From: Kineosporia sp. A_224
GTDB lineage: Bacteria; Actinomycetota; Actinomycetes; Actinomycetales; Kineosporiaceae
Length of the DNA stretch: 44,214 bases
Reading direction: 5' to 3'
NCBI RefSeq assembly: GCF_002198655.1
Contig: NZ_MWLN01000117.1
Location: 1-44,214, forward strand
A program made the translations under genes and the position numbers. The notes beneath the pieces were generated by a model that was given only the letters and a program-made list of their open reading frames with translations, made no database searches and was not told where the DNA came from. Below are positions 1-44,214 of this stretch, in pieces. Every line of letters begins with the position of its first letter. The stretch's first letter is position 1.

Positions 1-1964
1 GCGGGTGGCGCCGGCGTCGGGCGTGCCGGGGCGGGGGTGGGTGCAGCGGGAGGTGCGAGGACGCCGGCCGCCTCGAGGGCACGTCGCTGCGCGTCCTCGA
101 TGTCCGCGATGCTCGCCGGGGACGACGGCCCTGTCGGGTAGGGGGTGGGCATCCCGGTGCGGCGCTTGCCGAGCGGCCGCGTGAGCAGCATGAGGACCCC
201 GATCCCGATCCACAGCAGGGTCATCGGGTGCATCACCGTCGACAGCAGGGAGTCCTTCGTCAGGGTCACCTCCCAGCCCGACAGGTCGTTCTTGCCGACG
301 ACGGGGTCTGCGCCCGGCGTCGCCCGGACGACGTCGACCGCGCTGGTCCCGGAGCCGGCGAGCCGGTTGTCGGTCACCGACGTCCCGGTGACCGCACCGA
401 CGAGCGTCACCGCGTGCAGCGTGGCACCGGCGACGGTGTTGTCCGCGACGACGGCCCGGGCGTCGCTGAGCCGCAGCCCCGTCGGCGAGCCGTCGACCGC
501 GTTGCCGCGGACCTCCACGCCCGCGGCGTCCCGGACGTGGATGCCGTTCGTCGCGGCACCGCCGACGCGGTTGCCCTCGACGACCACCGCGGTGGCACCC
601 TCGTCGACGACGATGCCCTGCGGCCCACCGGTCACCGAGTTCGTGATGACCCGCACGTTCGTGCCGCCGACGACCCGGATCCCGGTGCGGCCGTTGTCGG
701 CGACGGTCGACGTCGCGACGACGTTGCCGCCGAAGCTGCGCATCGACTGGCCGGACGCCGAGGGGCCGGACGCCAGCGGGGAGCCGTCGATCCGGATGCC
801 GTCGCGCCCGTTCCCGCGCGCCTCCACCTGGCTCAGGGTCGTCCCCTCGACGCCCTTGGTCACGACGACGCCGTCGAGCGCGGACCCCTCCACGCGGACC
901 TGCTGCACCTGGGCGCTCGTCACGCTACGGTGCAGCACGAGGCCGCTCACGCCCGACCGCCGGATCGTGACGTTCGTGATCGTCACGCCGGAGGCCGCGG
1001 ACACGAACAGGCCGAACGCGTTGCCCTCGACGACCGTGTCGGACACCTCGGCACCGACCGCCTCGAGCGACGTCTCCTCGGCCGGCAGCCCGCCCGTCGG
1101 GAGGACCGTCGTCAGCCGGTTGGTGCTCGTCGACCCGGGGGTGCGGGCGCGGGTGTCGGCGACGTCGATGTCGGCCCCGGTCTGCGGCCGGTCGGGGAAG
1201 GAGATCGACAGACCACCGGTGCGGCCGCTCCAGAAGCCCAGGTCCGTCACCGTCGCGTGCCGGACGACGGTCTGCCCGCGGGAGCGGATGTACGCCCGGC
1301 CGTCCGCCGTCCGCGGGTCCACCCGGCGCAGGGTCTCGTCCCAGCTCGTGATCGTCAGCGGCGCCGACGCCCGCCCGAGCAGCCGCAGGCGGCCCCCGTC
1401 GTTGACGATCGACACGAAGCCCCGCCCGCTGCTCGCCAGCCGGATCGTCGTCGCCTTCTGGGGCGCCAGGGACAGCGTCGCGCCGGCGTCGACGAGCAGG
1501 TGCTCGCGCAGCAGGTACTAGCCGTCCTCGAGCAGCACGAACGTCTGCGGAGCGAGCCGGCGCAGGTCGTTGATCGTGTACGGCGAGCGGCGCGCCGTGA
1601 GGACCAGCGTGTAGCCGCCGGCCGACCGCACCCGGTACGGCACCGTCGGCGTCGACCCGCCGAGCGACGTCACGGCGACCTTGATGTCGACGAGCCGCTC
1701 GTCCTCGGCGGACACCAGGTCTGCGAGCCGCTCGGAGGCCTCCGGCGAGACGGTGCCGGGTGCCTCGGAGCCGGCCGTCTCGTCGTCCGTCGTGGACGCC
1801 CCCGGAGTCGTTGCGGCGGAGGGGGAGCCGCTCTCGGTGCCGGTGCCGCGCAAGACGTGCGGAGCGGCGCCGGCGCCGCCGGCGGACACGACCATGCTGG
1901 TGGCTGCGCAGGCCAGCACGACGGTGGCGACGAGGGACCGCCGGGCGCGGCGGGTGTCACGCAC
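1..1964 (-). pseudogene. Secreted right-handed beta-helix (parallel beta-helix repeat) protein interrupted by an in-frame TAG; 3' end beyond the window
   Basis: A GTG start at 1964 overlaps the upstream glycosyltransferase stop by 8 bp. The first 148 codons encode a signal peptide (basic MRDTRRARRS followed by a hydrophobic Ala/Val stretch), a Ser/Thr/Ala linker and a folded segment ending VLLEDG, followed by TAG at 1518-1520. The same frame stays open to base 1 and continues as YLLREHLLVDAGATL, then many beta-helix rungs rich in G, N and V (for example ITNVTIRRSGVSGLVL, VVEGNRVGGAATNGIHVRD). Near the end come one membrane helix (PMTLLWIGIGVLMLLT), basic residues and a Pro/Ala tail. Homology therefore continues across the stop without a frame change. 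Such beta-helix proteins beside GT2 synthases often act as epimerase- or lyase-like modifiers of the exported polymer; that role is inferred. The stop may be a recent nonsense mutation or a sequence error. Confidence 0.75.
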
Positions 1965-3276
1965 GACCGGCTCCGGTGAACGCGGCGGCCGGGCGCCGCA
2001 CCGGCGCGGCGGGCAGCTCGGGGGCCAGGGTGTCGAAGGTCTGCCCGTCGGCGCCCTGACGGTCCGCCGCCCGGGTCAGCCAGCCCTGCTTGTTCATGGT
2101 CACCAGGGCGTTGGCCTTGATGGGCAGGGAGACGAAGATGACGACGAGCGTCACGAGCGGCAGGAGGAACAGGTCGAGCGGGCGCCGCACGAGGTGGGAC
2201 GCACTGCGCACGAGCCGGCCGCCCATGAGCCAGGCGGCGGCCAGCCCCGCCGAGGCCCAGGTCGCCTCGCTCCGCGAGCCCACGAGGTACCCCAGGGCCA
2301 TGCCCATGGTCAGCGGCGTGAGGAGGATCTGCAGCACGGTCACCTTCGAGATGAACGGGACCCGCCAGAGCCAGCCCTGCCAGGCCGCCGTCAGGTAGGT
2401 GCGGTAGGAGTTCCTGCTCCAGCGGACCCGCTGCTTGCAGAAGGCCCGGAAGGAGGTCGGGAACATCGACAGGGCGCGGGCGTTGCCCTGGTACGTCGTC
2501 CGGTAGCCGCTCGCCAGGACGAGCCAGGTGAGCCGGCCGTCGTCCCCGGCGACGCAGCGCTTGCCGAGGAAGAACTCGTGCTCGAGGTTCGGCAGGACGC
2601 TCATGACGACGCTGCGCCGGTAGGCCGCCGTCCGGCCGGATACGCAGATGACCCCGCCGCGGCGGGCCATGGCGGGCACGTAGTCGTAGTAGCGCAGGTC
2701 GATGATCCAGTCGGCGACGACCCGCCAGATGCTCGACCACCGCTGGTAGACGTTCTGCTTCGTCGACACCGCGCCGACGGTGATGTCCGCGAACGGCATC
2801 TGGACGGCCTCGAGAAGGCCCGGCTCCCAACGGGTGTCGGAGTCGGTGAGGACGAGCACCTCGCCCCGGGCGGCCCGGATCCCGACGCCCAGGGCCGAGC
2901 GCTTGCCGCGGTGCTCGAAGGGGATGACCCGCAGCCGCGGGTCCCGGACCCGCGACAGCCCGTCGATGACGGCCGTGTCGGCGAGGTCGGGCACGACGAT
3001 GACCTCGGAGGGGTCCTGGTCCAGCCACGTCGTCAGGCACGCGAGGAGCACGTCGACGTCCTCGCGGAACGAGGGCACGACGACGGACGTCGTGGTGCGG
3101 AACGTGTTGAGCGTCGGTCGGTAGCCGCGGGACAGGGTCCACCGGTAGAGCCACAGGCCCCACACGAGGACGCCCGCCACCCCGAGCGGCATCCACTCCC
3201 GCCAGCTGGAGTCGGCGAGGTTGCCGAGCAGTCCGGAGACCGCGGAGGTCGGGTCGAAGCCGAGATAGGCCGTCAT
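1957..3276 (-). CDS. Processive family 2 glycosyltransferase (hyaluronan/cellulose synthase-like membrane protein)
   Basis: This 439-residue protein probably polymerises an exopolysaccharide from nucleotide sugars and threads it through the membrane. It has an N-terminal membrane helix (about residues 29-49), then a GT-A domain starting TTSVVVPSFRED. The DSD metal-binding motif is in VLVLTDSDTRW, an acceptor/catalytic motif is at CVAGDDGRLTW, and the QRVRW motif of processive GT2 enzymes is in FCKQRVRWSRNSY. Three or four hydrophobic helices follow in the C-terminal third. The ATG at 3274-3276 is chosen because GGGGAGCAGG lies just upstream; the frame is open further upstream without a better start. 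The gene overlaps the beta-helix gene by 8 bp, so the two are probably translationally coupled. The exact polymer cannot be predicted. Confidence 0.85.
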   Translation of the reverse strand: MTAYLGFDPTSAVSGLLGNLADSSWREWMPLGVAGVLVWGLWLYRWTLSRGYRPTLNTFRTTTSVVVPSFREDVDVLLACLTTWLDQDPSEVIVVPDLADTAVIDGLSRVRDPRLRVIPFEHRGKRSALGVGIRAARGEVLVLTDSDTRWEPGLLEAVQMPFADITVGAVSTKQNVYQRWSSIWRVVADWIIDLRYYDYVPAMARRGGVICVSGRTAAYRRSVVMSVLPNLEHEFFLGKRCVAGDDGRLTWLVLASGYRTTYQGNARALSMFPTSFRAFCKQRVRWSRNSYRTYLTAAWQGWLWRVPFISKVTVLQILLTPLTMGMALGYLVGSRSEATWASAGLAAAWLMGGRLVRSASHLVRRPLDLFLLPLVTLVVIFVSLPIKANALVTMNKQGWLTRAADRQGADGQTFDTLAPELPAAPVRRPAAAFTGAGRA

Positions 3277-3840
3277 GGGTTCCTGCTCCCCGAGAACCGT
3301 GTGCCGAGTCCCCGGAGCAGCCGTGCGCAGAGCGCCATCGCTCCCGTCGCCGTGGCCGAGGTCATTCCCCACCGACGCTAGGGAGCCGCTGCGCGGACCC
3401 CAACGCGTTCACCATCCGTTCACCAGCACTTCCACCGGCGGACGCCATGGCGAGGCCATGGCACCGGTCCGCACCCGGTCGATCACGATACGTCGGGCCG
3501 CATCGGGACCACGCAAAATCGGGCGGCGAGCTCGGGAGCGGCGTTCAAAGGGAGGTCAAGCCAGGCTCATGCTCTTGCAATCCGCCCGTGACGACTGGGG
3601 CTCCGTGCCAGCATGGTGCAGCTTGCGGCAATCCGGCAGCCGGTGAGGATCGAACGGTCGGTGAGCCAACGTCGGGCTGGTCGCGGGTCGTCCGGTTCGC
3701 CGGGCGGTCGCGTCCCGATCCAGGTGATCAACCAGGCTGCCGGCAGCGCGCAGGGTCGCAGCCCCGGCGGCGCGGGATGCGTCCACGCGCAGCCCGGCGG
3801 GCGTCGTGTCCGAGACCGGTGGCCGAAGGGAGACCCCGCG
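3277..3840. other. Divergent intergenic region between glycosyltransferase and conservon
   Basis: About 560 bp with no convincing gene. Both flanking operons start outward from it, so their promoters should lie here, but I do not see a clear -35/-10 pair. One inverted repeat is visible: GCCATGG at 3444-3450 and CCATGGC at 3456-3462 with a 5-bp spacer. It could be an operator. The open frame continuing upstream of cvnA to 3613 looks like chance coding in GC-rich DNA. Confidence 0.5.
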
Positions 3841-6800
3841 GTGGGTCAGCGAGTCGCAAGCAAGGTTGCGAGCACGATCGCGATCGACGTCGAGGAGCGT
3901 GCGGACCCGCCCGACGGGGCCGGCCGCGAACGACCCCGGCGCCGGGCCCGGACGATGCGAGGGCGGATGGCCCGGATCCTCGCGCTGCCGCTCGCCGCGG
4001 TCGTCCTCCTCCTCGCGCTCGTCGCCGCGCAGCCCGTCCGGGACTACCGCGAGTCGCAGACGACGTCGCGCTCGGTCGGGATCGCCCTCGGCGTCCAGTC
4101 GCTCGTCGGGGTCCTCCAGGACGAGCGTGGCGTCGCCTCCCTCGTCCTCGGCGGCAACGAGAGCTTCACGAACGAGCTGACCCGGGTCCGGGCGGCCGTC
4201 GACAGCCAGCGCCGCGAGCTCGCGGCGCTCGTCGCCGGCTCCGGTGACGTCGAGGCGCGGGTGCGCGGTGCGCTCCGGTCGCTCGACGGCCTCGGGCCGG
4301 TGCGCTCCGCGACCGACTCGGGGGCGGCCGCGCGGCAGGCGACCTTCACGTTCTACACCGACCGCATCGCCGGCCTGACCCAGCTCGACCTGGGCCTGTC
4401 CGAGGTCGGCGACACCGAGCTCGCCGCCGGAGTCGCGGTGCTGACCGCCCTGCAGGACGCCGCCGAGGCGACCGCCCAGGAACGCGCGTTCCTCTCCGGT
4501 GTCTTCTCCGCCGGTGGCTTCCGCCGCGGCGAGTTCGTCACCTTCGCCGAGATGCGCGCCGCGAAGGCGAACGCCTGGAAGCGCTACTTCGCGGTCGCCG
4601 GTACGCAGGAGACGGCGTCCGCGCGCTACCTCCTCGACACCGGGGCCGGCCGCGTCGTCGACTACTTCGAGGGCGTCGCGGTCCTCGCGGCCGACGGCCG
4701 GCCCGTCGTCGTGAACCCGCAGTCCTGGTGGTCGGCGCACACGACCGTCCTCGACGACATGGGCACCCTGCGCGAGCACGTGGGGTCGACGATCCGGCTG
4801 CGGGCGTTCGAGCTCCAGCGGGAGGCGACGCTGCGGCTCGGCGGCCTGCTCGTCGTCGTCCTCCTGTGCGTCGGCGGCTCGATCTACCTCGCCGTCCTCG
4901 CCTCGCTGGCGGTGAGCCGCCCGCTCGCCGACCTGGCCGCCGAGGCCGAGACTGTCGCGGACGAGCGGCTGCCGGCCGCGATGCTGCGACTGCGGGCCTT
5001 CGACCCAGGCAGCGGCTCGGCCGAGCCGGCACCGCCGCGGCCCGCGCCCGTCGCCGCCCCGCGCCGGGCGAGCGCGGAGATCCGGTCCGTCGTCTCGGCC
5101 CTGAACCACCTGCAGGAGGCGGCCTACCGGCTGGCCGTCGAGCAGGCGATGCAGCGGCGCGCGACGCTCGAGGCGCTGACGAACCTCGGACGGCGCAACC
5201 AGAACCTCGTGCGCAAGCAGCTGCGGTTCATCTCCAACCTCGAGAAGGAGGAGATGGACCCGACCGGGCTGGCGAACCTCTTCGAGCTCGACCACCTCGC
5301 GACCCGGATGCGACGCAACGCCTCGAGCCTGCTCGTGCTCACCGGTGCGCAGAGCCCGGGCCAGTGGACGACGCCCGCACCGATCGCGGACGTCATGCGG
5401 GCCGCGGTCTCCGAGGTCGAGGACTACCGCCGGGTCGCGCTGCGCCGTGTCGACGAGACGCTCGTCTCGGGCGCGGTCATCGGCTCCCTCTCGCACCTGC
5501 TCTCCGAGCTCATCGAGAACGGGCTGCGCTTCTCCCCACCGGACTGCGAGGTCGAGGTCGTCGGTCGCCAGCTCGGCGACGACTACCTCATCGCCGTCGT
5601 CGACCAGGGCATCGGGATGAGCGCCGAGGACCTCGAGGACGCCAACGGGCGCCTGCGCGGCGAGGGCGACTTCATGGTGACCCCGTCGCGGTTCCTCGGG
5701 CACTACGTCGTCGGCCGCCTCGCCGAGCAGGCGGGCGTCCGGGTCGAGCTCCTGCCGTCGCCCGTCACCGGTGTCACGGCCCGCATCCACATCCCGGACG
5801 CGCTGCTCGTGCGGCCCGGCCAGATCGAGTCCGGGCAGGTCGTCAGCGCGACCGACCACGGCCGCGGCGCGCGCGAGGCGCCGCGCAGCGTGCCGGTGAC
5901 CGTGACCGCCACCGTCACCGGCCCCGTGGACCTCACGGCCGTCCGGGAGCGGCACGAGGAGGCCGCCGCCGCGGCGCGCCAGGTGCCCGCGGCGTCCGGT
6001 GCGCACGCGACCCCGCCCGCCGGGGACCGGTACAGCGACGACCGGGTCGTCGTCGACATCCAGGACGATGCGGCTGCCCCTGCGGCTGCCCATGCGGCTG
6101 CCCCCATGACAGTCCCCGCGCGCGACGCGGGCACCGGCCCGATCGCGGACCCGGCAGCGAAACCCGCCGTGCAGCCCGCCGGCCGAGCCGTGCCCACGGT
6201 CCGGACCGACCCTGCCGCGGCGCATCCGCCCAGCAGCATCTTCAACGTCCCCGCGACGACCGCCCCCGCTCTACCGACCCCCACCTCCCCGACAGCCCCG
6301 GCGCTATCACCAGTCCCGCCATCACCAGCCCAGCCGGTGCCCGCGGTGATGCAGGCGCCTACGAGCCCGCCGGCACCCGCCGCGGCGCGAAGGGCTCCGG
6401 AGCAGGGGGCGCCGGTGCCGCCGTCGAGCCCGCTGCCCCCGTCGAGCGTTTTGCGCCGCAGTGCAGTTGCCCGCCAGGACAGCATCCCTGGGGTGCCTGG
6501 GGTCCCTGTTGAGTCCGCGGTCCCACCTGTGGTCCCACCTGTGGTCCCACCTGCGGTCGCGCCGGGTGTGGGTGCGTCTGGGCGGGCGTCGGACCTGCGG
6601 ACCCGAAACGGCCTGCGGGTGCGGGTTCCGGGGAGTACACGGGCGACGCCGGTTCCGGGCGTTCCGGGGTCAGGTGGATCGCGTTCGTACCCCGTCGCGC
6701 CGCCGGCCGGGCCGCCGGTGCTGCAGGGGCCGATCGAGGAGTCGGCCCCGGGCCGGCTCGGGAACCGCTTCTCGGCACTGCGGTCCGGGATGCAGCGCGG

Positions 6801-6903
6801 GTTCGAGGACACGACACCGGACGCCCCGGAAGGCGGCGACGCGATGCCGGTCGTCCCCAAGCACCACCGGGTGGCAGGCACCCAGACGGAGGAGAGGTCA
6901 TGA
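3841..6903 (+). CDS. cvnA: Conservon sensor histidine kinase-like protein CvnA (nitrate/nitrite-sensing NIT domain + HATPase)
   Basis: This is the membrane sensor of a conservon, a four-gene actinobacterial cassette in which a kinase-like protein signals with a roadblock protein, a DUF742 protein and a small GTPase. The GTG at 3841 is preferred because GAAGGGAG precedes it by 8 bp; the protein is then 1020 residues. A helix at about residues 42-64 (ILALPLAAVVLLLALV) and a second at about 332-358 flank an extracytoplasmic NIT-type helical domain. The cytoplasmic part has the family helix ELDHLATRMRRNASSLLVL, an N-box ELIENGLRFSPP near residue 554 and a G1 box VVDQGIGM near 586. From about residue 660 the protein is a long Pro/Ala-rich tail with short tandem repeats. 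The stop overlaps cvnB by 4 bp (ATGA). Confidence 0.88.
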   Translation: MGQRVASKVASTIAIDVEERADPPDGAGRERPRRRARTMRGRMARILALPLAAVVLLLALVAAQPVRDYRESQTTSRSVGIALGVQSLVGVLQDERGVASLVLGGNESFTNELTRVRAAVDSQRRELAALVAGSGDVEARVRGALRSLDGLGPVRSATDSGAAARQATFTFYTDRIAGLTQLDLGLSEVGDTELAAGVAVLTALQDAAEATAQERAFLSGVFSAGGFRRGEFVTFAEMRAAKANAWKRYFAVAGTQETASARYLLDTGAGRVVDYFEGVAVLAADGRPVVVNPQSWWSAHTTVLDDMGTLREHVGSTIRLRAFELQREATLRLGGLLVVVLLCVGGSIYLAVLASLAVSRPLADLAAEAETVADERLPAAMLRLRAFDPGSGSAEPAPPRPAPVAAPRRASAEIRSVVSALNHLQEAAYRLAVEQAMQRRATLEALTNLGRRNQNLVRKQLRFISNLEKEEMDPTGLANLFELDHLATRMRRNASSLLVLTGAQSPGQWTTPAPIADVMRAAVSEVEDYRRVALRRVDETLVSGAVIGSLSHLLSELIENGLRFSPPDCEVEVVGRQLGDDYLIAVVDQGIGMSAEDLEDANGRLRGEGDFMVTPSRFLGHYVVGRLAEQAGVRVELLPSPVTGVTARIHIPDALLVRPGQIESGQVVSATDHGRGAREAPRSVPVTVTATVTGPVDLTAVRERHEEAAAAARQVPAASGAHATPPAGDRYSDDRVVVDIQDDAAAPAAAHAAAPMTVPARDAGTGPIADPAAKPAVQPAGRAVPTVRTDPAAAHPPSSIFNVPATTAPALPTPTSPTAPALSPVPPSPAQPVPAVMQAPTSPPAPAAARRAPEQGAPVPPSSPLPPSSVLRRSAVARQDSIPGVPGVPVESAVPPVVPPVVPPAVAPGVGASGRASDLRTRNGLRVRVPGSTRATPVPGVPGSGGSRSYPVAPPAGPPVLQGPIEESAPGRLGNRFSALRSGMQRGFEDTTPDAPEGGDAMPVVPKHHRVAGTQTEERS
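6068..6103 (+). repeat. 12-bp tandem repeat in the cvnA tail (x3)
   Basis: Three consecutive copies of NTGCGGCTGCCC encode an alternating Ala-rich stretch in the disordered tail of CvnA. A second 12-bp repeat, GYGGTCCCACCT x3, sits at 6517-6552 and encodes repeated V-V/A-P-P. Slippage at these tracts would change tail length by four residues without shifting the frame. Confidence 0.8.
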
Positions 6904-7322
6904 CCATCGGTGCCCACGCCGACCAGCAGTTCGGGTGGCTCCTCGGGAACTTCGTGCGGGAGACCGCCGGGGTCCGGGAAGCCGTCACGGTCTCCTCGGA
7001 CGGCCTGCTCATCGCGGCCTCCGACGGGCTGGAGCGCAACGACGCGGACCACCTCGCGGTCATCGTGTCGAGCCTGGCGAGCCTGGGGCGCAGCGCGTCG
7101 CGGCGCTACGACTTCCTCGGGCTCGAGCTCATCATGATCGAGATGACCCGCGGGTTCCTCCTCGTGTCGGTCATCGCCGACGGCAGCTGCCTCGGTGTCG
7201 TCGCCGAGGGGGCCTGCGACGTCGGCCTCATCGGCTACGAGATCGGCTCCCTCGCCAAGCGGTTCGGGCCGCTGCTGACGCCTGAGCTGATCGCGGCGTC
7301 ACGGCGGCAGCTGCGCCCGTGA
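6900..7322 (+). CDS. cvnB: Conservon roadblock/LC7 domain protein CvnB
   Basis: This 140-residue protein is a stand-alone roadblock/LC7 domain. Such domains act as scaffolds or regulators of small GTPases; in conservons CvnB is the expected partner of the CvnD GTPase. The ATG at 6900 overlaps the cvnA stop as ATGA and is preceded by GGAGGAGAGG. The start FGWLLGNFVRETAGVREAVTVSSDGLLIAASDGL and the middle LGLELIMIEMTRGFLLVSVI are typical of the actinobacterial roadblock family. No signal peptide or membrane helix is seen, so it should act in the cytoplasm. Confidence 0.92.
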   Translation: MTIGAHADQQFGWLLGNFVRETAGVREAVTVSSDGLLIAASDGLERNDADHLAVIVSSLASLGRSASRRYDFLGLELIMIEMTRGFLLVSVIADGSCLGVVAEGACDVGLIGYEIGSLAKRFGPLLTPELIAASRRQLRP

Positions 7323-7735
7323 GCCCGCCGGAGCAGCAGCCCGGGACGGGCCCGCCGCGCCACCTCTCGACCTCGCCGGACGGTCCGGACGACGGCGCGC
7401 ACGACGGTGCCGTCGACGACCTGCTCATCCGCCCGTTCCTCCTCACCGGCGGGCGGACCCGGACGAGCCGCGAGGACCTGCGCATCGAGTCCCTCGTCCG
7501 CTCGGTACCAGGCGTCCCGCTCGGGACGCTGCGCTTCGAGGCCCGGCGGATCGTCGAGCTGACAGAGCGGCCGACCTCCCTCGCCGAGCTCGCCGTCGCC
7601 CTCGCCCAGCCGATCGGCGTCGTCCGGGTGCTCGTCGGCGACCTCGTCGACAGCGGCACGGTGACCGTGGTCCAGGTGGAGGAGATCTCGTTGGGACTGC
7701 TCGAAAGGATCCGTGATCGTGTCCGCGCCCTCTGA
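7319..7735 (+). CDS. cvnC: Conservon DUF742 protein CvnC
   Basis: This 138-residue protein matches the DUF742 type that always sits third in conservons. After a disordered N-terminus rich in Pro, Gly and Asp comes LLIRPFLLTGGRTRTS, then a winged-helix-like region (LRFEARRIVELTERPTSLAELAVALAQPIGVVRVLVGDLVDSG) and a short C-terminus. The GTG start at 7319 overlaps the TGA of cvnB. The reverse-strand shadow of this region is also open but has no family features. Its molecular role is not established; the helix pattern suggests an adaptor or DNA-binding-like fold. Confidence 0.9.
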   Translation: MSPPEQQPGTGPPRHLSTSPDGPDDGAHDGAVDDLLIRPFLLTGGRTRTSREDLRIESLVRSVPGVPLGTLRFEARRIVELTERPTSLAELAVALAQPIGVVRVLVGDLVDSGTVTVVQVEEISLGLLERIRDRVRAL

Positions 7736-8318
7736 CCACCCGGCACCGATGGTGTCGGTGAAGATCGTCGTGAGCGGCGGCTTCGGCGTCGGGAAGACGA
7801 CGTTCGTGGCCGCTGTCTCCGAGGTCGAGCCGCTGCTCACCGAGGCCGACATGACCGAGGCCTCGTCCGGGGTCGACCGCATCGACGCGACGCCGGAGAA
7901 GCACACGACGACCGTCGCCCTCGACTTCGGCCGGATCAGCCTCGACGAGGGGCTGCGGCTGTACCTGTTCGGCACGCCCGGGCAGACCCGGTACACGTTC
8001 CTCTGGGACGACCTCGTCCACGGAGCGCTCGGTGCCGTCGTCCTCGTCGACACCCGCCGGATCGAGGACTGCTTCACCTCGATCGACTTCTTCGAGGAGC
8101 GCGGGCTGCCGTTCATCGTCGCCGTCAACCAGTTCCCCGACGAGTCCGCCTTCGGGCTCGACGAGGTCCGCGAGGCGCTCCAGCTGCCCGCCGACATCCC
8201 GATGGTGCGCTGCGACGCGCGCAACCGGGAGTCGGTGAAGTCCGTCCTCATCTCGCTCGTCGAGGAACTCATCACGCGCCGGCTCGCCGAGGCCGCCGAA
8301 CCCATGGCCCGGCTGTGA
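7719..8318 (+). CDS. cvnD: Conservon small GTPase CvnD
   Basis: This is a Ras-like GTPase of the bacterial conservon family, about 199 residues. The P-loop GGFGVGKTT lies near the N-terminus. A switch II-like motif is in LYLFGTPGQTRYTFLW, and an NKxD-like base-recognition motif is in VAVNQFPDE (NQFP instead of NKxD, common in this family). The frame also has a GTG at 7713; the GTG at 7719 is preferred because AAGGA is 9 bp upstream of it but only 3 bp upstream of the other. It overlaps the end of cvnC, in line with coupled translation of the complex. Confidence 0.9.
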   Translation: MSAPSDHPAPMVSVKIVVSGGFGVGKTTFVAAVSEVEPLLTEADMTEASSGVDRIDATPEKHTTTVALDFGRISLDEGLRLYLFGTPGQTRYTFLWDDLVHGALGAVVLVDTRRIEDCFTSIDFFEERGLPFIVAVNQFPDESAFGLDEVREALQLPADIPMVRCDARNRESVKSVLISLVEELITRRLAEAAEPMARL

Positions 8319-8368
8319 CCCGGCCGCCCGTGGACGCCCGCACCAGCCCCAGGAGAGGGATACCCGCC

Positions 8369-9349
8369 ATGCCACGACCCACCCTGCTGCGCCGCGCGGC
8401 CGCCCGGCTCGTCCCGGTCGCCGCGGCCGCCCTCACGCTCGGCGCGTGCGGCGGGCAGGCCCCCGCGGTCGCCCCCGCGCCCGGCGTGACCCCGACGACG
8501 TGCGGCACCGTGACGCTCGCGTCGAACGCCTGGCTCGGGTACGACGCGAACCTCGCCGTGATCCGGTACCTCGCGGTCAACGAGCTCGGCTGCACGGTGA
8601 AGATCCGCAAGGCCGCCGAGGACGACTCGTGGAAGCAGGTCGCCGCCGGGAGCACCGACGCGATCGTCGAGAACTGGGGCCACGACGAGCTCAAGAAGAA
8701 GTACATCGACGACGAGCGCCTCATCGTCGAGGGCGGGCTGACCGGCAACAAGGGCGTCATCGGCTGGTACGTGCCGCCGTGGATGGCGAAGACCTACCCC
8801 GACATCACCGACTCGCGCAACCTCAAGAAGTACACGCCGCTGTTCAAGACCGAGGACTCCAAGGGCAAGGGCCAGTTCCTCGGCGGCGACCCGACGTTCG
8901 TGACGAACGACGGCCCGCTGCTGCGCAACCTCGGGCTCGACTTCACCGTCGTCTACGCCGGCAGCGAGGACGCGCTCATCAAGGCGTTCCGGGCCGCCGA
9001 GCGGGACAAGACCCCGCTGCTGGGCTACTTCTACTCCCCGCAGTGGCTGCTCTCCGAGCTCCCGCTCGCGCACGTGACCCTGCCGCCGTACACCCCCGGC
9101 TGCGACGCCGACCCGAAGACTGTCGCGTGCGACTACCAGCCCTTCGACCTCGACAAGATCATGAACCGGAAGTTCGCCCAGTCCGGCAGCCCGGCCGCCG
9201 AGCTCATCAAGAACTTCCAGTGGACGGACGCCGACCAGAACGAGGTCGCCCGGGCCATCAACGCGGGGACGCCGCCGGACGAGGCCGCCAAGGCCTGGCT
9301 CGACGACCACCCCAAGGTGTGGAAGAAGTGGCTGCCTGCGGCGCAGTGA
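8369..9349 (+). CDS. ABC transporter substrate-binding lipoprotein, glycine betaine/OpuAC-like
   Basis: A 326-residue exported lipoprotein. The signal sequence MPRPTLLRRAAARLVPVAA leads to the lipobox LTLGAC, so the mature protein should be lipid-anchored on the outer face of the membrane. The body (VTLASNAWLGYDANLAVIRYL, TDAIVENWGHDELKKKY, GYFYSPQWLLSELPLAHVTLP) resembles binding proteins for glycine betaine or related quaternary amines. The ATG at 8369 has AGGAGAGGGA upstream; a GTG at 8315 in the same frame overlaps cvnD but would bury the signal peptide. No permease or ATPase gene is adjacent. It may serve a transporter encoded elsewhere or present a ligand to CvnA; the latter is speculation from position. 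Confidence 0.85.
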   Translation: MPRPTLLRRAAARLVPVAAAALTLGACGGQAPAVAPAPGVTPTTCGTVTLASNAWLGYDANLAVIRYLAVNELGCTVKIRKAAEDDSWKQVAAGSTDAIVENWGHDELKKKYIDDERLIVEGGLTGNKGVIGWYVPPWMAKTYPDITDSRNLKKYTPLFKTEDSKGKGQFLGGDPTFVTNDGPLLRNLGLDFTVVYAGSEDALIKAFRAAERDKTPLLGYFYSPQWLLSELPLAHVTLPPYTPGCDADPKTVACDYQPFDLDKIMNRKFAQSGSPAAELIKNFQWTDADQNEVARAINAGTPPDEAAKAWLDDHPKVWKKWLPAAQ

Positions 9350-9546
9350 CCGCCCGGTAGCCGCCCGGGCGGCACAGGACAGGGCCGTCGTGCTGCAGTC
9401 GGTGTGCCGTCGTCCCGCCGCTCTCGAGGTCCTCAGGACGGCGGCGGTGCCGACGCCCGCGGCGGTGTCAGGCAGCCCGGCCGCCGATGGTCACGGACGG
9501 CGGGTGTGCTGAACGGAACGTCCCAGGGTTTGAAGTCAGCGATGGA

Positions 9547-9581
9547 CCAGGTCCCAGGACCCAGGACCCAGGTCCCAGGTC
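9547..9581 (+). repeat. Five tandem copies of the 7-mer CCAGGWC
   Basis: Units start at 9547, 9554, 9561, 9568 and 9575 and differ only at the W position (T, A, A, T, T). The array lies in the 375-bp gap between the lipoprotein and the next operon. Just downstream of the lipoprotein stop, at 9360-9373, is the perfect palindrome GCCGCCCGGGCGGC, which may help termination. The function of the repeat is unknown. Confidence 0.85.
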
Positions 9582-9724
9582 TAGGCACTTGACCGTCCCG
9601 GTGGCTGCTCCGATCATGGGTCAAGATCGGGCGTATCTGGACCCTTGTGCGGCGCTCCTCACATCGAGGCGGGCCGCGCGGGCGGCCGGGGCGCGCCGTG
9701 CGACCAGGGTTCGGGGGAGCCTCC

Positions 9725-11503
9725 GTGCAGCGAAACACCGATCATCTCGTGGCCGTGGGGCCACGCCATCCCGTCACCTCGTTCCCGCTGTGGTTCAAGG
9801 ACTCGACCGGGCTGCTCCTCGAGCTGGGGCTGGACCGGGCGGACCCGTTCCTGCCGGCGATCGGGGACGTCCCCGCGGCCCCGGCACCGGCGCCGTTCGC
9901 CGCGGACTTCCCCGACGAGTCCTTCTACTGGCTCGCGGACGCGAGGCTCACCGTCCTCGGCGGGGACGTCCCCGGTCGGGCCCGGCTCGTCCTGGCCCTC
10001 GAGGCGGCCTTCGGTGGGACCGGTGACGTCGCGCCCGGTCAGCAGATGGTCTTCGGCCGGCTGCGCGTCCGCATCGACGGCGGTGTCCCGGGTGCCGACT
10101 ACGTCGTGACGCACCCGTTCGGCGAGACCGGGTCGTTGCGGGCGGACGGCCGGGGCCGCGTCTTCGTCACCGACGACGTCGGGGCCGTGCCGCTCGGGTT
10201 CGACGGCGCGCTGTCCTCCGAGGTCGGCCCGTTCCTGCGCTGGACATCCGGGGCCGAGTTGGCGCCTGGCGAGACGGAGGCGCCGGCGGGCTACGTCGGG
10301 GACGGTGCCACCGAGCACACGGTGACCGGGAGCCCTTTCGGTACCAACGTCTTCCGGGTCCGCGGCCCGGGCGTCGGCGGGCCGGGCTCCGACGTCGTCG
10401 AGACGGCGTTGTTCACCGTGCAGGGAAAGCGCGCCACGGTCGTCGGGGTGGACGTCGCCCGCGCCGTCTACAGCCGCGACGCTGCCGGTGCGGTCGTCGT
10501 CGACGTCGTCGCCGGGTCCGAGCCGGGCCAGGCGGTCGAAGCCGTCGTCGACGCCGGCGGTGCGCCGTCCCGCATCGCGCTGCGTGCCACGGGCGGGCGG
10601 TACTTCGGTCGCCTCGACGCGGGCACCGCGGTACCGGCCGAGGTGCTCGTCGTCAACGTCGGCGACGAGCCGCCCAGCACGACACCCGCCGCCGTGACCG
10701 ACGCCGTGGTGGTCACCCGCGCCGAGTACGACATCGCGGCACGCACCCTCACCGTCGAGGCGGCCTCGTCCGACCTCGCGGTCCCGCCCGTGCTCACGGC
10801 GTCCGACGGCATCGGCGCGCTGGCGGCCGGGTCCGCGACGGTGACGCTCGACGCGCCGCCCGCCCGGGTGACCGTCACGTCGTCGCGGCCGGGCGCTGCG
10901 GGGCCCGGCGGCGTCGGGCAGCGGGACGTCACGGTGACCGGTCCGCCGTCGCCGCCGGCGCCGCAGCCGGCCCCGGCCGCCCGCGTCGCCGCCGAACCGG
11001 TCGCCGTCCCCGGTGCCACCGTGGTGCTGGACGGCAGCGCGAGCACCGGGGCCACGGCGTTCGCCTGGACGCAGACGGCAGGCGCGGACGTCGGTGCCGT
11101 CAGCGGTGCCGCCACCGACCGCGCCACGTTCGTCATGCCCGCGGCCGGTGGCCCGGTGACGTTCCGGCTCACCGTCTCGGGACCCGGCGGCCCGGCTGCG
11201 ACCGCGGACGTCACCGTCGGGGTGAGCACGGACGCACTCCTGGTCTCCGGGGCCCAGTTCCGGACGGCGTCCGGGCGCTGGCGGGTCCGCGGGACGGCGA
11301 CCGGGGTGGCGCCGGACACCGTCACCGTGACGTACGAGGGTGGCGACCTGGGGTCCGCGCTCGTCGACGCGACCGGTGCGTGGGACGTGCGGCTCACGCT
11401 CGTCGCCGGCGACGGCAGACCGCGCCCGGTGCCGGGCCGCACCGTTGACGTCGTGTCGAGCCGTGGCGGGGCCGTGACGGCTGCCGTCACCGTGCGCAGC
11501 TGA
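9725..11503 (+). CDS. Uncharacterised PKD-like repeat protein, first gene of copper-associated operon
   Basis: A 592-residue protein that I cannot assign to a named family as a whole. The N-terminal 230 residues begin with VTSFPLWFKDSTGLLLELGL and contain no known catalytic motif. Beta-rich, Ig-like segments follow. A PKD-like domain at about residues 415-510 carries the hallmark VVLDGSASTGATAFAWTQT. The GTG at 9725 is chosen because GGGGGAG lies 5 bp or so upstream; the frame is open back to 9647 without a better site. No signal peptide is obvious, which is odd for a PKD protein. The stop is 11 bp before the DUF1326 gene, so all four genes to 18144 probably form one transcript. Confidence 0.75.
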   Translation: MQRNTDHLVAVGPRHPVTSFPLWFKDSTGLLLELGLDRADPFLPAIGDVPAAPAPAPFAADFPDESFYWLADARLTVLGGDVPGRARLVLALEAAFGGTGDVAPGQQMVFGRLRVRIDGGVPGADYVVTHPFGETGSLRADGRGRVFVTDDVGAVPLGFDGALSSEVGPFLRWTSGAELAPGETEAPAGYVGDGATEHTVTGSPFGTNVFRVRGPGVGGPGSDVVETALFTVQGKRATVVGVDVARAVYSRDAAGAVVVDVVAGSEPGQAVEAVVDAGGAPSRIALRATGGRYFGRLDAGTAVPAEVLVVNVGDEPPSTTPAAVTDAVVVTRAEYDIAARTLTVEAASSDLAVPPVLTASDGIGALAAGSATVTLDAPPARVTVTSSRPGAAGPGGVGQRDVTVTGPPSPPAPQPAPAARVAAEPVAVPGATVVLDGSASTGATAFAWTQTAGADVGAVSGAATDRATFVMPAAGGPVTFRLTVSGPGGPAATADVTVGVSTDALLVSGAQFRTASGRWRVRGTATGVAPDTVTVTYEGGDLGSALVDATGAWDVRLTLVAGDGRPRPVPGRTVDVVSSRGGAVTAAVTVRS

Positions 11504-11514
11504 ACGGGGGAGCC

Positions 11515-12258
11515 ATGGACTACCTGCTGAGCGGAGACTTCATCGAGGCGTGCGACTGCTACGTCGTGTGCCCGTGCTGGGTCGACGACGAGCCCGACGA
11601 CGGGCACTGCACCGGCCTGTTCGCCTGGACGCTCGACGCGGGCTCGGTCGTGGACGGCCTCGACGTCGCAGGCCTGCGGGTCGTCGCCGTGACGACCCAC
11701 CTCGGCAACCGGCGCACCGCGTCGTCCGCGACCGTGGTCTTCGTCGACGAGGCGGCCGACGACGCCCAGGTCGCCCTGCTGGGCGCGGCCTTCTCCGGCG
11801 GTCTCGGCGGCCCTCTCGCCGACCTCGCCGCCGTCAGCGGCGAGGTGCTCGCCCGGGAACGGGCCCGGATCTCGCTCGACCCGGCGCAGGACGCCGGCAG
11901 CACGGGTTGGACGCTGACGGTGCACCCGGTCGCGGCCGACGCACCTGCCTACGTCCGCTCCACGGGCGGGCCCCGGGGGTTCGACGGCGGCCCCGCGATG
12001 ACGCTGCGGCACACCGCGTTGGCCTCGGAGCTCGGGATCGGCGACGAGCCGGTCGAGAGCCAGCTCGGGGGCCGGCTGGAGATCACGGTCGGAGCGCTGG
12101 CGGGCGGGTACGTCGAGGTCAGCGGCCGCTCGGGCATGCGTGGCCGGTTCCGGTACGTGCAACGGGACGACTCGGGCCGGCTCGAGGCCCCGGAGCAGGA
12201 CGACGAGCTCGTCGAGCCCCTCGGGGCCCGACCGGTCCCACCGGCGGAGGAGGGGTGA
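11515..12258 (+). CDS. DUF1326 protein with N-terminal Cys metal-binding-like motif
   Basis: A 247-residue soluble protein of the DUF1326 type. The N-terminus MDYLLSGDFIEACDCYVVCPCW contains the family's conserved Cys pattern CDC-x4-CPCW, a plausible metal site. Later segments (SGGLGGPLADLAAVSGEVLARERARISL, GGRLEITVGALAGGYVEVSGRSGMRGRFRY) fit the family. ATG 11515 is preceded by GGGGGAG. DUF1326 genes are commonly next to DUF2182 genes, as here. The link with a multicopper oxidase suggests a role in copper handling, which is inference. Confidence 0.85.
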   Translation: MDYLLSGDFIEACDCYVVCPCWVDDEPDDGHCTGLFAWTLDAGSVVDGLDVAGLRVVAVTTHLGNRRTASSATVVFVDEAADDAQVALLGAAFSGGLGGPLADLAAVSGEVLARERARISLDPAQDAGSTGWTLTVHPVAADAPAYVRSTGGPRGFDGGPAMTLRHTALASELGIGDEPVESQLGGRLEITVGALAGGYVEVSGRSGMRGRFRYVQRDDSGRLEAPEQDDELVEPLGARPVPPAEEG

Positions 12259-13136
12259 GCACCGCGCGCGTGGCCGTCGCGCCACCGCGTGGTCTCGCGC
12301 TCGCGGTCGTCGTGGCGGCCGCCGCCGCGTGGGCGGCTCTCGCGCTGTCCGCGGCCGGTCACGGGCCGGCGCTCGACCACCACGCGCTGGGACCCGTCGT
12401 CGGCGGGCTGATCGGCGACCCCGCGGCCGGCGCCGGCGCCTCCTGGCTCGTGCGTCCCGAGGCCGCAGGCCCCGTGGCCGCGACGGGGACCGTGCTGCTC
12501 GGCTGGACGGTCATGGTCGTCGCGATGATGCTGCCCCCGGCGCTGCCGATGCTGCTCGTGCTCCGGGGCCTGCTCGCCCGCCACCCGGGCCGGCGTCCGG
12601 CGCTCGCAGCCGGGGCCGGAGCGTTCGTCGCGGTGTGGGTCGTCGTCGGCGTCGGCCTCGTCGCCGGTGACGTCGCCCTCCACGTCGTGGCAGGACGGGT
12701 CGCGTGGCTCGGCACGCACCCGGCCGCCGTCCCCGGCGCCGTCCTCGTGGCGGCCGGGCTCTACCAGTTCAGCCCGTTGAAGAACGCGTGCCTGCGGGCG
12801 TGCCGGAGCCCGCGCGGCTTCGCGGTCGCGCACTGGCGCGGTCAGCGCCCCGCCGCCGTCGAGTCGGCCACGGTCGCCGGCGCGTACGCGCTCTCGTGCG
12901 CCGGCTGCTGCTGGGCGCTGATGGCCGTGTCGTTCGCCGTCGGCGTCGCGGCGCTGCCGCTCATGGTCCTCCTCGCGACGCTCATGGCGGTCGAGCGGCT
13001 GGCACCGCGCGGACGGCTCCTCGTGCGCCCCGTGGGGGCGCTCGCGCTGGTGCTCGGCACCGCGCTCCTGGCGGCCGGCCTGCTGCCGGCCGACCTCCTG
13101 CCCTCGTGGACGACCACGTCGAACGCCCTGCGCTGA
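12255..13136 (+). CDS. DUF2182 integral membrane protein (predicted metal-binding)
   Basis: A 293-residue polytopic membrane protein. The GTG at 12255 overlaps the DUF1326 stop and has GGAGG upstream. About six or seven hydrophobic helices are visible. The family signatures are GWTVMVVAMMLPPALPML, YQFSPLKNACLRACRSP and the Cys pair ALSCAGCCWALM; the Met/Cys-rich helices are consistent with soft-metal binding. Its conserved pairing with DUF1326 suggests that the two work as one unit in the membrane. The next gene starts within 14 bp. Function in copper delivery or export is inferred from context only. Confidence 0.87.
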   Translation: MSTARVAVAPPRGLALAVVVAAAAAWAALALSAAGHGPALDHHALGPVVGGLIGDPAAGAGASWLVRPEAAGPVAATGTVLLGWTVMVVAMMLPPALPMLLVLRGLLARHPGRRPALAAGAGAFVAVWVVVGVGLVAGDVALHVVAGRVAWLGTHPAAVPGAVLVAAGLYQFSPLKNACLRACRSPRGFAVAHWRGQRPAAVESATVAGAYALSCAGCCWALMAVSFAVGVAALPLMVLLATLMAVERLAPRGRLLVRPVGALALVLGTALLAAGLLPADLLPSWTTTSNALR

Positions 13137-13149
13137 GGGGATGCCGCAG

Positions 13150-16100
13150 ATGACCCGCACCCTGGACTACGACGTCGTCGCGACGTCCTTCCCGATCGTC
13201 TACACCGCCGACGGCGACCACGACCCCGACGGCCTGCTCTACACGCTGCGCGCCTACGTGCCCCTGCTGGACTGGGCCCGCGATCGGTGGGAGGACGACG
13301 ACCGCGCACTGCCCCGGCTGCACCGCCGCCGCCAGCTGGTCCAGCTCGTCGTCGACGGACTGTGGCGCTACGAGCAGATGGTCGGCCGCCTCGCCGAGGG
13401 CCCCGCCGAGGACCGGTGGCTGCTCCACGACCTCGGCGGTGAGGCGGACGTGCTCGCCCGCGGGGACGGCGGTGAAGGCGGTGCGGTCGAGCGGGCCGGG
13501 TCGCCCCGGGCCGCCGAGGTCCGGCAGAACCTCTTCGCGACCGTGGACGAGCTCGTCGCGGCGCTCGACGAGCTCACCGACGGGACCGTCCTGCAGCTGC
13601 ACCCCGACCCGGCCGTCCGGGCCGGCTGGCGCCTGCTGTGGCAGCGCGCGCTCGCCGACCTCGGCCGGGCGGTCGAGGCGCGGCTGAGCCGCGTCGACGA
13701 CCTCTTCGACGCCGACGTGCTCGCCGCGCGGAGCGGCTGCCTCAGCGCCGACCAGGTGCGGCGGCTCCTGCTCAACGACCACCGGCCCGGCACCGACGGC
13801 GGTCGGGCCCACCGGTACGACCGGGTCAACGTGCTGCGCCCGCTGCCGGTCGTGCGGCCGCTCGTGCTGCGGGCGGGCCTCGGCGACGAGGTCGTGGTCC
13901 GGTTCGAGAACTCCGTCGAGGGTCGCGACGTCGGCCTGCACGTCCAGGGCAGCGGACCGGTCGGCGGGGTGCGGGTCGCGGACGGCGCGCACGTCGGCGC
14001 CAACCCGTCCTCCCTCGTCGCCCCGGACACGTCCGCGACCTTCCACTGGGCCTGCCCGCACGAGGGTGCGTGGCCGGTCAACGACCTCGGGGACGTCCGG
14101 GGCACCGAGGCCGGGACGAACGCCCACGGGCTGTTCGCCGCGTTCGTCGTCGAGCCGGCCGGCGCGGTGTGGCGCGACCCGGAGACCGGCGAGGTGCTCA
14201 CCGGGACCGCCTACGCGGACGGGCCGTACGTCGACGTCCTCCTGCCCGACGACCTCCTGCCGGACGACGGGCCGGACGACGGGCCGGACGACGGGCCGGG
14301 CGACCCGGAGGACCGGGACTACGTCGACCTGCACCACGCGGCCCGGCGCAGCGGCCGGATGCCCGGGCACCGTGAGTTCACGGTGTTCATCCACGACGAG
14401 CCGGAGATCCGCAGCGGGCTGCACCTCGTCGGCGAGCACACGGTCATGCCCCTGTCGTACCGGGCCGAGCCGATGCCCAACCGGCTGCCGCACCGGATGC
14501 GCCGGTACGCCGAGCGCACCGCCCGGACCCCGGTACCGCCGTGGCGGGCAGGGGCGCCCGAGGTGGACCAGACCGCGGTCGCCGTCGAGGTCGACGACAC
14601 CCTCGCCGAGGTGTTCCGGACGGCGCGGACGCCGCACGGTGAGTTCCTCGACCGGGTTGCCGGCGAGGAGCAGCACCACAGCTCGTGGTTGTTCGGCGAC
14701 CCGGTGACGCCGGTCTTCCGCGCCTACCGCGGCGACCCCGCGCGGGTCCGGGTGATCCACGCGGGCGTCAAGGAGACGCACGTCTTCCACCTTCACGTGC
14801 ACCAGTGGCGCGCAGTCCCGCAGGACACGGCCGAGCCCTCCGTCTGGCGCGAGGGCGAGCCGCGCGGCTCCCAGCTCCTCGACTCGATCACCATCGGGCC
14901 GCAGACCGCGGTGACCATCGACCCGCTCTACGGCTCGGGAAGCCGTCAGCACCTCTTCGGCGACGTCATCTGGCACTGCCACCTCTACCCGCACTTCCAC
15001 CACGGGATGTGGGGTCTGTGGCGCAGCTTCGACACCCTTGTCGACGGCTCGCGGGCACTGCCCGACGGAACCCCGACGCAGCCGCTGGTGCCGCTGCCGG
15101 GGCGCCGTCCGCAGCGGCCGACGGCCGAGGTGCCCGGCTTCCCGTGGTTCGTCGACGCCCGCTTCCCGCAGAAGTCGCCGCCGCCGCCCGCGGTCGTCGA
15201 CGCGCACGTCGGCGGTCGCCGCCGGCTCCTGCGGATGTCCGCGCACTCGGACCTCGAGCTGGCCGCGATGCCGTCCGGTGCACGGGACCGGGCCCGCTCC
15301 GGCGCCGTCTTCGTCGACCTCGACGGCGACGCCGTCCGCTGGAACGCCCAGGCCGGGCTGCCGCCGCCGCGCGTCGTGTGCTACGACGTCGAGGTGGCGC
15401 AGTCGGACGTCGAGTACAACGGCCTCGGGTGGCACGACGCCCACGGCCACCACTACCGGATCACCGCGGCGAGCACGACACCGCTCGACGGCGACGGCCG
15501 GCTGCGCACCGACGAGCGTGTGCAGCACCCGGTCGTGCTGCACGGGGTCGAGCCGTTCTTCCCGCGCGCGAACCACGGGGACGTCGTCGAGCTGCGGCTG
15601 CACAACAGGCTCGGGACGATCCCCGCGGACGACTTCGACCCGACGACCCCGCCGGTGGAGTGCGGGCTCCACGTGCACCTCGTGAAGTTCGACGTCCTCG
15701 CCGCGGACGGGTCCTCCACCGGCTGGAACTACCTGTCCGGGGCGAGCTGCGCCGAGGCCGTCGACCCGGACGAGCCGGGACGGCTGCCCGGGAACGTCGG
15801 ACTGCACCGGTGGGTCGTCGACGAGGAGTTCGGGCCGTGCTTCTTCCACGACCACCTGCTCGCGAACTACCGGCAGAAGCACGGCCTGTTCGCCGCGCTG
15901 GTCGCCGAACCCCCTGGGGCGCAGTGGCTCCGGCCCGACCAGGAGGAGGTCGCGTGGTCCGGCACGGAGGCCGTCGTCCTCGCGCCGCGTGACCCCGCCG
16001 GCACCGCGGGCGGCGACGGCACCGGCGGGACCGGCTACGTCGCCTACCGGGAGGCATGCCTGGCGGTGGGTGACTTCGTCCCGCTGTACGACGGCGACGG

Positions 16101-18144
16101 CCGCCCGCTGAACCCGCCCCACGAGCTCGGCGGGGACGACGACCCCGGCTCGATGGGCGTCAACTACCGCAGCAGCCCGCTCACCGCCCGCGGTGACGAC
16201 CCGTCGCAGTGGTTCAGCAGCGGCCGGGGCGAGCCGGACACCCCCGTCGTGCGGACCTACGCCGGCGAGCGGCTGCGGATCCGGCTCATCCAGGGCTCGC
16301 ACGAGGAGCAGCACAGCTTCTCGGCGCACGGGCTGCGCTGGCGCAAGGAGTGGCACGCCCCGGACTCGACGCTCGTCGACCAGCAGACCGTGGGCATCTC
16401 CGAGGCCTTCACGCTCGACCTCGACCCGTTGACCGGCGGGCACCACGGCCCGGGCGACCACCTGTGGCAGTTCGCGGCGCTCGACGACCTGTGGCTGGGC
16501 TGCTGGGGGCTCGTGCGCGTGCTGGACCCGGGACCCCGCGCGTTCCAGGTGCTGCCGCCGCTGCCGTCGGTGGATGCCCCGGACGACGGGCCGGCCCGGC
16601 CCGGCCTGCAGCGCCGGTACGGGCTCCCGCCGCGCCCCCACCGTGACGACCACGGCAGGTGGAGCGCGCCGGTGCGCGAGTTCGTCGTCGCGGCCCGCCG
16701 CGTCGAGCACGAGTACGACGGCCACCGCCTCACCGACCCCTGGGGTCTGGCCTTCCTCGTCGCCGAGGGGGTGGAGCCGGTCGGGGACGTCCCGGGCCGG
16801 CCGCGGGGCTGCGTGCAGGCCGTCGTCCCGGAGACGGCGGTCGTCGAGCCCCTCGTGCTGCGGGCGCGGCGCGGGGAGTGGGTGCACATCACGCTCGTCA
16901 ACGAGGTGCTCGACGAGGCCCTCGACGACCAACGCCGGGACCTGCCCCGGTTCGGGGTCGAGCCGAGCCCGCCGAGGCTGCCGCTGGAGCACACGGACGA
17001 CCTGGGCTACCCCGACGAGCGCACGGTGACCCCGCGGGTGTCGCTGCACCCGGGACTGCTGCTCCTCGACGTCGTGAGCGACGACGGCGCCCACGTGGGC
17101 GCCAACCACGACGGCACCGTCGGCGTGCGGGCCGGCGAGCGCGACGTGTTCCCCGACGGGCACGGCGGTCACGCCGGTCACGTCGACTACGGCGACGTGG
17201 TGCTGCGCGGGCACGGCGCAGAGGGCGGGGAGCACCCGGGCGGGCACGAGGCCCCGAACGTGCGGGAGTACTGGTGGTTCGCCGACGAGGACCTCGCGCC
17301 GGCCGGGCACGCCGACGGCCCCGGCCAGGTCTGCCTCCTGCGGGACGTCGCCGACGTCCGCAACCACCGTCACCACGGTCTCGTCGGCGCCCTCGTCGTC
17401 GAGCCCGGCGACGTCACCCCCGTCCACCCGCGGACGCTGCGCGAGCGGTGGGACGGCACGTCGGCGCTCCTCGTGCCGACGGCCCGCGTCGTCGACGGCG
17501 GCGCCGACAGGGCGGACGTCGTCGCGAACGAGCAGGTGCTCGTCGTCCAGGACGGTCTTCGGCACTTCGTCGCCGGTGACCCGGACTCGCCGGTCCGCGA
17601 CACCGTCGTCGGCGACGACCCCGAGGACGCCGGCCAGAAGGGGATCAACTACCGGGTCGCCCCGGTGCACCCGCGCACCGTGCTCGCGGACCCGGAACCG
17701 TCGACCCCGGTCTGGCACGCCACGGTCGGGGACACGCTCTGGCTGCGCCTCGTCTGTGCGGCCGACAAGCCGCGCAACCACACGTTCACCGTGCACGGGC
17801 AGGCCTGGGACGCCGCACCGTGGCTCGCGCGGCGCGACGGAAACGCCCGGACGACGGGCCCGTGGGTCGGCTCGCTCTCCGGGCTCACCGCCGGCAGCGT
17901 CCACACCCTGGAGATGCAGGCCCGCGAGCACGGCGACCACGCCTACCGCAGCGGCGCCTTCCGGTGGGCCGTCCCACAAGGGGTGTGGGGCATCCTGCGG
18001 GTCGAGCCCGACGTCCCCGGTCCCGGACCGATGACCCCGTCGGACCGAGATCTGCGATCGGCGGTGGGAGCGGGCCTCCGGTCAGTGTGGATGAGACTCA
18101 CGAAGATCATATTCTTGGCCGGCGGAAGGACACCCGTTCAGTGA
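13150..18144 (+). CDS. Giant multi-cupredoxin multicopper oxidase-like protein (1664 residues)
   Basis: Repeated cupredoxin domains with multicopper-oxidase histidine motifs run through the protein: HLHVHQW (near residue 547), IWHCHLYPHFHHGMWGLW (about 606-623), GLHVHLVKFD (about 838), CFFHDHLLANYRQKHGLF (about 896), HSFSAHGLRW (about 1054), NHRHHGLVGAL (about 1405), NHTFTVHGQAW (about 1541) and a degenerate last motif near 1596. Usual multicopper oxidases have 450-700 residues, so this looks like two or more oxidase units in tandem. The N-terminal 200 residues are helical. There is no signal peptide or Tat motif. A 12-bp DNA repeat at 14260-14295 encodes an acidic PDDG linker. ATG 13150 is preferred over 13141 because GAGGGG lies 9 bp upstream of it. 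Confidence 0.85.
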   Translation: MTRTLDYDVVATSFPIVYTADGDHDPDGLLYTLRAYVPLLDWARDRWEDDDRALPRLHRRRQLVQLVVDGLWRYEQMVGRLAEGPAEDRWLLHDLGGEADVLARGDGGEGGAVERAGSPRAAEVRQNLFATVDELVAALDELTDGTVLQLHPDPAVRAGWRLLWQRALADLGRAVEARLSRVDDLFDADVLAARSGCLSADQVRRLLLNDHRPGTDGGRAHRYDRVNVLRPLPVVRPLVLRAGLGDEVVVRFENSVEGRDVGLHVQGSGPVGGVRVADGAHVGANPSSLVAPDTSATFHWACPHEGAWPVNDLGDVRGTEAGTNAHGLFAAFVVEPAGAVWRDPETGEVLTGTAYADGPYVDVLLPDDLLPDDGPDDGPDDGPGDPEDRDYVDLHHAARRSGRMPGHREFTVFIHDEPEIRSGLHLVGEHTVMPLSYRAEPMPNRLPHRMRRYAERTARTPVPPWRAGAPEVDQTAVAVEVDDTLAEVFRTARTPHGEFLDRVAGEEQHHSSWLFGDPVTPVFRAYRGDPARVRVIHAGVKETHVFHLHVHQWRAVPQDTAEPSVWREGEPRGSQLLDSITIGPQTAVTIDPLYGSGSRQHLFGDVIWHCHLYPHFHHGMWGLWRSFDTLVDGSRALPDGTPTQPLVPLPGRRPQRPTAEVPGFPWFVDARFPQKSPPPPAVVDAHVGGRRRLLRMSAHSDLELAAMPSGARDRARSGAVFVDLDGDAVRWNAQAGLPPPRVVCYDVEVAQSDVEYNGLGWHDAHGHHYRITAASTTPLDGDGRLRTDERVQHPVVLHGVEPFFPRANHGDVVELRLHNRLGTIPADDFDPTTPPVECGLHVHLVKFDVLAADGSSTGWNYLSGASCAEAVDPDEPGRLPGNVGLHRWVVDEEFGPCFFHDHLLANYRQKHGLFAALVAEPPGAQWLRPDQEEVAWSGTEAVVLAPRDPAGTAGGDGTGGTGYVAYREACLAVGDFVPLYDGDGRPLNPPHELGGDDDPGSMGVNYRSSPLTARGDDPSQWFSSGRGEPDTPVVRTYAGERLRIRLIQGSHEEQHSFSAHGLRWRKEWHAPDSTLVDQQTVGISEAFTLDLDPLTGGHHGPGDHLWQFAALDDLWLGCWGLVRVLDPGPRAFQVLPPLPSVDAPDDGPARPGLQRRYGLPPRPHRDDHGRWSAPVREFVVAARRVEHEYDGHRLTDPWGLAFLVAEGVEPVGDVPGRPRGCVQAVVPETAVVEPLVLRARRGEWVHITLVNEVLDEALDDQRRDLPRFGVEPSPPRLPLEHTDDLGYPDERTVTPRVSLHPGLLLLDVVSDDGAHVGANHDGTVGVRAGERDVFPDGHGGHAGHVDYGDVVLRGHGAEGGEHPGGHEAPNVREYWWFADEDLAPAGHADGPGQVCLLRDVADVRNHRHHGLVGALVVEPGDVTPVHPRTLRERWDGTSALLVPTARVVDGGADRADVVANEQVLVVQDGLRHFVAGDPDSPVRDTVVGDDPEDAGQKGINYRVAPVHPRTVLADPEPSTPVWHATVGDTLWLRLVCAADKPRNHTFTVHGQAWDAAPWLARRDGNARTTGPWVGSLSGLTAGSVHTLEMQAREHGDHAYRSGAFRWAVPQGVWGILRVEPDVPGPGPMTPSDRDLRSAVGAGLRSVWMRLTKIIFLAGGRTPVQ

Positions 18145-18345
18145 GTGAACGCGCCCGCGTCGATCGACTGCGTCCGTGCTGTCCTGGTGGATGACGGGGA
18201 TAGTCCGGCCCGCCACGGCCGCGTCCCGGGCCGGCACGCCTCCTGCCAGGCTCGGGAGCACAACCGCAGGAGTCCAGTGCAGCGCGCCTCACACCCGGGT
18301 CGGTCGGGGATCACCAGCGGACGGCGCGTCCCGCCCGGATGCGGG

Positions 18346-18729
18346 TCAGCCGAAGGCACCGACGATAGCGCCGATAGCCACCAGCTTGATCAGCCAGTCG
18401 CCTGCGTGAACGGTGGCGGTTGCCGCAGGGACCGCCTCCCAGAGGACGGAGCCGGCCAGGAGAACCACGGGTAGCGTCCACAGTGCGGTTCCCAGGACGG
18501 CGCCGGCGCCGGCGCCGTCCCACGCTGCGGCGCTCAGCAGGCCGGTCATGAGGCCTGCGACCAGGGCGCTGCGCAACAGTTCCGCGGCAATCCGCCAGGC
18601 CTCGGGGCGGGCCGAAGAGTCGCGCGCCGGCGACTGGGGCCCGGAAGGATTGGTGGGGGCCACGCTGTAGTACATGAAGCTGAGCAGGAACGCGACGATG
18701 CTGGCGATGATGAGACCGAGCGCGACCAT
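18346..18729 (-). CDS. Small DUF1761-like integral membrane protein
   Basis: A 127-residue protein with about four membrane helices: ALGLIIASIVAFLLSFMYYSV at the start, then two in the middle after a soluble loop, and LIKLVAIGAIVGAFG at the end. The opening pattern, a helix ending in F-M-Y-Y-S, fits the DUF1761 family. ATG 18727-18729 is chosen because AAAGGGAG lies 8 bp upstream; the longer frame up to 18789 would place the promoter inside the gene. It is divergent from a TetR gene and is probably its target. Function unknown. Confidence 0.7.
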   Translation of the reverse strand: MVALGLIIASIVAFLLSFMYYSVAPTNPSGPQSPARDSSARPEAWRIAAELLRSALVAGLMTGLLSAAAWDGAGAGAVLGTALWTLPVVLLAGSVLWEAVPAATATVHAGDWLIKLVAIGAIVGAFG

Positions 18730-18769
18730 GACGACCACTCCCTTTGGATACTGATCCGTTCTTAAATCG

Positions 18770-18804
18770 AAGGTAGGTTCTTGCGACAAGTACCGTCAAG
18801 TACT
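18770..18804 (-). promoter_or_regulatory. Promoter of the DUF1761-like gene overlapped by a probable TetR operator
   Basis: On the minus strand TTGACG (18794-18799) and TACCTT (18770-18775) form a -35/-10 pair with an 18-bp spacer. The inverted repeat AGTAC-N6-GTACT (18789-18804) is centred exactly on the -35 box and lies 12 bp before the tetR start at 18816. Binding there would block both genes. Repression by the adjacent TetR is inferred from this geometry. Confidence 0.6.
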
Positions 18805-18815
18805 AAATTGGCGGA

Positions 18816-19562
18816 ATGGCCGGTAGGCGCGACGAGGGCGGGCAGCCCGCGACGTTCCCCGCACCCGGACCGCCGAGTCCGTCACCGTCCGCAGGGCCAC
18901 GCCGCGGCCGCCCGCCCGGCAGGTCAGGTGTCGAACTGCTGGACGAGGCCCGCGAGGAGTTCCTCACCCATGGGTACGCCGGCGCCACGATGGAGGCAGT
19001 GGCGCGGCGGTCGCGGATCTCGAAGAAGTCCTTGTATGCGCGGTACCCGTCCAAGCAGGACCTGTACGCCGCGGTCGTCACCGACTGGGTCCGTCGCGGT
19101 CGCGACGCCATGCGCCCCCACCTCGACGCTCTCGAGCAGGACGCGCTGAGCGGCGGCGCAGACGTCAGGGCGGCGCTCATGCGGTTCACCGCCGCACTGC
19201 AGGCGGCGGTTCTCAGCCCCGCCGTGCTGCGGATGCGCACCCTGGTCGCGGCTGAAGCCACCCGCACCCCGCAGGTCGCGAACGCTTACCTCAACGGCAG
19301 CTGGGAGGCGAACGTGCGCGCCCTCGGCCGGACCCTGGAGACCTTGATGGAGCACGGCGTGATCGCTTCTGCCGACGCCGGCGTGGCCGCCGAGCAGCTC
19401 ACCTGGCTCGCCCTCGCCGCCCCACTGAATCGCCTCACCCTCACTGGCGGAACGGCTACCTGCCCGTCCGACGCACTCGAAAGCATCGGCCGCCAGGCGG
19501 TCGACTCCTTCCTCGCCCGCTTCGCCCAACCCCAGAACCAACCCCAAGAACTAGCGCGCTGA
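18816..19562 (+). CDS. TetR/AcrR family transcriptional regulator
   Basis: A 248-residue regulator. A Pro-rich N-terminal extension of about 37 residues precedes the helix-turn-helix domain: LLDEAREEFLTHGYAGATME, ISKKSLYARYPSKQDLYAAV. The remaining helical ligand/dimerisation domain fits the AcrR C-terminal type. It is divergent from the small membrane protein, and the operator over that promoter suggests autoregulation and control of its neighbour. ATG 18816 has only a weak ribosome site, so the message may be nearly leaderless or start internally. Its ligand is unknown. Confidence 0.88.
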   Translation: MAGRRDEGGQPATFPAPGPPSPSPSAGPRRGRPPGRSGVELLDEAREEFLTHGYAGATMEAVARRSRISKKSLYARYPSKQDLYAAVVTDWVRRGRDAMRPHLDALEQDALSGGADVRAALMRFTAALQAAVLSPAVLRMRTLVAAEATRTPQVANAYLNGSWEANVRALGRTLETLMEHGVIASADAGVAAEQLTWLALAAPLNRLTLTGGTATCPSDALESIGRQAVDSFLARFAQPQNQPQELAR

Positions 19563-19584
19563 CGGTCGCGGCGGTCCCCACCGG

Positions 19585-19639
19585 GTCGCCCGGATCGCCC
19601 AGGTCGCCCAGGTCGCCCGGGGTCGCCCGGGTCGCCCGC
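19585..19639 (+). repeat. Six copies of a 9-bp unit RTCGCCCRG
   Basis: Units at 19585, 19594, 19603, 19612, 19622 (one extra G before it) and 19631 lie directly 3' of the tetR stop in the 207-bp gap before the next gene. Read on the minus strand they would encode Gly-x-Pro collagen-like residues, but no start or ribosome site supports a gene there. The tract may act in termination or be simple slippage DNA. Confidence 0.75.
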
Positions 19640-19769
19640 GTCGGGACGAATGGCCCGGTCCCGACGATCCGCTCGTGGGCGACGGTGAACGGGAACGCGC
19701 CGATCCACCCTGTCGTAGCACCGGGGGATCTGGTCGGCGGGTGGCGAGGGAGGTGGCAGGTGATCATGA

Positions 19770-20531
19770 ATGCTCTTCGAGCGGTTGTTCGCCCCTTTCG
19801 AGCCGAGTTCGGGGGTGAGACGGGACCTGTCGTCGCGAGCGCGTCCGAGTCGGCCGCGGTACCGGCTCGAGGGCGTGGCGCTTGCGCTGAGTGGGATGCT
19901 GTTCCTGGTCAAGGGGCTGCTCGACCTGAGGGTCGGTGAGCCCCCTGATGGTGCGGAGCTGCTGGTGTGGCGGTCGACGCAGACATCCTGGTTGGCGTTG
20001 ACCAACGAGGTCCTGTTCTTCGGTGTCGTCCTGCTGATCCCGGGCGTGATCGGCCTCTACTTCAGCCTGGCGGGTTTGCATCCCCGCGCGGCGGCTTGGG
20101 GGTGCGGACTGGTCGCGGCGGTCATCCCGGTGCTGATGACGTTGACGGTCGTCCACGGCCGTCTCGCCTACCCCGTGTACGGCATCGAGCCGAACGACCC
20201 GGCGACGCTGCAGGTGGTGGTCTCGCTGTACTACGGCGGTCTGCACGCGGTCGCCCTGCTCTTCGGCGTCGCCGTGACCCTGCTCGCTGTGGCGATGCGG
20301 AACACCCCGTACGGGAGGGCCGTCGTCGCGCTTGGCGTAGCCGTCGCACTGGGCGAGGTCGTCGGGGCGTATCCATGGCTGATCGGCCCCGGCCTGACGG
20401 CGACGTCTGCGGTGTTGTTCGCCGGATGGTTGGTCGCGGCAGGCGCCCGGCTCGCCACCGGCGACTTCACCCCCGGCGACTTCACCCCCGGCGACTTCAC
20501 GTCGGGCGGCAGCCACGACCGCGGCGGCTGA
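19770..20531 (+). CDS. Polytopic membrane protein of unknown family
   Basis: A 253-residue protein with about six membrane helices (for example VALALSGMLFLVKGLL, VLFFGVVLLIPGVIGLYFSLA, LVAAVIPVLMTLTVV, LHAVALLFGVAVTLLAVAM, VALGVAVALGEVVGAY, ATSAVLFAGWLVAAGA). I do not recognise the family. Its tail carries three copies of G-D-F-T-P/S, encoded by a 15-bp repeat GGCGACTTCACCCCC at 20460-20503. AGGGAGG lies upstream. The gap to the next gene is 54 bp, so it may head the operon to 22630. Confidence 0.65.
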   Translation: MLFERLFAPFEPSSGVRRDLSSRARPSRPRYRLEGVALALSGMLFLVKGLLDLRVGEPPDGAELLVWRSTQTSWLALTNEVLFFGVVLLIPGVIGLYFSLAGLHPRAAAWGCGLVAAVIPVLMTLTVVHGRLAYPVYGIEPNDPATLQVVVSLYYGGLHAVALLFGVAVTLLAVAMRNTPYGRAVVALGVAVALGEVVGAYPWLIGPGLTATSAVLFAGWLVAAGARLATGDFTPGDFTPGDFTSGGSHDRGG

Positions 20532-20585
20532 CGGACGTCCGGACGCTGCCGGGCAGCTGCAGAACAAGATCGAGGAGGTCGGTGC

Positions 20586-21671
20586 GTGAATACCACTGCT
20601 CGGGACAGGCACCACACTGCGTGGTCTGCGCGGGTCACTGTGGTGGCCGCCGCTGCCCGGGTCGCCCTGATCGGGTCGGGTGTGCTCACTCTGCTGCTGG
20701 GCCTGCTGGTCTGGACCGGTCGGGCCGACTGGTTGATCGGGATCCATGGCGGGCTGGCGTTCGTGCTGGTGTTCTCGCTGTGGACGCTTGCGGTGGTCGC
20801 GGTCGCGTCGCGGGTCTCGATCGCCGTGGTGGGATCGGCCGTCGCGTGGGGTCTGGCGGCGGTGGTGCTGGGTGGTGCCCAGGAGGATCTGCTGACCGGC
20901 GGCTGGCACTGGACGATCCAGGTCCTGCACCTGCTGGTCGGTGTGGGCGTCATCGGGTGGGGCCTGGTGTTGAGCCGGCTGCTCCACCAGGGACGGCCGA
21001 TGCAGCCTCGGCCTACCAGGCCCGCGGGCTCGACCACCCGCGACGGCCGGGCGGGCCGCGCCGGTGGAGCGGGGACCGTGGGCCAGCGCGAGGCGGCCGC
21101 ACGGTTTCTGGCCGTGAAGCGGGTCGCGGTGACCGGGGTCTCGCGGACCCCGGCAGGGCACGGCGCGAACGCGGTCTACCAGCGGTTGCGTGAGCGCGGG
21201 TATGACGTGTTCGCGGTCAACCCGAACGCCGAACGGGTGGAGGGCGACCCCTGCTACCCCGACCTTGGTTCGATCCCGGGCGGGGTCGGCGCGGTGGTGA
21301 TCGGCACGAGTCCGGCTGCGGCCCCGGCCACGGTCGAGCAGTGCGTCGAGCTCGGCATCGGCCTGGTCTGGATGCATCGGCTGTACGGTGCCGGCAGCGT
21401 CTCGGACGATGCCACCCGATACGGACGTGATCACGGCGTGATGGTCATCGACGGCGGCTGCCCCCTGATGTTCGACCCGACCGGCGACCCGGGCCACCAG
21501 CTGCTCCGTCGGATGGCCACCGCGACCGGCAAGGCCCCCCGCCGCGTCGAGGCCGGCGCCGAAGCGATCACCGGTGGAGGTCCAGGACAGGGGCCAGGAC
21601 AGGCGAGTCAGGCGCCTGACCTGACCGGCGGGCAGGTCGACCGTGGACCGGGTGGAGGGGGAGACCGATGA
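20586..21671 (+). CDS. Fusion of a four-helix membrane domain to a CoA-binding Rossmann domain
   Basis: A 361-residue protein. Residues 20-130 hold four membrane helices. After a Gly/Arg/Pro linker (about 131-160) comes a CoA-binding domain: KRVAVTGVSRTPAGHGANAVY, YDVFAVNPNAERVEGDPCYPDL, AVVIGTSPAAAPATVEQCVELGIGLVWMHR and MVIDGGCPLMFDP. This is the stand-alone CoA_binding type (YccU-like), usually a soluble protein of about 140 residues. The C-terminus is a Gly/Gln-rich tail. GTG 20586 has GAGGAGG 7 bp upstream. The stop overlaps the next start as ATGA. The fusion would place a nucleotide- or CoA-sensing domain at the membrane; its role is unknown. Confidence 0.8.
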   Translation: MNTTARDRHHTAWSARVTVVAAAARVALIGSGVLTLLLGLLVWTGRADWLIGIHGGLAFVLVFSLWTLAVVAVASRVSIAVVGSAVAWGLAAVVLGGAQEDLLTGGWHWTIQVLHLLVGVGVIGWGLVLSRLLHQGRPMQPRPTRPAGSTTRDGRAGRAGGAGTVGQREAAARFLAVKRVAVTGVSRTPAGHGANAVYQRLRERGYDVFAVNPNAERVEGDPCYPDLGSIPGGVGAVVIGTSPAAAPATVEQCVELGIGLVWMHRLYGAGSVSDDATRYGRDHGVMVIDGGCPLMFDPTGDPGHQLLRRMATATGKAPRRVEAGAEAITGGGPGQGPGQASQAPDLTGGQVDRGPGGGGDR

Positions 21672-22630
21672 GCCGGCACCCCACGGAACAGGCACCGCAG
21701 ACGATGGGCGGGCGGCGCGGGTGGACCCAACGGCTGTACGGGGTCAAGCGCTGGCTCTACCGGGGCGGCCGGCCGCAGCGGCTGGCCAGAGGGTTGAACC
21801 GGCTCTGGGCGTTCGTGTTCGCCGCCGGCTGGTTCTCACCCGGCAACGCGATGACCCTGGAGGTCCGAGGCCGCCGCACCGGTAAGACCATCGCGTTCCC
21901 TGTCGTGGTGGCAGAGCATGATGGCGGCCGCTACCTGGTGTCGATGCTCGGCGAGGACGCGAACTGGGTCCAGAACGTGCGCGCGGCCGACGGTCAGGGT
22001 GTGCTGCGCCGGCACGGCGCCGAGCAGGTCCGGCTGGTCGAGGTGGCGCCCGCCGACCGGGCACCGATCCTGCGTGCCTACCTGGACGCGGCCCCCGGCG
22101 CGCGCCCGCACATCCCGGTCGACCGGCGCGCGCCACTGGAGGAGTTCGACCGGATCGCCGACCAGTACCCGGCATTCATGATCGCCCCCGCCACTCCGGC
22201 GGAGCATCCGTCACAGCCGGCCGGTCAGGGCTACGCGCGGGCGCCTGTGGAGCTCAGCGCCCACCTGAGTGTGCGCCCCGGCCAGCTCGACGGTTTCAGG
22301 CGGCAGGCCGGCGAATGCATCCGGCTGACCCGCGAGCTGGACACCGGCACACTGCGCTACGACTGGTTCCTGCGCGACGACGGCACCGCGTGCGAGGTCC
22401 GGGAGGCCTACACCGGCCCAGCGGCGCTGGCCGAGCACCGCCACCACATCGCCCCCGCCCTGCAGACCATGTTCGAACGGTACGCCGACGACCACGAGAT
22501 GACCCTGTACGCGGACCCGAACCCACAGCTGCACGCGCAGCTGCACGACCTGGCCGAGGCACACCACATGACCGACCACGTCACCTGGTTCACCTTCCTG
22601 GACGGGCTCGAACCAGTCCCGCGGCCATGA
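21668..22630 (+). CDS. Fusion of Ddn-type F420-dependent nitroreductase domain with an ABM monooxygenase-like domain
   Basis: A 320-residue protein with two recognisable parts. Residues about 25-160 match the deazaflavin (F420)-dependent nitroreductase family: AMTLEVRGRRTGKTIAFPVV, YLVSMLGEDANWVQNVRAA, and a region close to PADRAPILRAYL. Residues about 190-280 match the antibiotic biosynthesis monooxygenase fold: VELSAHLSVRPGQLDGFRR, GTLRYDWFLRDDGTACEVRE and LAEHRHHIAPALQTMFERY. The two are joined by a Pro/Ala linker within one open frame. The start overlaps the previous stop (ATGA). The Ddn half should bind F420; what the ABM half oxidises is unknown. Confidence 0.82.
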   Translation: MSRHPTEQAPQTMGGRRGWTQRLYGVKRWLYRGGRPQRLARGLNRLWAFVFAAGWFSPGNAMTLEVRGRRTGKTIAFPVVVAEHDGGRYLVSMLGEDANWVQNVRAADGQGVLRRHGAEQVRLVEVAPADRAPILRAYLDAAPGARPHIPVDRRAPLEEFDRIADQYPAFMIAPATPAEHPSQPAGQGYARAPVELSAHLSVRPGQLDGFRRQAGECIRLTRELDTGTLRYDWFLRDDGTACEVREAYTGPAALAEHRHHIAPALQTMFERYADDHEMTLYADPNPQLHAQLHDLAEAHHMTDHVTWFTFLDGLEPVPRP

Positions 22631-22670
22631 CGCCGAACGTCACGGCCACCGCCAACCGGATCCAGAGGCC

Positions 22671-23264
22671 GTGGAGAGCGTCGGCAGAGGGGCAACCCCC
22701 CCACGGTCGGTGGCCGCGACGTTCGACTCACCACGACGACGGGCCGCCTCGATGGACGGGCCACGACGACGGGCCGCGACGATGAGCGGCCGCCCGGGGT
22801 TGGGAGTGCTTCGGGTCGTCCTGGCGGTCAACGGCGCGGTGTTCCTGGTCCGGGCGGGACTCAACCTCCACAGCCCGACCACGTTCTACCTGGCGGCCGG
22901 GGCCCCGGCCAACGCGATGGACGCGGTGCGGGTGCTGGGGATCAGCTACGCCACGCTCGCGCTGATCCAGTTGGGCGCCTCCCGCGTGAGCGACGCGTCG
23001 GCGGTCAGGGTGGCCGCTGCTGCGTCCATGTTCTTCGCCGTCGGGGTGGCCACGCAGGCGCTCCTGCTGGCGCCCGGGGCGATGGACACCTTTCACCGGT
23101 TGCGGTGGGGATCGGCGGCGGAGAACGTCCTGGTGGCCGTGGCCTATGCCGTGCTCCTGTACCGAAGTCGCCGACACGCCGAGACGCACCGACCCCTCCC
23201 GTCAACCGGGACAGCAGAGGGCCCCGCCACACCACCCGCAGAGGCGCCACCGCCGACATCCTGA
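22671..23264 (+). CDS. Small four-helix membrane protein, family not recognised
   Basis: The confident part starts near the ATG at 22782 (MSGRPGLGVLRVVLAVNGAV) and has four membrane helices ending VLVAVAYAVLLYRSRR plus a Pro-rich tail. The frame is open back to a GTG at 22671, but the extra residues are Arg-rich and encoded partly by a duplicated 30-bp unit, with CCACGACGACGGGCCGC at 22731-22747 and again at 22761-22777. No start has a strong ribosome site (CAGAGG is only 2 bp before 22671), so the true start is uncertain. Confidence 0.65.
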   Translation: MESVGRGATPPRSVAATFDSPRRRAASMDGPRRRAATMSGRPGLGVLRVVLAVNGAVFLVRAGLNLHSPTTFYLAAGAPANAMDAVRVLGISYATLALIQLGASRVSDASAVRVAAAASMFFAVGVATQALLLAPGAMDTFHRLRWGSAAENVLVAVAYAVLLYRSRRHAETHRPLPSTGTAEGPATPPAEAPPPTS

Positions 23265-23331
23265 CCGAACCCGACGTTCACGCCGCTGGTTGCACTCCGA
23301 CTCGCTATGACATGCGCTCTCATACGGTTGG

Positions 23332-23347
23332 CATACGTCGGCGTACG
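23332..23347. promoter_or_regulatory. Operator-like palindrome CATACG-N4-CGTACG
   Basis: This matches 11 of 12 positions of the CATACG-N4-CGTATG palindrome found beside the tetR at 24025. It sits in the 152-bp gap between two gene 3' ends. A further CATACG lies at 23321-23326. No promoter is certain here, so it may be a relic or a secondary binding site. Confidence 0.45.
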
Positions 23348-23416
23348 TTTGACTCTGTCCACCCGGTCGCCTCGTCGAGGGCAACCGTAAGGGACATCAC
23401 GTCGCCACCGCCCAGA

Positions 23417-24025
23417 TCACGGCCTGGGTTCCGCGGGTGACGGGTCGAGGGCGGCCAGGACCAGGTCGAGGTAGGCGTGTCGGGCGGCCTGGGTGCGGGG
23501 CAGGACGTCGGGGGTGGAGTGGGCCAGCTGGACGTGGCCGAGGTAGGCGCTGTAGGCGAGCAGGGCGTGGCGCCGGGCGGTGGCCGGCGGGTGGCCGAGG
23601 CGGCGGTAGAGGCGGGCCAGGTAGTCCAGCCGGGCGGCGGTGACCCGTTGGAGAACCGGTGCCACCAAGGGGTTGTCGGCGCTGGCCAGCAGGGTGAGCC
23701 CGACCGGGTCGGTCTCGGCCATGCGGACCGCCCGTCGTGTCACCAGCCGTAGCCGTTCGCGGGGGTCCTCGGTGGCGGCGTCGACCTCGGCGTTGACCTG
23801 CACGGTGTGCCGCTGCTCCCACAGCTCGAGGGCGGCGGCGATCAGGTCGTCGCGGTTGTCGAAGTGGTGGTAGAAGCTGCCCTTGGTGGTCGCGAGCCGC
23901 TGCGCGATCGGCTCGACGGCCACGGCGGCCAGACCGCCCCGCGACAGGGCCGCCAACGCCGCTTCCGCCCAGTCCTTGCGGTCCAGTCGGCGTCGGGGGC
24001 TTGCTGACGATCTCACCATGTGCAT
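23417..24025 (-). CDS. TetR/AcrR family transcriptional regulator
   Basis: A 202-residue regulator with a typical N-terminal helix-turn-helix: DWAEAALAALSRGGLAAVAV, LATTKGSFYHHFDNRDDLIA. The C-terminal half is helical (EQRHTVQVNAEVDAATEDPRERLRLVTRRAVRMAETDP) and likely binds a ligand. It is divergent from an FAD oxidoreductase gene with only 57 bp between the starts, and a near-perfect 20-bp palindrome lies in that gap. Autorepression and repression of the oxidoreductase operon are therefore likely. ATG codons at 24025 and 24019 are both possible starts. Confidence 0.9.
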   Translation of the reverse strand: MHMVRSSASPRRRLDRKDWAEAALAALSRGGLAAVAVEPIAQRLATTKGSFYHHFDNRDDLIAAALELWEQRHTVQVNAEVDAATEDPRERLRLVTRRAVRMAETDPVGLTLLASADNPLVAPVLQRVTAARLDYLARLYRRLGHPPATARRHALLAYSAYLGHVQLAHSTPDVLPRTQAARHAYLDLVLAALDPSPAEPRP

Positions 24026-24041
24026 ACCCTACCGCATGGCT

Positions 24042-24061
24042 AACATACGTACACGTATGTT
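24042..24061. promoter_or_regulatory. 20-bp TetR operator palindrome
   Basis: AACATACGT and ACGTATGTT are perfect 9-bp inverted arms separated by AC. The site lies between the tetR start at 24025 and the oxidoreductase start at 24083. Its core CATACG-N4-CGTATG recurs with one mismatch at 23332, 27459 and 27480. Position and symmetry make this the best candidate binding site of the adjacent TetR protein. Confidence 0.8.
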
Positions 24062-24082
24062 GGATGAGCGACGGAGCGCAAC

Positions 24083-25369
24083 ATGGGTTCATCGGCGTAT
24101 GACGTGATCGTTGTCGGTGCCAGGGTCGCGGGTGCGGCCACGGCGATGCTGATGGCCCGGGCCGGGTTGCGGGTGCTGCTGCTGGACCGCGCCCGGTTCC
24201 CCAGCGATGCGGTGTCCTCCCATCAGGTGCAGGTGCCGGGCGTCGCCCTGCTCGAGCAGTGGGGGGTGCTGGCACCGCTGCTCGCGGCCGGGACACCGCC
24301 CGCTCACCGGGCCGAGTTCGACCTGGACGGCGTGCTGCTGGCGGCCGACTTTCCCTCGCTGGGGACGGTGGGCGCGGTCTGCAGTCCACGGCGCTACCTG
24401 TTGGACGCGGCGCTCGTCGAGGCGGCACGGGCGGCGGGGGCCGAGGTGCGCGAGGGGTTCACGGTCACCGGCCTGCAGCGGTCCGGCGGTCGCGTGGTCG
24501 GGGTCGTCGGCCATGGACGCTCGGGTGCCGCGGCCCGGGAGGATGCGGCCCTGGTGGTCGGCGCCGACGGCAAGCACTCCACCGTGGCCGCCCTGGTCGG
24601 TGCCCGCAGCTACCGGACCCGGTCACCGCAGACGTTCGCCTCCTACGCCTACTGGTCCGGGGTGGACCTGGGCGGGACCGCCCGCTTGTACACCAGGCCC
24701 GGCCTGGCAGCGGCCGCCTTCCCCACCAATGACGGCCTGAGCGTGGTCTTCCTGTCCCAACCCCGCCAGGGTTTCGAGCAGTACCGCCGCGACGTCCGGG
24801 CCGGTCTCGCCGCAGCGGCGAGCAGGGCCGGGGACCTCGGGGAACGACTGCGAGGCGCCCGGATCGTGGAGCGGATCCGCACCACGCCCGACCTGCCGCA
24901 CCGCCTCACCACGCCCTGCGGGCCGGGCTGGGCGCTGGCCGGCGACGCCGCCGCGGTGATGGATCCGGTCACCGCGCAAGGCATCACCCACGCGCTGCGC
25001 GACGCCGACCGCCTCGCCCGAGCGGTGATCGGCGCCGGCCACGACCGGGACCGCCTGGCCGCCGCACTGCGGTCGGCCTGGCGGGACCGGGACCGGGCCC
25101 TGCGCGGCGTCTTCGACGGCACCGCCCGGCTGGCCGCACTGGCGCCCCTGAACCGTGCCCAACGTGCGCTGCTGTCCGTGGTCGCCGACGACCCGGACCG
25201 GGCCGCAGCCTTCGTCGCAGCCTTCACCGGCACCGCCCCCTGGCAGGACTCGATGACCCCCTGGGGCGCCGTCCGCGGCATCGGGGCGACCGGGCTCATC
25301 CGAGCTGCCGGCCATCTCAGGGATCCCGGCCCACCGCGAGTCGGCGGCCCGCGGCGGCGGGCGTCATGA
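24083..25369 (+). CDS. FAD-dependent oxidoreductase (geranylgeranyl reductase/PHBH-like)
   Basis: A 428-residue flavoprotein. The Rossmann FAD motif YDVIVVGARVAGAATAMLMA starts at residue 6, followed by the acidic end of the second strand (VLLLDRARF). A second FAD motif GWALAGDAAAVMDPVTAQGI is near residue 290. These place it in the para-hydroxybenzoate hydroxylase/geranylgeranyl reductase superfamily. ATG 24083 has GGAG 7 bp upstream. The stop overlaps the following methyltransferase-like gene by ATGA. The pair with an isoprenoid-type methyltransferase hints at a lipid or isoprenoid substrate, but the substrate is unknown. Confidence 0.87.
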   Translation: MGSSAYDVIVVGARVAGAATAMLMARAGLRVLLLDRARFPSDAVSSHQVQVPGVALLEQWGVLAPLLAAGTPPAHRAEFDLDGVLLAADFPSLGTVGAVCSPRRYLLDAALVEAARAAGAEVREGFTVTGLQRSGGRVVGVVGHGRSGAAAREDAALVVGADGKHSTVAALVGARSYRTRSPQTFASYAYWSGVDLGGTARLYTRPGLAAAAFPTNDGLSVVFLSQPRQGFEQYRRDVRAGLAAAASRAGDLGERLRGARIVERIRTTPDLPHRLTTPCGPGWALAGDAAAVMDPVTAQGITHALRDADRLARAVIGAGHDRDRLAAALRSAWRDRDRALRGVFDGTARLAALAPLNRAQRALLSVVADDPDRAAAFVAAFTGTAPWQDSMTPWGAVRGIGATGLIRAAGHLRDPGPPRVGGPRRRAS

Positions 25370-25866
25370 ACCGGGGCAGAGCGGCCTTGGGCACCCTCGT
25401 CTTCCTGTTCCTTGCCCCCGGAACCGTGGCCGGGATGATGCCGCGGTGGATCACCGGCTGGCAGGTCCCGCCCATGCCGACCTGGTGGGTCGGGGCCCAG
25501 GCCGCCGGGGTGGCACTGATCGCCGCCGCCCTCACGTCCCTGGTGGCCGAGTTCACCCGGTTCGCCGTGCAAGGCATCGGAACCCCAGCCCCGGTCGCTC
25601 CCACGCGGCACCTCGTCGTCCGCGGTCTGTACCGGTACGTCCGCAACCCGATGTACCTGTGCGTCGACGCGCTCCTGCTCGGGCAGACCCTGCTGTTCGC
25701 CAGCCTGCCCCTACTGGCCTACACCGTGCTCGCCGCCCTGGCGATGGCCGCGTTCGCCCACTGGTACGAGGAACCCAACCTGGGCGCGCGCTTCGGCGCC
25801 CAGTACCAGCAGTACCGCAGCCGTACCCCAGGCTGGCTGCCCCGAGCCCCAGGAGGCAGGCCATGA
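25366..25866 (+). CDS. Isoprenylcysteine carboxyl methyltransferase/PEMT-like membrane methyltransferase
   Basis: A 166-residue membrane protein. Hydrophobic helices occupy residues 5-25, 43-65 and 103-128. The family signature GLYRYVRNPMYLCVDALLLG and the C-terminal HWYEEPNLGARFGAQYQQY motif (the E-E-P-x-L-x-x-x-F-G-x-x-Y-x-x-Y pattern) are characteristic of the ICMT/phospholipid methyltransferase superfamily, which uses S-adenosylmethionine. It is translationally coupled to the FAD oxidoreductase. Both are probably controlled by the TetR at 24025. Confidence 0.88.
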   Translation: MNRGRAALGTLVFLFLAPGTVAGMMPRWITGWQVPPMPTWWVGAQAAGVALIAAALTSLVAEFTRFAVQGIGTPAPVAPTRHLVVRGLYRYVRNPMYLCVDALLLGQTLLFASLPLLAYTVLAALAMAAFAHWYEEPNLGARFGAQYQQYRSRTPGWLPRAPGGRP

Positions 25867-26253
25867 AGAAGCCCATTGGGGGACGTCGCGCGAGCAGCGC
25901 CGAGCCGACCTCGGTCCGGTGCTGCGTCAGGTCGCGGTTCGAGGTACTCGACCAGCGGTTGCGGCCCACGAACGGCGACGAGTGGATTCGACGACCGAGG
26001 CCGACTCTGGGCCGCCGCCCACGACGGGCCTCCACTGCCTCGACCCCGACACCACCGTGCTCGGCGAACAGCACCTGCCCCGAGACCGGCCTCCAACCTC
26101 ACCTGCGGCGGACCGAGACGCAACGACCTGTTCATCACCGCGTCCGGCTCGCCGTACACCCTGCCCGTCAACTACACGGCACCCGGTCGCTCCGCGAAGC
26201 CCGCGGGCCTTGATGTTCGAGCATCCGTGGACCGTCACATCACAAACGAATGA
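25863..26253 (+). pseudogene. Decayed SMP-30/gluconolactonase-like gene, internally deleted and frameshifted
   Basis: Pieces of one SMP-30/gluconolactonase-type protein appear in order in all three forward frames. An ATG at 25863, overlapping the methyltransferase stop, leads to FEVLDQRLRPTNGDEW, which resembles the family N-terminus. The frame then changes: DDRGRLWAAAHDG near 25996-26032, GLHCLDPDTTVLGEQHLP near 26029-26082, and SNLTCGGPRRNDLFITASG near 26090-26148, which resembles the family C-terminus. Roughly 170-200 central residues are missing. The start position suggests it was once the third gene of the oxidoreductase operon. No intact product is expected. Confidence 0.72.
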
Positions 26254-26431
26254 ACTGTGACAGTGCGACGCATCGTGAAGCGACCGCCCCCAGCCCTCTT
26301 GTGGGCCATGAAGGTCCCACCGACCTCGGCTCGGCGGCGTGGTTGACCGGTTGACGAGATCGGGCATGCCCGACCGGGAAGCGTGTGACCGACCAGACTG
26401 ATTCGGTGGGAACGACCGACGGAGGAGAGCC

Positions 26432-26923
26432 ATGTTCGGAGGATGGGTCGTAGCTGCGCTGAGCGCGCTCCTGCTGCTGGTCGCACTCGCAGCCGGGGTG
26501 CTCCTGTGGGGCCTGCGCCGCAAGTACCCGCCCGTCCTCGACACGGTCCGCCGGTTCGCCCGCGACGTCAGCAACCCACGGCTACTGAAGACGGCCGGCC
26601 AGCCCGGCTCGATCGCGGCCATCCTGCGGCACAAGGGTCGCAGCTCCGGAAGCCTCTACGAGACACCCGTAACCGCTGTCGCCGGCGTAGGAGGGTTCGT
26701 GATCGCCTTAACCTACGGGGCGAACACCGACTGGATGAAGAACCTGCTCGCCGCCGGTTCGGCCGTCCTGGTCCACGACGGGCAGACGCATCCCGTGGAT
26801 CGACCCAAGGTCGTTCCGCTCGCCGAGGCGATCCAAGACTTCCCGCCCGGCGTAAGAATGGCGCTGCGCCTGTTCGGCGCCCAGGAATGCGTGCGCCTGC
26901 ACACCGCCGCGAACTCGCCGTAG
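26432..26923 (+). CDS. Ddn-family (F420-dependent nitroreductase-like) protein with N-terminal membrane helix
   Basis: A 163-residue protein. The N-terminal helix VVAALSALLLLVALAAGVLLWGL should anchor it, with the enzymatic domain following. YETPVTAVAGVGGFVIAL, TYGANTDWMKNLLAAGSAV and the C-terminal half resemble the deazaflavin-dependent nitroreductase family. ATG 26432 has GGAGGAGAG upstream. It is the second Ddn-type domain in the window. Membrane-anchored Ddn relatives are known in actinobacteria; the substrate is unknown. It stands alone between two decayed genes. Confidence 0.85.
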   Translation: MFGGWVVAALSALLLLVALAAGVLLWGLRRKYPPVLDTVRRFARDVSNPRLLKTAGQPGSIAAILRHKGRSSGSLYETPVTAVAGVGGFVIALTYGANTDWMKNLLAAGSAVLVHDGQTHPVDRPKVVPLAEAIQDFPPGVRMALRLFGAQECVRLHTAANSP

Positions 26924-27437
26924 ACGTAGCGACCCAACGGTCAAGAGCCGACGCCGATCGGACCGCGAGTCGCTCCCGGCGACCGCTTCCGGCGACCGCT
27001 TCCGGCGACCGCCGCAAGACCATCGGAGACCGGCACGCCGGCGGCAGAGCCTGGAGGAGGTTGGGCGGCCCGGGAGCAGCGGCAGCAGGGCTACGAACCA
27101 GCCTGCCGCCCGATGCCGGTGCGGAATCGCCGCGTCGCGTCCGCATTCCAACCCTTGTCGAGCAGAAGCTGCACCCCGCGTGCGGAGCACCGCACACTCC
27201 TCCCACTCGGTTGCGTCCTGAACCCCGGGGTGCGTCGTACATCATTCAGGCCACGGACCTTCTGCCCCCAGCGTCCATGCCGCGTGCATGGCGAGGACGG
27301 CACCGGATGAGTGCCCATGCAGGAACGCCTCGCCGCCGAGAGCCCTCGATCAGGCCTCGATCTCATCCACACTTCGCAGGCCATGGACCAAGGCGGGGTA
27401 TCCACCCGACCGGCCTGGGTCATCTCCTTCGGACTGG
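26924..27437. other. Non-coding stretch with a 13-bp tandem repeat
   Basis: No gene could be supported on either strand. A 13-bp unit, CCGGCGACCGCTT, is repeated at 26976, 26989 and (last bases diverged) 27002-27014. Several open frames exist but none has a ribosome site or a recognisable domain. Given the decayed genes on both sides this may be degraded coding DNA. Confidence 0.5.
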
Positions 27438-27495
27438 TTGCACTTCTACCAGCGGCACAATACGCTCCCGTATGTACACCATTCGCTAGCGTATG
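27438..27495 (+). promoter_or_regulatory. Promoter with two tandem operator-like palindromes
   Basis: TTGCAC (27438-27443) and TACGCT (27461-27466) are spaced by 17 bp. The palindrome AATACG-N4-CGTATG (27459-27474) covers the -10 box. A second, CATTCG-N4-CGTATG (27480-27495), follows with its centre 21 bp away, two helical turns. Both match 11 of 12 positions of the operator at 24044-24059. The promoter reads toward the secreted-protein gene at 27637, leaving a leader of over 100 bases. Confidence 0.6.
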
Positions 27496-27636
27496 GTCGA
27501 TGCATCTGATCCGGGTTCGCCCGGCTCGCCGTCGAGGGGATCGGCAAGCGTCGTGGGGATCGGCAAGCGCGAGCGGCTGTGGCCGGCGAATGTCGAGGTA
27601 GTCCGGTCCCGGGTCACCAATCTGAGGGAGCGACTG

Positions 27637-28125
27637 ATGAACGGATCAAAGTCTCGCAAGCGGCAAGCGCTAACGCTCTGTACGGCTGGTCTCGTCCTGG
27701 CCGGCCTGGCACTAGCGGTCGCGACGCCCGCTGCAGCTGCCGGTTGCAGCGGCGGGATACTCTGCGGCGCGGTCAACAACCGAACCGGCCGAACCATGCA
27801 TTACACGACCTACCTCAGCGCCACCAGACCTTCCACCGGCCTGTGCGACGTCTGGAACTGGGACGGCGGCGCCACAGCCCACTCTCTGCTCGCCTACTGC
27901 GACCAGAAGCCCTTGACCGGGGGAAACGTAGGCGGGAACTTCAGCGGGGTCGACGTTGACGCCTTCACGTTCAACCTGGAGGGCTACCACGAGCGGTTCA
28001 GCCGGCTGGGATCGTGGCACTGGCGCCAGAAGGGCGTGTGGACGAAGATCCGTTCCGGTGAAGCGGCGGACTGTGGCATCGGCGCCAACAACGAGATCTG
28101 GTGCACCCTGCTCTGGCAGCCGTGA
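27637..28125 (+). CDS. Small secreted Cys-containing protein of unknown function
   Basis: A 162-residue protein with a clear signal peptide: basic MNGSKSRKRQ, a hydrophobic core TLCTAGLVLAGLALAVA and an A-A-A cleavage region near residue 36. The mature part of about 125 residues contains several Cys (in CSGGILCGAV, GLCDVWNW, AYCDQKP, ADCGIG, IWCTLLW), consistent with disulfides. It is rich in Trp, Gly and Asn. I do not recognise the family. ATG 27637 has AGGGAG 6-7 bp upstream; a longer open frame from 27493 lacks a signal at its N-terminus. A strong hairpin follows the stop. Confidence 0.75.
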   Translation: MNGSKSRKRQALTLCTAGLVLAGLALAVATPAAAAGCSGGILCGAVNNRTGRTMHYTTYLSATRPSTGLCDVWNWDGGATAHSLLAYCDQKPLTGGNVGGNFSGVDVDAFTFNLEGYHERFSRLGSWHWRQKGVWTKIRSGEAADCGIGANNEIWCTLLWQP

Positions 28126-28159
28126 CCGACACCGCCCGGTGCAGCGTGCGCAGCTGTGG

Positions 28160-28193
28160 GCGCCAGCGTGCCGTGACAGCGACACGCTGGCGC
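28160..28193 (+). terminator. Hairpin terminator after the secreted protein gene
   Basis: GCGCCAGCGTG (28160-28170) pairs perfectly with CACGCTGGCGC (28183-28193) across a 12-base loop, 35 bp after the stop at 28125. There is no T-tract, as is common for actinobacterial terminators. Confidence 0.65.
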
Positions 28194-28310
28194 GCCCGGC
28201 GTCGGGCTGGTCGGGAGGCGCGAGCGTGTCTGCATCTTGAGCGCGGCCGGATCGGCGCCAGGCCTACTCGACGTCGGCCGCTGGGTGGTGCGGACGCCCC
28301 TGCCTGTGGT

Positions 28311-28346
28311 CCAGGCGCTGTGAGAGTCCCAGGCACTGTGAGAGTC
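28311..28346 (+). repeat. 18-bp tandem duplication
   Basis: CCAGGCGCTGTGAGAGTC (28311-28328) is followed at once by CCAGGCACTGTGAGAGTC (28329-28346), one mismatch. It sits directly before the first trace of the response-regulator relic. Confidence 0.85.
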
Positions 28347-28870
28347 GAACCAGCGCCACTGCGGAGGTTTCTCGTCGACGACCAACCTCGGTAGGCAGTG
28401 GATCCGGGCCCCGCTCGGCTTTCGCGGACGATGTGACGGTCGGTCGTCGGGGAACCAGCAACCGGGCTGCCCGAGGTCCCCGTCATCGCCTTGACGACGT
28501 TCGATCACGACGCGTACGTGATCGACCTTGTGCGGGCCGGCGCCTGCGGGGTCCCGCCTCAAGGACGGGACGGAGACGACCTGCTGCGCGCGCCGTCCGG
28601 CTGGCCGCCCAAGAGGGCGCGGTGATCGCCTCAGCCCCGCTGGGACGTCCCCTGCGCACACCGGCGCCGGACGCCGTCCCGAAGGGCGGAGGTGGATCTG
28701 GCCGCATCGACCCTGACCGAGCGTGACGTCCTGAGCCTGATCGCCCCGCGGGCGGGAACAACCCCGAGATCGGCAGGACCTCCACATCACCGAACCGATC
28801 GTCAAGCCGCACATCGGCCACCACTCGCAACAATCGGCGTGTCCGCGATCGTGCACGCCGGGCCCGCATC
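28347..28870 (+). pseudogene. Decayed NarL/LuxR-type response regulator
   Basis: Fragments of a NarL-type regulator follow in order but in different frames. RRFLVDDQP near 28365 resembles the receiver start. LPEVPVIALTTFDHDAYVID (28465 on) and LVRAGACG resemble the receiver's fourth and fifth strands. RAVRLAAQEGAV (about 28583-28620) is in another frame. LTERDVLSLIA (about 28714-28745) is the LuxR helix-turn-helix start, and LHITEPIVKPHIGHH (about 28774-28818) the recognition helix, in further frames. VRDRARR appears near 28840. The phosphoacceptor region is missing. At least three frameshifts make a functional product impossible. Confidence 0.72.
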
Positions 28871-28990
28871 GGGCCCCTGCGACCGCCGGCTTCGCGCCTG
28901 TGGCTGCAGCGTCTGGCACGACAGCCGGCGACGCCGGAGTTTGGACGTATGTAGGTCCAGGTGCATCCGGTCCGTCGGGGCCACTGCTGG

Positions 28991-29028
28991 GGGCTCCCGG
29001 CCGCCACGGGGGGAGCGGCCGGGAGCCC
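28991..29028. terminator. Strong GC hairpin, probable terminator
   Basis: GGGCTCCCGGCCGC (28991-29004) and GCGGCCGGGAGCCC (29015-29028) form a perfect 14-bp stem with a 10-base loop. It lies about 120 bp beyond the response-regulator relic and likely ended that transcript. The surrounding 28871-29431 holds no supported gene. Confidence 0.65.
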
Positions 29029-29431
29029 TGCCAGGGGACGGCGCGGGCACCTCTGCCCGCGCCATCGACGCAAGGCTACGCGGTCGCGCCGGCGCGGTGC
29101 CTCAGGTGACCTTCTTGTCACCCACCGATGCCCCGCCCACGCCCGGTCCGGAATCGCGTGACGTGCCTGGGAGTGATGCCATGAGGCGAAGCGGTTCTCG
29201 ACGGGCGACTGCGGCCCAGAGTCTGGAACCGGTCGAGCGCTCCAAGGCTCCACACGAGGTTCCTGGCCAGGGTTTACCTCGCCATGACCCGCGCTTGACT
29301 GTTGCGAGACCTCAAGTGTGGCAACGAATTCGCGGAGTCGGCCATGCTGGCCCGGGCAGCGTTCGTCGTCGCGGGTCGGGCGGCGCTCAGTCGTGCATCT
29401 ACTGGGGGCTATCGGTGTACGGTCCATCGCT

Positions 29432-30283
29432 GTGGCAGTGATCCTGATCGTGGAGGACGACCCGGGGGTCAGCTCTGCGCTGACCCGGGCGTTGACCGAT
29501 CGTGGGCACACCGTGCGATCTCGCGGGGCTGGGATGCCGGGCCTGCAGGCGGTGCTGGACGACGCCCCGGACGTGGTGCTGCTCGACCTCGGCCTGCCCG
29601 ACGTCGACGGCCTGCGAGTGCTGCCGATGCTGCGCTCGGTCACCACTGTCCCGGTCATCATCACCGCCCGCGAGAACGGCTCCGACGTCGTCGCAGCGCT
29701 GGACGCGGGGGCGGACGACTTCGTCGTCAAGCCGTTCGGCGCGGACCATCTCGACGCCCGGATCCGTGCCGTGCTGCGCCGGTCGGGTGCGGCGGGCGAA
29801 CCCGCGGGGCCGATCGTCGTCGGCGGACTGAGCATCGATGCCCAGAGCAGGTCGGTTCTGCTTGACGGGGTCGTGGTCGATCTGTCCCGCAAGGAGTTCG
29901 AGCTGCTGCTGACGCTGGCGCGCAGGGTGGGCGATCTCGACCCCCTGATCGGTCCCACCCACGACGTCGCCGGGCCGGTCCCGGCCACACAGTCGATCTT
30001 GTGTTCGGACCAGAACGCGGGGATGGAACAGGCCACCCCAACCGTCCGCTACTCCCAGCGGGCGTTCCCGACAGCCGCAGAAGCTCTCCGGTCGTTCCTC
30101 GCCTCCCAAGACGTCAGCGCGCTGGATGTCGCCAGCCCCAGGCGTCCCTACACCGAGTACCGCGTACGGTCCGACGGAACCATCCGGTTCGAGCACTTCA
30201 CCAACTGGAACGAGCACACCGCCGTCCTTGCCGCTCCCAGCCGCGGAAGCTGGCGCCTGACAGGCTTCACGTCTGCCTGCTGA
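29432..30283 (+). CDS. Chimeric response regulator: OmpR-type receiver fused to an unrelated C-terminal domain
   Basis: From the GTG at 29432 the protein has 283 residues. The receiver is complete: acidic pair in VEDD (about 9-10), phosphoacceptor Asp at about 52 in LLDLGLPD, Thr near 78 and Lys near 100 in VVKPF. The OmpR winged-helix domain begins normally (VVGGLSIDAQSRSVLLDG, DLSRKEFELLLTLARR) but stops near residue 164, before its recognition helix. The last about 119 residues (from VGDLDPLIGPTHDV to the C-terminus) are not winged-helix sequence and contain segments such as YTEYRVRSDGTIRFEHFTNW that look like a small folded domain. The ribosome site is weak. The protein may still be phosphorylated but should not bind DNA as an OmpR regulator. 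Confidence 0.7.
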   Translation: MAVILIVEDDPGVSSALTRALTDRGHTVRSRGAGMPGLQAVLDDAPDVVLLDLGLPDVDGLRVLPMLRSVTTVPVIITARENGSDVVAALDAGADDFVVKPFGADHLDARIRAVLRRSGAAGEPAGPIVVGGLSIDAQSRSVLLDGVVVDLSRKEFELLLTLARRVGDLDPLIGPTHDVAGPVPATQSILCSDQNAGMEQATPTVRYSQRAFPTAAEALRSFLASQDVSALDVASPRRPYTEYRVRSDGTIRFEHFTNWNEHTAVLAAPSRGSWRLTGFTSAC

Positions 30284-30329
30284 CTACGGGACCAACGGCC
30301 GACAAGTCCCGAACGCCCACCCTCGGACC

Positions 30330-30354
30330 GCCTCCGTTGCTGTGCAGCGGAGGC
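30330..30354. terminator. Hairpin between convergent genes
   Basis: GCCTCCGTTGC (30330-30340) pairs with GCAGCGGAGGC (30344-30354), with one G-T wobble and a 3-base loop. It lies 46 bp after the chimeric regulator and 86 bp beyond the convergent recombinase stop. Confidence 0.65.
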
Positions 30355-30439
30355 CAGGGTTGACCGAACGTGGTCCTCCTCGGGAACGCCGGCCCGGAGA
30401 CACACCCACGTCTACTCGTGCCACGGGTTCCGTTCCGGG

Positions 30440-31519
30440 TCATAACCCGAGGGTGGTAGCCGCATTGTCGGTCCAGGCGTGCTCGATGCGGACGTAGGCG
30501 CCGAGGCTGGCCAGGGATCGATGTCGGGTCTGATGGGCGATGGCCCGGTCCGAGGCGCCGCGCAGGTGGGCGTAGGTGACGAACCCGGCGCGCAGGCTGT
30601 GCGCGCTGTACCCGACGGGCAACCCGGCCCGCGCGACGGCGGCCTGGACGAGGTCGTTGACGGACTCCGGGTGCAGCGCCCGGTCGCCGACGCGGTTGCT
30701 CTTGGCCACCGCCCGGAAGAGTGGCCCGGTCGTGATCCCGGCGAGCTCGGTCCAGGTCTGCAGGGCGGTGACGGGGCAGCGGTCGGGGTTCCCGGCGCGG
30801 GGAAGGACGACGAGCTCGGGCTGTTCGCCGGTCTGGTTGGTCTTGGACCGGTTCAGGGTCAGCACCAGCCCGTTGGCGTGCTCGGCGACGTCCTCGACGT
30901 CGAGGGCGACCAGCTCGCTGCGGCGTAGCGCGGCGACGAAGCCGACCAGGAGCAGGGCGCGGTCGCGGGCGCCGGCGAGGTCGGGTTCGGCGGGGCGGCC
31001 GCGGGTCTTCCAGGTCCGGGTGCTGGGGCAGGCGTCCAGGACGTCGAGCAGCTCGGGCGGCATCAGCGGCTTGGCCTGGTCGGGCGGCGCCCCGTGGACG
31101 CGGCGGATGCCTTCCCAGACGGTCTGGACCCGGGAGGTGGCGGTGGGGTCGGGCAGATCGCGGGCGGCGTGCGCGAACCGGATGGACGACAGGCGCCGGC
31201 TCATCGTCCCGACGCCGGCGCCGGCCATGGCGAGGGCGGTCAGGTAGGCGGTCAGCGCCGAGGGAGCGGCGGGCATCGGCTCGAGGTCGTGCCGGCGGCA
31301 CCAGGTGCTGAACTCACGCCAGTCCGAGCGGTAGCCGCGCAGCGTGTTCGCGGCCCGAGCGGCCCGCGCGTACCGCGCCTCGCCCTCCGGCAGCTGCGCG
31401 ATTGCCGGGCCGGCGAGGTCGACCTCACCCGGCGAGGACGCCGCCTCCCCCCTGCTCTCGATCGACGGGACGGACCCCGCAGCGTCGTCGTCGGGCGCAA
31501 TCTCCGAGGGCTTGTCCAC
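30440..31519 (-). CDS. Tyrosine recombinase/phage-type integrase
   Basis: A 359-residue site-specific recombinase. The N-terminal SAM-like DNA-binding domain includes NTLRGYRSDWREFSTWCRRH. The catalytic domain carries the active-site Arg in ALRRSEL, HxxR in SAHSLRAGF, the later His in HQTRHRS and the nucleophile Tyr in LGAYVRIE near the C-terminus. All core catalytic residues appear present, so the enzyme may be active. It lies between a decaying zone and the CRISPR array, on the same strand as the cas genes, and could mark the edge of an integrated element. An imperfect 38-bp inverted repeat lies just upstream of its GTG start. Confidence 0.92.
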   Translation of the reverse strand: MDKPSEIAPDDDAAGSVPSIESRGEAASSPGEVDLAGPAIAQLPEGEARYARAARAANTLRGYRSDWREFSTWCRRHDLEPMPAAPSALTAYLTALAMAGAGVGTMSRRLSSIRFAHAARDLPDPTATSRVQTVWEGIRRVHGAPPDQAKPLMPPELLDVLDACPSTRTWKTRGRPAEPDLAGARDRALLLVGFVAALRRSELVALDVEDVAEHANGLVLTLNRSKTNQTGEQPELVVLPRAGNPDRCPVTALQTWTELAGITTGPLFRAVAKSNRVGDRALHPESVNDLVQAAVARAGLPVGYSAHSLRAGFVTYAHLRGASDRAIAHQTRHRSLASLGAYVRIEHAWTDNAATTLGL

Positions 31520-31535
31520 GGTGAAAGCCTAAGTG

Positions 31536-31573
31536 CTATCACCCGGGATTCCGTGCATTATCCCGGACGATAG
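31536..31573. promoter_or_regulatory. Imperfect inverted repeat upstream of the recombinase (operator or recombination core site)
   Basis: CTATCACCCGGGAT (31536-31549) and ATCCCGGACGATAG (31560-31573) match as inverted arms at 12 of 14 positions around a 10-bp spacer. The repeat ends 17 bp before the recombinase start. Inverted arms around a short spacer suit a tyrosine-recombinase core site, but an autoregulatory operator is equally possible. Confidence 0.5.
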
Positions 31574-31711
31574 TCCTAGACAACAGCCTTGGTGTCGCAG
31601 GGTCTCAAGGGGGGGCATGGCGGCCTCATGGGGCGTCCTCCCGGACACGCGCTTGGCGGGTCCTCTCGTGGGCGCGAGGCAGCACCGACGCTGTCGGCGC
31701 AACGAAGCCCT

Positions 31712-31745
31712 GCACGGCGACCGGCAGACCGAAGGGGACGGCGAC
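31712..31745 (-). repeat. Degenerate CRISPR half-repeats at the distal end of the array
   Basis: On the minus strand GTCGCCGTCCCCTTCGG (ending at 31745) matches the first half of the CRISPR repeat with one inserted base, and GTCGCCGTGC (ending at 31721) is a weaker copy. Between this and the first full repeat lies a CCTCG pentamer repeated five times (31781-31805), overlapping the repeat start. Decayed repeats mark this as the old, trailer end. Confidence 0.6.
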
Positions 31746-31799
31746 ACGCGACGCGCTTGCCTGGCCATCAGGCTTCTTCGCCTCGCCTCGCCTCGCCTC

Positions 31800-33072
31800 G
31801 CCTCGATGAAGGGCCGTCCCCGAAGGGACGGCGACGCGGTCACACCCAGCGGCAGGTCCACCTCTGCCCGGCCTCGATGAAGGGCCGTCCCCGAAGGGAC
31901 GGCGACCCGACGTCCCGCAGATCCGGGCCGACCGGCTCGTCTGGCCTCGATGAAGGGCCGTCCCGAAGGGACGGCGACCTGGCAGGCGATCGCGCAGGCG
32001 AACCCCGTCCCTCGGGCCTCGATGAAGGGCCGTCCCCGAAGGGACGGCGACCGCGATGCCGGTCCCGCCCGCGCCCGGCGACGGCGCCTCGATGAAGGGC
32101 CGTCCCCGAAGGGACGGCGACCGAGACCGGGGATGACAAGTGGTTCGTCCTGCGCGTGCCTCGATGAAGGGCCGTCCCCGAAGGGACGGCGACTGAAGCG
32201 CCAGCCGCCCGACTGGCGGGCCGCAGCCTGGCCTCGATGAAGGTGTCCCCGAAGGGACGGCGACTCGGGATAGCCAGCCGACCCCGGTACATCTCATGTC
32301 CCGCCTCGATGAAGGGGCCGTCCCCGAAGGGACGGCGACTCCGGACCTCGAACGTCGGGCTCGAGTAGGTCTCGCCGCCTCGATGAAGGGCCGTCCCCGA
32401 AGGGACGGCGACCGACGGGCGTCTGGGAGAGCAGCGACGCGCCCGTGCGGCCTCGATGAAGGGCCGTCCCCGAAGGGACGGCGACGACGAACAACCTCAC
32501 GGACGCGTCGTGGTACGTCGTGCCTCGATGAAGGGCCGTCCCCGAAGGGACGGCGACCATGGCGCGCGCCCGCAGCTCGAGGTCGTTGTCCCGGCCTCGA
32601 TGAAGGGCCGTCCCCGAAGGGACGGCGACGGTGTCGTCACGGAGGTACTCCACTTCTCGGTTGAGCTGGCCTCGATGAAGGGCCGTCCCCGAAGGGACGG
32701 CGACCTGGACAACCCGGGAGCCACGACGGTGCGGTTCGGCGTGCCTCGATGAAGGGCCGTCCCCGAAGGGACGGCGACCCGAGGCCAGCACCTACTGGTA
32801 CGGGACGTTCATCAAGCCTCGATGAAGGGCCGTCCCCGAAGGGACGGCGACCGTCGATGGTGTCGTCGTCCCACGCCAGGGGCGGGGCGCCTCGATGAAG
32901 GGCCGTCCCCGAAGGGACGGCGACGCGGGTCGCGGCACCCTCGGTCGGGTTGGGCTGCAGGCCTCGATGAAGGGCCGTCCCCGAAGGGACGGCGACCGCC
33001 CCCGCCCGGGAGGGCGCTCGGAAGGGCGAAGTCCTCGCCTCGATGAAGGGCCGTCCCCGAAGGGACGGCGAC
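31800..33072 (-). CRISPR. CRISPR array, 18 repeats of 36 bp and 17 spacers, type I-G context
   Basis: The 36-bp repeat (first copy 31800-31835, last 33037-33072) reads on the plus strand GCCTCGATGAAG, then GGCCGTCCCCGAAGGGACG, then GCGAC. It contains an 8-bp stem, GCCGTCCC/GGGACGGC; on the minus strand the loop is the very stable TTCG. Spacers are about 34-40 bp. Repeats 9-18 are identical; defects cluster on the left: copy 3 lacks one base, copy 7 (from 32232) has a shortened centre and copy 8 an extra G. This polarity, plus the 3' end CCTTCATCGAGGC on the minus strand, suggests minus-strand transcription with the young end at 33072. There the last repeat abuts cas1 codons directly, with no leader. 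Confidence 0.95.
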
Positions 33073-34541
33073 CCTCGGTTGCGGCCGTCGGGTCGAAGCC
33101 GTGCGTTGCCGGTGACGCGGGAGAAGTCCGCACTCTTGAGTTCGGCGTTGTTGAAGACGCTCAGGACGACGGAGTCGGCGACCGGGGCTCGGAACTCTTC
33201 GCACAGGTCGAGGGCGAGGGCTGGCTTGTTGCGGCCGCTGGAGTGCAGGAACCCCGCGTGCGGATCGAGCCCGCAGGCCACCACGGCCCGGATCACGTCT
33301 GCGAGCAGCAGGCCGTAGCAGAGGTTCAGGGCGGCGTTGAGCGGGTCGTTCGCCGGTCGCCGGTCCCGCGTGCTGAAGATGATGTCCTCGGCGCGGGCGC
33401 GGTCGTTGAGCATGGTGTCGAACTGCGCGAAGTAGCGGGCAGCGGCGTCCCCCTCGATCCCGAACAGTTCGGGGAGCGAGGGTGCGCTGGACGCCCTTCG
33501 CTGCAGGTCTCGCAGTGCCTGAACGGTGTCGGGGGCGTCGCCGTGCCGACGCAGCAGGGTCGCCTGGTTGCAGATCTTCGCCGTGACGAAGGCCCTGGCC
33601 AGGTCGAGATGGCCGCGGTCGGACGCGACGTGCTGCCGGACCCGGGGACCGCCGTTCGGGGTCTGCGCGGAGGCGGCCCACCCGATGACGCGACCTGCGC
33701 TGGAGCACCAGACCACCGGGGACCGACGCCACAACAGCTCGCGGATCAGGGCCCCGCTGAGGTCGATGTTGCCGTGGGCGACCACCGCCAGGACCCGTTC
33801 GAGGGGGACGCTGCCGACGTCCTCGCCGTGGTGGGTAACCCGGATCCGGCCGGCGCGCAGCGAGGCCCGGGATCCAGGGGTTGCCAGGTGCAGGACCTGG
33901 GAGTCCGGGTCGGCGACCAGCACCCTGCGGTGGACCGGTGCCAGCGCGCGCTCGTCGGGCAGGCAGACACCTGCGTGTGAGCATCGGGTGCACCGTGGGT
34001 CGTCCTCGAGTGGCGGGGGTGCTGTGCCGGCGTCGAGCAGGGCGGCGAGGTCGCTGCGGTGCCGGCGGGCGCGCTCGAGCTCCGGGGGCCCGATCTGGAC
34101 GGCGACCCGGGTTCGGTGCTCGGTGAAATGAACGGCGGCCCCGGTGACCGGCGTGCCGGTCTCGGCCAGAGCCGCGGCGAGCAGAGCGAGTTGGACGACC
34201 ATCGGTTCGGTGACCTCGGCCTTGCGTCGGACCGGGGTGGCCTTGTACTCGACGACGGTGACCGCACCTGAGTCGTCGATCTCGACGGCGTCGCAGCGCC
34301 CAACGACTCCGAGTTCGGCGCTGGCGACGTCGACCGCCCGCAGGCAGTTCGGCCGTGAGGCCGCTGGGTCGTCGCTCGCGGCATGAGCTTGGATCCCGAC
34401 GGCCATCTGCTGGGTGTCGGTGCTCTCGCCCATTGCTTCGAGCCATGCGCGGCGGGGGCAGAACACGTGGTGGGCAACCAGGCTGATGGGGAGCAAACTG
34501 GTCGCCGGGTCGTCCACGCTCTGTCTGACGATGCCGGTCAC
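32637..34541 (-). CDS. cas4-cas1: Cas4-Cas1 fusion, truncated in the Cas1 C-terminus and reading into the CRISPR array
   Basis: Adaptation protein of the type I-G system. The GTG at 34541 follows the preceding stop by 4 bp. The Cas4 part (about residues 1-195) has the RecB-type motif VTVVEYKATP and four Cys (C28 and the C-x2-C-x5-C group CTRCSHAGVC) for a Fe-S cluster; it normally helps select PAM-bearing prespacers. Cas1 starts at about residue 200. The catalytic Glu in GIEG (about 361), His in GFLHSSGR (about 431) and Asp in LALDLCEEF (about 443) remain. After NARLRPDGRNRG (about residue 489, base 33073) the frame enters the last CRISPR repeat and encodes about 145 residues of repeats and spacers to the stop at 32637. 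Roughly 55-65 native residues are missing, and no cas2 follows. Confidence 0.88.
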   Translation of the reverse strand: MTGIVRQSVDDPATSLLPISLVAHHVFCPRRAWLEAMGESTDTQQMAVGIQAHAASDDPAASRPNCLRAVDVASAELGVVGRCDAVEIDDSGAVTVVEYKATPVRRKAEVTEPMVVQLALLAAALAETGTPVTGAAVHFTEHRTRVAVQIGPPELERARRHRSDLAALLDAGTAPPPLEDDPRCTRCSHAGVCLPDERALAPVHRRVLVADPDSQVLHLATPGSRASLRAGRIRVTHHGEDVGSVPLERVLAVVAHGNIDLSGALIRELLWRRSPVVWCSSAGRVIGWAASAQTPNGGPRVRQHVASDRGHLDLARAFVTAKICNQATLLRRHGDAPDTVQALRDLQRRASSAPSLPELFGIEGDAAARYFAQFDTMLNDRARAEDIIFSTRDRRPANDPLNAALNLCYGLLLADVIRAVVACGLDPHAGFLHSSGRNKPALALDLCEEFRAPVADSVVLSVFNNAELKSADFSRVTGNARLRPDGRNRGSPSLRGRPFIEARTSPFRAPSRAGAVAVPSGTALHRGLQPNPTEGAATRVAVPSGTALHRGAPPLAWDDDTIDGRRPFGDGPSSRLDERPVPVGAGLGSPSLRGRPFIEARRTAPSWLPGCPGRRPFGDGPSSRPAQPRSGVPP

Positions 34542-34545
34542 AGCT

Positions 34546-35607
34546 TCACAGCGCCTCGACCGGCAGGACGTCACCACGCATTGCTCGGGGCTCGGCTGCC
34601 TTTCCATCGCTGACCTGATCGATCTGGAAGCGAATGACGCCAACCACCCCACGCGCCGCCAGCCACGCCCGGGCCGCCGCGATCTGTGGTTCGGCGGCCG
34701 CCCACCGTGGTGGGAGCCCGGCGGTCGCGGCGGTCTGCAGCTGCCGGGAGGCCAGGACGGTCCGCAGCCGGCTGGACGTCCACGGCACGGTCCAGACCGG
34801 CGTGTAGAACCACTCCGCATGAACACGGCCGAAGTGACATGTGGTGGCCGCTGCGGGCGGGTTGTCGGACCCGACTCGAGGGGTCTGGGGGAACTGGGAG
34901 ATCCCCCACAGCGCGCACCAGGCCAAGGCATTATCGGTCGGCCCAGGGTTGGCCAGGCCGGTCGGGGTCCGCGAGCCTGGCTTGATCCCGCCGATCTCGT
35001 CAGCAATGCGTTCTCCGGCCAAGCCGGCGCGAACCCCGATGTGATCACGGACGGCGACGGCTTGGGCCAGCTTGCGCAACTTGTTCCGGACGAACTCCGC
35101 GCCTGAGTTTCTCGACTGCATCTCCAGCCGGCTCGCCCCATTGTCCTGCAGCCAACTCTTGTCGCCTGGCTTCCTCAGATCACGCGCCCAATACGCAGGC
35201 TCACCGAGCGCCTGCAGGAAGCGTAGGTCGAGCAACGCGCGATCCGCCGTGAGGTGATCGAGTGCGCCGTGCCGGGCCGCTCGGAGAATCAGCCATTCGT
35301 CCTCGCTGTCGCCGATGACGGAGATCCGCGGGCTCATCAGACCCCGCGGCGTGCCCCCCAGCTCGAGATCTGCGGCGACCCAGCCGGTGTCGGCGGCGTG
35401 CCGCCGGGCGTGGTCGTGGACGATCCGAACCAGGTCGTCGAGGTCTGCGCTACCAGTGTCGAGGCAGGGTCGGGGCTGCATGCCGGGGGTCCACCTCAGC
35501 CGGGTGCTGACGGTTCCGGCGTCTTCGACGATGGCTGCGAGGCCGTAGAGCGCGAGGTGGCTGAACAGCGTGCGCACATCGGCGCCGGCGATGGTGAGGG
35601 TGGTCAT
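34546..35607 (-). CDS. Putative Cas8-like large subunit of type I-G effector
   Basis: A 353-residue protein at the place of the Cascade large subunit, between cas3 and cas4-cas1. Its ATG (35605-35607) overlaps the cas3 stop as ATGA, with AGGAGG just upstream. The start TIAGADVRTLFSHLALYGLAAIVEDAG resembles openings of I-G/I-U Cas8-like proteins, and RLRWTPGMQPRP and LDDLVRIVHDHARRHA follow. I do not recognise the exact family (Csb3, Cas8u2 or Csx17-related), so the call rests largely on operon position and size. Such subunits recognise the PAM and support Cas3 recruitment. Confidence 0.7.
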   Translation of the reverse strand: MTTLTIAGADVRTLFSHLALYGLAAIVEDAGTVSTRLRWTPGMQPRPCLDTGSADLDDLVRIVHDHARRHAADTGWVAADLELGGTPRGLMSPRISVIGDSEDEWLILRAARHGALDHLTADRALLDLRFLQALGEPAYWARDLRKPGDKSWLQDNGASRLEMQSRNSGAEFVRNKLRKLAQAVAVRDHIGVRAGLAGERIADEIGGIKPGSRTPTGLANPGPTDNALAWCALWGISQFPQTPRVGSDNPPAAATTCHFGRVHAEWFYTPVWTVPWTSSRLRTVLASRQLQTAATAGLPPRWAAAEPQIAAARAWLAARGVVGVIRFQIDQVSDGKAAEPRAMRGDVLPVEAL

Positions 35608-38600
35608 CGTCCCTCCTGGGAGATCTGGCCGTCGGCAGCCCGCAGGACGGCTTCGAGGTAGGCGCATCCCCAGAGCCCGTACCGGCGGTGGGTGCGCTCG
35701 ACGAGGTCGTCCCAGCCGCCGGTGTCGAACAGCTCCCGGGATGTCTCGGTCAGGGCGTCGGTGCCGTGGGAGTCGAGGAGAAGGTCGGCGGTGGTGTGCG
35801 GGAACCCGGTCCGGCCGTGGCCGTGGCTGGTGCCGACGAGCCGGGCGGCTAGCAGCGGGTCGAGGTCGTGCTCTGCGGCCTCGTGCAGCGGTGTCCAGGC
35901 GTGCAGCACGGACAGTTGTTCGTGCCGCCAGCCGGCGGGCAGGCCGCAGGCCCGTTCGTTGGATCGGGCTTGCGTGGCCGTGGTGGCGGCAGAGCTCTTG
36001 GCCAGCAGCTGGTCGGGGTCGGTCGCGCCGAGGCGAACCTGGAACCGGGGGTCCTGCTTGCCGTCGTCGTGGTGGACGGCGGCGTGCTGCAGGGCGTTGA
36101 CCACAGCGGCCGGCACGTCCAGGTCGGTGGCGATCCGGGTGACCCGTTGCGCGACGTCGTGCTGGTGCGCGGTCAGGGTCACGGTGGTGCCGGTGGGGGT
36201 CCAGGTCTGCCGCAGGTGTTCTTCGGCGCCGGCTCGGCGGCGGTCACGGACCAGCACCCGACGGACCGTCGCGTCGTCGTCGCGGTGGACGACGACCTCG
36301 CTGTGCTTGGGGTGTCCGCGCAGCAGGGTCTGGGCGGCCGGGGCCATCGCCCACGCCTCGGGTGCGTCGTGGGTGAGCCAGTCCGCCACCAGCTGCTCGG
36401 TGGCCTGCCTGGCGGCGTCCGGGTCGTCGAGGATCTCGGCCAGGGGCTTGGCCAGCAGCGCGAACCGGTGCTCGTCGAGGTCGGCGACCCCGGCCTCGAT
36501 GCGCAGCACGACGTTGCCGGTCTGGCGTCGGGGCCAGCCGGTGAGGTCGGCCTGGCCTGTCAGCACGTCGTCGGCGGTGCGGGCCGGGACCGGACCGTCG
36601 TCCTCACCGGCCATGGGACGTACGACCGGCGGGGTGAACCGGGCGGGGTCCGGTGAGGCGGCGAACACCGCAGTGCCCGAGTCGAGCACGACGACGTCGC
36701 CCGGGCGCAGCTGCGGCACCTCCCGGTCCGGGTCGGACGGGTCGGTGCGCCAGGTGAGCACCGTGGTGTCCTGGCCGCTGACCCGCACCGTGACCGGTGT
36801 CGCCGTCTGGCCCGCTCCCGTGGGGCGGGCCAGGGTGGCCAGCGCCGTCCGGTAGGGCACCGGGAACACCTCGTGGCGTTGGACCGGCAGGTCGTTCAGG
36901 AGCCGGACCGCGTCGTCGCCCTGCACCGGCAGGGCGTCCCGGACGATGAACCCGACCGTGGTGTCGGAGTCGAAATCTTCCTCCAGCCAGAGCGCGAGCT
37001 CAGGTTCGGCGGCCAGGTCGTCGCTGGTCCGGGCCCAGTGCCACGCGTCGAACAGTTCGGGACGCTGCAGCAGGATCCGGCGGCCGGCCGGTGTCGGTGG
37101 CGGCGTGTCCCGCAGCGCCCAGGGCGCCATCCCGGCGTCGGTAACGGCTCGCTCCCGGACCCAGGTCAGGGCCGCGGCCAGGTCAGGACCCAGGTACGGG
37201 CCGGACCGGGTGTCCGCCGTCGGGTCCTGGTCCGGTGCGATCACCACGACCGGGCCGGCCGTGCGAAGGCCGCGTCGGTTGACCCGCCCGGCACGCTGGG
37301 CCAGCGCGCTGCCCGGGGCGAGCTCGGTGACCAGCCCGGCCAGGTCGAGGTCGACACCGACCTCGAGGCTCTGGGTGGACACGATGACGTCGACATCGTG
37401 GTTGCCGGCCGGGGTGAGTAGCCCGGGGTAGAGCTGCCGGAGCCGGTCCAGGTCGTAGGGGCGGGTCTGCCCGCAGACCGTCACCACCCGCAGCGGACGC
37501 CCATCCCGGCTGCGGCCGCCCAGCTCGGCGCTGACCTCGACCGCCCGCCGCACGGTGTTCACGAAGCAGCCCACCGTGTGAGTGACCGCCGAGGCGGTGC
37601 TGACCTCGACGCCGTCGCTCGTCGCGCCCTCGGTGCCAGTCGGGCCAGGCAGCAGGTCCTCGACCAGCAGCTCCTCGACGGCATCGGCGATCCGGGTCAC
37701 CACCAGGCGGCGGGCCTTGTCCTGCTTGGAGTCCCAGCCGGCCACAGACAGCACACGCACCGGCTTGGGCCGGGTCAACCGGTCCGCCAGGACCGGGGCG
37801 GCGTCCAGGTCCGGCGGGTCCACCCCGACCGCGAGCAGCCCCTCTCCCCCGGGGGTGGCGCCGGGTCCGGCAACGGCCGGGGTGGCGGTGGTCTCGACGA
37901 CCTGCAGCGGCCGCCACGGCACCGGCTCGTCGGCGACCCGAACCAGGTCAGCGACCCGCCGCGCGGTGACCAGCAACTGACGGGCCAGGTGCGCCTCGTC
38001 GACGACGACGACCGAGTCGACGGCCAGCAACCCGGCCTCCCGGGGCCAGGCCCGCCGGTCCGAGCCGTAGCCGCGGAACAGCACCCGACTGCCCCACATC
38101 TCCGGCGTCGCACAGATCACCGCCGCGGCCCCGACATGGTCACGCCACACCCGAGACGGCGGGGTACCTCCGCGCAGCCGGCCCAGCACCAGCGGAGAGA
38201 CCTCCCCGCGGCCGCGGACCCCGGTCACGGCCAGGTCGCCGGTCGCATCGGCATCGGCGTCTGCTGCTGTGTTGGCGGCTGTGTTGGAGTGGGCGTCGGG
38301 ATCCCGCATCCGCCACAGCCGGTCCGCGACCGCGGCCAGCACCCGGTCCTCGGGTGCGACCAGCCGGTCGGCCAGAGTCCTGGCGTACTCGTACTGGTCG
38401 TCGACGAGCACCCGGCGCCCGACGACCAGGGCCAGCCGCCGCGGTGGGCGGGCGGCGACCGGATCGCCGGCGGTCAACGCCTGGGCGAAGACGTGCACGT
38501 CGATGACGGCGGTCTTGCCGGCACCCGTCGGGGCCACCACCTGGTCCGGCCACCGCCCACCGTCCAGAACGGTGTCGAGCAGGCGGACCTGCCATGCGAA

Positions 38601-38672
38601 CGGCGCCGCCCCGTCGTGCAGCGCGGCGAAGAAGTCCCCGAAGTCCGCCCGGACCAGAGGGCTCGCGCTCAT
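35604..38672 (-). CDS. cas3: Type I-G Cas3 helicase with C-terminal HD nuclease domain
   Basis: A 1022-residue interference nuclease-helicase that unwinds and degrades target DNA marked by Cascade. The helicase motifs are Walker A VVAPTGAGKTAVID, DEAH box VVVDEAHLARQL and motif VI LAQRAGRVNRRG. The HD domain lies at the C-terminus: HAAVHHDDGKQDPRFQ near residue 880 and a later His-rich GTSHGHGRTGF. HD at the C-terminal end is typical of I-G/I-U Cas3, whereas most Cas3 proteins have it first. ATG 38670-38672 overlaps the csb2 stop (ATGA); the longer frame to 38792 lies inside csb2 and is Arg-rich shadow. All key residues are present. Confidence 0.92.
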   Translation of the reverse strand: MSASPLVRADFGDFFAALHDGAAPFAWQVRLLDTVLDGGRWPDQVVAPTGAGKTAVIDVHVFAQALTAGDPVAARPPRRLALVVGRRVLVDDQYEYARTLADRLVAPEDRVLAAVADRLWRMRDPDAHSNTAANTAADADADATGDLAVTGVRGRGEVSPLVLGRLRGGTPPSRVWRDHVGAAAVICATPEMWGSRVLFRGYGSDRRAWPREAGLLAVDSVVVVDEAHLARQLLVTARRVADLVRVADEPVPWRPLQVVETTATPAVAGPGATPGGEGLLAVGVDPPDLDAAPVLADRLTRPKPVRVLSVAGWDSKQDKARRLVVTRIADAVEELLVEDLLPGPTGTEGATSDGVEVSTASAVTHTVGCFVNTVRRAVEVSAELGGRSRDGRPLRVVTVCGQTRPYDLDRLRQLYPGLLTPAGNHDVDVIVSTQSLEVGVDLDLAGLVTELAPGSALAQRAGRVNRRGLRTAGPVVVIAPDQDPTADTRSGPYLGPDLAAALTWVRERAVTDAGMAPWALRDTPPPTPAGRRILLQRPELFDAWHWARTSDDLAAEPELALWLEEDFDSDTTVGFIVRDALPVQGDDAVRLLNDLPVQRHEVFPVPYRTALATLARPTGAGQTATPVTVRVSGQDTTVLTWRTDPSDPDREVPQLRPGDVVVLDSGTAVFAASPDPARFTPPVVRPMAGEDDGPVPARTADDVLTGQADLTGWPRRQTGNVVLRIEAGVADLDEHRFALLAKPLAEILDDPDAARQATEQLVADWLTHDAPEAWAMAPAAQTLLRGHPKHSEVVVHRDDDATVRRVLVRDRRRAGAEEHLRQTWTPTGTTVTLTAHQHDVAQRVTRIATDLDVPAAVVNALQHAAVHHDDGKQDPRFQVRLGATDPDQLLAKSSAATTATQARSNERACGLPAGWRHEQLSVLHAWTPLHEAAEHDLDPLLAARLVGTSHGHGRTGFPHTTADLLLDSHGTDALTETSRELFDTGGWDDLVERTHRRYGLWGCAYLEAVLRAADGQISQEGR

Positions 38673-40279
38673 CGAGGACCCCCCTGGGTCGTGCCGTGCA
38701 GGACGTCGGCCAGGGCGGTGCCCTCGGGAACGTCGACCGGGACGAGGAGCCCGCCGCCGAGGTGGCGGCTCTGCCCGAGCGCCAGCACGCAACGGTCCGG
38801 GACCACGTCGCCCAGCGAGACAGTGGCCCGGTAGGGGCGGATGACGGCGTGGTCGTTGACCTTGTGGACGTAGTCCTGCACCCGGCTGGTCCGCACCGGG
38901 GACGCATCGAGCACCACCGCATGCCCGTCACCGACGCGGGCGACCAGGTTGCGGTACAACTCGTCGCGGCGTCCGGGGACCCGCCCGAGCTGGTCGCGGA
39001 CGACGAACCCCAACGACAGCAGCGCCGTGTCCGCGAACGTCCACCCGCCCTGGAGCCCGCGGATGTCTGGGATCGCCGGCGAGGCGGTCCGCCACAGCCG
39101 CAGTGTGCCGGTCGGGCGGTCGCGCCACAGCATGGCACCCGACACGGTCCGGGCCGGGCCGCTCACCGTGTACCCGGTGGTCGCCGAGGTCCGGAACGAG
39201 GTCAACCCGTCCGCCGCTGCGGCCAGCACCTCCAGGTCCGAGGGCCGCGCCCCGGCCGGGATCATCAACGCCAGCCACATGTCCCCACCAGAAGGCAGAT
39301 CGACCGGCATCGAGGCGTCCAGGAAGTGCACCGCGATCCGGTTCGTCGGCGGCCGCAACCCCTTCGGGTACGCGCCGGTGACCAGCGGTGGTGCGCCGTC
39401 CCCGATGATCCGGATCAACGCCCGATGCACCGCGACCGCGGACCGCACCCGGTCCCGCTCCCCGATCCCGCCGCGCGCCGGCTCCTGCGCCGGGGTGATC
39501 GGCACCAGCATCACCTGCGGCCACGGCACGTCAGCGAGCACCTCGGAGACCGGCGCGTACCGGGCCAACGCCACCGCCTCCCGGGTCGGGACCGCAGACG
39601 TCGAACCCTCGTCGGTGCCGTACTTGTCCCGAGCCACCGACGGCGGCGTCCCCGTGGCCGCCCGGTGCGAGGCCGTGAGCTCGTCGAGCCGTCCCGGCAC
39701 CGGCAGCTCCAGATCCCAACCGCCAGGGGTGAACAACCCGGCGTCGGGGTCGAGGCGGTGCGTGGCCGCCGGGAGCGCCTCGCCCCCGGCCCCCGGTGCC
39801 CCGCTCGCGCGCAGCCGGACCGGGGACTCTGAGGTCCCCAGGTAGGGCACGTCCGGGCAGAGTTCCGTCAGGGTCTGCGCGACCGCCGGCGGCGGCTGCT
39901 GGGTCCACGTCCAGGTGAACCGGCCGGCGACCGCGACGCTGACGTCAGGTGTCTTCCCGAGCTTCCTCGTGGCTAGTGACGCCTTCGACTTCTTCAAGGT
40001 TCCGTCGTCGCGGTACGCCACGACCCGGCCCCCGTTGACCGTCAACGGCGGGATGTGCACCTCGTCCGGAGGGTTCTCCTCGAGCCACCGCAACGCCTGC
40101 GCGTCCGAGTCGGCGACCGTCAGCGCATCACCGGTCGACTGTGCTCGCGGCCCCAGCCCGGCCGCGGACAACAACGCCGAGTACAGCCGCGACACCGACG
40201 GGACCGCCTCGACCCGGCCGTCCGCCGCCGCCCCGCGGTAGGTCCCCAACGGCAGTTCCGCTGTGATCGTGAACGTCAT
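38669..40279 (-). CDS. csb2: Csb2, Cas5-Cas6-type fusion of type I-G
   Basis: A 536-residue GSU0054-like protein. In type I-G this combines a Cas5-like part, which caps the crRNA 5' end, with a Cas6-like part, which cuts pre-crRNA. The N-terminus MTFTITAELPLGTYRGAA and VPSVSRLYSALLSAAG match the family. The C-terminal half holds RAMP-like features including ALGQSRHLGGGLLVPVDVPEG, a Gly-rich loop following a His. ATG 40277-40279 is one base from the csb1 stop. No other cas6 gene is present, in line with this role. The catalytic His cannot be fixed without alignment. Confidence 0.87.
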   Translation of the reverse strand: MTFTITAELPLGTYRGAAADGRVEAVPSVSRLYSALLSAAGLGPRAQSTGDALTVADSDAQALRWLEENPPDEVHIPPLTVNGGRVVAYRDDGTLKKSKASLATRKLGKTPDVSVAVAGRFTWTWTQQPPPAVAQTLTELCPDVPYLGTSESPVRLRASGAPGAGGEALPAATHRLDPDAGLFTPGGWDLELPVPGRLDELTASHRAATGTPPSVARDKYGTDEGSTSAVPTREAVALARYAPVSEVLADVPWPQVMLVPITPAQEPARGGIGERDRVRSAVAVHRALIRIIGDGAPPLVTGAYPKGLRPPTNRIAVHFLDASMPVDLPSGGDMWLALMIPAGARPSDLEVLAAAADGLTSFRTSATTGYTVSGPARTVSGAMLWRDRPTGTLRLWRTASPAIPDIRGLQGGWTFADTALLSLGFVVRDQLGRVPGRRDELYRNLVARVGDGHAVVLDASPVRTSRVQDYVHKVNDHAVIRPYRATVSLGDVVPDRCVLALGQSRHLGGGLLVPVDVPEGTALADVLHGTTQGGPR

Positions 40280-40280
40280 C

Positions 40281-41480
40281 TCAGGACTTGCTCTCCGTGT
40301 CGTCCTCCACGGCCCCCGCGACGATCGCGGGGTTGCCGGCCACCTCGAGCACCGGCCCGGACCACACCACCCCGGCAGCCTGCCCAGCCCGCTCGAGAGC
40401 CGCCGCGAGTAGCTCGTCCGCGGCCTCGATGGTCAACGGCTCCAGCGTCATCGACCGGCCACCACGCTGGTCGACCTGCAGCTCGGTCGGTGCCGCCTCC
40501 CGAAGATCGCAGTTCGCCCGCAGCACCAGCTCGGCGTCCGACCTGGCCAACGCGTTCAGCGCCAAGGCCGACAGCAGCGCCCGGCATGCCACGTCCCCGG
40601 CCTCACCAGCCCCGAACCGGATCTGCCGCAACGTCGCGAAGCTCAACACGTGCGACCGGACGATCCGGTGACACGCCACCCCGGCCAGCGCCTCCAGGGT
40701 CGGCGGAATCCCACCCAGCCCCAATGGCGATGCGGAGACCGGCTTGCCGCCCTTGGTCTTGGAGATCTTGTCGAACAGCTTGTGGCTCAGCTCGCCCTGC
40801 TGGCTGACCGCCAGCTCCTTCAACGTCGCCTCGCTGAGCAGCACCTGCATCCCGACCGGGTCGGTTCGGGCCCCACCCTTGAGCGCCGTCCGGTCATCGG
40901 CGCAGAACCCGACGATCTCCCCGACCAGCACACTGCGCCAGCGCCCCTGCCGAGCCGCCCGCGAGGAGTCCCAGCTGCCGAACACCAGGCTCACCGGTGA
41001 GGCATCCAGCAACGCCCGCGCGTTCGCCGGGCTCGCGTCCCGGATCGCCCGGTACTGCGGCAGCTGCGTCACCGGTGCCCCGTCGACCGTGCCCGCCCTC
41101 AGATGGCCGTCGAACACCCGGTGCGGCAACGTCAGGTCGGAGTACTCCTCCACCTGGCCGTTGCGCTCGTACCGCAGCAGCACCCGCGGCAACCGTGACA
41201 GCACCGGGTGCCCGTCCTCGATCGCATGCTGCAACGCCTGCTCAGCCCGGTTCAGTTGACTCTGCTTCGAGTCGATCACCACCGCCTGCGCCGACACCCC
41301 GTCGAGGTACCGCTTCTCGTACGCGTACGCCCCCTCGTCCCGTCCCCGCACCGCGAACTTCGCTGGCGCCACGCTCGCCTGCGGACCGCCAGCCGGCTCC
41401 AACTCGGTCACCGACGTCAGGCACGTCGGCCCACCCGTCGACGCGGCCGCCACCAGCACGTCGAGATCCAGACCCGTCAC
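40281..41480 (-). CDS. csb1: Csb1, Cas7-family backbone subunit of type I-G
   Basis: A 399-residue GSU0053-like protein, the first gene of the cas operon. It should form the repeated backbone of the crRNA-guided complex. Family features include KQSQLNRAEQALQHAI, ASPVSLVFGSWDSSR near residue 165, VGEIVGFCADDRTALKGGARTDPVG and SASPLGLGGIPPTLE. GTG 41478-41480 has GAAGGAG 6-7 bp upstream. The 284-bp gap to the AbiEii-like gene should contain the cas promoter; no clear -35/-10 pair was found, but a repeat-like hairpin lies there. Confidence 0.92.
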   Translation of the reverse strand: MTGLDLDVLVAAASTGGPTCLTSVTELEPAGGPQASVAPAKFAVRGRDEGAYAYEKRYLDGVSAQAVVIDSKQSQLNRAEQALQHAIEDGHPVLSRLPRVLLRYERNGQVEEYSDLTLPHRVFDGHLRAGTVDGAPVTQLPQYRAIRDASPANARALLDASPVSLVFGSWDSSRAARQGRWRSVLVGEIVGFCADDRTALKGGARTDPVGMQVLLSEATLKELAVSQQGELSHKLFDKISKTKGGKPVSASPLGLGGIPPTLEALAGVACHRIVRSHVLSFATLRQIRFGAGEAGDVACRALLSALALNALARSDAELVLRANCDLREAAPTELQVDQRGGRSMTLEPLTIEAADELLAAALERAGQAAGVVWSGPVLEVAGNPAIVAGAVEDDTESKS

Positions 41481-41680
41481 TGTCCACTCCTTCGCTGCTG
41501 AGGACCGACGCCCCCATCCAGGCCAACCACGATGACGTTACGCACACGGTCCGACACTCTGCGGCCGCTCCCCGAATCGTGGATGTCAGGGCGCGGGCCT
41601 CCGTGCAACCACGGCACGACCCTCCCCCCTGCGCCACACCAACGGCAGACGAGTGTGAGCTGCCGGATGAGGCGAGCAGG

Positions 41681-41707
41681 GTCGCCGTCACCACGGGAGA
41701 CGGCGAC
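41681..41707. promoter_or_regulatory. CRISPR-repeat-like hairpin upstream of the cas operon
   Basis: GTCGCCGTC (41681-41689) and GACGGCGAC (41699-41707) are perfect 9-bp inverted arms around a 9-base loop. On either strand the sequence begins like the CRISPR repeat read on the minus strand (GTCGCCGTC, 8-9 bases, GACGGC). It lies 201 bp before csb1 and 58 bp after the AbiEii-like stop. It may be a terminator for that gene or a binding site for the Cas6-like subunit. Confidence 0.5.
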
Positions 41708-41764
41708 CCCCGCTTCCATGTCTCGCTGGGTGAGCGCCCGGCGTCCAGGGCTACGACGGGCCCG

Positions 41765-42634
41765 TCACAGTTGCGGTAGCTGGGCCATGAACGCCGGCGC
41801 CAGCGCGGCCGGGCTGACCCCGGGTACAGCCGACAGCGCGCGGACGGCCATCTCGACGCCGTCGGTGCGCGGGGACCCGAACAGGCGGTGCAGCGCATCG
41901 AGACCGGTGCGCGTAGCGTCGCCGGCGCGCGGGTCACCCAGAAGCCGGTTCATGGTGGCCGCGACAGTCTCGACATCGGCGGTCATCATCAGCGCCACGA
42001 TGTCGCCGGCGTCCTTGTCGACGCTGCGACCGGGCCGGCGTTCCGCGTCCGCGAGCCGTTCGGACACCTTGATGGCCTTGGCGATGAGCAGCGCGGTGGG
42101 CCCGGCGACCCGGGTCTCGACGGACCGGGAGTCGATGTCGGGCTCGAGGCTCGGCAGCGTCATCACTGTGTTGTCGACGACGGTGGCCTCGAGGCCGGGC
42201 ACGCGCAGGAAGGTGCCTCGTGGGTGCGGTGGGATGTTGGCGCTGCGACGGCCCCTGCCGTCGTCGGTCAGGGAGTGCGGGACGAGCAGGTCCACCTCAA
42301 TGTTGACGGGCTGCTCGTTCAGGGTCTGCTGCTTCCACCACAGGCCCGGGTTGCCGCGGTCGCCGCTGATGTTGCGTGCGAACCCTGCCCGGCTCATCGC
42401 CTCGTCGACGAGGGGATCCTCGCCGAGGAGGGCCGGGTCGATGACCAGGTCGCCGTCCGAGGTGAACGCGGCGACGCCGAGCTCGGCGTCCGCGGCGTGG
42501 ATGTAGACGGCCTGGGCGCCGACCAGGATCAGGGCGTCACGGTGGTCGTACAGGGCCGTGAGCGCGTCGAGCAGAACCCGACGCGCAGCGACGTAGAGGA
42601 TCTGCTGGTCGACCCCGACCGGAACCCTGGACAC
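41765..42634 (-). CDS. AbiEii-like nucleotidyltransferase toxin (type IV toxin-antitoxin)
   Basis: A 289-residue protein with the nucleotidyltransferase signature of the AbiEii/DUF1814-like group. LILVGAQAVYIHAADAEL at about residues 35-52 provides the conserved GA and following His, and TSDGDLVID (58-66) the Asp pair D60/D62 for metal binding. A helical C-terminal half includes GPTALLIAKAIKVSERL, a Lys-containing motif typical of the family, and KDAGDIVALM. AbiEii toxins use NTPs to modify RNA or otherwise arrest growth during phage infection. GTG 42634 has GGGAG about 7 bp upstream. It follows the AbiEi-like gene after 67 bp, the usual antitoxin-then-toxin order. Confidence 0.75.
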   Translation of the reverse strand: MSRVPVGVDQQILYVAARRVLLDALTALYDHRDALILVGAQAVYIHAADAELGVAAFTSDGDLVIDPALLGEDPLVDEAMSRAGFARNISGDRGNPGLWWKQQTLNEQPVNIEVDLLVPHSLTDDGRGRRSANIPPHPRGTFLRVPGLEATVVDNTVMTLPSLEPDIDSRSVETRVAGPTALLIAKAIKVSERLADAERRPGRSVDKDAGDIVALMMTADVETVAATMNRLLGDPRAGDATRTGLDALHRLFGSPRTDGVEMAVRALSAVPGVSPAALAPAFMAQLPQL

Positions 42635-42701
42635 CCCGTCACTCCCGCTCGTTGTCTCCCGTGGCAGCCAGCAGCCTAATGCCGATCCCCAGCGTCGGTC
42701 C

Positions 42702-43868
42702 TCAACGCCGGTCCTCGGCCCACTCCCCCAGGCTCGTCAGCCGCCAGCCCTCGTCCAGCGACTGCAGGTGCTCCAGCACCGCCTCCCCTTCGGCGGGGAG
42801 CCGCCCGGGCCCGCCGAGGCAGTCCAGCACCAGCTGGCTGTACGCGACGTGCGGGACACCGTCGACCAGGCGGCGACCGAGCAACGCCTCCGACCCGGTC
42901 GAGCGCAGCAGCAGCACGTCAGCACCCGACTCCGCCGGCAGCAACCCCAGAGGGCGCCGCAGCGCCTGCAGGGCATCGTCGGTGACCTCCTCCAGGTGAA
43001 CCATCAGCTGCCCACCCACGGCCAGCGGAGCGACCTTGGCCGCCGCCGCCGAGCCGGTGACCGCGACCCGGCCGTGGTCCTCCTCGTCCCATCGGTCCAT
43101 GTGTAGCTGGGCCAGGACGTGGTCGACGCCGCGCTGGGCGACCATCGGGACCGGAGGATGGCCCTTGAGCAGGCCGTAGGAGCCCGCGCGCTCCCGCAGC
43201 AGACCAGCCCAGTCGACCCAGACGACGGCACGGTTGTCCCGTCGGATAAGTCGCTGGTCCTCCAGCGCGTCGAGCAGCCGGGAGATGTACCCCAGGCTCA
43301 GACCGGACGCCTTCCCGAGGTCGGTGCCGCGGTAGGGCGGCCGCACATCGGCGAGCACCCGGACCAGCCGACCGGCCTTGTCCCCGCGCAGCTGCTGCCG
43401 CCACGTCCCCTTCGAGGGGTTCGGGTCACGCTGCTCCCCCACCGTCTGGACGTGCACGCCGAGGCGAGGCAGCCGCAGCCATGTGTTCCCGGTCAGGTCG
43501 AGGTAGCCGTACCCGAGATCCTCCAGGACCTTGCGGGCGCGAGGACTCAACCAGGGCGCGATCACCAGCACCGCGGCGTCACCGGTCAGGCGCAGCATCA
43601 GGTCCAGCCGAGGCGCCAGCGAGCGGGAGATCGCCGCCGGCGTCGGGTCGGTCGTGACCTCCACAAGCACCGGACACGTCATCCGCGCCCCCTGAGACTC
43701 CACCGTGACGACATGGTTCAGGACCGCGTCCGGCGCCACCGAGCGAGGCAGATTGGACGGCTGCGGCATCCCGACGTTGTACTCGGTGATCTTCCAGTCC
43801 GGGCCGAGGATCTGCCGGACCCGGTCCAGTCCCTGCTCCAGCAGTTGCTGCTCCTGACCGCCGCTCAC
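42702..43868 (-). CDS. AbiEi-like winged-helix antitoxin/transcriptional regulator
   Basis: A 388-residue protein upstream of the AbiEii-like toxin. The N-terminal half includes RMTCPVLVEVTTDPTPAAIS and VLVIAPWLSPRARKVLEDLG, a restriction-endonuclease-like arrangement. A winged helix-turn-helix at about residues 155-215 contains LVRVLADVRPPYRGTDLGKA and LSLGYISRLLDALEDQRLIR. The GTG at 43866-43868 is chosen over the longer frame to 44012 because AGAGGTGG lies 6 bp upstream and because the promoter boxes lie inside the extension. Inverted arms AAACTTGC/GCAAGTTT around the leader fit autorepression, as known for AbiEi antitoxins. The family call rests on gene pairing as much as on sequence. Confidence 0.65.
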   Translation of the reverse strand: MSGGQEQQLLEQGLDRVRQILGPDWKITEYNVGMPQPSNLPRSVAPDAVLNHVVTVESQGARMTCPVLVEVTTDPTPAAISRSLAPRLDLMLRLTGDAAVLVIAPWLSPRARKVLEDLGYGYLDLTGNTWLRLPRLGVHVQTVGEQRDPNPSKGTWRQQLRGDKAGRLVRVLADVRPPYRGTDLGKASGLSLGYISRLLDALEDQRLIRRDNRAVVWVDWAGLLRERAGSYGLLKGHPPVPMVAQRGVDHVLAQLHMDRWDEEDHGRVAVTGSAAAAKVAPLAVGGQLMVHLEEVTDDALQALRRPLGLLPAESGADVLLLRSTGSEALLGRRLVDGVPHVAYSQLVLDCLGGPGRLPAEGEAVLEHLQSLDEGWRLTSLGEWAEDRR

Positions 43869-43931
43869 GACGATCCACCTCTCATGCAAACTTGCGCCCA
43901 CGTAACAATTGCAGGAACCCCGCAATCGGTC

Positions 43932-43959
43932 ATCATAGGCAAGTTTCACTGAAAGTAAA
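43932..43959 (-). promoter_or_regulatory. Promoter of the AbiE-like operon with flanking operator arms
   Basis: On the minus strand TTTACT (43954-43959) and TATGAT (43932-43937) are spaced by 16 bp. GCAAGTTT (43939-43946) lies between the boxes and its inverted partner AAACTTGC lies at 43888-43895, 43 bp downstream. TTTCA-C-TGAAA (43944-43954) is a second small palindrome. The local drop in GC content is conspicuous. Confidence 0.6.
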
Positions 43960-44214
43960 GATTGTCGGGACCACGCAACGTCACGTTCCAAGCAAACTCT
44001 CCGAAGTGACACCTCGTACGACGCCCTCTGGCCCGCGCCTCACGGGCGCCCGGGGCACCGACCGCGAGGTCCGCGCAGCCGTCGTCGCGCCCGCCCGCTG
44101 CGCCGTCCCGTCACGGCCATGGCTGGGAGGGTCAGCGGCTGCGGCCAGGTGCGGGGCGCAGGACGGGCGGTGGGAGCGCGGGGTGGGCCGGCCGGGTGGG
44201 TGCCGTGTCGGGGA
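43960..44214. other. Window end without a supported gene
   Basis: This last stretch is upstream of the AbiE-like promoter. I see no start with a ribosome site, no repeat and no RNA gene here. Confidence 0.5.

Follow-up and report, generated by a model that had tools for sequence, protein, structure and literature searches.

The type I-G CRISPR locus of Kineosporia sp. A_224 raises the question of what becomes of a system whose cas1 gene runs directly into its own array: whether the stored memory can still be extended and used, and whether the long reading frame that crosses the repeats encodes a protein. The locus lies within a stretch of 44,214 nucleotides, referred to here as the window, on the minus strand of which csb1, csb2, cas3, cas8g and a fused cas4-cas1 form a type I-G operon followed by a CRISPR array. 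A sequence-only reading of the window had proposed that a deletion removed the C-terminus of Cas1, cas2 and the leader, and that the frame continuing through the repeats would be a protein translated from immune memory. The two proposals fared differently.

The type I-G gene set was present, with matches to TIGR02621, TIGR02165 and TIGR02570 above cut-off and Cas8g recognized through PADLOC, and NF049935 was the best model for the Cas4-Cas1 fusion, so that its proposed type I-G identity was borne out. All four interference genes, on the minus strand, look intact. The csb1 gene (cas7g; 40281 to 41480) encodes 399 aa, scored 38.4 bits against TIGR02570 (cut-off 38), matched the PADLOC Cas7g model with an E value of 1.3e-32 and aligned over residues 4-396 of 399 with its counterpart in the Amycolatopsis taiwanensis locus L023 (68%). 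The csb2 gene (38669 to 40279; 536 aa), a cas5-cas6 fusion for the repeat-RNA nuclease, covered the TIGR02165 profile from 1 to 492 of 492 at 234 bits, and its residues 1 to 518-525 of 536 aligned with loci L023, L016, L022, L014 and L015. The cas3g helicase-nuclease gene (35604 to 38753) likewise covered TIGR02621 completely (1-854 of 854, 658 bits). For cas8g, which encodes a Cas8g or Cas3-extension protein of 373 aa (34546 to 35667), PADLOC gave an E value of 7.7e-78 and NF049934 only 40.5 bits, below its cut-off of 65, and residues 1-373 of 373 aligned with L023. The near full-length alignment of Csb1, Csb2, Cas3g and Cas8g with five relatives upheld the earlier statement that interference genes are intact; judged from their sequences, the interference proteins are whole and the array is otherwise ordinary. 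A promoter and terminator scan found neither, where 0.1 and 0.7 would be expected by chance, which makes the negative outcome of little informative value. Upstream of csb1, positions 41765-44012 of the minus strand hold two genes, one of which encodes an IclR-type helix-turn-helix protein and the other a protein with no match in Pfam or PADLOC.

The cas4-cas1 gene is different. Its remnant (33075 to 34541, minus strand) starts with a GTG at 34541 and encodes 489 aa ending in ...ARLRPDGRNR, the last full codon being 33077-33075, and it is without the last 52 Cas1 residues. The match to NF049935 covered positions 1-494 of 546 and scored 397.5 bits, short of a cut-off of 560 that seven complete relatives in Kineosporia's order also missed (451-479 bits). 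The remnant covered positions 1-275 of 283 in PF01867, and the alignment of the solved homologue 7mi4 ended at its residue 507 of 559. Of 21 aligned relatives, 20 were informative, the row of L043 consisting entirely of gaps, and all 20 carried exactly 52 further Cas1 residues; L023 (which has no Cas1), L028, L042, L044, L045 and L053 were left out. A Cas1 that naturally ends at this residue was thereby ruled out, and the expectation that Cas1 proteins continue past the break held, with slightly fewer residues missing than the 55-65 that had been proposed. Among ten related loci, nine carried Cas4-Cas1, which ran past the end point of the window protein in every case, and L023 retained only its start. 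The closest comparisons were the I-G (formerly I-U) loci of Prauserella, Salinispora, Lapillicoccus and Actinoplanes (L014-L017 and L022), which share the Cas4-Cas1 fusion with the window at 65-71% identity. The remnant retains E363, H433, D445, C28, C184, C187 and C193, each of them unchanged in all 7 aligned rows, a set which we take to include active-site and metal-cluster residues.

These same relatives show what is missing. The csb1-csb2-cas3-cas8 order is the same as in the window in the four loci searched for it (L014, L015, L016 and L022), and the 36-nt repeats of these loci end in CTTCATYGAGGC as they do here; unlike them, the window has neither cas2 nor a leader, its Cas1 is 52 residues short at the end, and cas1 borders directly on the array. 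The arrangement of cas1 tail, cas2, leader and then repeats was found in 8 of the 8 relatives measured, namely those in which both cas2 and the first repeat could be located, and this agrees with the earlier statement that cas2 and a leader normally separate cas1 from the array. In these relatives cas2 encodes 97-101 aa, the leader spans 177-260 nt and the distance from the cas1 stop to the first repeat is 467-562 nt, compared with a gap of at most 8 nt between cas1 and the repeat here. With the relatives' cas1 tail, cas2 and leader absent from the window, the deletion amounts to about 0.62-0.72 kb or more.

The missing parts were also sought elsewhere in the draft genome of Kineosporia sp. 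A_224 (7,196,381 bases in 242 contigs, listed as 100% complete). The search returned a single Cas1 and no match in the 242 contigs to the Cas2 model PF09827, which found cas2 beside cas4-cas1 in all four Kineosporiaceae genomes with a complete Cas4-Cas1 that served as controls (G005, G006, G007 and G008). The stretch comprising the cas1 tail, cas2 and leader of locus L018 had no recognizable copy among the 40 of 189 candidates scored; the 37 short matches covered 19-46 query bases, the best being 33 bases at 91% (E 3e-4). By tblastn, the three best of these places did not encode Cas2, and the cas2 of L016, used as a control, was found at E 7e-29. Searching the window for the leaders of L023 and L018 gave no good copy, the best match covering 20 bases at E 0.02. 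A leader at the opposite end of the array was considered and rejected, as relatives have the leader beside cas2 and the window held no leader match. No undeleted allele was found in two congeners, one of them 88% complete, neither of which carries an I-G locus.

The joint itself could be placed within a few nucleotides. The earlier reading had the Cas1 frame intact to about 33073 with the repeat beginning at the next base, and the sequence, open reading frames and repeat analysis agreed: two bases (33074-33073) separate the last full cas1 codon from an exact 36-nt repeat at 33072-33037. In the Cas1 alignment, the glycine and arginine in columns -3 and -2 match 13 of 20 and 19 of 20 relatives, and the asparagine and arginine in columns -1 and 0 match 0 of 20 and 1 of 20. 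The conserved G-R pair stops 8 nt short of the repeat, which puts the break at 0-8 nt from the repeat start, and the deletion joint (33073 to 33080, minus strand) consists of up to 8 nt of cas1, or of a spacer or leader remnant, directly before the repeat. Since homology to Cas1 extends to 8 nt or less from the repeat, the join of cas1 to the repeat is no accident of alignment. About 9 in 73 random breaks would be expected to fall as close to a repeat as this, and the position of the break is therefore only suggestive and provides weak evidence about its origin.

Beyond the joint, the frame meets no stop across six repeats with their spacers, as had been stated, which gives a tail of 145 codons beyond residue 489 (32637 to 33074, minus strand) with its stop at 32639-32637. 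The proposal that this tail is a meaningful protein found no support. No stop occurs in any minus-strand frame of the repeat, and 26.8% of 5000 shuffles of the spacers stayed open at least as long as the tail, so that its openness needs no explanation; across the array, the longest open stretches in the six frames ranged from 119 to 279 codons. A structure model with a mean pLDDT of 49, in which the Cas1 end itself fell below 50 from residue 384, was used for the tail only; it placed no helix or strand there and gave the tail a low-confidence pLDDT of 22-33. Csb2 would also be expected to cleave the message at the repeats, given that in a characterized I-G system Csb2 alone of three subunits tested cleaved the 36-nt repeat RNA (excerpts of PMC9638904), and part of PMC9710616 counts translated CRISPR repeat regions as one kind of spurious protein prediction. 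A working Cas4-Cas1 with an array-encoded tail, kept by selection, would account for the 145 open codons and for a remnant that is free of stops and keeps the invariant residues; with these points against it, and with a single genome carrying the arrangement, we consider such a protein exceedingly improbable. The tail was judged spurious, a by-product of the deletion rather than a new protein.

Apart from its missing leader, the array (31800 to 33072, minus strand, leader-proximal end at 33072) holds 15 exact 36-nt repeats and three imperfect ones, the latter seen inside longer gaps between exact copies, with regular spacers of 34-40 nt, a range taken from 12 individually resolved spacers. The repeat RNA is predicted to fold into an 8-bp hairpin with a UUCG loop (-19.6 kcal/mol, z -2.9), and at up to 3 mismatches the repeat occurred in this array only within the genome. 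Against phages the array gave 44 records, 30 of which were listed, and against plasmids 5; among the matches listed, homologues were found for spacer 3 (32852 to 32888, minus strand), the spacer at 32265-32302 and the spacer at 31907-31943. The spacers resemble actinophage genes: spacer 3, for up to 35 of its 37 bases, matched helix-turn-helix genes from Arthrobacter phages. Of five spacer pieces compared with IMG/VR, one matched, the exact 27-base piece of spacer 3, which picked out six contigs in which the spacer agreed at 32-35 of 37 bases. Flanks taken from 10 of the 49 phage and plasmid records and from the six IMG/VR contigs read TGG or TAC for spacer 3 and CCC and CGC for the other two, and because these differ no PAM was derived. 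The arrays of L022, L020 and L021 had no match among phages and that of L023 one weak match, and comparison of the window array with 392 genomes of Kineosporia's order gave weak matches in 6 besides its own. Just past the leader-distal end, a tyrosine recombinase (Phage_integrase) gene occupies 30440-31519 of the minus strand, and a degenerate repeat-like stretch was noted by eye at 31721-31748.

The alignment, the genome search and the leader comparison support the proposed loss of the Cas1 end, cas2 and leader, and make it very probable that a deletion joined cas1 to the array, with adaptation lost, interference probably kept and the array placed within the cas operon. Such a deletion would have taken the final 52 codons of cas4-cas1 along with the complete cas2 gene and leader, as well as any lost repeat-spacer units, and would have left cas1 fused to the first remaining repeat, the DNA event most likely being plain end joining or short-homology recombination. 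The leaderless array would now be transcribed together with the cas operon, at its 3' end, and cleavage of that transcript by Csb2 at the repeats would still supply crRNAs for the old spacers. A cas1 message cut at the first repeat would lack a stop codon, and the tail would therefore rarely if ever be made as a stable protein. Adaptation should be dead, as an incomplete Cas1 and the loss of Cas2 and the leader would prevent the addition of new spacers, and the old spacers can probably still be used for interference. The kind of decay is ordinary; the joint is unusual.

Other origins of the joint were weighed against this deletion by end joining or short homology. In a 242-contig draft with repeat-rich arrays, a contig could be missing, or an assembler could have wrongly joined cas1 to the array of a strain that in fact carries cas1, cas2 and leader in full. 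The joint, however, lies inside a 106-kb contig whose array was resolved through 15 exact 36-nt copies, which presumably means that joins were made through overlaps longer than the repeat. An artefact should also have left the cas1 tail, cas2 and leader on some other contig, where none was found, and the last cas1 bases had no good second copy (85% over 39 bases at best, among the 40 of 443 candidates scored), all of which makes a misassembly very unlikely. A different possibility is that the joint is a fossil of CRISPR acting on its own gene, through either a recombined self-spacer or half-site integration. If so, the system would have deleted its own memory-writing end, frozen its array and put that array in the cas operon, an outcome that we regard as unlikely.

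The first of these routes supposes that a spacer acquired from the strain's own cas1 recombined with cas1, deleting everything between and curing autoimmunity. It predicts a joint exactly at a repeat boundary, consistent with a break 0-8 nt from the repeat start, and self-targeting has been found to cause deletions around the target in Haloferax (parts of PMC7521656) and to bring about toxicity and genome changes in Pectobacterium (parts of PMC3630108). Against it, a random break falls this near a repeat often enough, and for spacer lengths of 34-40 the possible 5' flanks in cas1 are GCA, GGC, CGG, CCG, ACC, CAC and TCA, none of the seven being TTN or TAT, the PAMs given for other I-G systems in excerpts of PMC9638904 and PMC12915315, which may not be those of this system; TT or TA would stand at that place by chance in about 10% of cas4-cas1 positions. 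No spacer matched the strain's own genome better than E 0.002 among the 40 of 443 candidates scored, and the spacers of relatives gave only short matches to the loci compared, so that this route appears quite unlikely. In the second, Cas1-Cas2 would have carried out the opening chemical step of spacer uptake on its own broken cas1, linking a 3' end of that gene to the boundary of leader and repeat, and replication would then have fixed the product as a deletion. Its product would be exactly cas1 plus the first repeat with no need of a PAM, and in I-G the non-PAM 3' end is the one joined first at the leader-repeat junction (excerpts of PMC10504553). No trace sets this outcome apart from end joining, however, its exactness is uncertain by 8 nt, and none of the 19 other fused Cas4-Cas1 matches in two surveys offered a second example; we hold it to be highly improbable.

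Loci without adaptation genes and truncated cas1 genes are already known (parts of PMC8092290 and PMC5704556). The type VI-B locus of Flavobacterium columnare consists of an effector and an array without cas1-cas2, as set out in portions of PMC8092290, and there another system can supply adaptation, whereas the search of the Kineosporia sp. A_224 genome found no other Cas1 and no Cas2. Truncated I-B loci of Bacteroides fragilis resemble the window in having a truncated cas1 beside the array, but in the portions of PMC5704556 that describe them most interference genes are lost and cas2 is kept, the reverse of what is seen here. Among the titles listed on loss or truncation of cas1, leader deletion, leaderless arrays and self-targeting, no described case of a cas1-array fusion was found. 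The nearest parallel was Amycolatopsis taiwanensis L023, which has the same interference genes and a repeat that differs from that of the window in the hairpin only. In that locus about 30 residues of Cas4 run straight into the Cas2 end, a leader of 176 nt and the array remain in place, and csb1-csb2-cas3-cas8 is whole; the joint, together with a partial copy of the cas2 end, leader and a short array upstream of csb1, was noted in L023:552-1110 and L023:8007-9078. The break there runs from cas4 to the end of cas2 and that of the window from cas1 to the repeat, and because the break points differ, adaptation would have been lost twice independently in related loci.

Together with the Amycolatopsis case, the window suggests that in this clade I-G loci can give up adaptation while retaining interference. 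The locus represents a natural split of the use of immune memory from its acquisition, with a frozen I-G array joined to its own effector operon and lacking a leader, Cas2 and a complete Cas1. It makes testable both the expression of an I-G array without a leader and the idea that integrase chemistry can delete its own locus, and it serves as a warning that in GC-rich genomes a long reading frame across a CRISPR array is not necessarily a protein.

Surveys for further cas1-array fusions covered 396 genomes of Kineosporia's order and 394 of its class, counting matches that begin no later than position 60 of NF049935 and extend into Cas1. Fused Cas4-Cas1 matches numbered 15 in the order and 6 in the class, the window's own being present in both, and none of the others had a C-terminal cut (0 of 14 and 0 of 5, respectively). 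Five class matches starting at 90-102 with one stop inside were not counted and end at 535 or later. Cas1-only matches that end early occurred in G600, G682, G396, G246 and G555; G600 by eye appears to have a shifted frame and still contains a Cas2-like open reading frame, and G682 also looks frame-shifted. In another member of the Kineosporiaceae (L076), whose genome had no Cas4-Cas1 or Cas2 matches and whose 16 kb examined held no relative of the window csb1 or csb2, a Cas3g-like helicase gene (7772-10135) lies between arrays at 1930-2790 and 10452-10877. Three of the 14 other fused matches in the order (G371, G316 and G141) contain in-frame stops. In loci L043, L044 and L045, also of Kineosporia's order, genes for fused Cas4-Cas1 lie next to CRISPR arrays and contain in-frame stops, and these may be further decaying adaptation modules.
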